Shown piece by piece: positions 1-64,000 of a stretch of 64,000 nt of DNA (position 1 is its first letter; every line of letters begins with the position of its first letter). Both the position numbers and the translations under genes were made by a program. Under the pieces are notes generated by a model. It was not told the DNA's origin. It made no database searches and was given only the letters and a program-made list of their open reading frames with translations. This stretch comes from Macrocystis pyrifera. Taxonomy: Eukaryota > Sar > Phaeophyceae > Laminariales > Laminariaceae. Location: assembly GCA_031763025.1 (NCBI GenBank), contig JASSKH010000017.1, forward strand, positions 4,220,041 through 4,284,040, read 5' to 3'.

Positions 1-175
1 AAAACGGTACGCCGTTGTCTAGCTCAGGTAGTGAGCGGCATGTTTTATAGTGTAGTTGCCAACCGACGCCAACCCAACCTGTATATATATAGGGGGGGGG
101 GGGGAGAGGGGTCGGGGAGGGGGGGGCGTGTACTCAATATCATCCATGGCCGTAGTCATATGACCATCGGGGAGC
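1..175 (-). mobile_element. SINE-like element fragments
   Basis: The first 90 bp match the 5' part of the SINE-like consensus (TCTAGCTCAGGTAGTGAGCG, GTTGCCAACCGACGCCAAC). After a G run, 128-170 match the 3' end of another copy (TACTCAATATCATCCATGGC). Confidence 0.75.
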
Positions 176-374
176 GGGGGGGGGGAGTCCAGGGGGAGGG
201 TATCCTGCTTGCTCGCGCGGCCAGGGTCAACCCCCACAGCCCGTCTGTCGGCGGTTTGCTGACGATGTATAGACCGACGACAAAAACTGACCGACGGCCG
301 AGCTAAACTACCCTCACAACTCCAACCCTCCCCCCCCCGCTCCTGTCCCCACCACTCTCCACACATAAACCAGA

Positions 375-398
375 TTATCATCAGCACAAAGCGTTACG

Positions 399-439
<41 letters not shown>

Positions 440-482
440 CCTCCATTACAACTCCCCCCCCCCCCCCCCCCCCCCCCCCCCC
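375..482. repeat. Two long C runs
   Basis: About 37 C to 437 and 30 C to 482, probably retroposon tails with their bodies lost. Bases 1-2299 hold no gene. Confidence 0.8.
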
Positions 483-549
483 ATGGCTCTCCGCCCCCCC
501 CCTCGGCATATACACCAGCCTCCTACAAAGTGAAAACACAATGATTCCC

Positions 550-640
550 TGCTCCGTTCCGGCATTGTAGGGATGCGAAGGTCTATGATCATACGACTAC
601 GGCCATGCATGACACGAGAACCCTCCCCCCCCCCCCCTCC
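550..640 (+). mobile_element. SINE-like 3' fragment
   Basis: Only the last 80 bp remain: TGCTCCGTTCCGGCATTGTA to GGCCATGCATGACACGAG, then C-rich sequence. Confidence 0.75.
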
Positions 641-774
641 CCTACTTCCCATTCCTGACCCTCTCCTCCCCCCCCCCTCCGCACACACCAGCCTCTCACC
701 CGTGCAAAACCACTACGCTGCTCCCCTGCTAGTTGTCATTCCTAGTCCCCCCCCCCCCCCCCCATATATTATAC

Positions 775-1345
775 ATGGATTGGGTTGGCGTCGGTTGGCA
801 ACGACACTGTAAAACATGCCGCTCACTACGTGAGCTAGACATCCAGGGTACCGTTTTTTTTTTTTGTTCTTGTCTTTTTTTTTTTGGCGGTCGCCCACAG
901 CTGGTCGTCTAGTTAGTTCATTTGTGCGAAGTAAAGATACTTTACTCTGCACAAGGGAATTGATCGTATCACGTAGTGTTCAAGGTACGGCACCCAAGAG
1001 GCAGTTACATAGTACTCCTATTGCTGTCTCTGGAAGTGGCCACACCGGAAATTAAACTAACTCATTGAAGCTGTCATCCATATGCAAGTCCGCCTCACAA
1101 GCGGTTCGTAGTAGGATGCAGCTCACCCTTCGTGCGACTCGCCGGGCACCTCGCGGCGCTTCGTGCTTGGTGCAAGCAATGTCTGCCTGGTCGGTGAAAA
1201 CCCGACGTGCTGCGTCCCGGCATTGTAGGGATGCGAGGGTCTATGGTCATACGACTACGGCCATGCATGAGATCGAGTACATCTCTCCTATCGAGTACAC
1301 CCCCAACTCCCATCCTACCCGATTACGACCATGCATGATAACGAG
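775..1345 (+). mobile_element. SINE-like element, near full length (reference copy)
   Basis: Best complete copy. Blocks in order: TTGGGTTGGCGTCGGTTGGC; CTCACTACGTGAG hairpin; T-rich tract; CCACAGCTGG; GGCACCCAAGAGGCAGTTAC; TGGAAGTGGCCACACCGG; GTCATCCATATGCAAGTCCG; CGACTCGCCGGGCACCTC; CGGCATTGTAGGGATGCGAG; CATACGACTACGGCCATGC; ATCGAGTACAC then C-rich. The last 80 bp resemble the LINE 3' end. Confidence 0.85.
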
Positions 1346-1434
1346 TACACCCCTCACTCCCCCTCTATCCACGCGTACACCTACCTGGCACTCGTGCACA
1401 ACCACTATCTCCCCCCCCCCCCCCCCCGCCCCGA

Positions 1435-1580
1435 TTAGCAAAAAGTTTCTATGTAATATATGGAAACAACGCAATGAGCGCACAATTGTTGGAGGTGTCT
1501 CTATTAGGAGAAAGAACGGTGCTCCGTCTCGAAAGGGATGCGTGGTCAATGGTCAAATGACTGAGGCAAGCAACAAATGA

Positions 1581-1612
<32 letters not shown>
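1435..1612 (+). mobile_element. LINE 3' fragment with C tail
   Basis: Matches the last 150 bp of the LINE at 8.4-11.4 kb (AGCAAAAAGTTTCT... to AACAAATGAGTG) and ends in a run of about 29 C. Confidence 0.85.
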
Positions 1613-1613
<1 letters not shown>

Positions 1614-1829
1614 TTTCCCATTCCTACCCCTCCCCCCCCGCCCGCCCAACCCCCATCCCCACCTCCACTCCTACCCCCCGCCCTCTCCGAATACACCAGC
1701 CTCTCACCCCGTACAAAACCACTTGTACGTCAACCCCCACTACCCACTCCCCCTATCCCCCCCCCCCCCCCCAATTCCCATTCCTACCCTTCCAACTCCC
1801 CCCCCCCGAAAAAGGTGAAAAGTTACTAC

Positions 1830-2190
1830 AGTAGTAAGAACAGGATGTGTTGGAGGAGGTGAGAAAATAGACGAATGCGATATGGAGAAATTTAGCACAC
1901 TAGATAAAAAAACAGAATAAAAAAACGATCGCTGTGATAGGAGATAGATGGTGGCAACAGGAGGCGAAACCGGAAAAGATGGGATACGGTACGCAGGCAA
2001 AACCAAATCAATGTAACATCTGAGGACGAAAAAAAAAAAAAAAAAAAAAACGGAAATCCCCAAAACTACTTGGACGTTGTCTCCATTAGGAGTAGGAGCG
2101 ATGCTCGGTCTCGAAAGGCGTGCGTGGTCAATGGCCGAATGACTTAAGGCGAGAAAGAATTGAGGACGCCTGCCGCCGCCCCCCCCCCCC
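1830..2190 (+). mobile_element. LINE 3' fragment, decayed
   Basis: Similar to the LINE from the GGAGGAGGTGAG.../GATAGATGGTGG region through the GGAGTAGGAGC and GCGTGGTCAATGG blocks, ending in GAATTGAGGACGCC and C-rich sequence. Confidence 0.7.
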
Positions 2191-2299
2191 CGCCCCCCTC
2201 AACCCCCCCTCCCGCTCCTACTCCCCTTCCTCCCCATCCCGCGCATGCACCTGAATGAACCCCATCAATCAAAATAAATGCTACAATCTGTCCCCTCTC

Positions 2300-2488
2300 T
2301 CACCCGTGCAACAAGTGCGGGACGAATCCCTTAAGGGGCAGGCGACACAGCGGGCCCTTGGACACTTCGGCGGCGTCTAGGATGACGATTTCGGAACAGT
2401 GGTCGCGGCCGTTGACTAGGATGCTGGCGATGTAGCCAGAGTCCTCGTCGGCGTCGGGCTTGGCTCCCTTGCGAGGGATGAAGGTCGG
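2300..2488 (-). CDS. Carotenoid oxygenase exon 13 (C-terminal)
   Basis: Acceptor CGCCGGCAG. Encodes [20 protein letters not shown]... to GFVPHLLHG and a stop codon. The last His is the fourth iron ligand. Relatives usually continue for several residues, so the end is slightly short. Confidence 0.92.
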   Translation of the reverse strand, partial: PTFIPRKGAKPDADEDSGYIASILVNGRDHCSEIVILDAAEVSKGPLCRLPLKGFVPHLLHG

Positions 2489-3524
2489 CTGCCGGCGCGT
2501 ACGTATAGATCGTGTCAATTGTGTTTTATAAAAAAAAAAAAGGCGACAAAAAAAAAAAAAACGCTGGGCGATTTTGAGTATTTTGTTTTCGGGAGAATCA
2601 AAAGAGAACAAAGAGGAAGGAGGTGTTAATAGAAGAAGACGAAGATATTGAATGGAGTCCACAAAAGAAAAAAGAAAAATGAATGAGTCACATCATACTA
2701 TGGCCGAATTCTGACTTTTTTTTGTTATTCGGATCTTCCTATTAGTAGGGCTCGAGCACCTTTGTGAGGCCACGTACTCGCTCATTCGAGTGTTAATGTG
2801 AAAACAGCAAAATCATATCCTAGCATAAAGTATAACATAGAATAAGACCACACCACGGTATAGAATAGGATCACACCACACCACACCACACCGCACCACA
2901 CCGTATCATACCCACACATATCATACCATACCATACCCACACCATACCACGCAACACCATACCATACCCACGCTGCACCACACCATACCATACCATACCA
3001 CACCATACCATACCATACCATACTACACCATACCAAACCATACCATACCATACCATACCGCACCATATCATACCACACCATACCCACACCACACATACCA
3101 TACATCATACCACACCATACCACACCACACCATACCGTACCACACCAGACCATACCACTATCGTACCATACCGTACCACATCATACCATACCATTCCAAA
3201 CCACACCATACCATACCCACACCATACCACACCACGCCACACCACACCACACCACACCACACACCATACCCCACCCCACCAGACCGTATCAATACCATAC
3301 ACACCTCGCCCAAAAACTCGTGCGAATCGGGCAGCCACCTCTCGCTGGTGCCTTCCACCGTGTCGATCTTAACTACTCCCTGTACAGGACACGCCTCGGG
3401 GCCCTCAGACGAACCGCAGCCCGACCATATGTAGCGGTGCTCCTGACACGAGACCTGATTGATGGGCGCACAGTGTCAACAACAATAGAACAGTACAAAG
3501 AGGTAGGTGGGGGGTGGAGGGGGA

Positions 3525-3616
<92 letters not shown>

Positions 3617-6600
3617 GTACTCATTATCACGCATGGCCGCAATCGTATGACCATAGCCCCTCGCATCCCTACACTGTCGGGGTGAAGGTCGTCGGACTAT
3701 CAACGACAAGGCAGACATTCCTTGCACCAAGCGCCATGAGGTGTCCGGCGAGTCACACCAAGGGTGAGCTGCATCCTACTAATCGTCGCTTGTGAGGCAG
3801 ACTTTCGGCACCTCGTGCGTGCTTTCATGCATAAGGATGACAGCGTCGCAAAACGTTTTTTTTTTTTTTTTTTTTTTCTTGCGGTGTGGCCACTTCCAGA
3901 GACAGCAAAGGGTATATATATATGCTATGCACCTGCCTCGTGGATGTCTGACACAGCTATGCGATACGAACATTCCCCTATTACGGGGGTCCATAGTTAA
4001 CAGGACCAAATATTGTTAGTAAAAATAGGTAAATATATAGGTCTTTATGTATACCACAGGTCCTATTAACTATGGACCCCCGTAATAGTGCGGAATTAAG
4101 GGTTCTCTACCCCGCACAAAATGGCCTACAGTAAAACGATCACCATCCATGGTGACCGCCAAAAAAAAAACTACCATCTCTTGGTTGTCTAGCTCATGTA
4201 GTGATTGGTGCGTCTTACAGCGTCGTTGCCAACCGACTCCAACATGTACAGGTGTGCGGCGGGGGGGGGGGGGGGGGGGGGGGGGGGGTACTCATGTATG
4301 CGTGGGCTTAGTTGTAAATGCCATAGAGCCTCGCATCCCTACAATGCCGGGACGGAGCACGTCGGGTTTCCACCGACCAGGCAGGCATTGCTTGCACCAA
4401 GCACGAAGCGCCGTGAGGTGTTCGGCGAGTATCATAGCGTGAAGTGTGAGCTGCATCCTATTGCTGAGAACCACCCGTGAGGCCGGCCTCCATATGGATG
4501 ACGTCTTCGAACGCATCGACTTGTTTTCTGGAGTGACCACTTCCAGAGACAGCAATGGGGTTACCGTGTAACTGCCTCATGGGTGCTTTACCACAAACGC
4601 TACGTGATACGACCAATCCCCTTTTGCGGAGTTGAGGTTCTCCACCCGGCACGAAATATCTAACTCGACCGCCAGCCGCGGCTACCGCCAAAAACAAAAA
4701 AAAAAAACGGCACTCTGGTTGTTTAGCTCACGTAGTGAGAGAGAAGCGTGTTTTACAGCGTCGTCACCAACCGACGCCAACCCAACCTATATGTACCAGG
4801 TACATAATATCGGGGGGGAGGGGGGGGGGAGGTGGGTTGGCGTTTATATGCGAGTATGTGTGGATTAGGGTGGGTGTGCGTGTGGGTGTGGGCGTGAGTG
4901 TGAGTGTGTGGATGGGTGGTACGTACGTGAGTGTAAGTGAGGGGGGGGTAGGCGGATGTGGGTGGGTTGTTTGGTGGATGGACGGATAGCACATCACCAA
5001 CAATAAACGCATCCACCCATCCATGCATCCATCCATCCATCTCTCCATCCATCCCTCCATCCACCCATCCATCCGCCCACCCACCTACCACGCACCCATT
5101 CCTCCACCCATCCATCCATCCATCCATCCATCCATCCATCCATCCATCCATCCATCCATCCATCCATCCATCCATCCATCCATCCATCCATCCATCCATC
5201 GCATGTCCCACCTTGGGGTTCACAACCGGGAAATCCACATATCCGGGGTACACAGGCTTGCAGTCAACGACGGACCCCTGTGGAGACGACGCCTCCAGCC
5301 GGTACCGATTCAACCTGTTCGTCGGTGTTTTCGAGAAATCTACAGAGGCATCGATGCCGTCGTTTTTCAGGGGGGGAGGGGAGTTGGAGTGGAGGTAGGG
5401 GGGGGGGGGGGGTACTCAATATCATGCATGGCCGTAGTCGTATGATCATAGACCCTCGCATCCCTACAATGCCGGGACGGAGCGCGTCGGGTTTTCACCG
5501 ACCACGCAGACACTGCTTGCACCAAGTGCGAAGCGCCGTGAGGTGTCCGGCGAGTCACATGAAGGGTGAGCTGCATCCTACTAACTAAGAACCGCTTTAG
5601 AGGCGGGTTTTCTTGCTTATGTATGACAGCATCAATGAATTGATATACTTTCTGGTGTGCGTGGGGGCAGGGCGTACTCATCCGTTGCTTGCCTTCGGTC
5701 ACTTGACGTATTGACTACGCATGCCTTTCGAGACGGAGCACTGTTCCTACTCCCAATAGAGACACCTCCAACAGTTGGACCCGCTCGTTACGGTTCTCTC
5801 TTTCCATATAGAACACAACTGGTGGGTTGTTTTCGCAAAGGCTTACGTATCCCCTTCCTGTTTCGCCGCCTGTGGCCACCATCTATCTCCTAGGATAGCG
5901 AGGGGGGGGGGTGTACTCATTCGTCGCTTGTCTTCGTCAATTTGCCGCTGACCACGTATCCCTTTCAAGACGGGAGCACCTCCCGTTCCTACCCCTAACA
6001 GAGACAACTCTGCAGTTGGACCCGCTCATTGCGGTACGCTTTTCCCACTACATTTTCGAGCATGTTTCTGTTCTTCGCTTCGCCATATCCCCTCGTGAGG
6101 GTTTCGCCTTCTGTGGCCACCATGCCATCATATCTCCAGGACATACGAAAATAATCATTTTCTCGCTACCATCTAGTATACTATGAATTTCTCCATGTCA
6201 CGGGCTGAGGGGGGTGTGGTCGATGTCATGCATGGCCGTAAGTCGTCTGACCATAAACCCTCGCATCCCTACAACGCCGGGACGGAGCACGTCGAATTTT
6301 CACACCAAGCGCGAAGCGCCGTGAGGTGTTCGGCGAGTCGCATGAAGGGTGAGCTGCATCCTACCGAGAACCACCTGTGAGGCGGACTTGCATGTGGATG
6401 ACAGCTTCAGTGAGTTGATTTACTTTCCGGTGTGGCCACTTCCAGAGACAGTAATGGGAGTACCATGTAACTGCCTCGTGGGTGCCTTACCACAAAACAC
6501 TATCAGATACCTGGTACGTGACACGACCATTCCCCTCGCGCGGAATACAGATTCTCCGCCCCGCACAAAATGATCTACAACTCGATCGCCAGCTGCGACC

Positions 6601-7995
6601 GACCTCCAAAAACAAAAACAAAAAACAAAAACAAAAAAACGAAAGGCGGTGCCCTGGTCGTCTAGCTCACGTACGACTGAGCGGCATGTTTTACAGTGTC
6701 GTTGCCACAACCGACGCCAACCCAACCTATGCATAATTAGCGGGGAGGTACACAACGACGAAAAAAAGGTGGATGCAGAACTATCTCGTCGAGGCCTTCC
6801 CGTAGGCGCATCGCTCGGCAGAAGCACCTTCCCGGCTGTCGGGGGGAAAATCAGGCTGGAAATTCGCCCCACCAGGGGTGTGTGAAACCAACTCGTGACG
6901 ATGCCGTTCACGTGGTATGTATTTATCTCTCTACACACATGGTCTTGTCTTTTAACTTCTGGAAAAAAAAAAAAAATGACCCCACACTATCACCAAGCAG
7001 CTTTTTTTTCTGCAATAGGGTTTTTACCTGCGGTCCTCTCTCACCTCACGAAAATTCTTGGAAAAAAAAACCGGATGGTCTATTATGTAAAGTTCGCGCG
7101 GCTCAAAAGGCATGTTTCTCGGGTTGTACATGTACTTGCAGGTGTACAGAGCCGGCACAGCAGCTCATAACGGCAAGCTCGGGTTTTTAGATGTTCTGCA
7201 TGATCTAGATAGGGCCCGTCCAACGTATGGGACACTTTCTTTCCGCCCTGCAACTCCCACAGGCGGCAACAGGCGCGACTCACCAACCGTGTCCCATGCG
7301 GGTAGGTTCGGATCGCCCTCGTTATCAAGGATGAGGTAAGACGCCTCCACAAGATCGACCACCACCTGGGAGGGTCACAGGGAGAGGGAAAAGGGGAAGG
7401 GAAGGGAAGAGAAGGGCAGGGAAGGGAAGGGGAGGAAACGAGAGGAAACGTGGCGAGAGAAGATTGAAAAAGAACATAAAAATCACGATCACAGGAGGAC
7501 GAAAAAACAAAGAACACCCAGGAAACGGAAACAACCAACCTACCCTGTCCGGAAATAAAAGGACTGTTCGGTCTAGTATTAAGGGCCCATCTTATCGAGG
7601 ACTTTCGGTTCTTTTAATTTGACTTGATTTTTTTTTCCTAATTTAATTTGTACCTGATTGAACGAAATGTAGTGTTCCCCGTTAAGATGGGCTCTTATTC
7701 CGGGCTGTTTCGATTTCCTTTTTGTTTGACAATGAATGCGCCGTTTCCCGATAGGATACAAACACGTTTTTTTTTTTTTCGAAATCCAATCGAAAATCGT
7801 TGGAATTGAAATTTTATTTCCAAATAACGAAAATTTAGTGTTCCCCGTTAAGATGGGCTCTAATATTAATAGTACGAACACCTAAGTTCTCTTCACATTC
7901 CCGGACAGAGTTGATACAACCTAACAACGCAAGGCGAAGCCATGACACAGATCGAACGAACCTCGAGCAACCAGTACGCGCACGGCATGTGAGCC

Positions 7996-8045
<50 letters not shown>

Positions 8046-11000
8046 GTATCACGTGGTGTGTATATGGTAAGGCACCCACGAGGCAGTTACATAGTAAACC
8101 CATTGCTGTCTCTGGAAGTGGCCACACCAAAAAATTAATTAATTTCATCGACGCTGTCATCCATATGCAAGAAGATCCGCCTCTATATAAAGCGGTTCGT
8201 AGTAGGATGCTCACCCTTCATGCGACTCGCCCAACACCTCACGGCGCTTCGCGCTCGGTGCAAGCAATATCTGCCTGGTCGGTGAAAACCCGACGCGCTC
8301 CGTCCCGGCATTGTAGGGATGCGAGGGTCTGTGGTCAAACGACTACGGCCATGCATGATAATGAGCTCACACCCCCCCACACACCCCGCCTACCGGGACT
8401 ACATGTATGCGCAGCGGACGTAGGAACTACGGATCACAGTCTAACATGGACAGTCAGTCAGCAGACGAGAGTTATCGAACATAGACGAGGTAGGAAATTG
8501 TACAGATGGAGAATAAATAAACAAGAAGTAAAAGAGAAACGGCAAGAGTTCCAAGAAGAGATAGCCAAAAATGCAGAGAAATCTTCCGAGCTATTGGAAA
8601 TAATAGGAACAACAAGGAATGATATAGAGAGGGAAAACGCAGGAGCTAGGAAAATAGAAGGATGGGAGCAGTTGGTCAGGACCACAGCAAGTAAAGCAAT
8701 AGAGGAGAAGTTGATAGTATGCAACAGAGCAGTAAAATGGTGGCATGAGGAAGTGAAAGAGGCTATAAGAGTAAGGAGAAAGGCGCACACAAGATATACA
8801 TCGAGCAAAACTACGACAGGATGGGAGGAATATGCTATGGCTAGAAAGAAAGTAAAAGAGATGGTAGAGAAGAAGAAGAAAGGGATATGGAAAGACCTAA
8901 TAAATAAAACGAATGAAGACTTTGAGGGCGGGATGAAGCAGATGTAGGTAGGGACAAAAGGGATACTGGGCAAACAAGCAGGAGAGACAGACACGGCAAT
9001 AGCTACCTCAAGAGCACAGAACAGTAAAATGGTAAGTACTTCGAAGGGGAAAAGGGAAGTACAAGTATTGTATAGCATTGCCGTAAGCTAGGAACACCCA
9101 CAGCCAACGAAACGTTCGACGCAGAATTCGAGAAGGAAATCAACGCGTGGGCAGAGGCGAACGTAGGTACATCAGAAAGGGAAGACAGTGGTTCGGGAGG
9201 GTTACAGAGAGAGTTCACAAGGGAAGAAGTACAGAAGTGTGTAGCTAAACTTAAGAATAGAAAGGCAGCAGGGGCAGACCAAATAGTGAATGAATTTATG
9301 AAGTACGGGGGAGAAGGGATGCTTACCATGATGGTTATGTTGTATAACTGGATATGGAAAAACGAGTACGCACCTAGGAGGTGGAGAGAAGGAGCTGCAG
9401 TAAATTTATTCAAGAAAGGAGATAAGGCTGACCCGGGGAACTATAGAGGGATAACGCTACTAAGCCCAGTAGGCAAAACATGTTGTAAGATTTTGAACGA
9501 TAGAATGGGAACGATGATGGAGAAGGAAGACAAAATAAGCGAAGGGCAAGCAGGGTTTAGGCCAAACCGTAGCTGCGTACACCATGTGTCCACCTTAGGT
9601 GAAATAATCCAAGGTAGGAAAGACGCGGGACTAACAACGTACTGCTGTTTCTTTCTATTACGGAGGACCATAGTAGATAGGACCAAATTTTGTTAGTAAA
9701 AATAGGGAAATATATAGGTTTTTATGTATATCGTAGGTCCTATTAACTATGGACCCCCGTAATAGATGTACAGAAAGCCTACAACACAGTCTGGAGAAAT
9801 GGACTGTGGAAAAAACTGTGGTAAAAATGAATGAGAGGAAAGAGGAAAGATGTGGAGAATGATGAAAAAGATGACGGAATGTGCGAGAAGTGCTGTGATG
9901 CTGGACGGGGAAATATCGATGTACGTTGATATTTTACAAGGAGTTGCACAGGCATGTACGTTGTCACCTAACCTATTCGAGATATGTATTAACGACCTGA
10001 TAGTAGCAGTCGAAGCAGCAAGGCAGGGAGTCACGGTAGGGGAAGATGCGGTGTCGGGATTGATGTTTGCGGATGACTTCGTGGGGATATCAGAACGCCC
10101 GAAGGATTGCAGAAACAAATAGAGAAGGCGTTAGAACACACTAGGAGAAGGAGGGTGACGGCGAACGTCAAGAAATGCGCAGCAGTTGTTTGAAATGAAG
10201 AGAAAGGTAAACCCGGTAAATTCCGGTTGGAAGTGGGGAGCAGATGAATAGCCGATCGTGGACCAGTACGAGTATACGTACCTCAGCGTAGAGATCTAAA
10301 AAGACTGCTCTTGGGATACACATATAACAAAGGTAATAGGAAAGGGTAAAAAGCACACGTAGGCAAGATGGATGCGATCCTAACAGACTCGCACCTTGAC
10401 GCTAGGATTAAGAGACGTATCCTGATGAATGTGATAGTACCAAAGCTAGAATATGCAGGAGGGAGAATGGGAAGGGCACGCGAAACTGGTAACACGGTTG
10501 GAAACAGTACAAAACAACAGCAGATAAAAAGAATCCCCAAGATGCTCAAGTACGATTACTAATACAGTATTAGGAGCAGTACTGGGAATGCACCCACTCA
10601 ACACAAATAGATGTATGAGAAAGTTGAAACGACAATATAAAGTAAGAAACATGCCAAAAATGGGGTTGCCAGCCATAGTTGATAAAGCTGTACGGGAGAA
10701 AGTAACAAAAGGGCGAGCTGGAATAAGGTGGGATAGCGTAGTTGAGAAAGTATGGAAGGATGTAGAAGGGAACCAAGAAGAGGTAATGTCCGCCGGGAAG
10801 TTTGGGAGGTACAAGGCACAAGCAGAAAAAAGTATAGAAATGAGGGAAAGGCTAGCGTTAAAAAATAAGGTGGAATCGGAAAAACACTTTGGGATACGCG
10901 GGATTGAGGGAAGGAATAGGAATGAAAACGTATTTGCACGGCCCGATGGACTTCGCCAAAACGCCGAAACTGCGATTTCGTGTAGGTGACCTAGACCTGC

Positions 11001-13931
11001 CAGAACGACGAAAGAGGTACACCAGGTACCAGTAGCCGGGAGGAGGAGGAAGTAGATGCACAGATGTGCCCGTGTGGCAAAGCAATAGACAGTAGAACTC
11101 ACATAGTAGGAGAATGTGGAATGTACAAGGAGGAACGGGATGTGTTAGAAGAGGAGATGAGGGAAATAGACGAATGTGATATGGAGGAGTTATACACTAG
11201 ATAGCAGCGAGAAAACGATCGCTATCCTAGGAGGTAGATGGTGGCCGCAGGCGGTCAAACAGGAAGTGGATAAGATTAGCAAAAAGTTTCTAAGTAATAT
11301 ATGGAAACAACGTAATGAGCGCCTAATTGTTGGAGGTGTCTCTCTAAGGAGGAGGAACAGTGCTCTGTCTTGAAAGGGATGCGTGGTCAATGGTCAAACG
11401 ACTAAGGGAAGCAACAAATGAGTACGCCCCGCCCCCGCCCCTCTCTCCCTCCCTCCCGCCACGAGCACCCGCCTAACCCTCTGGTCGGTAAACAATCCCC
11501 GTTTGATGCTCATATAAGACTATATATGGTTACTATATTCACGACCATAGTGGTACTTGTCTCGCGCCAGGCCGGGCCCACAAAACACACAGGAGCAAAA
11601 AAAAAAAAAAACGACGGCATGAGAGAGGCGGGGTGGGGGGGGAGGTGTACTCGATAGGAGAGATATGCTCGACATCATCCATGGCCGTAGTCGTATGATC
11701 ATAGACCCTCTCTCATCCCTACAATACCGGGACGGAGTACGTCGGGTTTTCACCTACCAGGCAGTCAATGCTTGCACCAAGCGCGAAGCGCCGTGAGGTG
11801 TTGGACGAGTCGCATGAAGGGTGAGCTGCATCCTACTAAGAATCGCTTGTGGGGCGGACTTGTATATGGATGACAGCTTCAATGAGTTAGTTTAATTTCC
11901 GGTGTGGCGACTTCCAGAGACAGCAATGGGAGTACTATGTAACTGCCTCTTGGGTGCCGTACCTTGAACACTACGTGATACGATCAATTCCCTTGTGCGG
12001 AATAAAGGTTTTTTCACGTCGCACACATGATCTAACTCGACCACCAGCTGTGGCCGATCGCCGAAAAAGAAAGAAGTGGAAAAAAACCGCACCCTGGTTG
12101 TCTAAGTAGTGAGCGGCATGTTTTACAGTGTCGTTGCCAACCGACGCCAACCCAACCTATCTGTAATAAGGGGGAGGTGGGGGGTGTACTCATATTATGC
12201 GTGGCCGTAGTCGTATCACCATGGACCCTTGCATCCCTACAATGCCGGGACGGAGCACGTCGGGATTTCACTGACCAGGCAGACATCGCTTGCTGCAGCA
12301 AGCGGGAAGCGAAACGTGAGGTGGTCGGCGAAATCGTGTGAAGGGGTGGTGAGCTGCATCCTACCAAAAACCGCTTGTGAGGCGGACTTTCTTGCGCGTG
12401 GATGGCAGCGTTGAACTGCAGTAGCAGTTGATTATTTTCTGGACTTCCAGAGTGAGGGGGGCGGTGGGGGGGGGGGGGGGGGCAACACACGCACCTCCCC
12501 AGTTTTTTTCGTCGTCGTAGGCGTTCGCCAGGTGGAAGCAGAAGCCGGCGGGGATCGTAATCGTCTGCAGAATAGGCGAACAGAGATGGAACGCAAAACG
12601 GACAAGATAAAACAGGAGGGAAACCGGGGGGAAGAGGGAAATAAAAGGGGAGGGAGGGAGGGAGGGAGGGAGGGAGGGAGGGAGGGAGGGAGGGAGGGAG
12701 GGAGGGAGGGAGGGAGGGAGGGAGGGAGGGAGGGAGGGAGGGGCTATATAACGAAAAAAAACAGAGAACACAGAGTTATGTTGCGAACAAAAACAAGAGC
12801 AACAGCCAATACAAGGACAAGAGTGCACTGTATTGTATTGTACAGCGTGAGCAGTGCGCGTACCCAGTCCGTATACATCTGCTCAACACCAATAAAAACA
12901 AAAAAAACAACACTCAACATCGATAATACGGAATGGACCACCCAAAAACACCAACACCAACACCAAAACCACCTATTACGGAGGGCCATAGTAAACAGCA
13001 CCCACGGTACACACAAAATTCTACATATTTCCCTATTAATACTAACAATGTTTGGTCCCATTAACTATGGTCCCTCGTAATACCACCAACGCACCAACAA
13101 CTATTACGGGGGACCATAGCAAGTAGGACCAAATATTGCCAGTAAAAATAGGGAAATATATAGGTTTTTGTCCGTACCGTAGGTCCTATTCACCATGGTC
13201 CCCCGAAATACCACCACCACAACTACCCAGAGGCCCCCCACCGCACCCCCCAAAGGCCAACACCACCCCGCCACAGCCACCCTCCCTCTGCCAAAAAGTC
13301 GTCACCTTCATCTCCTTCGAAGGGTCTCGCGGCACGAGGTAAAAGTTGGCCTGCTTGCTGTCCCCCTCCCACTTCAAAGAGCTCCCCATAGTGGCCAACC
13401 CCAGCACCCACATCAGAGGCTTCACAGACACAGGCCCCTGCGGTGATTTAAAAAAAAACATGCACATTACGGGGGACCATAGTAAACGGGACCAATTATT
13501 GCTGGTAAAATAGGTAACTATGTAGGTTTCTTGTATGTACCATAGGTCCTATTTACTATGGCCCCCCGTAATATATGTAAAAAAAAAAAAAACAGTTTGG
13601 GACAGATAGGAGGCACAAGATAAAGTTGGGAGGAGTTATGCAGGCAAATGCAAGATGCCTACCGTAGTATATACAACATACCACTGTCTCTGAACACAAG
13701 GACCGTTTGTAGTGACTTTGTAAATATGCAAAACATCTTCACATTTAGGGACAGACCGGTATGAGATACTGATACGTCAAGATATGCGCAGCATACCTAC
13801 GTATTTCAAGGTTCACTTCGGGATGTCGTTGACTTCAGATCCCGGGGGCGGTCGCGAGTCGAAAGGGGAGAACAGAGGCGTGCCTACCAGGTATGTATTC
13901 GAGCCTGTGTGAGGTTCGCTGGTGCGTACCG

Positions 13932-13995
<64 letters not shown>

Positions 13996-15720
13996 GTTGT
14001 AACGCCGCTGCTGTATGCGTGGGCGCTTTCGAATTTGAGAGGAAGTAGTGTGGGTTAATAGCGGCAAAAAGGGTGCTAAATAAGTCGAACAATTTTCATT
14101 TTTCGGAAGGCCGCGCCGCTCTCTCTCGACCAGACCTGGTTCTCCGAAAACATCTTTGTTCGATATTGGCAGTATAAGCTTCCTGTTCTGGAAAAAATAT
14201 GGTATTTATCACGGGGGACCATAGCAAATAGAACCAAGTGTTGCTAGTAAATTAGGTAAATATGTAGGCTTTTGTGTGTACCGTAGGTCGTCTTTTACTA
14301 TATAGCCCCCCGGTAATAGCGTGTTTCGCGCTGTATACTTTTCTCACGGTTCTGTCGCCGCCGTGACAAACGTTTATTTTGCCTACCGCAACGCACGGAA
14401 CGAAACAATGCATGCGATAGATGCACCCGCACACGCACACAGCACGCTCACAGTAGATCAAGCCGGACTGCAGCAAGTGCTACTGAAAAACGATCGCACC
14501 GCCCTTCACGGTACAACCTGGTAAAGTACACACCACGTGCCAGGTAGAACGCATTATTACGGGGGACCATAGTAAACAGGACCAAACATTGTTATTACGG
14601 GGGTCCATAGTTAACGGGACCAAATTTCGTTAGTAAAAATAGGTAAGTATATAGGTTTTTATGTATACCATAGGTCCTTCCTGTTAACTACGGACCCCCG
14701 TAATAGTAAAAAATAGAGAATTATATAGGTTTTTTGTGTGCACCGTAGGTCCTATTTAATATGACCCCCCGTAACAGTACGTACGTACGTAGAATCTACA
14801 TCAGCAGCACATTGATAAATCATAGAGAATATATCTTCGGCATCCCTCCGGGACCAGTGATTCATCTATTTACGGGGGGGCCATAGTAAATAGGACCAAA
14901 TTTTGTTAGTAGTAGAAAAAATAAAAATAGGGAAATATATAGGTTCTTGTGTCTACCGTAGGTCTCATCTACTACCGTGGTCCCCCGTATTAGACAATAA
15001 TATGATACCGCTACTTATTAATGGTAATATTGCTATTAATAATACTACTATTACGGGGTACCACAGTAAATAGGACCTACGGTACACACAAAAACCTATA
15101 TATATCCCCTTTTTTTACGAACAATTTTTGGTCCTGTTTACTATGGCCCCCCGTAACACCGATATCAATACCGTAACTATTACAGGGGTCCATAGTTAAT
15201 GGGACCAAATTTTGTTAGTAAACATAGGAAAATATATACCGGTAGGTTTTTATGTATACCATAGGTCCTATTAACTATGGACCTCCGTAATACCGGAAAT
15301 TGGCGTTTCGGACCACCCTGGGGGGCAAGCACTCCTACCTCCCCAGGCCCGCACTCCGACCGACCGGCCTTCCCCAGCGCTCGGATGTTCTGGTTCGTCC
15401 AAGTTCTCTGGTCCAACCTCTTCTTGAGTCGGTTCTTCGCGGAGTACATCACCACCACCACCACCAACACCACCAAGACCACCATATGTATTTTTTAAAT
15501 CCTCCGGCGGATTGGTAAAAATAAAGCTTAAGTTCACCGCACTTCCACGTTCGAAATTGGTGTCGTGTGTCAAATTAAAACCACAGCTCCCGTTGCAACA
15601 CCAGCACCAGCACCAACAGCACAGCACAGCAGCAACATCTTCGCCCGCAACGCACAGATCCGGATGGCGGTAGACACACAATTAAAACAAGAAAAAAGAA
15701 AAACACTCGCGCTACCCCCT

Positions 15721-15751
<31 letters not shown>

Positions 15752-16996
15752 CCCCCCCCCACCTCCCCCCCCTCCCCAACCCCCCCCCCCCCCCCCCCAG
15801 AATACATGTGTGTTATTCACATGAAACCGTTCTTCTACTCGTCGACATCCAGCACATCCAGCGTCCGTGCCGATTCTTCAATCCTAGAGAGCTACGAGTA
15901 CCAGCTCTGCGGTCACAAAACTACGAGACAGAGATGGTACCAGTACATCGCAAAGCGGTGCTCGCAAGCCGAGCAGACAACGCAAACCAAATGCCGCCGA
16001 CCTGGGTACGACAAGCACAACGTGCACACGCCGGCATGCAGCAGTCCTACGGTTCTCCTCACCCTATAGAAGACGTAGTGGCTGTCCGTCACAGCGAAGT
16101 CGTGGAGGAAGCCGCCGACCTCCTTCAGCAGGCGAGACTGCAACAGCTCAAAATCTTTGCCGTATTCATATATCCTCGTCTTTCAAAATTCATCCAAGGT
16201 TTTACATCCATTTTTCGACAGGGAGGGGAGGGGGGGGGAGGGGAGGGAAGGGGATGGGTGGGGGTGTGCATATCAATGTCATGCATGGCCGTAGTCGTAC
16301 GGCCATAGACCGTTCCATCCCCGTATGACAATGCCGGGACGGAGCAGGTCGGGAGGTTTTCACAAGAAGAGTACTTTTTCTCAGATGAGGGGATGGGGGG
16401 GGGGGGATCAGGTACGCATCGGACAGATCATCGATCCCCCACTTAACGATCCAGCTCATTCAGGGCAGATATATGTATCCCTGATCCGTATGATCTGTAT
16501 GATCTGTATGATCTGTATGATCTGTATGATCTGTATGATCTGTATGATCTGTATGATCTGTATGATCTGTATGATCTGTATGATCTGTATGATCTGTATG
16601 ATCTGTATGATCTATCTCATGTTGCCGGGCGGGAGCCGTATAATCTTCACCGATACCCATAGATCGTTCAGGGAAAAAAAAAATCCCAGACCTGCCAAGG
16701 AACATGCATCTGTGTGATCTAGCTAATCATGTTGCCACCTGGGTGCCAGAGAATCCGCATCATCTAGCGGGAACCACTTGTTTCCTGGGTCGTATCTCTA
16801 CCGTACAAATCCTGCACGACATTTCCAACCCCAGGTTGGGATCCAGATGATATTTTGTCTCTCATGCGTGTGTTTTGTAGGTGTTTTTGTGAGTGGAAGA
16901 GGAATAGGGGGATGGAGAGGGGAGGGGAGAAGGTAGGACCATTAGCAGGGGGGTGGAGGAAGGGGGGTAACCATACTCAAGGGTGATAAGGAGGGG

Positions 16997-17034
<38 letters not shown>

Positions 17035-19522
17035 GGCGAGCGGCGGCACGAAATCGACCAACCGAAAAATACAAATCACATCATCCCCTCTGGCGTCCGA
17101 GATATTGTGAGAACCATTCCCTAAGAGGCGTTCGTTCTTGGAGTCGGTCCGGAAGATGCGCGGAACAACCCCCGTCCTCCCGCACCAATGGATAATAGCA
17201 ACTCACAAAATGGTAGGAGAATGTGAACCTGTACAAGGAGAAACGGGATGCGTTAAAAGAGAGGAGACGAGGAAAATGGACCAATGTGGCATGGAGAAGT
17301 TTGGTACACTACAAGAGATAGTAGCGAGCAAGCAATCGCTATCCCAGGAGATATAGATGGTGGCGACAAGCGGCGAAGCAGGAAGGGGAGAAGATTTAGC
17401 GAAACGTTTTCAATGTAGTTTACGGAAACAACGCAATAAGCGCCCGATAGTTGGAGGTGTCTCTATTAGGAGTAGGAACGGTGCTTCGTCTCGAAAAGGA
17501 TGCGTGGTCAATGGTCAAACGACTAAATCAAGCAACAAACGAGTACGCCGCCCCCCCCAACGTCAAGCGCCCCATCCCCTCCCCCCCCAAAAAAACAAAT
17601 TGACGAGTGGGACAAAATCGATCAACCTAAACGACATATTATTCGCACCATCCGCTCACCTCCTGCATGTTGTGACAACCAAACCCTACGAAGCGTTCGT
17701 TCTTAGAGTCGATTCGGGGATGCGCCGAGAAGATGGGACGGTTCTCGTCGATTGTCTCCCCAAGGAAGGTCTCTCCGAAAGTGTCCAAGCTCTTAGGGTC
17801 GAGCCGGTTGGAGACGAGACGGGGTAATGTTGTTTTTCAGGTGTTACGTGTTGTTGGGTTTGGTACAGCTGTTGGGTGTGGTGTGTGGTGGGCACGAAGT
17901 GGCGAAAATGGACGTTGGGGGTTACATCACGTGGTGGGCGAGGTGGGTGGGTTCGGTGGTGTTTGGTGTGTGTTGTGTGGCGTTGGTTGGGTTGGTTGGT
18001 GTTGGTGTGGGGTTGGTTGGTGGTGGGTTTGGTTGGTGGTGGTGGGGGGGTGTGTGGGGGGTTGGTGTTGGTGTTGTTGGTGTTGGTGTTGGTGTTGTGT
18101 GGTGTTGGGTGTTGGTGTGGTGTGTGTGGTGTGGGTGTTGGTGGTGTTGGTGGGGTGGTTGGTGTGGTGGTGTGGTGTTGGTGGTGTGTGGTGTTGTGTG
18201 GTGTGTTGGTGTTGGTGTTGGTGTTGGTGGTGTTGGTGTTGGTGTTGTTGGGTGTGGTGGTGGTGTGGTGTTGGTGTTGGGTTGTTGGTGTTGGAGTTGG
18301 TGTTGTTGGGGTTGGTGTTGGTGTTGTGTGGGTGTTGTTGGGTGTTGGTGTGTTGGTGTTGGGGTGGTTGTTGTTGGTGGGGCATGGTGTTGGTACCGTT
18401 CCAAGAAAAAGGAGGCGTAAGAGACCGTACGATTGTGGCGATTAGGGGGGAAAGGAACCGCTTTAGAGGCGGATTTTCTTGCATCTGGATGACAGCTTCG
18501 ATTCATTGTTTTTTTTTTCCTGGTGTGGCTACTTCTAGGGACAGCGATGGGTTTACTATGTAACTGCCTCGTGGGTGCCTCACCATATACCAGGTACACA
18601 CTACGCGATACGATCACCCCCCTTGTGCGGAGTTGACGTTCTCCCCGGAAAAAATGATCGAACTCGACCGCCAGCCGTGGTGGCCGCCAAACTAAACAAG
18701 ACAGAACAAAAACGATGCCCTGGTTGTCTAGCTCACGCAGTGAGAGGCGTGTTTCACAGCGTCATCGCGAATCGACGCCAACCCAACCTATATATATATA
18801 TCTATATCTATATACCACGTATGTAATATAGCCGGGGGGGGGGGGGGGGGGGGGGGGGGGGAAAATTAAGCCTTGCCAAGAGAAGAAACAGAGGAACGTC
18901 ACACTGCGGTGTCTTAAGGCAGGCTTGGCCGAGGCACCGCAAGCCTGGCACTATTACAAACTATACTTTAGCGATTCGTATACGCAGTATTAATAGTGGT
19001 TAGTGCCGGTTGAGTAGTGCTGGGTGCCCGCAACAGTGCCTGCTATCGTCTGGCAGTCTGGCAGCGTGCGGAGTGACTAGTGCCGGTTGCCGCTATTGTG
19101 CCGCTATTGTTGGCGGGCGCATATATACCGGGTCTGTAGAGGGACCATGGCTTCACGTTAATCGAACACCCACCACCCCCATGGGCATAAAAAGACAAAA
19201 GCCTCAGAGCTCCAACAACACAAAAACCGTCTTCATTTTCTTCGTTCCAACCACCACAAAAAAAAAACGTACCAATCTTAAGTGGTTTGTTGCCTAAAAA
19301 GGAGAGTGCCATTCTTTAAGGGGGGTAATTTTCTTATTTCACGGTAGGGTTACCAACAGCGTTGTTCCCATTGGACCATCGGAGGCGTTTTCTGGTATGC
19401 CCGACTTGACGAGCACGTTGGCAACTACACCAGAGTTTCTTGAACATTTGTTTGGCAGTGCTATCTTATGTGGCGAAAGGGACAACGCAATATGAGGGAG
19501 AAACCCGGGGAGGGCGCGCACT

Positions 19523-19578
<56 letters not shown>

Positions 19579-22500
19579 TGACGCACCAGCGGCCCCCCTG
19601 GAAGGTTTCCGAAGCCCCTGTACAGCTGTTTTCCCGCCTTTAGCTCTCGCTTGTACCCTTTGGTTTGCACCTGTGTAACGGCACCAAAAAAGGAAACAGA
19701 AAAACCGGCAGGCAACGGGCGTTTCAATATTCTTCACAAAGCCCGGTGGGTAGGAAGTTGGTGCTGCTTGTAATGAAACCGAAGAAAACACACAGAGAGG
19801 GACAGACAAACAGAGAGAGAGACATGGAGAAAACCAAATGAATACATACCGGCACCCAGTACATACCGTAGACATTTTGTAGGCCCAAAGACACACAGAC
19901 AGACAGACACACCGACACAAAGGCACACAGAACACATGGGCGTTGGAGAGAGAGAGAGAGAGAGAGGGACGACGCTGTGCGCACAAGAACATCGAGAGAG
20001 CAACGCTTGGCTAGATTTCCGCCGACCTTCACGGTAGTGTCTCACCAACAACAGCGATGATAGCGACCAGACATGGCCAACTCCAACTTCGATCTCCTTC
20101 AGCCACTTGACTTCACTGAGAACATAAACATATACACATGTATGTACATACATCATGCACGGTAAAATAAAAACATAAAACTTGATTCAGTGTACTTTAC
20201 TGTAACTTAACTAAACACAACTATAAAATTTAACATCATTTTAAGTAAACTTACTGTAGTACACACACCTGTCACAGCAGTTACGCTCAAATTGCAAGCT
20301 CAAATTAAAACTTTTACTAAAATGAAACAATGGGCGAAACAAAAAAAAACAACGATGAGAACAGAAAAAAAGACGAACAACATGCCAGTATCGCACAAGC
20401 GTGACACCCTGCCTCAAAGTCGGCTCGGACGAAACGCTCACCCATCACTCACGAATCTGTTCCTGTAGTAAGCCCCCTCCTCCGAAAAGCTAATCGCCGC
20501 CACCATCCCGTCCCCGTCGAAAGGATGCTTCACCAAATCATCGCCGATCTGACGGCGTTGCACGAGTAGAATCGCACATACGGTGAGGAAATAGGTAGGG
20601 GGGGCGGAGGAGGGGGGTAGGGGGGGGGGGGGGGGGGGGGGGGTACTCATTTGTTCCTTGCCTTCGGTCATTTGACCATTGACCACGCATCCCTTTCGAG
20701 ACACGGAGCACCGTTCCTACTCCTTAATACAGACACCTCCAACAGTTGGGGCGCTCACTACGTCGTTTTCGTAAATTACATCTATATATATTACTAAATT
20801 TTATCCACTCCCTGTTTCGCCGTCTGCGGCCACCATCTACCCTCTAGGATAGGGATCGTTATCTCGCTGCTATCTAGTGTTCAAACTTCTCCATGTAACA
20901 TTCGTCTATTTCCCTCACCTCGGGGGGGGGGGGGGGAGGGGGGGGGAAACCGCGGAAGGAGATGGGGGGTAAGGGAGGGGAGGGGGATGAGGAGGATAGG
21001 GGGAGGAGGAAGGGGGAGAGCAGGCGGGGAGGCGGGGGGAGAGGGGGGACGACACGGGAGTGGTGACGTCGCTACTGTTGACGTTCAAAGCAACGATTGT
21101 ACCACATCTGCTGGGATTCTTTTCCCCTTCTGATTTTTGCATGGGGCGTCGTGATAAAAGCGGACGACCACGAGCGTTTCACGAAGTGTGGATATGGTCG
21201 CAAAAGCAGGACGGAGATGGATCTACTATCGTGTAGTCATGATGGCACGGCGCGGCGCGTGTCTTTGCCGCCGGTCGGACGCTCCAGCGCCTTCGTTGTA
21301 CGCAACAAACGGTGCACTTCCTTGTATAGAACACGCAACTTCCCGTCGAAAGAGCGGTGCATGTCGGCACGGTAAGTCTTGATATTTAGATAGCGTACCT
21401 TGAACTTTGCCGGTCCGTTCTTGAAGAAGGTTCCCTCGATGTCTTTCGGGATGGAGCCCTCGCTCGGCTCCATGAGGTACTGGTCCTCCACGTCCACCGT
21501 CGCGTATCCCTGCCGGTATCAATCATCATCATTGGCACTGACATTGTCGCAATAGCATTCTCGGCATCATCATCATTAAACTTCAACCTTGCCATCAACA
21601 TCATCAATATCATCGCCATCATCACCATCATCGGCATCATATTTATTTGTCATCAGCATGATGATCATCATCATCGTAAAGACGATCATCATCATAGCTA
21701 TCGTCACCATCAACATAGCTATCGTCGTCGTCCTTGATCGCCACTTTCATCATCACCACCGCCATCTCAAGATTCACTATTAATAGCGTCATCGTGGTAT
21801 TACAGGGGTCCATAGTTAACAGGATCAAATATTGTTAGTAAAAATACCTAAATATATAGGTTTTTATGTATGCCATAGGTCCTGTTAACTATAGACCCCC
21901 GTAATAGTCGTCATTACCATCATCAAAGCCGGTCCTAACGAGGAAAAAAAAAAACGAAATAAAAAACGAAGAGGAGAACTAAAAGAGTACCTGGTACGTG
22001 AGTTTTACTGGCCACATAAAAAAAATACAAGTAGAGATCTCGATACCTCCGTTTTCACATTTCGTTTTTTCAAGTCCCAGAGGACTTAAAAGAAACGAAA
22101 TGGGTGCCAAATAAACGAAATATGGGTTACCCAGGGTCGAAGAGGAACACACAGGAGGAGCTCGAAGCGTTGGGATGAAGTTCCGATAAAGTTTCTACGA
22201 CCGGTTGGCAAGCGCGCGATGGCCGAGGTAGTGCTCGTGGCTGCCACGCGGCTTGTCTGCTGACTGCGCGAGCATATATGGGTAGGGAATCACCAAGGGG
22301 TGCCCTCGCAAGAAATCGGGGAATCAGGAAGTGGCTGTGGCGGTATATTTTTCGACATGAGTTCCACACAACATTCAAACGTCTGCCATAGAACAGCGAT
22401 GGCCGATACACAAGTTCTAGAGATTTCCGGAGGGAGCGGGTTGGACCACGAGAACGGCTTGCTGTGGAGGGAGCCTCGCGTGTGCGAGTTGTGTCTATCC

Positions 22501-25358
22501 ACCGTCGCTGTCGAGCGCTATGACCGGGAATCACGTCCTGTGGCGGTTGAGTCATTCTGAAAAATTGCACCGCGTACAAATTCGACTCGGCTTCTTCTTT
22601 TTGTTTGTTTGTTTTTCTCGTTAGAACTGAACCTACTGTTTTTACGAAAAAACGAAAGTCTGTTCGTTTAATTCATTTTTTTGTTTCGTTTTTTATGTCT
22701 TCGTTAGTCCCGGCCCTTATCATCATCGTCACCATCACTACCGCCACCACCACATGAAAAAGCCGCTTTGCTCTGTAAAAAAAACCTCGCCACCAAGCTG
22801 ACAAATACAGAAAAACCAATCCATGCGTCTCGAGCGTACAACAACAGCACTATCAATAGTGAAACCTTGCATGTTCCCCTTTGACATCCCAAGCGCGAGG
22901 TTTCTACACACAAAGGCGGTGGTATAGAGGGCCTCGCGAAACACGTGACCGATCCAGGAACGACAGCGATCTCACAGCCTATACACGCAAGTTTTCCTCC
23001 TTTTCCTCTATGTATTCCCCCCGTCATCAGCATTCACGCTACATAGAGTATATACCTCCGGTACTCGCATATATACTCTACGCAACTCTTCGCGAGTCGG
23101 CGAGGGAAGAGAGGGCTGAAATCTTCTTGTGATAAAAATGCAAGGCACGTACCGTACAGTGGGGAGGGGGCAGGGAGAGCCTGCCTGCTACGTGACTCCG
23201 GATCTGAGTGTACGACTGAATAGGAGGGGGAGATAATACAATGAAGGGGAAGGAAAACAAAAAACAAAGAGAGAAAATATAATAAATGGGAAGGAAAACA
23301 AAAAAAAACAAAACAAAAACTGCGCGGTATGGTACGATTTATCGAACGCCCCCCACCCCTCGAAACCCCTCGCCGCACGCCTCATCAACACTCTTAACAC
23401 TGCTGTAAACAAAAGCAAGATCAAGACCCCCAGAGTGAATGAGAGAGAGCACTCTCCTGGAAATCCCGGCTTGCAGTCAGGAGCCGGCTAACTTCGAGGC
23501 ACAACGCCTGTACTTGAGGCACTTTTGGTTGGGATTTATCTCGAAAATTCTGGAAACTACTGCCAAGTAGCCCCAATCACGGACGAGTTTGGTAGGGATT
23601 TTGTTGAGACAAACATCGGTGATTGGCACGACGATCGCGCCGCCTTTGTCAGACGAGACGAGAGGTGGTTGGTGCGCGCGAGGAAGAGAGAGACTTCTGT
23701 TGCAGCTCGTAAGCGCAGACAATCGACGAAGCAGAAGGCTGCCCAACACCATGCTGGTGTGGCGGTGTCTCCCCGTGTCTCCCCCATATAGTATGTGCCT
23801 TGTTGTTTGTCTCGGAGTCTACGCTCTGTCTCTGTGAGAAGGTACAAAGTCGGGGCCTGGGCAGCCTGCTGTCCCTTTACGTAGGTACCCTCATCCGCCC
23901 AGAGGCCACAGGCACAAGTTGTGAGAGCGTGCGCGTAGGCAGACCACGGCGACACCTGCAGCAGACTACACTACCAGCAGCAGTAGCTTGGTCTCCGCCA
24001 ATCTGCTGTGAGCTCTGACCCTTGCCTGCAGTAGCGGACAAACCCCGTGCTTGCAGTGGCTAGGACGCGTTTCCCGTCAAACTTCGACCAGCAGCAGTAC
24101 AGCAGCAATCTTACCACCCCGTCCGGAAATGTAAGAGATTTTTGATACTCGTATTATTGACCAAACAGTCGTTATATTTCCGGACATGTTGGTAGGACCA
24201 GCACCACTCTGTCCGGAAATGTAAGAAACTGTCGGTACTGATATTAATTACCAAAGAGTCCTTACATTACCGGACATAGTGGTGTTGGCCACGCGACAAA
24301 CTCAAAACCGATTCTAAAACCAAGGTAAACGAACTCTCCCCGAGGAAAAGATCCCGATAATTTAATGCTCTAAAACATGTTCCCCAGGTATAGGATCGGA
24401 GCCAACTTCGAGGCAGACAAATTTGCCGCCGAGTTACCTGTCATTACTGGTACGAACATACCACTCGTACAGGAGAACCAGCCGCAGCAGCAGCAGCAGC
24501 AGCAGCAGGTCGTCAAGTGCGACTGTCTGCTGTACTCGTAGAAAATTCTGCCCCCGTCTACTTGTATACCAGACGACCAGAGGGTCTCGATTCTCAAGAC
24601 CGATTAAAAAAACAAACTTGTGCTTAAAGGCAGTGCACCAACAGCAGCGGCAGCGGCAGCAGCGGCAGCAGCAGCAGCATTGTCAGCGGCATGCTGGTGC
24701 ACCGGTATGACCATGAAAAGATCCATGCCCGGGGGTCGCAAGGATACGTATCCTTAAGCCGCAACGGGGAATCCAGGACCCCCTTTGCCTTACCTGTGTG
24801 GTACTTTGCAATACCAGGTACCATGTATGTTGCCCGCATTTCATAGAAGGAAGTTACATCGTCAATGAAATGCTGATGTCTCGCTTCGTATACTTTGCCA
24901 ACACCAGGTACCGAATACCTCGTCATCATGTTGCCTGCGCCAGATGGTGTGTATCACGTACCACGTCAACGGCATGGTGATTGATGCTGTACGATCATGC
25001 TCCGGGCAAGAAAAGTCAAAGTTGATGTCATGAGCAACTTTAAACACCACTGGGTCGGCCATCACACGAACCACTTCAAACTACAGCAGCGGCTCACCTT
25101 CGCCCACGACTGCTGGTCGTACCCCGCCCCAGTCCCCGCCTGCGTCGTTGTCGCCGCCATCATGCTCACAGGTCTACGAGTAGCCCGCCGGTCTTTGGCA
25201 GGGTTGACCACGACCGCAGCAGCAGCAGCAGCAACAGCAACATCAGTGGGAGGAATAACGCTGTTTCCCAGCGAAAGCCGGGCCGGAGACATGCCGACGA
25301 ATCCCTCTGCGACCCCGAGGGTGCCCGCGAAAGCCAGGAGGCCCGCTATCATCTTCAT
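2300..25358 (-). CDS. Carotenoid cleavage oxygenase (CCD/RPE65 family), about 13 exons, plastid-targeted
   Basis: Member of the carotenoid oxygenase family, non-haem iron enzymes that oxidatively cleave double bases in carotenoids or apocarotenoids; the exact substrate cannot be told. The joined minus-strand exons follow the family order: [28 protein letters not shown]-like [54 protein letters not shown], and a C-terminus ending FVPHLLHG. The four iron-binding His positions are present (SAHP, LHDF, FHLANAY, LLHG). The N-terminus is a hydrophobic signal peptide followed by AEG/FVG, typical of stramenopile plastid targeting. Splice phases agree at most junctions. Odd points: one extra A in exon 9, probably one undetected mini-exon between exons 10 and 11, a weak exon 5, an unclear 5' edge of exon 6, and a C-terminus that stops right after the last iron His. 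The span is inflated by mobile elements. Confidence 0.93.
2868..3290. repeat. Pentanucleotide-type satellite (ACCAT/ACCAC)
   Basis: About 420 bp of interspersed ACCAT, ACCAC and CCACA units. It starts about 15 bases past the donor of carotenoid oxygenase exon 12. Open frames here (WYGMVW type) are artefacts. Confidence 0.9.
3305..3442 (-). CDS. Carotenoid oxygenase exon 12
   Basis: Acceptor CGTGTCAG, donor GTGTGT. Encodes [14 protein letters not shown]...[25 protein letters not shown], a clear family match. An 89-base C tail (sense strand) of a SINE-like element lies about 85 bp upstream; a pentanucleotide satellite starts about 15 bases past the donor. Confidence 0.93.
3527..4250 (-). mobile_element. 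SINE-like element with 89-base tail, interrupted by a MITE
   Basis: Poly-G (3527-3615) then TGTACTCATTATCACGCATG and the reversed consensus. A MITE sits at 3981-4085 inside it. Sense with the carotenoid oxygenase gene, its tail lying upstream of exon 12. Confidence 0.88.
3981..4085. mobile_element. MITE (TTACGGGGG family), in a SINE-like element
   Basis: About 105 bp with terminal inverted repeats TTACGGGGGTCCATAGTTAA and its complement, TA on both sides. It splits a SINE-like copy, so it is the younger insertion. Confidence 0.88.
4261..4800 (-). mobile_element. SINE-like element, near full length
   Basis: A poly-G run of about 28 bases, TACTCATG, then all consensus blocks in reverse to GCCAACCCAACCTATATGTA. 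Sense with the carotenoid oxygenase gene. Confidence 0.87.
5010..5201. repeat. (CATC)n microsatellite
   Basis: About 190 bp of CATC units, nearly perfect from 5109 on, ending about ten bases from the donor of exon 11. Confidence 0.95.
5212..5314 (-). CDS. Carotenoid oxygenase exon 11
   Basis: Acceptor ACGAACAG, donor GTGGGA. Encodes [15 protein letters not shown]... ending FPVVNPK, the family's RYRLDL...FPRINP region. A (GATG)n microsatellite begins about ten bases past the donor, and a SINE-like C tail lies in sense orientation upstream of the acceptor. Confidence 0.9.
5370..5640 (-). mobile_element. SINE-like element, 3' half
   Basis: G-rich tract, TACTCAATATCATGCATGGC, and the consensus as far as GATGACAGC..GAATTG. 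Its C tail (sense strand) lies upstream of exon 11. Confidence 0.85.
5640..5890 (-). mobile_element. LINE 3' fragment
   Basis: Reverse copy starting GGGCGTACTCAT and running through the ACGCATGCCTTTCGAGACGGAGC and CCTCCAACAGTTGG blocks of the LINE 3' end. Confidence 0.8.
5900..6183 (-). mobile_element. LINE 3' fragment
   Basis: A second reverse copy directly after the previous one, starting GGGGTGTACTCATTCGTCGC and showing the same blocks. Confidence 0.8.
6205..6745 (-). mobile_element. SINE-like element, near full length
   Basis: Short G tail (GAGGGGGG), then GTCATGCATGGCCGTAAGTC to GCCAACCCAACCTATGC. Near 6509 it carries an extra TACCTGGTA relative to other copies. Confidence 0.85.
7284..7365 (-). 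CDS. Carotenoid oxygenase exon 10
   Basis: Acceptor CCTCCCAG, donor GTGAGT. Encodes [20 protein letters not shown] followed by LPAWDTV. Its end phase does not fit exon 11, so a short exon is probably missing between them. Confidence 0.88.
7546..7906. mobile_element. TIR element with TGTCCGG ends, about 360 bp
   Basis: Ends TGTCCGGAAAT and (A)TTCCCGGACA. Inside, the block GTTCCCCGTTAAGATGGGCT occurs twice (about 7672 and 7842) with a related inverted block near 7586. Confidence 0.6.
8040..8375 (+). mobile_element. SINE-like element, 5'-truncated
   Basis: Begins after a 46-base C run (7998-8043) at TCGTATCACGTGGTG and ends GCATGATAATGAGCTCACAC plus C. The LINE follows directly. Confidence 0.85.
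8376..11430 (+). mobile_element. Non-LTR retrotransposon (LINE), 5'-truncated and decayed
   Basis: The frame starts in the last motif of an APE-type endonuclease (TTDHSLTW), then a linker, then reverse transcriptase: [81 protein letters not shown], and the catalytic-type FADDF near 10070. A CCHC-like segment ([18 protein letters not shown]) and a C-terminal [15 protein letters not shown] follow. Several stops and frameshifts show it is dead. The 3' end is GCAACAAATGAGTACGCCCC plus C-rich tail. A MITE splits the transcriptase at 9658-9762. It lies antisense inside the 5-kb carotenoid oxygenase intron between exons 10 and 9. Confidence 0.88.
9658..9762. mobile_element. MITE (TTACGGGGG family), in the LINE
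   Basis: Same family, TA-flanked. Removing it and one TA restores the reverse transcriptase frame across CCFF-LDVQKAYN. Confidence 0.9.
11630..12160 (-). mobile_element. SINE-like element, near full length
   Basis: GGGGGGAGGTGTACTCGATA to GCCAACCCAACCTATCTG, all blocks in reverse. Confidence 0.85.
12165..12445 (-). mobile_element. SINE-like element, 3' half
   Basis: GGGGTGTACTCATATTATGC to GGACTTCCAGAGTG; directly adjoins the previous copy. Confidence 0.8.
12495..12564 (-). CDS. Carotenoid oxygenase exon 9, with a homopolymer frame break
   Basis: Acceptor TTCTGCAG, donor GTGCGT. Encodes [19 protein letters not shown] with the third iron His. A run of seven A near the end shifts the frame by one; with six A it would read DDEKTGE and join exon 10 (VVVDLVEA) in phase, exactly the family's EVVVD. 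Confidence 0.9.
12651..12740. repeat. (GGGA)n microsatellite
   Basis: About 22 perfect units; on the carotenoid oxygenase strand it is a pyrimidine tract about 90 bp upstream of exon 9. Confidence 0.95.
12976..13208. mobile_element. Two MITEs (TTACGGGGG family)
   Basis: Copies at 12976-13080 (reverse) and 13104-13208, in the intron between exons 9 and 8 of the carotenoid oxygenase gene. Confidence 0.85.
13306..13437 (-). CDS. Carotenoid oxygenase exon 8
   Basis: Acceptor ATCACCGCAG, donor GTGACG. Encodes [18 protein letters not shown]...[23 protein letters not shown] is the family's LVPR strand. MITEs lie within 100 bp on both sides. Confidence 0.92.
13467..13571. mobile_element. MITE (TTACGGGGG family)
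   Basis: Lies 30 bp from the acceptor of carotenoid oxygenase exon 8. Confidence 0.87.
13935..13994. repeat. (CTG)n trinucleotide run
   Basis: About 20 perfect CTG units in a carotenoid oxygenase intron. Confidence 0.95.
14206..15290. mobile_element. Cluster of six MITEs, one nested in another
   Basis: Copies at about 14206-14316, 14557-14774 (outer) with 14595-14703 (inner), 14869-14991, 15051-15156 (reverse) and 15180-15290. The inner copy interrupts the outer with a TA duplication. Confidence 0.87.
16063..16179 (-). CDS. Carotenoid oxygenase exon 7
   Basis: Acceptor TTTTGAAAG, donor GTGAGG. Encodes [14 protein letters not shown]...[19 protein letters not shown] with the HDFA iron His. 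A SINE-like 3' end with a degraded C-rich tail lies in sense orientation about 40-80 bp upstream. Confidence 0.93.
16215..16365 (-). mobile_element. SINE-like 3' fragment upstream of exon 7
   Basis: G-rich tract with A interruptions, then GCATATCAATGTCATGCATG and AATGCCGGGACGGAGCAGGT. Sense with the carotenoid oxygenase gene. Confidence 0.8.
16487..16614. repeat. 9-bp tandem repeat TATGATCTG
   Basis: About 14 near-perfect copies. Because nine is a multiple of three it stays open in every frame (MIC repeats), but it is intronic. Confidence 0.93.
17195..17560 (+). mobile_element. LINE 3' fragment
   Basis: Runs from CTCACAAAATGGTAGGAGAA through ATAGATGGTGGCGACAAG to AGCAACAAACGAGTACGCC and a C-rich end. 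Lies antisense in the carotenoid oxygenase gene, about 100 bp from exon 6. Confidence 0.85.
17660..17820 (-). CDS. Carotenoid oxygenase exon 6
   Basis: Encodes [16 protein letters not shown]...[11 protein letters not shown]...FVGFG and ends at a GTGAGC donor. SAHPRID holds the first iron His. No AG acceptor is visible just upstream of LDPKSL, so the 5' edge is uncertain; an acceptor inside CTAAG|AG is the alternative. Confidence 0.85.
17880..18400. repeat. GTTGGT-type G/T-rich repeat
   Basis: About 500 bp of GTTGGT and TGGTG units with strong strand bias; on the carotenoid oxygenase strand it is a CCAAC-rich tract about 60 bp upstream of exon 6. Confidence 0.88.
18445..18861 (-). mobile_element. 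SINE-like element, 3'-truncated
   Basis: Consensus from AACCGCTTTAGAGGCGG to GACGCCAACCCAACC, then TA repeats and a run of about 28 G. Contains TACCAGGTA at 18588. Confidence 0.8.
19354..19440 (-). CDS. Carotenoid oxygenase possible exon 5
   Basis: Open minus-strand stretch reading [13 protein letters not shown]... and ending before a GTAACC donor. It could stand for the family's KN-ANTNV region, but the match is weak and the usual LLALWEGG segment is not seen. Boundaries are approximate. Confidence 0.3.
19529..19577. repeat. 49-base G run
   Basis: Uninterrupted G run directly past the donor of exon 4, without an adjoining retroposon body. Confidence 0.95.
19587..19670 (-). CDS. Carotenoid oxygenase exon 4
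   Basis: Acceptor TTACACAG, donor GTGCGT. Encodes [20 protein letters not shown]... ending GGPL, matching the family segment after RNRF. A 49-base C run (sense strand) begins 8 bases past the donor. Confidence 0.85.
20453..20548 (-). CDS. Carotenoid oxygenase exon 3
   Basis: Acceptor GCCGTCAG, donor GTGAGT. Encodes [20 protein letters not shown]...YYRNRF, the FDGDGM signature. A LINE 3' fragment with its C tail lies in sense orientation about 70-90 bp upstream of the acceptor. Confidence 0.93.
20600..20925 (-). mobile_element. LINE 3' fragment with C tail upstream of exon 3
   Basis: Poly-G (20620-20643), then TACTCATTTGTTCC and the LINE 3' blocks in reverse, including CCATCTACCCTCTAGGATAG. 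Sense with the carotenoid oxygenase gene. Confidence 0.85.
21399..21509 (-). CDS. Carotenoid oxygenase exon 2
   Basis: Acceptor CCGGCAG, donor GTACGC. Encodes [12 protein letters not shown]...[18 protein letters not shown], the N-terminal NGPA signature of the family. 37 codons, phase 0 at both ends. Confidence 0.92.
21800..21904. mobile_element. MITE (TTACGGGGG family)
   Basis: TA-flanked copy inside a CATCAT-rich part of carotenoid oxygenase intron 1. Confidence 0.86.
21929..22713. mobile_element. Non-autonomous TIR element, about 785 bp
   Basis: Ends CCGGTCCTAACGAGG and, in reverse complement, CCGGGACTAACGAAG, both followed by A-rich ACGAA repeats. It sits inside a CAT-repeat region of carotenoid oxygenase intron 1. 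No transposase frame is seen. Confidence 0.6.
22714..24118. other. Carotenoid oxygenase intron 1, no further feature
   Basis: Carries scattered short open frames and GAGAGA or ACAAAA low complexity, but nothing I can support as coding. Part of the roughly 3.6-kb intron between exons 1 and 2. Confidence 0.5.
24119..24277. mobile_element. Two small TIR elements with GTCCGGAAATGTAAG ends
   Basis: Two elements of about 68 bp side by side, each bounded by GTCCGGAAATGTAAG and its imperfect complement. Related ends to the 7.5-kb element. Confidence 0.65.
25098..25358 (-). CDS. Carotenoid oxygenase exon 1 (signal/transit peptide)
   Basis: Starts at the ATG at 25356-25358. The first 20 residues are hydrophobic ([20 protein letters not shown]) and are followed by a basic/hydroxylated stretch (SPARLSLG). 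The exon ends at WAK before a GTGAGC donor. Joined to exon 2 it reads [11 protein letters not shown], the usual start of the catalytic domain. Confidence 0.85.
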
Positions 25359-25605
25359 GGATACGTTTGGGACAACGTTGTCTTCTCGTAAAAGTCGATG
25401 TTGCTGCTGTCAACTGGTACACACCAAACAACTGAAACAAACACACACAATATGATTCTCGCCTAGAGTTGTAAAGGTAGCGAAGCGTGTTTAGTAGGGG
25501 ATGATAAGAAATTTACAGCATAAAATATCTCGGTGTCAACAACCAAATCACAGCGTTGTCAGGCTCGACGACGCTGTCAGGTGCAACAGGCGGAGGGCAC
25601 TAATT
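25359..25605. promoter_or_regulatory. Divergent promoter region between carotenoid oxygenase and CCCH zinc-finger genes
   Basis: 247 bp separate the two opposing start codons, so both genes must draw their core promoters and 5' UTRs from this interval unless a 5' UTR intron exists. No clear TATA box is seen; it holds a purine-poor stretch and a direct GTAGTA-type sequence but no motif I can name. Confidence 0.5.
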
Positions 25606-28593
25606 ATGGCGCACTTCGAAGACTGCAAGTTCTTCTTGAGAGGAACCTGTACCAATGGTGAGTTTCATGCATCACGTAGTTCGTATGCATGTGTGAAGCG
25701 CCCCGATCTTACCGCTCTACTCGAAATTAGAAATTATGCCCTTCTTTCTATTATACAGGTATGATACAACAACCAACCTTTGCTGTGTTATCTCAAGTTG
25801 GTGTATACACGTAGCGGCAGCATGCTTGGAGCTGCGTAGTCGGCTTACCAACATATCATAGGTCAAGGTTCCGCCTACTATTAATAGTATTATTAATAGT
25901 GTTAGCCTACGATATTGGCGAAAGGCCTTTCGTAGACGGTAGTCTCAAAGTTCGAAGCCCCGAGTACGCCGGGGCTGGCTCGTTGGTGGTGCCCCTGCCC
26001 CTCTCCCCTCAATATATCGTCATGGCCCGATCGATCCGCGAAATGTGTCCCACTGCTGCTGTGGTCTGCCTGTCTTCTTGACCCAACGGCATTCGCACAC
26101 CCAGGGTCTGTATGCTTCTCGCCACGAGTATACGTGGAGAGAGTCCCGTGTTCATAAGCTACGAGACGGAAAACATACGGGATACCGTACGTATAATAAA
26201 ACCAGTAGTAGATGACAAAGAGTTACGTTTTTCGCGCCTCGTATCTCCAGTTTGATGTTCGACGAATCTCCTTACCCATGCTGGTACCCTTCGAAAGAAT
26301 CGGCGGGACTGTCAACTTAACTTTTGCGGAACGGGGCGGCACTGCTGCAGTCAACAGCTACGACGTACGAGTGCTACTGCTGTAGTTTTCGCTCTACTTC
26401 TCAAATGTCCACTTTGTTTGCTATCTGGCGTCCAGTCCTGTTCAGTCTCCGCTCGAACCACTGTCTGTACCCTCCTTCGAATGCTCTTTACCTTGTCGCA
26501 CTGACATCAAACATCATATCAGGGCTTTACTGCGGTTTTCGACATAACGAGGCGTCATGCAACACCGCTCGACTGTGCAACAGATGGATGGCAGGTATTT
26601 ATCGTGTATACACCCTTGCGCGCAGCCCTTTTCGATGTATGTATTTGTTTACTGTTGTAGTTTCTACTGTTGCAGCTCTTTCAGCACGGGGTGTGATAGG
26701 GACAACTCTGCTGTCTCCATGATCGAGAAATGTATCATACATGCCGCCCTTCCTTCTTGCGGCTCTTCTCAGGATTCCTCGTTGCACTGGCGTCGATCGC
26801 ACGGCAGCACGTACAATAGATCTCTGGTATCGCGGCCACAAGCAAAAGAGGGCACGCACCGCACTCCGGCACACCGAACCCACCCAACCGCTGCCCCGCC
26901 CCCGCCCCGCCTCCTCTTGATGGTGGGTGCTACCACCGCCGCTGCCACCTCGACCACCACCTCAACCCACCCGCCGGCCCATATCTCACCGCTTCAAACC
27001 CGTGTTGAATCTCGCCCTCCAAGGTTACACGTGCGACGGACGGTGCAACCTCAGACACCCATCGTCTGCAGAGATCGCGGAGATCGCAGCTCTGGCCGCT
27101 GCTCCTCCCTCCGCTCTCAGAGCCTCGACGCAGCAGAGCGCCGTCCGGCCGAGTGTCCAACGGCCGCGACCGCCAGGCGCCGCCGTTGCGCCGACGAGTC
27201 CAGCAGCAGCGGCGGCGGCAGCGGCAGCGGCGGCAGCAGCCGCAACAACAGCGGCAGCGGCGGCGGCAGCGGCGGCGGCAGCGGCGGCTCCCCCGTGCAG
27301 GTTTCACGCGCAGGGGCGGTGCACCAAGGGCAACGCCTGTCCTTTTTCCCATCACTTGACCCCAGCGCCGAAAGTACCAGCTACAGCTGCAGCTGCAGCT
27401 CCTGTTTCGCTTCGAGCGGCAGCGGCGGCGGCCCGAGCGGCTTCACTGGCCTCTGCGAACGCCCCTGCTGGTGCTGGCGCCGCCGCTGCCAGAGAGAGAA
27501 CGAGGCAGGGGTCGGGGGCGACCGGTGGTTTCGACGGACGGCCGGAGAGATCTGCGGCACGGGCAGCGGGTGAGAGACACGGCCTGGCGGGAGGCGGGGT
27601 GAACGCTGTCGTGAAAGCGAAAGCTGCGGAAATTTTGCAGAAACACAGGTGAGGAAATTTAGGACGAAATCATCGAAAATATATCAAAACCCGGTGGCGG
27701 TGGCAGTGGCGGTGTCATCTTTTTTTTTTTTTTTAGTGTTTTTCACGACGGCGGCGGGGGGTCACGGGAGTTGCAGTATAGCTGCCGTAGACAGCGATAG
27801 TATAACGGTGGTGATGCATTCGCTGTGGTCGTGCTTCTGCTACATACTATTAGTATTTGTCCTTGTTTTGGCACTCGAAGGCGGGTTGTCGGTTTGCGCT
27901 CGGTCGCGCGTTCATTCACGTGTCATATGGCGCATTAGCTGTTGCTGCTGGAATGATCGGTTCCAGTCCCTGGGGTCGGGGGGGGGGGAGGGATGTGCAT
28001 CTTGCGGAGACGATGATGGCGTTTTGTTTTTCCGTTGCCCCCCCCCCGAGAAGACGGTTACCTGTTTACTCCCTCATGATACGGGTCCATGCACCATGTT
28101 GGCCCCGCCGAGTCTCCCTCCGTTACCGCCCTCCGCCGATCTACCCTACCCAGCCGGTGGGAGTCGCGTTCGCTTTAGTCTCGAAGCACAACATCAGTGA
28201 ACTGAGTCTTGACGTCGCCTAACTCTAGAGAGCCACGAGTAGTTACTATTAGTGTGGGCAAGCAGTTGAAGGGCTTCTCAGGTAGTCGACCCTTCGTCGC
28301 CGGCTGGTGTATCGCTTACTTTGTCATGCTATATTTTGACTCTGCGCCCACAATGTCGCAAGTGCTCTCTCGGCTCTACAACCTAGCCTCACGCCCACCC
28401 CACGCACCCCCCTATCCTCGACAAAAAAAAAAACAGGCTCACCTCAAGAGTGCAGGGCGTGCAAACGGGGGCACGAGGCAAAACGCATGCCAGCGGAGGC
28501 ATCAAGCAGCCCGAGGCCAAGAGGCCCTGCACAGAAACCCGGGCACAGCGGCAGCAGCAGCCGTCGGGCGCCGCCGGAAGCCCTAAAACACGG
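25606..28593 (+). CDS. CCCH-type zinc-finger protein, probably RNA-binding
   Basis: Exon 1 (25606-25657) encodes MAHFEDCKFFLRGTCTNG and ends at a GTGAGT donor, phase 1. Exon 2 starts after CTCCAAG at 27024 and restores the frame (G-YTCDGRCNLRHPSS), so the first zinc finger is split by the intron. Exon 2 also carries a long Ala tract, then a second finger, CRFHAQGRCTKGNACPFSH (C-x7-C-x5-C-x3-H), more Ala-rich sequence and a basic end (VVKAKAAEILQKH) before a CAG|GTGAGG donor at 27648. A likely third exon starts at 28439 after an A-rich AACAG acceptor and stays in phase (LTSRVQGVQTGARGKTH...). CCCH fingers usually bind RNA. The first finger has four extra residues before its His. The 3' end is not settled; if the donor is unused the protein stops at KHR. 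Confidence 0.78.
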
Positions 28594-28736
28594 GTGATTT
28601 CATCGAAGGGCCACCGTATGGCGGTAGATTTACGGGAGGGGGGCGGAAAAGAGGGAAGGCCAAGCAAAGAGGCGCGGGGGGGGAGCCGCGCCGACTGCAA
28701 AGCCGGCGCAGCCGGCGCGTCCCGAGAGAAAGTGTT

Positions 28737-29266
28737 CTGTCCAAGAGTCCGCGAGAAAATTCGCCGGCGATGGCGATGCCGCCCGCGATAGCGCAGGCGG
28801 TAACGCCATTGGAATGGCGACAAGCCACCAACTTGCCGCGGCGCCCTCAACAAGCCGACGAGAAGAAGAAGAGGTCGTCCCCTCCCCTACCCCCGCCGCG
28901 GCTTTGTCAGCGGGGCCCGTCGCTACGGCCGCTGAGGAAAAGCAGGAGGAGGCCCCGGTGTGCGACGGTTCAGTCTCCCGCGGCTCGGAGCTCCTACCTA
29001 CACCGGCAACTGCCCCGGGCCGTCGGAGGCCCTTAGTTGGTAAAAAAACGGCTTGCTGTTTGTGTGGCGTCGGAGACCTGTCAGTGAAGAGTACTACGTA
29101 CTGTTGCCTGCAATGTGCGTGTCCTGCGGAGCGGCCGAAACACGGTCTGAACAGTTGCGCTTGCACTATAGCTTGCAACCCCCCCGACCGAACCGCGCCT
29201 CTTTTTTTGCGAAAGGGCAGAGGGTGTGTGTGGGGGAGGGGCGTACTCATTTGTTGTCTACCTTAG
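28737..29266 (+). CDS. Possible Ala/Glu-rich and Cys-rich exon of unknown function
   Basis: An open plus-strand frame that may be a later exon of the CCCH gene or of a separate gene. It reads SRREEEEVVPSPTPAAALS..., then becomes Cys-rich (ACCLCGVGDLSVKSTTYCC, further Cys at CACPAE and CACTIAC), which may be a metal-binding segment. The final part overlaps a LINE 3' fragment, so the real end lies before about 29220. No homology is recognised and the Cys pattern could be chance. Confidence 0.25.
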
Positions 29267-29315
29267 TCATTTGGCCGTGGAGCACACATCCCTTTCGAGA
29301 CGGAGAGAGGAAGAG
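29228..29315 (-). mobile_element. Short LINE 3' fragment
   Basis: GGGGGAGGGGCGTACTCATT followed by about 70 bp of the reversed LINE 3' end (ACATCCCTTTCGAGACGGAG). Confidence 0.75.
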
Positions 29316-29319
29316 GTGA

Positions 29320-31718
29320 GGCTAGGAGTTATATCCAGAGGAGGCGGGTGTGGATGCGGAGCGGGGGACAACGACACCGTACCATGCGGTGCTGGGCGGG
29401 GCGCCGGTGGAGAGGAGGCGGGAGTGCCATCGTCGATCGTGCCGGGGTCTGAAAAAACAGTTCACCACGAGTGGCGGCGGGTCTGGGTGCTGGGTCTGTT
29501 GAAGTGCTGCCGGCCAGGAATGAAGAGGAGTTTTTGGCTGGAAGGCTTTTTCGTTCGAGGGATTACGCGTCGCGTGGTGTCGAAACTGAGAGGGCAGGTT
29601 TGGCGCCTGCGTATTTGTTTATTTCTTAGTGCGATGGCCTCTGTCGTCAGAAACCGGTGCCGGGGACAGAGAGGAAAGGAGATGATATTTAATGCAAGGT
29701 ACACCAGGTATTTATCTGCTGATGGTGGAAACGGGCGGAGGCTGGGTGGAACATGATCTGCTCAGTTTTGGTCGGCTCGGCGTGTAGTTGTGCTTCCTTC
29801 CGAGCCACGATCAGGGTACAATGCTTTTGGCTACAGCTGTTGTTGCTTGGTGGCGGGATCCAGAGCTAGCCAAAGTGCTTGGGCTGGACGACAGGAAGTA
29901 AGAGCAACGCCTGCGAAGAGAGGGGCAATGAAACGGCTTCATATGTACGAAGTATGTATTCTACATTAGTGCCGGGTACGTACGTCCCAAGAGACTCCCA
30001 TTTATCGCCATCCGCGGGTGCGCACGCCGCACACACTATTTAACGCATGCGGCATGACTGCTCTGCAGCATCGCGCCAAGCACACACCAGGTATCACATG
30101 CGTGACTTGTTGCGGCAGTCACGAGTCACGAACAGGTGTGCACCACACGCCGAATATCTCCAGCAAAGCCTGGACCGTGCGGCCCCAAAGCACCGCTAAA
30201 ACTTCATTTTTATCGCTCCTCAAAAATGTTGTCGTATTTGTCGCGCCCGTGCAGCACGAGCAACACGAGCCACGACCAGCTGCGACATGCGTCCGTCCTC
30301 TTGACGCGAAACTCCCCCCCCCCCCCCCGAACAGAGAACACCGATGTTGTGCTACATACATATGAACACACCATCCCACGAGGCAACCTCAGCGCTCTTG
30401 AGAGCGATAAATCCAATCCTATTATCAAAACGCCATCTAATATAAAACCCCCGTCAATCTCGGGCCTCCCCCGCCAAAGCGAGCTGCACCACACGTGGAA
30501 ATAATTTTCCCAGCTCACGCCCATCGATGACGATATATATATATATACGAAGTATCAGATGGCAAGTCCTGTCCTTCGCCCAAAAACGTCTTCACTATTT
30601 TACTACCAATAGTTACTTGACAAAAAGTAGCACGGGACCCCCTTCCTACTAATAGCCAGCATTTGCCCTATATACCTGGTAGCTGGTATCTGTTAATTTC
30701 CCTCATTAAAAGGGTAGCAGATACCTGGTACACAGTAATCACCGTCCGTAATGAAATATGCCCCAACGTCTTGCAACGTTCAACTACACCAGCATCAGCA
30801 ACACTTAATACCCCTTTGGGCAACCCGCTGAACTATAAAAAACTAAATCGAGAGCTGGTTTTACGTCCCTTAGGCTGCCCGCCGAACCAACAAAATCGAG
30901 GGCTCGTGGCCGAACCCATGCCCCTGAACTTCTCTGCGCTACGACACATTTTTGCGATTCGCCCTCACGCACGAAAGAATCCTACCCTGCCCTGTCAAGA
31001 AAAGACGACGACCGCGATTCAACAGTGCCACGCGAGCATAGCAGCGGTAGGATGTGGAAATCCCAAAAATGTGGTACGCAAAATGTGATACGCACCAAAC
31101 CCCTCAACAAAAACGCCACTGCGAAGCAATCCTTTGCCAAGCATCCGCAAGCAATTATTATCACAAGTCACGCGCAGTCAACCCTTTTATAACTGCACCC
31201 AACCACGTTTCTGGGGACAATACTTGTAATTAGTGCGGGGTCATTCCCGCAGTAGTACGTACGAGTAAGAAAAAAAAAAACAGGACATCCACGCGAATCC
31301 GTCCCGGTTAGAGAGTGTCAATCGTATCCTCGATGATGCTGTTGCACGCGCCCACCTCACTCATAGGGCCGTGCTTACCCTATACATGCGTGGGACGTGA
31401 AAATATCCACGAGTACCCGCAGCAGTCTTTTCTCTGACAGATGGTATCGAAGGCGGATGAAATATAACAACACAACCGTCACCGTAACCGTCGCAATCCA
31501 GCAGCGCAATGGCACCCTCACACCGATCCACAACGTGGGCCGCAAACCCACACGGGAGGCCGCGCGCCCCAGCTCCGACTCGAGGCCAACAACTCACGGA
31601 ACACGGGGGGGGGGGGGGAACGGACCCCGAAAATCCCAGCGTTCAGAGTCGTTTACGATCAACAAAACACGCCCGCCAAATCGTCTTCTGATCTTTGTAT
31701 ACACCCTTGCGAGTATAA
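29320..31718. other. Intergenic stretch, nothing recognised
   Basis: Contains several TACCWGGTA motifs (30671, 30728), a (TA)n run near 30535 and two short A or G runs. Open frames on both strands lack codon or motif support. Confidence 0.5.
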
Positions 31719-34700
31719 TCAGCAGCTTGGGCCCCCGGCGTCAAAAATCTGTCTTCCAGGGTCCATGACTCTCCGGCCTTTGCGCTGGGCCGCCGCGGCA
31801 GCCGCCGCAGCTGCCATTGCCTCCTGTTGCGCTCGCTCCTCCGCCTGCGCCCGCGCCCGCGCCCGCTCTCTCGCCGCTTGCGCTTGGGGGTTTCCAGCCG
31901 TTGCCCCCGCGCGAGAAGAGCGCCCCGAAGACTCGGCCGTTTGCTCCTCGACGAAGCTGTCCCAGGACGACCTTAGTCGTTGGAAGCGGCGTTCGAGGAG
32001 CTTGACGCGGAATTCGTTGTCGCCGGCCACGTCCGGGTGGCAGCGCTTGACCTCGACCCGGTACGCCGCGCGAAGCTGCTCGGGAGGGCAGGGAGGGCGG
32101 GAGGGCGTAAGCGCGGGCGCGGTGCGTGCGTGTGCGTGCGAGCGAGCGTGAGCTTGCGTGTGCGTGTGTGAAAGCCCATGTGTATATACGAGCGTGCGTT
32201 ATCTCCTTTAGGACAGGTGTACCTAAGTTTGGGAAACAAACTACTTAAAATTAGAGTACGAAAAATTGTTGGAGTGGTTACGTACGAGATATATAATAAG
32301 CCGATTGCTATACGATTATCATACCAGGTATATACGTACGTCGTACTGAAGTATACGTACTGCAAAAACAGTAGCTAACCCAAATTCCAGATTGTTTGTC
32401 CTCCAAGCATGGGTGCCGTTCAGTTCTGAAAGTTTCAAGACACGCGGAGAAAGAGCGTCGGGTCTCAGCGTGCAGCATGCATTCAGTAGTACGGCGGAGG
32501 AGGGGTGGGGGGGAGAACCACAGTGCCAGACAGGGGAATGGGGTAAAGTGGAGCACGCACGCTACGAGTATATAGGCGTGCGGCACGCCGGAGAACACGA
32601 AGACGTTACAGCCATGCCGGCGTTCTAAAACCATTGTGGTCCGTGCGACAAACGCGCGAGATGTGCTGCGCTGCTCTGGGAACGGCATGCGCTCTCATCG
32701 GTACGATAGTCAGTGCCGGTAAGAGCAAATCCCCGATCCCCGCCTATCCCCCCGCACACCCCTCGCAACTAGAAGAATGCTGACTAGATTCGCCACAAAA
32801 GTAGAGGGGACGCGGATCATCATCATTAAGTAGTTCCAACGGCTACGGCTGTGAGATCAGGTCCCTGGAGGACGAGGTTTCAAGTCACGGCGGCCATTGT
32901 CTCCACCGATGTTGTCAGTAGCCTTTGCGTGCAACCGCTGGGGGGTGACGACGTGAGGACAGGGGCCGCCTGTCTACAATGAGGTGTTTTGTTTCTTACT
33001 TACTGCTGTACCTATAGATTTGATATAGGCATTGACTATTCGCCTGGGAACACCCACATTCCCCTTCACCTCGTCAAATGTCGCGGTCGAGGGCAGGCCC
33101 AGCTGCGTCGCCAACTCCACCCTAACCGCGGTGCTAGCGGTGCCACCGGCGGTGCTCCGCCGACCCCTCTCCACTTCCAAGCGCTTCCGCGCCAGCGCTT
33201 CCTTCTCTCGAAACTTGAAGAGGTCGTTCGCGCTTGCCTCGGCCTCGGAATCCCGTGAGCCCTGCGCCTCTAGCTCTTCGTCGAACGCCGGTCGCGCTCG
33301 AGAGGTCAGCCGTAGCTCGGGGTCCGGCCGAGATTCGGAAGCTCTTTGTGCCGCCGAGGGGCCGCTGCGTTGGCCGCTCAGGCCCTTGTAACAAGATGCG
33401 TTCGTGTCCGGGTCGTTCAGGCTGCCGGGGCATTGATTGATGCGTGCGCGCGGGGGGTGGGACAGAGGCGACGAGGATGCGGTTCGTGAGGCCGGCGGCA
33501 GAGGAAGGAATGTAGGAAACGCATACGCAGTGGACTACTCATGATAGGCATGCCGCAGTACATTCAACAGCAGTGCGACTGCTGCTGCTGCTGTCGCCGC
33601 TGTTAAAGCTTCAGCTCTTCAGCTGCAGCAGGAAGGAACGTGGACTCGTGCCATATGATACTTGCCGGGAAGGTGGTTGTCCCCCACAATCAATAAGACT
33701 TGAGCTGCGACCAAATCGTACGCTGCTGCAGTAAACGCCTTGAAAATTGACCCGGGAAAAAAGCCACAGAAAGAGGTCAAGCGGACCACAGTATGCTCTT
33801 GTCCACTGCGCGCTGCAGCTGACCTTCAAAAGTCAGATAAGGAGGCGGCGCACCCGGTGCCTGGCACCGATACGCCATTAAGCACTGCCTCTTGGGGAGG
33901 CTCCACCACATTCTTTTCAAGCATTGTGTGCTCGGCGACAACTACTACTACTGTTCGTAGAGTCATGCAGTTGCTGTGCTATACGTACGTGGTACTCGTC
34001 CTACTTGCCTGCTGTGCGCATACAACAGCATAGCACGGAGATGGTTCGTTCAAAAGCAGTGCGAGGTATACGCCGCATGACAGAAACGTCACCACGCGCG
34101 TCGACACGCACAATAAACAGAAACCGTAGCTGGCACTCACGAAGCAGCAGCAGCACGACTCAGGACGACGGTCGGGCGACAGAGCCTGCAACATATCCGC
34201 ACCGGCACGGCATGCTCGCTGCCGTCCCGCCGCAGTTATCATGAGCGGCGAGTACTATTAATGACAGGTCACTCTGCTTGCCGCTTCACGACGTGCTCCA
34301 GACACATGAATCGATATTTTGCTGCTGTACAGCACCCCGTTCCATGCCACACGACTCACTGAACCTAGAGAAAAGAGACGAGCCACCCCTCCCTAGTCAC
34401 TCCTCTTCCCCCCCCTCCACCCCCACCTACCTCTTGAACTCGAAGACGGAGTGCTTACTCCAGGTGTAGTCCTCCTCTGGCGGCCCCCGCTTGGACGCAG
34501 GGATCGAGCTCCCGTAAAATGCCTCCTCGCGATTTCTCAGTCTCGCACGTTCTTGCTGCTCATCTTCGTCGCGAGGATGCGGAGTTTCGCCTTCACCTCC
34601 GCGACCTGCTGCCATCAGCCGTGAATTCTGCCGGCGAACGGCAGTACCGTCCATGCCGACATCGCGTGAGGATCTACGGTGCGTGGGGTAACCGCCGCCG

Positions 34701-35212
34701 CTGCCGCCGCCAATACCCCAGCAGTGCGGTGTTGATGCCGGAGAGTCGGGCCTCCTAGGGATGTTCGGGTGTTGGGTGGAATAGTCTCGCCGGCTGCAAT
34801 AGAGGACGGTCGAGCGAGAGCGTCTTGAGCGGCAATGATGGCGGTCGTCGTCACTTCGTTCCTCTCGTGGCCGATGATGCGGGCACCCTGGTCCGTGAAA
34901 CATCAAGCCGGATGTAGCGAGTACAGGTGAGGCGAATCTTGGACGGATGCGGCCGCAGCCTGACAGTGGTGCGGCGGAGCTTCGTAAGGGTGCGGCTGCC
35001 TTCAGCAGCATTGCCGTTGGCACACTCGTGAAGGCCGTCACGCTGGGGATGCCGGCTGAGCCCACGTCGAGCCATGAGACAATCGCAAGCCCTGAGGCTA
35101 ACATTGTGCACAAAATATCACGCAAGGTATACAACCCTCGTGGCGAGAGCTGCTGAATCCTTTCCCAAACAGAGATTGAAAGCAGGCAGCGTGCAATCCA
35201 GGTGCAGGCCAC
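31719..35212 (-). CDS. J-domain (DnaJ-like) protein, probably plastid-targeted, three exons
   Basis: Exon 1 is 34431-35212, exon 2 33070-33421, exon 3 31719-32075; all junction phases agree, giving about 495 residues. The exon 2/3 join restores a J domain: LGLPSTATFDE-LRAAYRVEVKRCHPDVAG, with the HPD tripeptide needed to stimulate Hsp70 ATPase, followed by RRFQRLRSSWDSF. The C-terminal tail is Ala/Arg/Glu-rich. The J domain sits near the C-terminus after about 370 mostly polar residues. The N-terminus has a hydrophobic segment and GIPSVTAFTSVP, an ASAFAP-like cleavage motif, suggesting plastid import. Exon 1 could hide another intron in its low-complexity middle (about 34600-34900). The role as an Hsp70 co-chaperone is inferred from the J domain. 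Confidence 0.8.
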
Positions 35213-35497
35213 ACACGATATAGCCGTGGTCGGTTGGTTTAGTCGCGCAGAATGGACTCCTCTACGCAGGTCAAAGTGGGTAAAAGTGCTACCAGGTACC
35301 TGGTACTGCTGTACAATGGGAATGACTAGTCATTCCCATTGCTGCTGTACGTGTATCGTCGTACGGGAGTTACAACGATAAATAGGCGTTTTCGATCATT
35401 TCCTTTCTCATCCGGCAACCAACCCAAACCCGCACCTGTGTGCTCCTCAGCCTCCGACTGACCGTTGTTGCGTTGCAGTGACGGATCAAGCGGTGCA
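35213..35497. promoter_or_regulatory. Divergent promoter region with two perfect palindromes
   Basis: 285 bp between the opposing start codons of the J-domain and Arg/Asp-rich genes. It contains the 16-bp palindrome TACCAGGTACCTGGTA (35290-35305) and, ten bases on, a perfect 26-bp palindrome at 35315-35340 centred on ACTAGT with arms AATGGGAATG/CATTCCCATT. Either could bind a dimeric regulator or form a cruciform. Confidence 0.5.
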
Positions 35498-36646
35498 ATG
35501 AAGAAGCAATACCGTCGCAGGCGCGCCGAGTCGTCCGAGTCGGATAATGGCCGAGAGGAGGGCGAAATGGAAGAACAATCTCGGTCTCCACCGAGCAAAC
35601 TGCCAAGGCGATCAGAGGGAGACGACAGACACCGCAAGACCGGCAGAGCAGCCGATGACCACGCGCCGAGGAGGAGAGACAGGGATCGCGACGACGCCGA
35701 CCATCGCCGCCGTGATGGAAGGAATCCCCGAGATGCTGCACCAGAGAGAATGCAACCAAGGAGGGACGGTGGTACCAGCTATGGCCGCTTGGCCGTGGGA
35801 GGTAGCGGGTCTCTCAGCTACCGTAATGGCGAACGGGAGAGAGAGACAGAGGCGAGAGAACGGGACGCAAGAGCAAGGGATACCCGGCGATCTGCGGTGG
35901 CGGCGGGAGATGATTTTAGGTACGACCCCCGGTCGGGTCGAAGGGTGTTGGTGCCACCCCGGGGCAAGGAGTATTGGCAGGATGCAGTGCTCGATAGAGA
36001 CAGAGAAAGAAATGGCAGAGACCGTGAGAGGGACAGGGACAGGGAGAGGGAGAGGGAGAAAAGCAACAAAGAGAGGGATAGGGAGAGCACCAGGGACAGG
36101 GAGAGGGAGAGCACGAGAGACAGGGCGAGGGAGAGCACGAGAGACAGGGAGAGGGAGAGCACCAGGGACAGGGAGAGGAAGAGTACCAGAGACAGGGACA
36201 GAGATAGGGACGGCAGCAGAGACAGAGACAGGGACCGAAACGGAGATAGCAGGGAGGAAAGAGACAGCAGTCGGCGTGATGGCGGGAGAGAGGGGTCGAG
36301 CGACTTCGCCCAGGACGCGGCCGGGGGTGCCAAGAAGAAGAGCACGACGGGCATCTTCTCCTACATCGCCAGCAGCGCTGCCGGGACGGCTACCGCCACC
36401 AACAACGAGGACAACAACAACAACAACAACAACCCGGAGGGCGGCGGTGACACGGCAGCAGACGCGGGGTCAGCGGCGGCCGCTGCGACGTCGCGGGCGG
36501 TGCGGCCGAACAGCTCAGCGCTCTCGAACATCCTTCGAAGCGACCGGCGCACCAATAGCCGCCTGGATCGCGAGCAGTTCGATGGGGCACAGTCGCGTTT
36601 GAGGAAGCTGGCTCCCCGAGGGGGACGAGGTCAAGGACAATTTCAG
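35498..36646 (+). CDS. Arg/Asp/Glu-rich SR-like protein, first exon(s)
   Basis: Starts with MKKQYRRRRAESSESDNGRE. It continues with a charged region rich in RD, RE and RS dipeptides, including a degenerate repeat of the type DRERESTR (about residues 180-250), then Asn, Gly and Ala tracts, and ends SALSNILRSDRRTNSRLDRE...GGRGQGQFQ before a CAG|GTGCG donor at phase 0. Such alternating-charge regions are typical of splicing and nuclear-speckle proteins, so a role in RNA processing is likely but inferred from composition. 383 codons are visible; downstream exons were not identified. The C2H2 exon at 39.2 kb does not join directly in phase but could follow an unseen exon. Confidence 0.72.
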
Positions 36647-38617
36647 GTGCGTTCTTTTTCAGTTGGAAGGGGAAAAAATAGTCAACTACTACTACTCGGT
36701 ACCTGACATGTTATTTTCGCGTCTTGTGGGCCGATTCCTATGCGGTTATTTGTTTTTTTCCGATCCAATTTGGGCTTTGATTGTCACCGATTGTGAGTGA
36801 TGCTCAAGGTGCAGGCAGTATGCTTTGTCGTCTATGAATGTATCCACGAGCTGGACCAGTGAGTGGTGTTGGAAAATTGAAGCAGTACGGTAATCCTCTT
36901 CTTGTCTATTAATTTAATTAGTGTGCGGCCTTCGGCTGTTTGAAGGATCGGTTATTATGAAATAACGGTTCCATCAAAAAGGCTTTGCCAGGGTTCGTGC
37001 GAGACGTTTGGGCGTTGGACTGGACCAAGCAGCGCCAGGAAAAGCTGCTGTGGGGCACAACTAAGCGCGCATGGCAAGCGAAGAGAACGTCGCGCGTAAG
37101 AGGGGAAAACACGGGCAAAACAGAAACGGTGCCCCTTCCAACAGGTATGTAAACTTGTGGACTACAGTAGTATGAACATTTCATCAGGGTGTTCGATGTT
37201 CTGGAGGCTTGAGTTTCTGTTGTGAGCGATGTACCCCTCGCCGTTTCACACGATGCTAACCCATGATACCTGCACCTCCGAGGCTCCGTGTGTCGGGAAC
37301 GGACAATGAAGTACTTACTACTGGAGAGTTTTGCTTGATGTGCCCGGTAGGTTCTATGATTTTTGCACGGGTAAAGAGGTTCAAGATACGAGTACCACGC
37401 TGTAAAACGTGTGCGACAGTACAGCAAGGGCGGGGTTGCGCGAGCTGTTTGTTGCGCTTCCGCGCCTTGCGTCGTAATTGCGTCGACACCTCCTGGTATC
37501 GCTTTTTCAGTAGATGAAGTACTACCTGGTACAGTATTATTGCCTAATTCAGCTGGTCCAAAGGTTTAATCCTTATCACTCACCTTCGATCCCGTCCGAA
37601 TTCGTTGTGGGTCTATTTCTCGTCGGCGACTCACTTGTCCTCCGGTTCTCGTTGTTCGTACAGTATCCTGTACTCGTATATCGGGAGGGTAGATTGTCCA
37701 GTTCTCGAAATGTAAAGCTAGTATTCGCTCATGCACAATACGATGTATTGCAATATGCGTGTGATGCGTGCGATATACAAGTTCAGCAGTGATATGCGAC
37801 AGTGGTTAATATTTCGTTCTTCTTGGCCGTGAAACACGTGGTAGATGGCCGACTCCCGAGATGCTGATCCCGCCTTTGTACGGCTCACAATCTTGGAAAT
37901 CTTAGGTAACGGCTGATTGCTGTTCTCCTTCCACTAGAGTGCAGCAGAGAGCTTCCGACAGCTTGACCCCCACTCATACTCTAGGCCCTTTGCACACAGC
38001 TAGTACGGATAGATACGGCACATCATTGCGTTTGTAGTATCTGATCACCTCGACGCCGTAACGGTAGACAGTAGTCGTCGATCTATATTTAAGTACTGTG
38101 TATGGTTCATGAGGACAAGATTGAATTGATGTCCGTTTTCCTGCGGACCTTTTTCGTTTTCCTTTAGAAGTGTACCCACGTTGTTGGGGACTAACTACTG
38201 TAGTTGGATTTGGTGTGAGACAATGTTTGCAGCGGTGAAATCATTTTTTCTTTGTATCGTGGCCGCCGCTCTGTACGTACCGGTAAATATACCAGGCACC
38301 AGGTATACGGTATACGCCTTCGTGACAAGTGGTACTGAAAGGCCCATTTTCGACCTATAGTACATCCAGCATTACCTGGTACATATTGTACAAGGTAAAC
38401 AATATTCTGTTCGTGCCCCTTGCTGCGAATCGAGTGCAAAATTGGATCAGCATCCATCATCTGCGTGGCTGTTTGTACCGAAGTAAGTAACCCCTTTAGA
38501 AGATTACAAGTTTACCCAGGCTTCGAAAGGACGAACTGTTGGAACTCATATTATATCAGTATCTGGTACTTAGTCCAGTATACACCTGGTATCAGGTATG
38601 TATTTTCCACTACACTA

Positions 38618-38721
38618 TTCCGGGGGACCATAGTAAATAGGACCAAATATTGTTAGTAAAAATAGGGAAATATATAGGTTTTTGTGTGTACCGTAGGTCC
38701 TATTTACTATGGTCTCCGTAA
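38618..38721. mobile_element. MITE (TTACGGGGG family)
   Basis: Copy starting TTCCGGGGGACCATAGTAAA and ending GGTCTCCGTAA. Confidence 0.85.
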
Positions 38722-38784
38722 TATCTACTCTAGTAGTACTTCGAAATATACCGGTAAGGGTTAGGAGCCCTCCTTCACCCCCCC

Positions 38785-38890
38785 CGATCGCTGAAAACCC
38801 GACGTGCTTTGTACCGGAATTGTAGGCATGCGAGGGTCTATGATCATACGACTACAACCATGCATGATAATGAGTACCCCCCTCCCACCC
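38785..38890 (+). mobile_element. SINE-like 3' fragment
   Basis: CTGAAAACCCGACGTGC to GCATGATAATGAGTACCCCC. Confidence 0.8.
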
Positions 38891-39080
38891 GATCGTTTGT
38901 CATATATTAATACCTTTCTAGCGGGCGAGCCGCTGCGAACGGTCGAACGTGTCCCGGTATCCCACCATCTCCTTTCGTACCGTGAAGAATGTCAGTCGTA
39001 AAACCAAGAAATGAGGGTATGAGAGCATCCGACAACGCTGACGAGAATGCCAATACCCCAAACTCCGGCTGCCGAACAAT

Positions 39081-39081
<1 letters not shown>

Positions 39082-39131
<50 letters not shown>
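39082..39131. repeat. 50-base C run
   Basis: Uninterrupted C run about 40 bp upstream of the C2H2 exon acceptor; no retroposon 3' end adjoins it. Confidence 0.95.
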
Positions 39132-39132
<1 letters not shown>

Positions 39133-39171
39133 CTCTCGCGACCCGTTTCCCACCTCCTTTATTTGTGCGAG

Positions 39172-39370
39172 CAGTACCGGATGCCGGCCGGACTTGACGG
39201 GTAGAAAGGACCACCCTTTCGTTTGCAACATATGCCAGATGTCCTTCCCAATGGCGACCCAGCTGAGCGACCACCTCGAGAGGGCCCACGGCATCTTCCG
39301 GCACCCGTCGCTCATCACCCCGAACAAAAGCCTGTCCGTAGGGCTGGCGGCAGACGTGCATAACGCCTGA
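39172..39370 (+). CDS. C2H2 zinc-finger terminal exon
   Basis: Plus-strand exon after a GTGCGAG or GAGCAG acceptor, running to a TGA. It encodes one classical finger, FVCNICQMSFPMATQLSDHL then ERAH (C-x2-C-x12-H-x4-H), followed by GIFRHPSLITPNKSLS. A single finger at the C-terminus suits a nucleic-acid or protein-binding role. Upstream exons are not identified; a 50-base C run (39082-39131) lies about 40 bp upstream of the acceptor. Confidence 0.65.
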
Positions 39371-41740
39371 ACCCCCCCCGAGACGTGCTGTTTCTTTTTT
39401 GTTGTGTACTAGGCGAGCGTAGAGCAAAAAAATGAACGCCTCCTCCTCCGCCGTCGCTACCGCCGTCGCAAGCGGCCGCGGTGGTCGCGGCGAGCGAGCG
39501 AAAATCGGGGGGTGGTTGTCTTACTCTTGCGCAAGAAGGGCTGGGCCACGGTGAACGACCCGTCCCCTATTCGGCCTCGACCGAGCGCGCGCGCGGGCCG
39601 TTTGCAGAGGGTTCCGTACCCTCCCGTGTATTGCGCGCTGAAAGGCTGAACGCCGGCAATAGGCGGGGCAGTGCATGCGCGTTTATGACCGCGCGTCTCG
39701 TGATCGGCGATTAGTTATGTGACCTCTGACCTACCATGCATGTTATGGGCTGCTGGATTTGTCACGGCATGTACACGGCGGCGAGCCAGCGTAGGCACCA
39801 TCTTGCCAGTATGAGCCTGGGGCGTACTGTGTACTCTTAGTGGAAAATTGTGGGAACCAATAATCCAAAATTGCCAATAATGTCAGCATATGGTTGGGGG
39901 TTAGGTGATGCGGTTGCGAAGAAGGGCCACAGATGGTGGGCTTGGGACCAGGGGGGGGAGGGAGGTGGGGGCAAGGAAATTACGGGGGATTGATGGATTT
40001 TGATTGGACAGTCGAAATTTCCTGGAATTTGCGCCTTTCTCACTCGGGGCATTTTATCGAGTTGCCCTCCTCCCACCTGCCGGGCCTGTTTTGCTCCATC
40101 GCGCAGTCATTCGCGGAGAACTCTGACGTAGTCGTACACGTAGCACTGCGCGTTACGTACGCGACTTTTCGGCTTTCCTCAGGTTCGCTTCCTTCCGTGT
40201 GCTCTTCGTCGCCTCAAATGGTATTTTAGATCATCTCTCCTAAAGACGCGTTTTGTTTTCGGTTCAGGCAAAGCAGGTATCGGAGTTTTCTGAATGGCTA
40301 ATTTTTTAGGTAGGAATTTTTGATTGATGGAAAATACCTGGTCGACATCCGGGATGGTGACAATCACTTTTCGGAAAAAAGTAAAAAATTGGAAGCAGAG
40401 CAACGTTTTTTGGTTGCTCGGAGTACGCGTAGCTTAACTGCTTTGTGCGTAAATCGGATCTCACCAGGAGGAAATGGCCGTACTTGAGTGCCCGTTTGGA
40501 CGGCGGGGGAGTGCGCTGTTTGGGCGTATGGTGGCGGGCGCAGCGAGGAGCCCTAATCAACTTTTGTTTTTGTGGGATCGTACGCCATTTCTCTAAGCAA
40601 GACGCGCGCGTGCACGTCGGTGAGAATATCCGCTTTTCAAGCACGAAGGCTCTCGCCTTTTGTAGGGTTTTGCGGAGGCGCGTCTCGGTTTGCGTTTCCA
40701 CACAGGGACGCGGCGCGATTTAGGCTGCGAGCGAGCTTCGGGGCTACCTGAATCTGTGAACATGCACCCCCCTTTGCTGCTCAAGCGAACATGTACACGA
40801 TGATGGGAGGCGGTGGAGCGCAAAACATCGCGAGAGCATTCAGCCCATCGAGGATGCCTCATTCAATATACACGGAGTACCGGTAATCAGGGCCACGACA
40901 TGTTTTTTTTTTGTGTTCTTCTGTTCATGTATATACCCTAAATGTATACCAGGTATGCTACACGATACCACCGAAACACGCTGGTCAAGACATGACACAG
41001 CCCGCCAGCCGGAACGGGGAAAACAGGAAGAATCCCACCATGGGTACGGGTATGAGTGCTCTCTTATCATGGTATCAGCGAATCAAAACGAACGAAAGCC
41101 AAGGCCCCCCGTGTGCGCATCGCTACCAAGACATCCAAGGCACCACAACCAACCTCGAGCGAAAACAACCAGAACGTACACAGAGGAAAACTCCCTTACC
41201 TTATTTGGTCGGCGAAAAATGTCAAACTCTAGTCAAAGTGTTAGTGACCTTGGAACGTGGCTGCAGTTGGTTGCAAAGCGAGGAAAAAAAGTGAGAGTTC
41301 CAATCTGGTAGGTACTACACACGAAAATAAAATACAGCGGCCTGAGGTCGTCTCCAGCACCAACCACGGCGCCTCTAGTTGATCGCAAACACCATCGGCT
41401 GGTTGCGAACATCATCGGAACGGAGTGAAGGCAGCTCCGCGGTCCCCATGGCACCCACCACCTCCACGCCGTCTGGCGGCAAGGCGAAAACACAGCACAA
41501 ATCTGAAACAGGACCCATCAAACGTATGCTCACTACTTGCAGAGTACGAACAAACAAGGAAAAAAGAAGGAAAATAACTGAATATTAATAGTGGCGGCCG
41601 GCCGTCTTCGTCGCGCTTCGTCGGTCTGCACTCTAAACTGGCGCACCGGCTCTTTTTACCACTCCCCCATTAACCCTCGTCCCCACTCTCGAAAAAACAT
41701 CGCTCTCCTCTACAAAAAACAAAACAAATGGTGACGTGAA
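39371..41740. other. Intergenic stretch, nothing recognised
   Basis: No supported exon. Contains TACCAGGTA at 40945 and several A or G runs. Confidence 0.45.
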
Positions 41741-44472
41741 TCACTTTCTCTTCCGCCGTGTGTTCGGCCTTGCGTTAGGATTGCGAACACCGGGGGTGGT
41801 GCCGCTTGCGTTCGCGCCGGTCCCTCCTCCGAAATCTCGCGACACCTCTTCTTTGAGCGCCGATTTGAAGCGCTCGAATCTCGCCGCCACCGACCCTGCC
41901 TCCTCCTTTGCCTTCGCCCCTGCCCCTGCCCCCTGCTCCATGGTGTCACGCAGGAATTTCTCCGCCTCCTTCGGGTTCTCGACCATTTTCTTCGTCTGCT
42001 CGACCTGTTTTTTTTATAGGGGGGGAGGCGGGGGTTACTAGGGGATAGAAAGGCGTTTCGCACGTTGCATTCGGAATGAGAAATCAGTTACAATACATTG
42101 AATGAGGGATTAGGGCTGATGTTTTTGTAGGGAGGCGTTTCGCACGTTGTATTTCGACTCAGCACGTACAAAACATTGGATGTGGCGCTGTTGTAGATAA
42201 CACCGAAAGACGCGATGAAGCTGGTTGCATAGGGACGCTGCTACATGCATGTACAGCACAAGTACGAGTACTATACTATTGCAGTCGTAGCGTGAGTGCA
42301 TGCACGCATCGTCGGCAATTTTCTCCTTCCTCTGGAGAAGACACGAAGAGGGTACGTCTCGTACTCTTCTAGAACCTGCATACCTAATGCCGATTGCACC
42401 ATGCCATAGCGCTGATGCACAAGCACGTGAGCTCACGTCTGTCCGTCTGTAGCGCATTTCTGGCGCTGTTCTACAGCAGTTTTAGGGTTCCAACCAGTTA
42501 AAAAATACAGAAGTACTTGCAGCACGAGCAATATAACTGGTATGAAATACGAACACGGCCAATGAGACGCGTCCAATCGATCTTCGAGATGCTCTACATT
42601 TTCCGAACCGCGCGCCGTTGACAACAGATACTTTTTGCCAGTGTCAGCGTTAGACGGACACATGACGATCTGGTGGTGCTCGTACTTGGCCCGCCAACAA
42701 CCTGAACCTCTTCTCTCTCACTTATACTTTCTGTTTTAACATAACTTCCACATACAATGACAGGGAGGTTTGGTTGTACGTCTGTTGAAATGATTATCCT
42801 GCGATGTACCTGGTATATATTATACGAGCTGGGCCAGCCATGAAGCGGACAATCAATCATGGAGTCGTATTTCGTGAACCACTGAAACTTAGGACTTGAA
42901 ATTTGGAGGCACTGACCCTGACATAACAGTGCATGTTAAATATTCGCCTCAATACTCGACGAGATATCGGCGAAAACTCAAAAACACCAACTCTTCACAC
43001 TAAATTCCGAAATAAAATCGTCGTTCTCGATCAAGGCCAAATTTGGTGGAGACGTTACTGGGGATACAAGGAGAAGATCGACATCAGTTTCATTGGCCAA
43101 TTCGTTGCCCACCACGAGATAAAACCAAAAACAATATTCCATACTTAAATCAAGTGTAACGAGAAAAATGGTATTTACTGCGATGCAGCGCTCAATTTTG
43201 CGATTTTCGATCTGAAATTTCAACACGGTATTTGTGACGCCCGTGCGAAATTATGTCGTTCCTGGCTTCTTTTTTTCGTTTGTTCTCTGGAACAAAAAAA
43301 AAAAAAAAAAACCCCCCCGACACGTCTCGGTTGGTGTATGGACAACACCGTGTCAAAATTCCATGTCCAACTGCGTATAATAGGGCGCTGCATGGCGGAC
43401 CTCCTGAATCGACAGGGTCTTGGCTGGCCCAGCTCGTACGCAAGAACCCTAAGAAGCCACCAGAAACCTTTCACACACGTGGGTGTACCTCGCACGAATG
43501 CTGCTGCATCAAGGGGCCCCCTCCACTGGAAGCAGATCATCACGATTACATATAAACAAAGGCACTACTACGGCGACATTTAGGACCCATTCCAAGATTT
43601 CAGGCCTTGCGTTTCACGACTACGGGGACATTTGGGACCTATCCCCGGATTTCAGGCCTTGCGTTCTGGGCCGGAGTTATGGGTGGGGTTGGGGTGAGGG
43701 TTAGTCGCCGATCTCCACGGCTGTGAGAGCTGCAGTGACGGAACTTCATGTGACATACGCATATATCATAGGGATTTAGGGGTTATTCGCCTCGAAAAAT
43801 GCTGCAGGGCTCCACTGTCGTCGTACGCTGATCTGTGGGAGTTGGCTGGTGTGCCAGTGAGGCCGGATGCGGTGAGACAATGCGAAACACAAGGCCTACG
43901 AAAACGCGGAGGCGGGATGGCTCCTACAAGTAACTCCGAGCACATGGGAGGATAAACAAGCTATCGCTTGTGGCTGCCTAAGCATCTGTAAGCCTCGTCA
44001 GTTTTACTATTGATATAACAGCGTGTAAGGGCGTAGACATTTACAGGCTCGCTACGCGTGTCGGTGTACGCCGGTACAACGGTGCTACTACGCTATATAC
44101 CATGGTGGTCGGTACTACTGCTCGTGTACGTAAGTCTAAAAATCTACTATACTATCATCTCGATGACATCAGCACACAACATCGTAGCAACAAGAGGAAA
44201 AACGCGGCGGATTGGAGGACAAAAAACGCCCCGACCAATTGCGTGCTGCAAGCAACGAGCTCGTATATACACGTCGCGGGAGCACCCTAGCTTTTACAAC
44301 ACCCGCGCCAACCCCCGAGGGATTCCTCCTCGCCGGGTTGAGAAAATATCTTTCTTCTCACCTTGAGGTGTGTCCTCATAGCGAACTGCTGGAACGACCG
44401 CGAATTGGCCAATCGCTTCGTGATGATCTCGCTGGCGAAATGGTTGACAATACGGATGAGAAACTGGGCCAT
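41741..44472 (-). CDS. Small conserved protein of unknown function, two exons
   Basis: Exon 1 (44362-44472) encodes MAQFLIRIVNHFASEIITKR then LANSRSFQQFAMRTHLK and ends at a GTGAGA donor. Exon 2 (41741 to about 42006) starts after TAAAAAAAACAG with VEQTKKMVENPKEAEKFLRD, then an Ala/Gly/Glu-rich helix-prone part and a basic end RPNTRRKRK. The phase-0 join gives about 125 residues. The pattern of LANS followed by FQ-FA-RT recalls a family of small uncharacterised plant and algal proteins; that resemblance is from memory and no function is known to me. The intron is about 2.35 kb. The frame is open upstream of the chosen ATG, so a 5' exon cannot be excluded. Confidence 0.7.
43560..43685. repeat. 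Imperfect tandem duplication of about 55 bp
   Basis: Two copies of GGACATTT(A/G)GGACC...GATTTCAGGCCTTGCGTT in tandem (about 43570-43612 and 43622-43672), in the intron of the small conserved gene. Confidence 0.7.
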
Positions 44473-45266
44473 AATGGCGGCGGCTCGTTGGTATCTACGT
44501 CTACTGCAGCAGTCGAATGTGTCCTCCCGTGCTGTAACCCAGAAGTGAGATCGGTTCAGTCCTCAGGGGTTGATGCCCTCTTCTTTCCCTTGCTCCTGAA
44601 GGGTGTGTGTGTACGAATTGTTGTGTTGGTGCTTCTTTTGTTTTTTCTGTTTGGGCGACGAATGCCTTTTGGAGTCGTTGGAACTCCCAAAATTATCTCC
44701 GCTTGTGTCCGTCTGTCCTGTGTGCTCTATCTTCTTTTCCACGGCTGGATCGCCTCCGCACAGGGTCATGGTGAGACTACTCTCTGTGGTTTGCTGTTGG
44801 CGTTTTTTTGCTGTGCTTGTGCCCGCGTCACATGTACGGAATATCCCTTCACGGTGTATCAGAAAAAATCTACATCAACGCACGCTTGGTACAGCAGCAA
44901 CGGTACGAGTGCTGTACCTACAAGCAGTAGTACAGCAGCAGTCAGCAGTCGTGTGAAATGATATGATTATCGTACATATGATACATAGCGATCATCGTAC
45001 CTTCTTGTACCCGACGTAGTCGTGAGGAGGCACCTATCATACGAGCAGCATTTCTAAGTCGCTTATATACCTGGCATCGGCATAGACTACGAGTAGTAAT
45101 GTAGGCTTTACTTTACCAGTCTTCTTGGCGGACGTTTCCGAAACCTGGCTGTCGCAAGCCGGGACAGCAGCCACGACGTGGGACGTGAGGCCTTTCGCAA
45201 TCCCGTTGCTGCTGCCGAAACCTTATAATATTGCGACGAGCACGGAGCAAGAGCTACGTACAGAGC

Positions 45267-45358
45267 ACCACTCTGGACGTAAATGCAGGGGTCGTTTCGT
45301 GTCTATTAATTATATGAATGTCCAAACGGTCCTTATTTACACTTTCGTCCAGAGTGGT
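45267..45358. mobile_element. Short TIR element, ACCACTCTGGACGTAAAT ends
   Basis: About 92 bp with near-perfect inverted ends ACCACTCTGGACG/CGTCCAGAGTGGT. Confidence 0.65.
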
Positions 45359-45852
45359 AGGCAGTACTTACAGCAAGTATGCAGCGTGCTTGTCGCTGAT
45401 GCTGCTGCTGCTGCTGTTGTTATCGCTTCTTTGATACGAACACTACTGTTGGACGTACGAGTACTTAGTTACACTCATCAAATCAGAATTATGAACCCTT
45501 CTGAGACTAGGAATCACAAGGGCGAACTTTACAGAAACAAATGCGTCAGTTCAGGTTCCCGATTTATGATGGATGGGCTGGTTGTGTAGAAGATAAAAAT
45601 ACATTCATAAAACGACGATTTGGTGCATTCGCACTGCAAGATGGATGTACCACTGCTGCTGCTGAGACCACCTACCTGCGGGCACTTGCTATCAATTGCC
45701 CTTCAAACCCACTCGAGCCAGGTACCATACGTTCGCAACAATAGCTCATAATTGTCGCTGATGTGCCTGCTTTCTCGTTCGTTACCCCTGCGCTTCCGTG
45801 AACATGAACTCGTTCTCCGCTTTCGTGCGTGTGTTTTGCCTTCACCTTGAAG

Positions 45853-45996
45853 TCGCGAGGAGCGGATGCGGCCTTGAAGCCGCGAGGAGAGGATGCGCCT
45901 GGCGTTGCACAGCTTCGGGAAGAGGTGGCCTCCCTCCGAGGGGACGTCGACCACATCCGTTCGGCCATGCAGGACATGCACCGAGAGGTGAAATAA
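45853..45996 (+). CDS. Coiled-coil C-terminal exon, unknown protein
   Basis: Plus-strand frame after a TTGAAG acceptor, ending at TAA. It reads GVAQLREEVASLRGDVDHIR then SAMQDMHREVK, with Leu/Val/Ile/Met at heptad spacing, so it likely ends in a coiled coil. Upstream exons were not found. The opposite strand is also open here but has no such pattern. Confidence 0.4.
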   Translation, partial: SRGADAALKPRGEDAPGVAQLREEVASLRGDVDHIRSAMQDMHREVK

Positions 45997-47229
45997 ACGA
46001 GCGCGCTCCTAAACGCTCCGATAGCGGCTGCTCCTCGGGTGCTCTGGCTTCCCCTGTCTTTGTCGGCCATCGATCACTTTAGTCGCTCCAAATCCATCTC
46101 TCGGCACGCGGCAAACAAGCGTTTGCCCGGCCGTCGCTTTCTGACGCTCGGACTAGAGCACACGGTCTTTTTAGGAGCCCGAAATGGGCAAGTTTTCTGT
46201 CCGTTGCTACCTTTTGTGCATCTTCCCCAGCCTGCTGCTGCTGTTGCTGCTGCTGTATCAATACTTAGTAGGCTGTATGCCCTCGGTTTTGTGTCAGAAA
46301 ACAATGCGCGACGTTGGAGTGTTGTTGGAGGTATACGCTGCTGTACGGCGGTAACAGCGTTGCGCTGTGCTCAATTAGGGGGTTCTGTGGAGGCTGTGAG
46401 CCCGCTCTGCCCTGGGAGACTGCTTTAGTGGCACACCTCCACGCCCACCGTCAGCGCCAGACGGCACGTCATCGTGCTGCACATCCCGTAGCCCCGAGTC
46501 GAGCATTGACTCGTTTCTCCCTTGTGAGCAAGCTGCCGCGAGCTGCGCAAAGTGTGTCTCTAAAGGGGATGACAGCAATTATGACCTGACACTAGCGCGG
46601 AACGATTGATTCGCTTCGGCGTTCGAACGGCGACCTTTGCGACTGCAACCGGCAATGATTTGCGCCTTTTTGTGATAGCCGCACGCCGACCCCATCCCCG
46701 TACGTGTGCTATTGTTTGCATAATGTTGCGCTCTGGCACAGCAGAATTGTGCTCATGCTACGGCCGCACCGACCGACAACAGCGCGTGTGGTTGTTATCG
46801 AAGCATGACACAACTCACCAGCCTGACCCTTCTAAACCTGTGTTAGTCTACTGATACACATATCATGTATCCTGGTACGTATTTATAAAATTAAAAAACA
46901 ACAGCTGTGAGATCGACGAATTCGTCGAAACTCATTTTTGCAAGCTGTGTGTGGTGATACCTGGATCGCGCGTACTATGGGCTTTATATGGCCTCATGCA
47001 GGGTATACAGTCCGTATATGAGGAAGACAATATCTGAAGCTGTATAATTCAAGGAATGGGTGTGTCTACAATTGGAATATATATATATATATATATTTTA
47101 ATCCGGAGGTTGCACGCAGCTTGCCGCGAATTAGATATGATGTATATGCCGTCAACGTCATCCACGGGTTTTATCACCTACAAATTGAAAAAAACATACG
47201 GCTCGCTTTTGTTTATGTGCCGGCCACAG

Positions 47230-49231
47230 GTGGGATCGGCGGTTCTCTTGTTGAGCCGTTTCATTGGGCTCGAGTGGGACACCGGGGAAGCCGTGCGCCT
47301 AGCGGAGAAACGGAGCGCGTCAGCTAGCGATGCGGTGGAGCGCCTCTCCGATGACATCGGCAATCTCGAACACCGCTTGGCGGTCGCCGGGGAACCGAGA
47401 CCCGAAAATGTACGAGGTGGAGACAGCGGCGGTGGTAGCGGTGCAACATGTGAAACGGCCGAGGGCAAACTTGGTGGTGTAACTTTTGGAACGACCGAGG
47501 ATAGAATCGGCGACGCTGCACCGCCAACAACAGGCCGGCCGGGCAGCGGTGGCGCCGCCGCGGGTGGCGAGGGCGGAGAGGGCCAGAGCCTGCAGTCGGA
47601 CCGCTCTCGACTTTCGCGGGACCGGGACCCGCCGCACCCACGCTCGGACATCCAAGGCGCTTTGCCCCGACATCGGAACGACTATGGGAGCAAGGGCGGC
47701 ATCTTAGCACCGGCAATATCACTAGCTACAGATGAACGCGTTACAGATGCTGCTGCCGAGGGCGAGGGCACAGAAGGCCACCATGTGGAAGACGGGCCTT
47801 TATGCTCGGAGAAGCAGGGGTTGCCATCTTTCTCTCCAGACGGCGAGGAGGGGGCGCTGTTGTCTCGACAACCGAGCGCAGGGGGGGGAGTCGGCGGACC
47901 CACGTTACCTGTGGTGAAGCAGCCGCACGGAGACACCATGATGACAGCTGTGGCGGCGGCGGTTGTAGCGCCACGACGGCCAGATACACTTGGAGGCGGT
48001 GCTCTCGCGCCGAGCAGCCGCGTGCTAGCTCAGGAAGAGTCGTCGACGAGGCTGCGGCGTCCTCGGGAGGAACCGCTTCCAGTGCTCGGTGCTGCTGATA
48101 GTGAGGCGGGCGGACCGGCTTCGATGGGTCAGGGTGTCACGGATGCTAAGGAGCTCGATCAAGACAAGGAGAAACGTCTAGAAGAAGAAAATGAGAAAGG
48201 TGACCAGGGGGAGAAGAAGGGCAAAGAGGAGGAGGAAAAGGAACATAGATGTATGAAGGAAAAAGACGAGGAAGATGAGAACGACGAGGAGGAAGAAGAA
48301 GAGAGGAGGAACGAAGGGGTGGCCGGCGCAACGAAGAGCGCATATCAACAATCAGGATCGATATCACTCACTCTAACAGGCGGTCCGTTTTCCGACAAGC
48401 ATGACGACAGCGCCAGGCGACCCCTCGTGGCAAAGGCATCGTCAGGAGAGTCTGAGTCGGGTTCCTTTAGCTCTCGACCGCGGGGTGAGGATGATGCGGG
48501 CGGTGAGCTTGGCGTTTCGGCTAGCGGCGAGGAGAGCAACCGTAGCAGGAGCATGCCGCTGAATGACCGAGGGGGGGCGGCGGCGGATCATTCAGAGCAC
48601 CGCACATCGGACAAAGAACGCTCAACGGCCAGGAAAGGTACAGCGACCCCCCCCCGCGAGCCCACCGGCGACCTCGCCGGGGGTCTCCCCGCGAAGTATT
48701 AGCGGCGGCGGCGCAGGTGGAAGAAATCCCGACGACACGAGTAGTCAGACGTCGGGCAGCTGGACTAGCAGGAGCACCGATTCTCGGTCGTCGGAGCAAA
48801 GCGATAGGTCGACGCCTTCAAGTGGTCGCGGTCGCGGCACCCCTGACAGACGAATGGCAGAACGCGGCAGGCAGTCACGGCCGGCGGCCGCAGTGGCGGC
48901 GCCGGCGGCAGCGGAGGCGGCTGGTGGTGCCAAGGCTGCGGTGGTTGAGTCGGGGCCGAACGGGGACAACGACGGGGGCGTTGTAGAGAGCGGCGATGCC
49001 AGTATAAGCACAGGGGGGCGGGGTAGTCAAAACCGGTTAGCGTTGAGGATATCGGTAGATGGGGTACCGCCTGCGTTGAGTCCTGTCGAGCTGCAGGGCG
49101 GGCCCAGAATTTCTTCCTCTTCGTTGAGCGATATTAAAGCTTCTGCTCCGATCCTCACGCCGCGACTATCCGCCCCACTTGGGACGCGAAGACGGGAAAG
49201 GGAGAAGCAAGAAGAGAGTGCCGGCGACTAA
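47230..49231 (+). CDS. Large acidic, disordered protein with N-terminal coiled coil (prefoldin-like?)
   Basis: The exon starts after GCCGGCCACAG with VGSAVLLLSRFIGLEWDTGE, then AVRLAEKRSASASDAVERLS and DDIGNLEHRLAVAG. This recalls the C-terminal strand plus helix of prefoldin-alpha or URI-type proteins, an uncertain match. The rest is Gly/Ser/Ala-rich with an acidic, Lys/Glu-rich block (about 48140-48320). The first frame stops at 48702; the plus-one related frame continues as SPPATSPGVSPRSISGGG to 49231. The two join smoothly if one C is removed from the nine-C run at 48647-48655. The end has LGTRRREREKQEESAGD. Upstream exons are not identified. Confidence 0.6.
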
Positions 49232-52200
49232 GCGTCGCATATGTCGGAAATATCAAAATCGGGAAGGCGGGGCTCGTTGCTGCTTTGCTGCGGGATTCAC
49301 GGAAGTCATGGAGTCTGAGTCTAGATACAGTGCGCGGGGAGTAGAGGGAACAGGTTATGTACCTCTTGAGGCGGCGATGGTTTCGAAAAACGCCTCCACC
49401 CAGTCCGTTCTTGCCGCAGTGGGGAGAATCTGGGTTGCCGACGGGGAAGAACGATGAGGACATTCCCGCACCGAACTACCTGGTGCAGGGGCATATTTTC
49501 TCGTCGTGTCAATCGGACAGCGTGGAGGGCGGCCCTGATGGGTGCGGGGGGGGGGGTGGGAGGGCTTCCACAAGGATCCCGACACGTGACCAAGCGAGAC
49601 AGCAGATAGATAATGAATAGCCATTTGTTGCCTGAACGTCCGCGATGGTTGCTGCTTTAGCCCCACCGCGGCACACAACAGCATTTACGCATGCAGTCTG
49701 CTACCTCTGCTCTGGCGCACGCTGGCACTTCACTTCTACAAGATTATTGTTTAAGCACTGCTGTCTACTTCGGGCTGCCATCACGATTTTTTGTATTACT
49801 TCGGGTACATAAGACATTATCTCTTTACCAACAACCACAAGATTGTGTCGCACACACTGCTAGTACAATCTCTCACTTGACCATGTTTGCTTTTTCATGG
49901 AACAATTGTGTTGGGCTAGTATGATAGTTAGGATCATTGGCTGGGATTTTCGCAGCGATCAGGGTATGCTCCATAAAATGACGGTGGCGTTGATCTGTGA
50001 AGGCGTTAAGAACGCGCAACTTCTCCCTTCGAAGTTCCTCATGTCGACAGGGACTGAACTCAAACATGGCACGCACGTAGCCGAACAACGTTCATCGCCG
50101 ACCTTGTGCCTGCTACGAGTATCTGTGGATTATTCCTCTACAACAGCAGTAAGTAGTTCGTTGAAGTGCACGATATTGACTACTGGAACATAGCTTATGA
50201 CACATCAATAAAAAGTATACCGACTGGTACCATGTACCAGGCATGGTGTAAGATAACGACTGGTGCTGTGCGTGAAGACGGGGTAGTAATGTCGTACCAG
50301 GTGCTTCGTTCGAGTACGAGGCATAGTACCAGTACCAGCGGTACGAGAGAGTGTAGTAGCTTCTTTGAGGATAGACTATAGTGCCGCTAAGGAATACACC
50401 GCTTTCTTTTACATGTGTAGCACCAGCCGTCGATGCCTGTGCAGCCGTTCGTTCACAAGTCTTATAGAGAGACCAGGAGTTAGGCGCAGCGGCGCAGCGG
50501 CACAGCGAGTTTGAACTTACCAGGTACGAAATCACGAAATTACGCGGCATATTTTACTTGGCACTTGGCATTTGACATGATGGTTGAGGTGTTGACGTAT
50601 GATAAAAACGGTTTCGGATTTTCAGCCGACTGTTCACTGCCGTTCACATTGTCTGTTGTTGACTACCGCTGTGTCCACGCAAAAACAAGCTCGAGGTGTG
50701 CGAGTCTCGGCCAGTGGGGGCTCACGAGGATTATGCGAGGCCAGACAGGCCACGAATCCGTTGGCAATGCTCCTCCGAGTCCTCTCTGCCGGGGTGCGCT
50801 GCAGCACACAGATCAGGCGAGCCCTCTACGATTTGTTGTGGCGTTCCGATCTTGTCGATATGATACGCGGCGAAATATAGAATGAGCACAGCTACAGCAG
50901 TACAGCAGTTGCCTCAGACCGCTGCAGCTCTGTTTGCGTTGCCTCAGAGTTGCAGCGAGCTGTGTGAGAGAGGGGACTGTGGAGACAACTGCAGGGCACC
51001 ATGTTGGTGAACTCTTGCAGGCTGTGCATACGATGCGAAGCAGTCTCTCGGTCGTGTGCGGCAGTGCGGCAATTTTCGTTGAAAACTATAGCGCTCTCTG
51101 AAGCTTATCGACGATATGATACGATGTTTGATTGTGAGTAAGTTTGTGTGGCGTTCAAAGATACCTCGATTTATTATCTGCAGAAGCATACTCGTAGCAC
51201 CAGCCGTCGACGTCAACCAACTGAAGGCTTGTTTTGTCTGGATCGCCCGCAAAATAGGAACACCACCAGATCCTGGTGCGCGGGAATAAGCAACTCCCCA
51301 GGATATGTTCTCGATTTATCGTGAATCTTGAGACGGGTCTCTCGAGTTATCGTGAATCTTGACGCGCCTGTGCTCCGACGTAAACTTGTTCCTCTGCGCT
51401 TCGTATTGTACAGCGGCAGCGCTTGTCTCCGTCGATCGAATACTTGGGTCGCATTTTCCTTTCCCACAGGTTGCTCTGTTCGTGTTGACGAGGCGAACTG
51501 CTGTCGGTGTCGTCAATGCCAATTTTTCATAGTACACGATATCGCACAGTCGAACCCTCGACTTCTTTCTTGTCGGTACGTGTGTACTCGCGTTTTCACC
51601 TGTTTTGTGCCTGCCAAAAACAGGTCCTGGGTCTGGCGCGCGACCTCGTGCCTCGAGCGATGATGTCTTCGCCCCCTTCCCGCCGAAAAGGGTGGCACAA
51701 TCAGCAGCCGCAAAAGCAGGTATCACGGCAATCTACTTTGCTCTGACTGTCGAGCGGTTGAGTACGGAGTTGGCGTTCCGTCTCTATTGTTGCTTGTCGC
51801 GGTAGAGACGGAACGATGTGTCGGTCTCTTGAGTTGGTTTGTACCGCTCTGTTCGCGAACTTAAGGCGCGCTTGGGTTAACATATTAAAAACGACGTGTA
51901 CTTTATTTTTCGGACATGCATGTATATGAGCGTACGAAGAGAGAGGACGATTTCACTTCCAGGCGTTCTCGTCACTACGTTTGGCCAGTTGCGATTATTT
52001 ACGTAGCCGTCAGCTGCCTCCAACGAAAACAAATGGGAGAGTCGCGGCGTATTCGATGTTCGTGCGTGGTGGTAATCGTCCGAACACTGCCGACAACGCA
52101 TACCAGGTACCGATTGCGTCGTTTGATGCACACACACCCTTATGCACCATCTTTTGTGTCGGCGTTGACAACGCCAGGGCGCTTCTCCGAGAGGCGCTGC

Positions 52201-52852
52201 TCGGCCGGCGAACAGCCCTCTGCGGTCGTACGCCAAGGGGAAAAACTCTCTCTGGCTTTTAAACTCGGACAGCTACAGGTTTGTTGACAGAATGAGTGCC
52301 GACATGTACATGCACTCCTGTTAACAGTACTCTTTTATAGAGTGAATCTGGTTTCCGTTCGAAAGCATGATACTTACCAAGTACGAGCGGCACGAGTACT
52401 TTCGGTTTTTTGTTGTTGTAAATGTCATGGTCACTGACGACGCAGCCACCGGACTGCCACCACTGTGCGTACGTAGTGTATGTACGGCGTAAACTGAGCG
52501 GATTATTTTATCAAGGCGATTCATCGTTAAATATCAGGTGTAACATACATATGACCTTCCACTATTTAGAAACGCGCCGCCACCACCACCGACAGGAATA
52601 CATAACCCGAGGAGTTCAGACTGCGAACATCGATATATGTTTCATTGCCGATAAAAATCAGTCCTTCGGCAACCGAAAAAAAAAAAAAAACGGCTCTTCA
52701 CGAAACAACTCCCTTTCCACCTCAATCAATCTCAACACCCGCTACGTAAACGCCTTGCCATAACACCGCGCCATCAAACCCGGTTCCCCTACGTCAAAAC
52801 CAGCAGCTTACCCTCTACGTATCTTACCTCAACTTTCTCTTCACGAAAGCAG
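49232..52852. other. Intergenic stretch with possible small exons
   Basis: No secure gene. Two plus-strand stretches look slightly coding: 50680-50880 (ATNPLAMLLRVLSAGVRCST..., to a stop) and about 52180-52279 (EKLSLAFKLGQLQ then a GTTTGT donor), the latter perhaps a 5' exon of the cytidine-deaminase-like gene, though the phase does not fit directly. Confidence 0.3.
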
Positions 52853-55819
52853 CTCCGTAACGATGAAGATGCTGATCGAAAAGCAAGCGGCGGCCGCTGC
52901 GCACCTCAACAGCCCCTCACGTCTCGAGGCCTTCGCCGCCGACTCGCCACCCCCCCACCGCCGCCGCCCTCGTACACCCCCCCCCACGGGCGGAGGCAGA
53001 GGCAGTGCAGCGGTGGCGGCGATGGAGGTGGTAGAAGACGTAGGGACGGGGACGCGGCATCTCCTCAGCCGCACCGCACAGGTTCCAGCGGTGGCATCGC
53101 GCTTTCAGAGCTGGTTTCGGCGACAACGCCTCCGCGTAGGCGCCATGCGACAAAGACTGGACGCGGCGGCAATGTTGCCGTCGTCGGGGATGGGTTGGGC
53201 GCGGAACGTCGATCCTTGGCCCAGGAGACGTACACCAAAACGTTTTCAGGGATGCAGGTATGGTACAACGATCTTTGGGTTGCTTCGCTTGTTGTGTGCT
53301 TTTCAAACTAAATCGTTGGGTGCAAGAGAAACCGACAAGTCGAGATTTTGATTGCGGTGCGAAGCACGTGGCTGAAGGAGAGCGGGATGGAACGACGCCA
53401 CATTCAACGTTGAGGGAGCTGTTACGATAACTAAAGGAATGTACCTTTACCACTTCTGAAGGGTTGGAAAAGTCGACCTGTGACCATCCGCTTTTCGGAA
53501 AAAAGCAGTCTTGTCGCTCATACGCAGCATTAGTGCAGCAACAGCAGTTGACGTGCAATTTGCGCTGGCGACAATCCTGAGAACGAAGCCGACTACTGTG
53601 GCGCAAACGTGCGCTGGGTGTTTCATCGACCGTCCTGACTTCCTTCCACCTGCCAGGCGTACGGTGAAAGCGGCATGACGGTCTTGGAGGAGCTTATAGA
53701 CGCTGCGTTTCGTGCCTGCGACGTGGGCCACGCTCAGGGCCAGCAGCGCGTCACTGGCGCCGCTTTGCTCACCCGCTCTGGAAAAATGTGGGTTGCCTAG
53801 AGAGGACATAGGGCTTGTCTATCTGCGCTTGAGGGGAGAGGGGCCGGGGGGGGGGGGGGCGTACTCCTTTCTTGCTTGCTTTAGTAACTTGACCATTGAC
53901 CACGCATCTTTTTTGAGAACGGAGCACCGCTCCTACTCCCAATAGAGACGCCTGCAACATTTGGGACCCCCCATTCCGTCTTTTCACTATATTCCCTTAA
54001 ATTCATATCGAGGGGGGGGCTACCATAGGGGTCTACAAAGCATCGCCTGAAACATGTTTTAGCCGTGATCTTGGCAGTAAATACCGCGGCGTGCACACAT
54101 CAAGTGAGCAATACCACCCTGTATAACCACAACGTGACCAGCGCTTCGTTTTCGCAATAAACAAGTCCAACTCCCTGAGAGAGACAACAACCCTCAAATT
54201 TTCATAACCACGAAGCACGAGCGGCGTGTATTTTTTCGCCGTAATCCGTGTACAGAGCAAACCGATCACAGGGCCCAAGGATCTAAGCCCACACAGCAAG
54301 CTCACAACGACGACGGGTCCCCGACCCCTTGCTCAGCACCCCCACGCGCAGCTTTTGCTGCATATGCTGTTGCCCGTCTCTTCCATTTCTTCCCGCCCGA
54401 TATCGTTTATAGCCGCCCCCCCACCTCTACCCCTGCTCCGCCGCCGCGTGGTGCGGTCGCTTTTGCAGCTACTCCGGCTGTAACGTCGAGTCCTCCTCGG
54501 CGGACCTCAGTGTGGGGGCGGAGCGTACCACCGTGCTCAAGGCCGTAAGCGAGGGTGAGACGAGGTTCCGATCGATGGCGATGGCGAGCGACACCGACCT
54601 CGGGTTTCCGTCTCCCGACGGGCCGGGGAGGCAGTTCCTCGCCGAGTTCGGCGAGTTTCCTGTGTACCTCGTCAACCGCGACATGCAGGCGAGGAAGGGA
54701 GAAAGAGAAGCATTTACTGCTGAAGGGGGGGGGGGGGGGGCTGGGACCAGCGGAACGTGTCAGTTTTGGAAGCGACAGGGGCGAGGAGGCTTTGGGGGAC
54801 GGGATGGAGAGTCGGCGGCAAAACAACACGCTTGTGCGAAGTTTGAGCCACACCAATTTCACAGCAGTGGTTGTGTCGGCGTTTTCAACGCCTTTGCTCT
54901 CGTCCCAACGACGTGTTTTTAACGCCTTGCCTTGCGGCTCACGACGTTTCCAACGCCTTGCTGTGGCGTGGCTCGCAACGTGTTCAGCGCCTTAGCAGTG
55001 CGGGAGCACGCACGCATGGCCACGGTATTAAGACGAATGAAGCCGTTCCAACGTGATGCCCCCCCCCCTATATAGTATATATAAGTTGGGCTGGCGTCGG
55101 TTGGCAATGACAATGTAAAACATGCCGCTCATCTCTTGAGGTAGACAACCAGGTTGCCGTTTTTCTGTTTTTTGTTTTGGCGGTCGGTCACAGCTGGTGG
55201 TCGAGGTTGATCATGTGTGCGGGGTGGAGAACCTTTACTCCGCACAAAGAGAATGATTGTATCATGTAGTGTTTATTGTAAGGCACCCACAAGGTAGTTG
55301 TATAGTAATCACATTGCTGTCTCTGGAAGTGGCCACACCGCGGAAAATAAATTATCATATTGAAGCTGTCATCCATACGCAAGTCCGCCTCACAAGCGGT
55401 TTTTTATGGGATACAGCTTTCCCTTCATGCGACTCGCCCAATACCTCACGGCGCTTCGCGCTTAGTGCAAGCAATGTCTGCCTGGTCGGTGAAAACCCGA
55501 CGTGCTCCGTCCCGGCATTGTAGGCGTGCGAGCGAGGGTCTATGGCCATACGACTACGGCCAAACATGATAATGAGTACACCCCCCCCCCCCCTCCCCCC
55601 GGCGCCGCCATTTTCCTCTCCGACGACCGGACCATGCGGCGAAAGCAGGTCAAAATCGTCTCTACCGGGGAACTGTATCCTATGATGCCTTCTGACCCCC
55701 TGGCGCGCGGAGGAGACCTCGGACCAGGCTCGGCGCGCGACGAGGCCATCGTGGCGGCGAGTCGGCAGCGGGAAAAGTGTCCTCCCAGAGATTGGGGAGT
55801 GCAAGAGGTAGGAGGATGA
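52853..55819 (+). CDS. Cytidine deaminase-fold protein lacking the zinc ligands, four exons seen
   Basis: Exons: 52853-53257, 53658-53787, 54469-54688, 55649-55819. Joined they give SLAQETYTKTFSGMQ-AYGESGMTV...VTGAALLTRSGK-IYSGCNVESSSADLS, then VGAERTTVLKAVSEGE, DTDLGFPSPDGPGRQFLAEF, PVYLVNRDMQ and VKIVSTGELYPM. This follows tetrameric cytidine deaminases throughout, and the phases fit at each join (the IY codon is split after AT). In active enzymes zinc is held by the Cys of CAE and the two Cys of PCxxC. Here the motifs read GAE and PDGPG: all three ligands are gone while the catalytic Glu stays. It is therefore probably a pseudo-enzyme. The last intron has a GC donor (CAG|GCGAGG). A Gly/Arg/Pro-rich N-terminal extension fills most of exon 1; an upstream exon with the start codon is likely. 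Confidence 0.85.
53845..54020 (-). mobile_element. LINE 3' fragment in a cytidine-deaminase-like gene intron
   Basis: Poly-G then CGTACTCC and the reversed LINE 3' blocks (GACCACGCATC, CCAATAGAGACGCC). Antisense to the host gene. Confidence 0.75.
55060..55601 (+). mobile_element. SINE-like element in the last cytidine-deaminase-like gene intron
   Basis: TATATAAGTTGGGCTGGCG to AACATGATAATGAGTACACC plus a C-rich tail ending about 50 bp before the exon 4 acceptor, in sense orientation. Confidence 0.88.
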
Positions 55820-56399
55820 GACCTTCCCAACGGGGAATGGAAGACAGACAATCGCAGAGGGAAACACAGTGCCCTCCCAGAGGTTGGGACGTGCAGGAGG
55901 TAGGAGTTGGGACTGCCCCAAGGGGAGAATGGAAAACAAACAAACAACCTGCCGGAGGCTATGACCTTCAAATGCGCTCGAATGAGTTGAGTATCGAGGG
56001 CAAATGTCCCATGAAGTGTCGCCGAGATTTCGTTTTGCAGGGAAGCTGATAGAAATCGACGGCAAACACAATTAGGACGGCCGGTGGCTAGCTATTGGTT
56101 TGGTCATCAGATTGTCGGTGCTCGGCAGTCATGAGATGTTGGCGGCGCCCCTGGCCGGCCTGGCCTTCCAGTAACACGCGTCCACCTGCCGTTCTTATCT
56201 CGCCGCCACTTCTGCTCACCGAGCCATTCTGACAAGGCCATCGCAAGAGGGTCAGTCTTTCGTGAACCCCGTGCGGGACAGCACAAGTGTACGCTCACAC
56301 CAGGGTGAACGCTTTAGTAGGTTTTCGGGTGAGGGACAGAACAAGTGTGCGCTCCTACCGTAGTGCGTATACCCTAATATACTAAAAATATTTTTCTTG
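55820..56399. other. Intergenic stretch downstream of the deaminase-like gene
   Basis: Contains a degenerate repeat of CCCAGAG(A/G)TTGGG(A/G)(A/C)GTGCA (55791-55810 and 55874-55895), which suggests a small local duplication at the 3' end of the gene. No exon recognised. Confidence 0.4.
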
Positions 56400-57750
56400 G
56401 ACAAAACTGGGGAGGTGCGTGTGTTGCCCCCCTCACTCTGGAAGTAGCCACACGAGAAAATAATCAACTAGTTCGACCCTGCCATTCATATACTAGAAAA
56501 TCCGCCTCACATGCGGTTTTTGGTAGGATGCAGTTCACCACCCCTTCACGCGCCCCGACCACCTCACGTTTCGCTTCGCGCTTGCTGCAGCAAGCAATGT
56601 CTGCCTAGTCAGTCAAATCCCGACATGCTCCGTCCCGGCGTTGTTTGCATTGTAGGGATGCGAGGGTCTCTTCATGGTCATACGACTACGCCCATCCATG
56701 TCATTATTAGATGATGAGTACACCCCCCCCCCCCTAAAAATATTTTGGCGTCGGTTGGCAGCGGCACTGTAAAAAAGCATGCCGCTCAGTACTTGAGCTA
56801 GACAACCAGGGTACCCTTTTTTTCTTATTTTTCTTTTCGGCGGTCGGTCACAGCTGGTGGTCGAGATATAGATAATTTGTGCGAGGTGAAGAACCTTTAC
56901 TTTGCACAAGGGAAATGATCGTATCACGTAGTAATCAAGGTAAGGCACTCAAGAGGCAGATACATAGTGCTCCCATGGCTGTCTCTGGAAGTGGCTACAC
57001 CGGAAATTAAACTAACTCATTGAAGCTGTCATCCATGTGCAAGCCCGCCTCATAACAGCGGTTCTTAGTAGGATGCAGCTCACCCTTCATGCGACTCGCC
57101 GGGCAGCTCAGGGCGCTTCGCGCTTGGTGCAAGCAATGTCTGCCTGGTCGGTAAAAATCCGACATGCTCCGTCCCGGCATTGTGGGGATGCGAGGGTCTA
57201 TGGTCATACGACTACGGCCATGCATAGATCGAGTACATATTTCCTATCGAGTACCCCCCCCCCCCCCCCCATGTTTGAGCTAGACAGCCAGGGTACCGCT
57301 TTTTTTTTGTTTTTGGAGGTCGGCCACAGCTGGTGTTCGAGGTAGATCATTTGTGCCAGGTGAAGAACCTTTACTCTGCACAAGGGAATTGATGGTATCA
57401 CGTACCAGGTAGTGTTTATGGCAAGGCACCCTAGAGGCAGTTACATAGTACTCCCATTGCTGTCTCTAGAAATGGCCTCACCGGAAATTAAACTAACTAA
57501 TTGAAGTTGTCATCCATATGCAAGTCCGCCTCACAAGCGGTTCGTAGTAGGATGCAGCTCACCCTACATGCGACTCGCCGGACACCTCACGCCGCTCCGC
57601 GCTTGGTGCAAGCAATGTCTGCCTGGTCGGTGAAAACCCGACATGCTCCGTCCCGGCACTGTATGGGTGCGAGGGTCTATGGTCATACGACTACGGTCAT
57701 GCATGAGATTGAGTATATCTCTCCTATCGAGTACACCCCCATGTTTGCGG
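56400..57750 (+). mobile_element. Array of three SINE-like elements, head to tail
   Basis: Copies at about 56420-56735 (5'-truncated), 56745-57270 and 57275-57740. Each ends in (A/C)GAGTAC plus a C run, and the next starts within or right after that run, as if insertion had targeted the previous tail. The last has an ACCAGGTA insertion near 57402. Confidence 0.85.
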
Positions 57751-57948
57751 GACTGAGGCTATTGGCACAAACCAGGAGAGTATTGCCGACACGTAAAAAG
57801 TCAAAATATTGTTCCATCGCGCCCGGAGGCTTCGTTTGAGGTAGCGACGCCCTGCCAGACTCTCGATAAACCAACGCTTGCAGCAGCCAGCGATACCCTG
57901 CTGGGTCGATGAACGAACCGCGTGTGTTTTTGTCCTACAAACGTTTAG

Positions 57949-60900
57949 GTGCTGGACTGGCTGGAGGACGAGCTCGAACTGGGCGAGTACCGCAGGGAGT
58001 TCGCGAGGGCTAAGGTGGACGGTGCCCTTCTGCTTAACCTCGAGGTACGGCAAGTGCTGTGCGTCTTTTGCAGTCGCGTGTTTTGTACGTAGGGTATACA
58101 AGGTTCTCCTTCGGAGGAGGCATTCGAACGTAGCGTGACGGAAGGTATATTAATCCGATGACGTTTTTGTGCATCTGAAAAAAAACAGATGTCAACTAGC
58201 CGCAAAAAATCTGAAGCCTATACCACTCTGGGCGTAAATATAAGGCCCAAGGAGTCTTCATATTAATGTATATGCGTTCCCTATATTTGCACCCAGAATT
58301 GTACAACCCAAAACACGAAAGGCAGGCATAACAACCAGCGAAGAAGTCATCACAGGCTGTATGGTTGCGTGAGCCGGCAGAACACGAGGACTATCTGAGA
58401 TAGCCCAGTTGAACGGAGATGCGAGGAGAGCGATGCCATCGTGGTGCGTGCCACCCACTTGGGTACCGCCAATCGAGTGTTTCGTTGACTAATCCCTTTG
58501 CAGTTACCCCTACGTACTCCGAAAATTCACTTTGATCCAGCGGCTTAGGCTTTCAACCATCGTATGGGAGTGGCACCGGATGAAGTTCACAAAATACTGT
58601 AGCACCATTCCGTATACTACCGCTGCGTTGTGTTGCAGTGGCATCTCGGGGCGGGGGGGGGGGGAATCTCCTACGTAGACACTTTGCTCTCATTTTTTTT
58701 TTTTTTCTCGCGATTTCGACCAAAACCCCTGCGCACGGAATAAGGACAAGGACCTGCAAGAGATGCTGGGGCTGACACACCCCCTCCACCGTAGAAGGGT
58801 GTGTCTTGGCATACAGAAGATAAAGGACAAGGAAGAAGAGGAGGTGAGGGGGCACAGTATTTTGCCAACACCGGGAGCGGGGAACGTGAACTCAATCGAT
58901 CCTTCCTGTGAAATCAATCGATCCTTCCGCATTCTGGGTTTTTCGCTCGTCGTGCGGTTTGTGGCGTGTGTGCCGGGGGGGGTGCACGAGACACCTAAAG
59001 CGGGAGGTGGAAGGTTTTTCTCTAAGATGTGGATGCCCCGCGTTCCAGGTTTTTTACTGTTCTGTTAAGTTTCTTTATTTAGGAAGTATTTCCTGCCTGT
59101 CCAGTCTTTTTCTGTTGTTTCTTGAAAACCGAAGAAAAAACTCAGGACTATATAAATCCGATATTACTGGCCTTTTGGGCGTGTCTTAATTCCCTTCAAA
59201 GAGCATGGGAACGAGTGAAACGGACGGAGGCTGTTCGGTCGTGCGTTCCGTTCCTATGTAAAAATCCGTGTTTGGGTCCATGCAGAATTCTGGGCCTCGC
59301 CAGCCGACTCAGTAGTACGAACAGCAGTATCCTTCTGCCCATACCACGACACGATACGCGTGTTCGTTGGCATTCGGTGTCCACGTCCATCTTCGGTGAT
59401 GTCCATCCGTATCAAACGGCGTTTGGTTTTTGCACCTGTTTGGTCGGGCCATTAGGTCCTCCTGAACAAGAACCAGGGGTACGAAACTTGTTCCTCCTCT
59501 TCCTACATAGCTGCCTTTTTGCGGGCTGCACTGAATACATCCTTTGTTTTTATTATCAATCAGCACCAATCCATCTGGCAAAATAATATTCCATTCGTTC
59601 CCTCCCAATTCACTTTGGAGGGGGGTTAAGACACACCCTTAACCGCGCTTCAGCAGATGGGGAATAACTACGCCGACATGGACGAGTACGTGAGGCGCCT
59701 GGACAGGGACCGCGTCCGCCTCGTCACAAAACTCAAGGTTCGATCGCGTGCACAAACAAACTTGATATACAACAGCTCTCAGCACGCTTGATGAATATTA
59801 CGAATAACACCAATTTTGATCGGGTGCGAAAACAAACATGGTAGCAGCACAGCACGCATGATACTCGTCACACAAAACACTACAGCTTCGATCGCGTGCA
59901 AAAGCAGTCGTTGTTATCAGCACGGCAAAGAAAGCTTGAGAATTGTTGCCTCAGCCCAAACTTCTACTTCGGTGTCAAAATACTGCGCGAGCATGCTGGT
60001 GTACGTCGGTAGCGCTTGGTGCGCGAAGAGGTGGTTGGCGTAACGGTTTGGCGTGCCACCGAGAGGAAGCAGTCACGGTGGCGGTGGGCAGAGAAGGACG
60101 CAACTGTTGTTAACAGCGATCAAGAAGGGCAAACTCGGACGTCACAATCGTCTTCGCCAAGCATCCATCACTTTCGCCTTGGACCCTATTATTTGGACCC
60201 ACCACCAGGTTGCCTCGCCCTTTCCAACAAGAGTGGCGGAAGCGGGGGGAAGATTGTATCCCCCCCCATCCTCCCCCTTTTGTCGATCGGAAAAAAAAGC
60301 CCAAGAAGGTTTTGACAGCCAGACGCTCTGAGGCGTGATACGATCGAGGTCAACGCTTTCGGGCCAAACTGTCACCGGGACTGACCGAGATCCTCAACCC
60401 AAAATCGTTGAAAAACAAATCACTTTATTTTTCCTTTTACAATCGTATTCGTGATACAAACATACCCATACAAGGGGTGTGGGGGCTCATCGGTTTGCAC
60501 TCTTTAGCTGTTTCTCAAAAATTCAGTTTTCGGGTGCTACTATTACGGAGGGTCATAGTAAATAGCACCTACGGTACACACTAAAACCTATATATATCGT
60601 TATTTTTACGAACAATATTTGGTCGCATTTTGCTATGGTCCCCCGAAATACTGCAGGTATTGGGGCATAGAGCTCCTATACTATAATCAAGTGAGGAGCC
60701 TACCCCCTGCCGTAGCACGCGGCTTAATTTTTTTTGAGGACCGCTGTCCCTTTCTGAAGACAAAGTGCTTGTCCGCCGAAACTCGTGTCGGCTGTCCCCA
60801 CACCTACTACGCCCGCATCCACTCCACACCTCTCTTAACATTTCGCGGGCAACGCAGGTGGTGTTCGACCGCTTCGATGCGCGTGGCACGGGAACCATAT

Positions 60901-63150
60901 CGGCGGCCGATGCGCGCGCCGCCCTCGAATACATGGGTCGCGATGTCACCGGGGAGGCGTGTGCGTCGTGGCTAGCGGACAAGGGGAGACGCGACGGCGG
61001 TCGCATACCCTTTGTAGACTTTACGATGGCGTGAGTGCTCACACAGAGAAGTAAGCATGGGTGCGAAAGAGTAGAATGTCGTATCCGTGGTTGTGAAACC
61101 GTTTTTTTTTTTTTTTTTTTTCTCTCTGCTTGTCTTAAGCCTGTTGATGTTGCGCGAAAGCTTCTACCCCGTCTCAATGTACTCGTAGTAGAAAAGAGGC
61201 GTTTTGTGGCCCAACAAACCCAACAGCAACCAACCTATCTGGTTGATATTTTAGGAGCACCGGATCACTAGCCACCAACCTGAATAGTTTCGGAGCCCAA
61301 GATTAGTGACACCAAGAAGACGGCGGCGGTCGATATCGCGCGAGTCGGTCAAGCGTGATGATGGCAATAATTCACCGCAATATATTCTCGTGGCACATCA
61401 TATTCACCACGAAGCAATTGACCAGTACGCCGTGATCAACAAAACTGAGCGCCACCGCACTCTACCCTGCGCCATCGATGCAACCCGCTCCATCTCCCCC
61501 CCGGCATTGTAGGGATGCGAGGGTCTATGGTCATACGACTTCGGCCATACGTGATATCCAGTACACCCCCCCCCACATGGTATTAACATTGCTGTCCCTG
61601 GAAGTGGCCACACCAAAAAAAAAAAACAATTCATTGACGCTATCATCCATACGCAAGAAAATCCACCTCAAACACGGTTCATAGAAGGATGCGGCTCATC
61701 CTTCATGCGACTCGCCCAACACCTCACGGCGCCTCGCGCTTGGTGCAAGCAATGTCTGCCTGGTCGGTGAAAACCCTACGCGCTCCGTCACGGTATTGTA
61801 GGGATGCGAGGGCCTATGGTCATACGACTGCGGCCATGCATGATTCGAGTACACCCTCCCCCCCCCCTCTCCTCTTCCCCCCGCCTCCCCCCGTCTCCTG
61901 TCCCCACGGCCAAACCACGGCATACTTATGATACCCCTTCCACCAATCATATACTATACTCTTTCCACCAAGAGTGGACAAGAACCCCTCCCGCCCCCCC
62001 CCAGTCCGCCCACCACATCAGATCCATGCGCCAGGTACTCAAAAACCGCCGCAGAAATGCTTCTATTCCTTCCACCAATCGTTGAGTCCATACCTCCCTC
62101 CCCCCGGCCAGCGTCTATGGGCATAGAACGACGGCCATGCATGACATGAGTACACTTCCTTCCCCCCCCCCTATATTATATACCTAGTAGTACATATATA
62201 TATAAATGTATATAGGTTGGGTTGGCGTCGGTTGGCGACGACGCTGTAAAACACGCCTCTCACTGCGTGAGATAGACAACCAGGGTACCGTTTTTTTTTG
62301 TTTTGGGCGGTCACCACGGCTGGCGGTCGAGATAGATCATATATATATATATATATTTGTGCGGGGAGAACCTTAACTCCGTACAACGGGGATGATTATA
62401 TCACGTATTTATTGTGTGTGTATATTGAGGCACCCACGAGGCAGTTACGTAGTACTTCCATTGCTGTGTCTGGAAGTGGCCACACCAAACATAAAATGAA
62501 TTAATTAACGCTGTTGTCCATATGCAAGAAAATCTGCCTCAAAAGCGGTCCATGATGGATAAAATAAAATAGTAGGATGCAGCTCACCTTTCATGCGACT
62601 CGCCCAACACTTCACGGCGCTTCGCGCTTGGTGCAAGGAACGTCTACCTGGTCGGTGAAAACCTGACATGCTCCATCCCGGCATTGTAGGGATGCGAGGG
62701 TCTATGGTCAAACGACTACGGCCATGCATAATAATGAGTACGACCCCCCCCCCCCCCCCCCCGGCCCCCATCGCACCAACTGCATGTTTCAGGTACTCCG
62801 CGCTTTTCGCCGACGAGGACCCGGACGTTGATCTCGGCGAAAGGTTTCCCACGAGTCGGAGGGAGGGCGTGTCCATGACCGAGTCCGGCCACGTACGTCT
62901 TAGGCAGAAGAAGGCGGCGCGCGATCGTGATGGCGCGGGCGGCAGCCCTGGTCGCCGTCTCGGGCAGGCTAGTCAGAGGGGAGAGAGGGGAGACGAACGA
63001 GACATGTGGGCGCGGGGTAGGAGGTTCGAAGGGCAAGAGGGGCAGGAGGAGGAGGAGGACGAGGAGGAGGAGGAAGAGGATGAGGAGCAGGGTGCTGGGG
63101 GGGGGTTCCGCGGGTTCGGGCGCGGATCGCCACCGCCTGGACGGACGAAG
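57949..63150 (+). CDS. SAM-like and EF-hand protein, at least four exons, partial
   Basis: Exons: 57949-58044 (VLDWLEDELELGEYRREFAR then AKVDGALLLNLE, a SAM-like helical segment), 59657-59737 (MGNNYADMDEYVRRLDRDRV), 60858-61030 (VVFDRFDARGTGTISAADAR, then ...IPFVDFTMA, an EF-hand pair with a degenerate second loop), and 62793-63150 (YSALFADEDPDVDLGERFP, then Arg-rich and a Glu-rich tract). Phases agree at every join; the codon for the last Ala of TMA is split between exons 3 and 4. The first EF loop keeps D, G, T/S and D positions (DARGTGTISAAD), so calcium binding is possible. The SAM-like segment may mediate protein contacts. Both 5' and 3' ends are missing; the last exon ends at a GACGAAG|GTGGG donor. 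Every SINE-like insertion in this gene is in sense orientation. Confidence 0.8.
58223..58300. mobile_element. Short TIR element, ACTCTGGGCGTAAATATA ends
   Basis: About 78 bp, ends CTCTGGGCGTAAATATA and TATATTTGCACCCAGA; probably the same family as 45.3 kb. Confidence 0.55.
60543..60650. mobile_element. MITE (TTACGGGGG family), reverse
   Basis: Copy TTACGGAGGGTCATAGTAAA...TGGTCCCCCGAAA in the EF-hand gene intron. Confidence 0.85.
61480..62165 (+). mobile_element. SINE-like fragments, three tails
   Basis: Partial copies end at about 61570 (CCAGTACACCCCC), 61865 (GATTCGAGTACACCC) and 62160 (GACATGAGTACACTTCC). Confidence 0.8.
62200..62762 (+). mobile_element. SINE-like element just upstream of an EF-hand gene acceptor
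   Basis: Near full-length copy from GTTGGGTTGGCGTCGGTTGG to GCATAATAATGAGTACGACC and a run of 20 C. The tail ends 30 bp before the acceptor of the exon at 62793, in sense orientation. Confidence 0.88.
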
Positions 63151-64000
63151 GTGGGCCATTCTCCTACATACCGTATAAGGTAGAAATGTTCCACTGCTGT
63201 AGGAAGGAGGCGTGATACGACAGGGGTATGCAGGGCTTTTTAGGCCAAAAACAAATTATGCCTTACGGGGGTTCCTCAACCATGGCACTATGCACCTCGA
63301 CATCGTTGGAACACCGTTCGCGTTTTACAACATTATTTGTTGTATTTCCTAGGCCAACAAAATTGTTCATCGCAAGTTAAAAAATAAAAAATAAATATAT
63401 ATATATATACCAGGTACACATTTAAGTTAGTTTTTTGGCGCGGAATAGAGGTCCATAGAGTCAGAAGCCGAATGAATTAACGGAACACCCCACTTTGACC
63501 GTAGCATGCGTATAAGTGGTATTCTCTTTTATGTGGTCCACACCCAGTTTTGAGACGAGTGGCAGCACCGACAGAGAATGCTGCAACGTCTACAGCAAGC
63601 AGGGCCAGCACGGCGAGGTTTTTTTGCGACCACCAGATGTATGTATAGGGGACCCATGCTGTTCGTTGGGCAGAGGAGATGTGCCAGAGAGATTCTGACT
63701 TATCGAGTAAGCTGCAGGTCCTGGACGTCAACAGTTAGTCACAACTATGTGAGTCATGCAGATGAAATTCCTCTGTTCCTGTGTGCAGAAAGCACAGAAA
63801 GGCCAAACGCATACTTGTATCGAGCGCCGAAATTCACCACCAGCAACCGGGCAAGGCCTGTGATGGCCCAGAAACGTACACAGGTCGTACTGAACTTACG
63901 CTTCATTTGGTGTAGAAACTGATGTCACGTGCACATCGTTCGCGGTCTCCTACTAGTTCAACTGAGTCAGAACTTGCGGTCGACTAAAGTATTTTTGAAG
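63151..64000. other. Probable intron of the EF-hand gene
   Basis: Follows a donor-like GACGAAG|GTGGG. It has an (AT)n run near 63395 and TACCAGGTA at 63409; no exon is recognised before the window ends. Confidence 0.4.

Follow-up and report, generated by a model that had tools for sequence, protein, structure and literature searches.

We observed that a LINE and a short non-coding element in the genome of the kelp Macrocystis pyrifera end in the same 3' sequence, carry poly-C tails, and have C-runs as their preferred insertion target, in one orientation; this is a preference and not an absolute rule. Very probably, the two elements depend on a single machinery in which copying is primed at the C-tail, C-runs are targeted and a fresh target is left at the 3' end of each new copy. 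The window that we analysed is 64,000 nt of contig JASSKH010000017.1 (assembly GCA_031763025.1, positions 4,220,041 to 4,284,040, forward strand); element coordinates below are positions in the window, with strand in brackets.

Common 3' end and C-tails

The last ~70 bp are common to the LINE and the short element, and the majority 3' ends of the two align nearly end to end. The alignment score was 56, versus a mean of 12.3 and a maximum of 27 in 5000 dinucleotide shuffles; a previous reading of this DNA from its letters (the sequence-only reading) had noticed the match and put it at about 80 bp. The bodies of the elements did not align: LINE positions 9766-11358, which are only part of the LINE, scored 20 against short-element positions 775-1190, and the best of 30 shuffles scored 26. 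With its 3' end in common with the LINE and the compared remainder unrelated, the short element appears to be of the LINE-dependent non-autonomous type, and it may well be mobilised by the protein of this LINE. The two 3' ends have also diverged from each other, in loops and in spacing. RNAalifold, applied to 23 3'-end sequences, returned 3 pairs with no compensating change and no supported common structure. Folded one at a time, the typed 3' ends suggest a common three-stem outline, with z values of -2.39 for the LINE and -1.08 for the short element, again with no compensating changes shown.

We used BLAST to collect 31 LINE/SINE 3'-end pieces from the window, which represent at most 30 copies since two pieces came from one copy. 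A C-run of at least 5 was present within 60 nt beyond the expected end in 31/31 pieces and a C-run of at least 7 in 22/31, as compared with 6.7% and 2.0%, respectively, of random 60-nt windows. The previous claim that both families are C-tailed, in more than 20 window copies, thus held. Among these tails are the C29 at 1584-1612 (+) of the LINE copy at 1433-1583, the C28 at 4261-4288 of the full-length short element at 4289-4800 (-), the C13 of the full-length short element at 55086-55593 (+), and the C-rich tail of the LINE 3' fragment at 17186-17546 (+). The tail of the short element at 3617-4250 (-), which is matched in three pieces and split by a ~110-bp palindromic repeat (3978-4088), appears as a G-run on the forward strand at 3527-3615. 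Another full-length short element lies at 6226-6740 (-). C-run lengths in the assembly may be misassembled.

The LINE tail also stood up genome-wide: exact LINE 3' ends (GCAACAAATGAGTACG) number 4017, are spread across many contigs, and run directly into six or more C in 2719/4017 cases. Viewed from the runs, a LINE/SINE 3' signature was found within 70 bp upstream of 33/157 sense C-runs of at least 8, versus 0/157 G-runs. Copies across the genome support both the common 3' end and the C-tail.

C-runs as insertion targets

The sequence-only reading overlooked that the elements also target C-runs, which are seen on their 5' side. For example, a full-length short element at 764-1305 (+), which extends over ~0.5 kb from an AT-rich leader to GAGTACACC, is abutted on its target side by a run of 17 C at 747-763 (+); a target-side C17 at 1411-1427 (+) lies shortly before the 5'-truncated LINE 3' end at 1433-1583 (+); and a C46 at 7998-8043 (+) abuts the 5'-truncated short element at 8044-8372 (+). 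The LINE 3' fragment at 20643-20921 (-) is flanked on both sides by C-runs.

Among the 40 best-scoring short elements, C7 or more was present within 70 nt upstream in 35/40 (random, 2.2%), and a G-run of at least 6 in 0/40. Genome-wide, 871 intact short-element 5' ends on the reverse strand had CCCCCC within 30 nt upstream in 754 cases and GGGGGG in 2. We also examined a 200-kb sample at round coordinates, in which many fragments are 5'-truncated; C7 or more occurred in the 50 nt upstream in 8/17, the G counterpart in 0/17, and random windows gave 1.6%. The analysis that included this sample scored 46/49 merged fragments, the others being too short or near the end of a stretch. As many of the sampled fragments are 5'-truncated, the upstream run does not belong to the element. 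We rejected a C-run as the element's own 5' end: such runs occur at 5'-truncated copies as well, and are absent from copies with short target runs.

LINE 5' junctions behaved similarly: a run of at least C7 lay no more than 70 nt away in 8/10 and 4/7 (12/17 together). Enrichment over random windows rose with run length, from 0.03-fold for runs of 0-3 through 4.1-fold for 6-8 to 133-fold for 12-19. Five LINE junctions have no such run, namely L008 (C4), L009 (C1), L075 (C2), L077 (C3) and L079 (C3), and a C-run at the insertion site is thus not essential. At L079, a G8 run or longer lies farther away, and the clear duplication at ...CCCTCACGACAA would leave at most one G to end the primer.

In part of the copies, target-site duplications start in the C's and reach 4-13 nt further. 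Flank matches of at least 6 nt were found for 6/39 short elements (1.4 expected; reached in 4/3000 permutations), by a score that is looser in offset than the strict CC + prefix score, for which the sum was 83 versus a permuted mean of 51, with 9/5000 permutations as high; both scores leave out one of the 40 copies, L060, whose tail could not be parsed. The other 33/39 short elements had no flank match of this length. The duplication evidence is modest, since most copies have no duplication beyond the C's. Six LINE copies carry duplications, L005 (ATGAA), L008 (CCCCTGGTAGTGTCT), L010 (GGCATC), L073 (GGGTG), L076/L082 (TGYTGTACA, one mismatch) and L079/L085 (CACGACAA), which, together with the truncated copies, provides the LINE hallmark of 5' truncation with target-site duplication.

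Nesting and the origin of genomic C:G runs

Some copies are inserted into the tails of earlier ones. A 5'-truncated short element at 5412-5659 (-) lies in the C-rich tail of a LINE fragment at 5673-5901 (-), which has 74% identity to the LINE of the window, and a full-length one at 11674-12170 (-) lies in the C-tail of the copy at 12197-12389. Three short elements are arranged head to tail at 56436-57720 (+), the second and third each in the C-tail of its predecessor, and four more copies are clustered at 61500-62762 (+), with those at 61575 and 62217 behind C-runs. Within the set of 40, 12 short elements have a LINE/SINE tail no more than 150 nt away, versus 6/1500 random windows, and 148/871 short-element 5' ends genome-wide are preceded by GAGTAC..CCCC, a count made without a control pattern.

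The window and sample together hold 69 C-runs with a length of 12 or more. Of these, 13 are tails, 11 sit immediately before an element as its target, 6 are tail and target at once, and 39 could not be linked to a recognised copy. The proposal that tails explain most long G/C runs consequently holds only in part. Some runs that are not tails are accounted for by copies landing mostly in C-runs. The same habit places C-runs at both ends of the elements, on the sense strand; the sequence-only reading had named C-runs lying equally often at random ends as a pattern that would count against it, and that condition has to be qualified accordingly.

Protein domains of the LINE

The LINE of the window, at ~8385-11425 (+), is 5'-truncated ahead of the endonuclease region and retains the linker, reverse transcriptase and C-terminal region; it contains several frame breaks and a palindromic ~110-bp insert at about 9653-9765, and ends in a short C-rich tail at 11426-11441 (+). 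Its RVT_1 matches are under the Pfam cut-off, and less decayed copies elsewhere are above it: RVT_1 was detected in L073 (E 4.6e-30), and Exo_endo_phos in L074 (E 2.9e-11) and L031 (E 2.5e-07), giving a reverse transcriptase with an APE-like endonuclease upstream of it. The closest solved structures by sequence in a PDB search were R2 and LINE-1 ORF2. By these domain matches, the family is an APE-type non-LTR retrotransposon; that it belongs to the RTE-X clade is suggested only by way of the Ectocarpus paper discussed below. No intact LINE frame was present in the two long copies read, and nine large ORFs of the window gave no Pfam match. A look for relatives of the reverse transcriptase in viral contigs gave 12 pattern matches, 0 of them confirmed.

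A proposed mechanism and its alternatives

We propose that an LINE encoding an APE endonuclease and a reverse transcriptase serves both itself and the ~0.5-kb non-coding element that has the LINE's last ~70 bp. Copying of the element RNA would begin at its terminal C run. At a C:G run in the genome, the endonuclease would nick the strand of G's, and the freed ...GGGG-3'OH would pair with the C-tail and prime reverse transcription; insertion would then usually be within a C-run and in one orientation because of this nick and this pairing, both of which we infer. Cutting of the second strand a few nt past the run would produce duplications consisting of C's plus 0-13 further nt. Possibly, the tail originates by slippage at priming, or is already in the RNA. 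Each insertion would leave a new C-run at its 3' end, into which a later copy could insert. More tentatively, and with less than even confidence, we suggest that the system is self-seeding: the C-tail would be both the end at which priming on the RNA takes place and the sequence preferred for insertion, so that insertion would multiply targets and would have contributed to the abundance of C:G runs in the kelp genome. Recognition of long runs may depend on an unusual DNA form (G-quadruplex or i-motif) and not solely on tail pairing.

An alternative that we regard as unlikely accepts the C-tail but allows little choice of target, the 5' C-run arising during or after insertion by slippage, by template switching onto another C-tail, or from concatemeric RNA. 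The several LINE copies that lack an upstream C-run fit this, as does L048, which interrupts a short element of antisense orientation, with GACCGCC on one side and an A-run on the other, and has 15 C upstream where the aligned copies of the host repeat carry CC only. However, the target C's of L008 and L058 are few (CCCC; CCCCTCCCTCC) and fall within clear duplications, and neither copy has a long 5' run, which shows that the element does not bring the run with it; in L062, L010 and L047 the duplication continues past the 5' C-run into further target letters, so there the run belongs to the target; and the 12/40 short elements close behind tails are behind recognisable tails of earlier copies. 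It is scarcely credible that the runs are homopolymer artefacts of assembly or sequencing. Exact homopolymer run lengths are unreliable in PacBio-based data, and the published kelp assembly is PacBio based, but the runs are strand-locked to element ends at hundreds of places (754 versus 2 of the 871 above), are broken by single other bases and adjoin duplicated target letters.

Two further alternatives concern the partnership. The shared 3' end could be no more than a trace of recombination or of a common ancestor LINE, with different machineries now moving the two elements; the divergence of their 3' ends would suit this, yet tail, target, orientation and duplication type are identical in the LINE and the short element, and we judge it distinctly improbable. 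It is very unlikely, in our estimation, that we are dealing with a conventional SINE of the Pol III type, in which a tRNA, 5S or 7SL head is joined to a LINE-derived tail, even though the size of the short element, its copy number (3822 candidates) and the shared LINE tail are as expected for one. Rfam at the gathering threshold gave no match in the window, and a permissive search (E up to 5) of one young copy gave two chance-level matches only, to a CRISPR repeat and an IRES; ARAGORN found no tRNA in the window; and a box A/B scan of 40 copies was at the level of shuffled sequence. Furthermore, all 40 copies contain a T-run of 5-27 at about +65 to +81, and a T-run is a usual Pol III stop. A tRNA-like head noted by eye on the opposite strand (GTCTAGCTCACGTAGTGAGC) was rejected, as ARAGORN reported none and the reverse-strand box scan was at shuffled level. 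Strict SINE status, with a Pol III promoter or a head derived from a small RNA, is accordingly not supported.

Significance and comparison with known systems

If the single-machinery mechanism is true, the kelp elements are a LINE/SINE-like pair whose tail, a C homopolymer, is also the preferred target. LINE-1 combines a poly(A) tail with T-rich targets, and the kelp pair would mirror this logic with G-ended primers. The pair would also explain the source of part of the genome's long C:G runs, provide a natural system for priming on poly(C), exemplify a self-feeding target preference without confinement to rDNA or telomeres, and make it possible to test whether the target choice of a LINE is governed by the composition of its tail. 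Our literature search, the scope of which lay outside subscription papers, Repbase and supplements, found no poly-C-tailed LINE or SINE and no targeting of C-runs.

A similar pair involves RTEX-N1_Ec32 of Ectocarpus, also a brown alga: this ~600-bp non-autonomous element, the most abundant single family there, has a 3' end in common with the LINEs RTEX-1/RTEX-2_Ec32, of the RTE-X type, and its 5' origin was unknown to its authors (PMC12477816). The likeness is one of description, and the portion of that account used here gives neither tail composition nor target (PMC12477816). In tobacco, the TS SINE similarly shares a ~100-base 3' tail with an RTE LINE, ending in TTG, and the 3' repeats listed in the cited part of that work for plant and green algal LINEs (A, TTG, TTGATG, CATA, CA, CAA, TAA, ATT, CTATTT, CCAT, ACAATG and CTTGTAA) do not include the poly-C of kelp (PMC3747384).

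Insertion into simple repeats is known for Dong, in (TAA)n, and TRAS, in (TTAGG)n (PMC2887409). Their repeats are described as pre-existing, whereas the kelp element, through its tail, also produces the target, and the C-run is dispersed over the genome; the kelp pair differs as well in having a non-autonomous partner with the same target habit (PMC2887409). RTE elements of Lepidoptera, like the kelp tails, seed microsatellites genome-wide through their 3' tail repeats, although their insertion is described as not sequence-specific and the repeats as often di- or trinucleotides (PMC2887409). For the Bov-B LINE and the Sauria SINE, the letters of the tail repeat are tied to the letter with which the duplication opens and a tail-primer pairing model has been put forward, with Tn-TA as the signature where kelp has a C-run (PMC13295347). 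Finally, copies of the algal LINE Zepp of Coccomyxa are nested in each other, as are those of kelp, but they form about one cluster per chromosome, whereas the kelp copies occur across many contigs (PMC3446292), and the tail of Zepp is poly-A, unlike the C-tail of the kelp elements (PMC3747384).

The common 3' end and its C-tail

The sequence-only reading held that the LINE (approximately 8385-11425) and the SINE-like short element (764-1305) have a 3' end and a poly-C tail in common, and this can be seen directly in the window. The typed majority 3' ends aligned end to end with a score of 56; over 5000 dinucleotide shuffles the scores averaged 12.3 and never exceeded 27. The parts of the two bodies that were compared (LINE 9766-11358; short element 775-1190) showed no alignment above chance (score 20, versus 26 for the best of 30 shuffles). 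Folded singly, the two 3' ends had alike three-stem outlines (LINE, z -2.39, 5/200 shuffles equally good; short element, z -1.08, 31/200), and an aligned fold gave no support for a common structure.

We observed a C-run of at least 5 within 60 nt beyond the expected end of all 31 3'-end pieces found in the window by BLAST (two being one copy), and a run of at least 7 in 22 of them; random 60-nt windows from the sample, which comprised twenty 10-kb stretches of seven large contigs, placed at round coordinates, reached these lengths in 6.7% and 2.0%, respectively. The genome searched comprised 537,376,219 bp in 223 contigs (largest contig seen, 26,510,325 bp); the published giant kelp (Macrocystis pyrifera) assembly is described in PMC10498591 as having 223 contigs that total 537 Mb, the largest being 26 Mb. 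Genome-wide, the exact LINE end GCAACAAATGAGTACG occurred 4017 times (1996 + 2021) and was followed directly by CCCCCC in 2719 cases (68%; 1317 + 1402). Candidates numbered at least 2663 for the LINE 3' end, 496 or more for the LINE endonuclease region and at least 3822 for the short element; the excess of LINE 3' ends over endonuclease regions is consistent with many 5'-truncated LINE copies.

It should be noted that 39 of the 69 C-runs of 12 or more in the window and in the outside genomic stretches L011-L030 had no recognised element on either side, so that either some C-runs have a different origin or old copies escaped recognition. A piece like ACACCAGCCTCTCACCCGTGCAAAACCACT, which by eye is outside both recognised families, is repeated between C-runs at 505-540, 686-725, 1375-1410 and 1690-1730. 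Long simple arrays (ACCAT, CATC, TGATCTGTA and TGGTGT) are present at 2875-3305, 5010-5200, 16482-16613 and 17948-18394.

Structure of the two elements

The LINE copies in stretches L073 and L074 have approximately 4.7 kb in common, and other copies reach further 5', into T-rich repeated units. These units, upstream of the common start in L032, L076, L078 and L080, contain ACCGGATTTAGACATGAAATTACTCAACTAAC and T-runs and are reminiscent, by analogy, of promoter monomers. Protein pieces matched an APE-like endonuclease (PF03372; L074, 2.9e-11) and RVT_1 (L073, 4.6e-30), and the solved structures closest to the LINE by sequence were R2 and LINE-1 ORF2; the frames were interrupted in both long copies read.

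For the short element, Rfam at gathering cut-offs gave no match in the whole window; at E up to 5 on L033 the only hits were to a CRISPR repeat and to an IRES model, both far under their cut-offs. No tRNA was found, and a box A/B scan of the element did no better than on shuffled sequence. All 40 short elements examined carried a run of 5-27 T's at +65 to +81, and a stretch of at least four T's is a usual Pol III terminator. The term SINE therefore means here only a short LINE-dependent element.

A partly palindromic repeat of ~110 bp, which ends near ATTACGGGGGTCCATAGTTAA and looks like a MITE-type DNA element, recurs often (3978-4088, 9653-9765, 12970-13210, 14593-15292, 21798-21907, 38615-38723 and 60540-60650), also within the LINE and a short element.

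Preference for C-runs at the target

Alignment of copies with their flanks revealed C-runs on the upstream side also. Among the 40 best-scoring short elements (94-96% identity to the query), 35 had seven or more C's in a row in the 70 nt upstream, a length reached in 2.2% of random sample windows, and none had an upstream G-run of 6. The fold preference by upstream run length was 0.03 for 0-3 C's, 0.35 for 4-5, 4.1 for 6-8, 31 for 9-11, 133 for 12-19 and 81 for 20 or more. The exact 5' end of the short element, TATGGGTTGGGTTGGCGTCGG, matched 860 + 871 times genome-wide; CCCCCC lay within 30 nt upstream of 754 of the 871 reverse-strand matches (about 87%; one per copy among the matches listed), and GGGGGG in 1 forward and 2 reverse cases (about 0.2%). 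The forward-strand CCCCCC figure, 5859, was left out because single copies were counted several times. Runs of C7 or more within 50 nt were found upstream of 8/17 and downstream of 10/17 sample fragments (random, 1.6%), with a G-run of 7 on neither side of any, and at 15/29 and 18/29 window fragments, respectively.

LINE junctions behaved similarly: the 70 nt upstream contained C7 or more in 8/10 of one set and 4/7 of a second. The upstream run cannot belong to the element, since many copies are 5'-truncated, such as those that start at 8044, directly behind C46, and at 1433, behind C17. A C-run favours insertion yet is not required, because 5 of the 17 LINE junctions (L008, L009, L075, L077 and L079) had no C-run of 7 and the duplication at L079 is clean, with almost no G available for priming.

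At L048 the 5' C-run could have arisen during insertion: C15 is present at a place at which the host repeat normally shows CC. There, a young short element lies inside an antisense short element at the boundary of GACCGCC and an A-run, with C15 on its 5' side and absent in sister hosts. Exact C-run lengths in the assembly are doubtful.

Tails of earlier copies also serve as sites: a LINE or short-element tail could be recognised in the 150 nt upstream of 12 of 40 young short elements, versus 6 of 1500 random windows. Genome-wide, GAGTAC-gap-CCCC-gap preceded 148 of 871 reverse-strand short elements, a raw count without a control pattern. In the window, three copies stand head to tail at 56436-57720, and the tail of the copy at 12197-12389 holds another, at 11674-12155.

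Target-site duplications

In the first set of LINE junctions (10 pairs), letters beyond the C's were duplicated in 3, four were C only or unclear, L009 had nothing, and two (L007) were tandem 64-bp pieces with GCCCTCTC repeats. The latter, LINE 3'-end pieces at L007:1700-1930 each flanked by C-runs and GCCCTCTC, could have arisen by local duplication or as very short insertions. In the second set (8 copies), 3 had a duplication, L074 C only and L077/L086 nothing; 3 were unjudged, the 3' end being outside the stretch or the 5' end beyond it.

Duplicated sequences comprised the C-run plus ATGAA (second LINE copy of L005), the C-run plus GGCATC (L010, inside a short-element tail), CCCC plus GGGTG (L073), CCC plus TGYTGTACA with one mismatch (L076/L082), CCCCTGGTAGTGTCT (L008) and CACGACAA (L079/L085, clean, with only CCC near the site). 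At L008 the target has four C's and the 3' side C11GC8, which means that the tail is more than target sequence. At the LINE copy of L079:1400-1510, a long G-run (G44 or more, sense strand) lies ~60 nt upstream of the CACGACAA site.

Flank matches of 6 nt or more occurred in 6/39 short elements (L047, L053, L058, L062, L066 and L071); permuted pairs gave an expectation of 1.4 and reached 6 in 4/3000 permutations. The L053 match may be trivial, the site being a satellite-like stretch. Duplications beyond the C's were absent in most short elements.

A working scheme and its relation to known systems

Most likely, insertion proceeds by a nick, pairing of a G-primer with the C-tail, and reverse transcription. 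The endonuclease would nick the G-strand of a C:G run, the resulting ...GGGG-3'OH would anneal to the RNA's C-tail and prime reverse transcription, and a second cut would fall 0-13 nt past the C-run; the short element would be mobilised in trans by the LINE machinery. Such a scheme predicts four features: an orientation lock, a run-length preference, clusters of copies standing head to tail, and duplications that consist of C's with some further letters. Each was observed, the duplications in a minority of copies.

Several features have precedents in published work. A non-autonomous Ectocarpus element has its 3' end in common with RTE-X LINEs (PMC12477816), so that such a partnership in brown algae is not new. 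LINEs that target simple repeats and RTEs that seed them (PMC2887409), a link between tail letters and duplication start in Bov-B (PMC13295347) and nested copies of Zepp (PMC3446292) have likewise been described; the tail repeats of plant and green algal LINEs tabulated in Table 3 of PMC3747384 do not include C. We found no report of a poly-C tail or of C-run targeting in the literature searched. LINE-1 has a poly(A) tail and T-rich targets. The kelp pair would follow a parallel scheme, in which C and G replace A and T.
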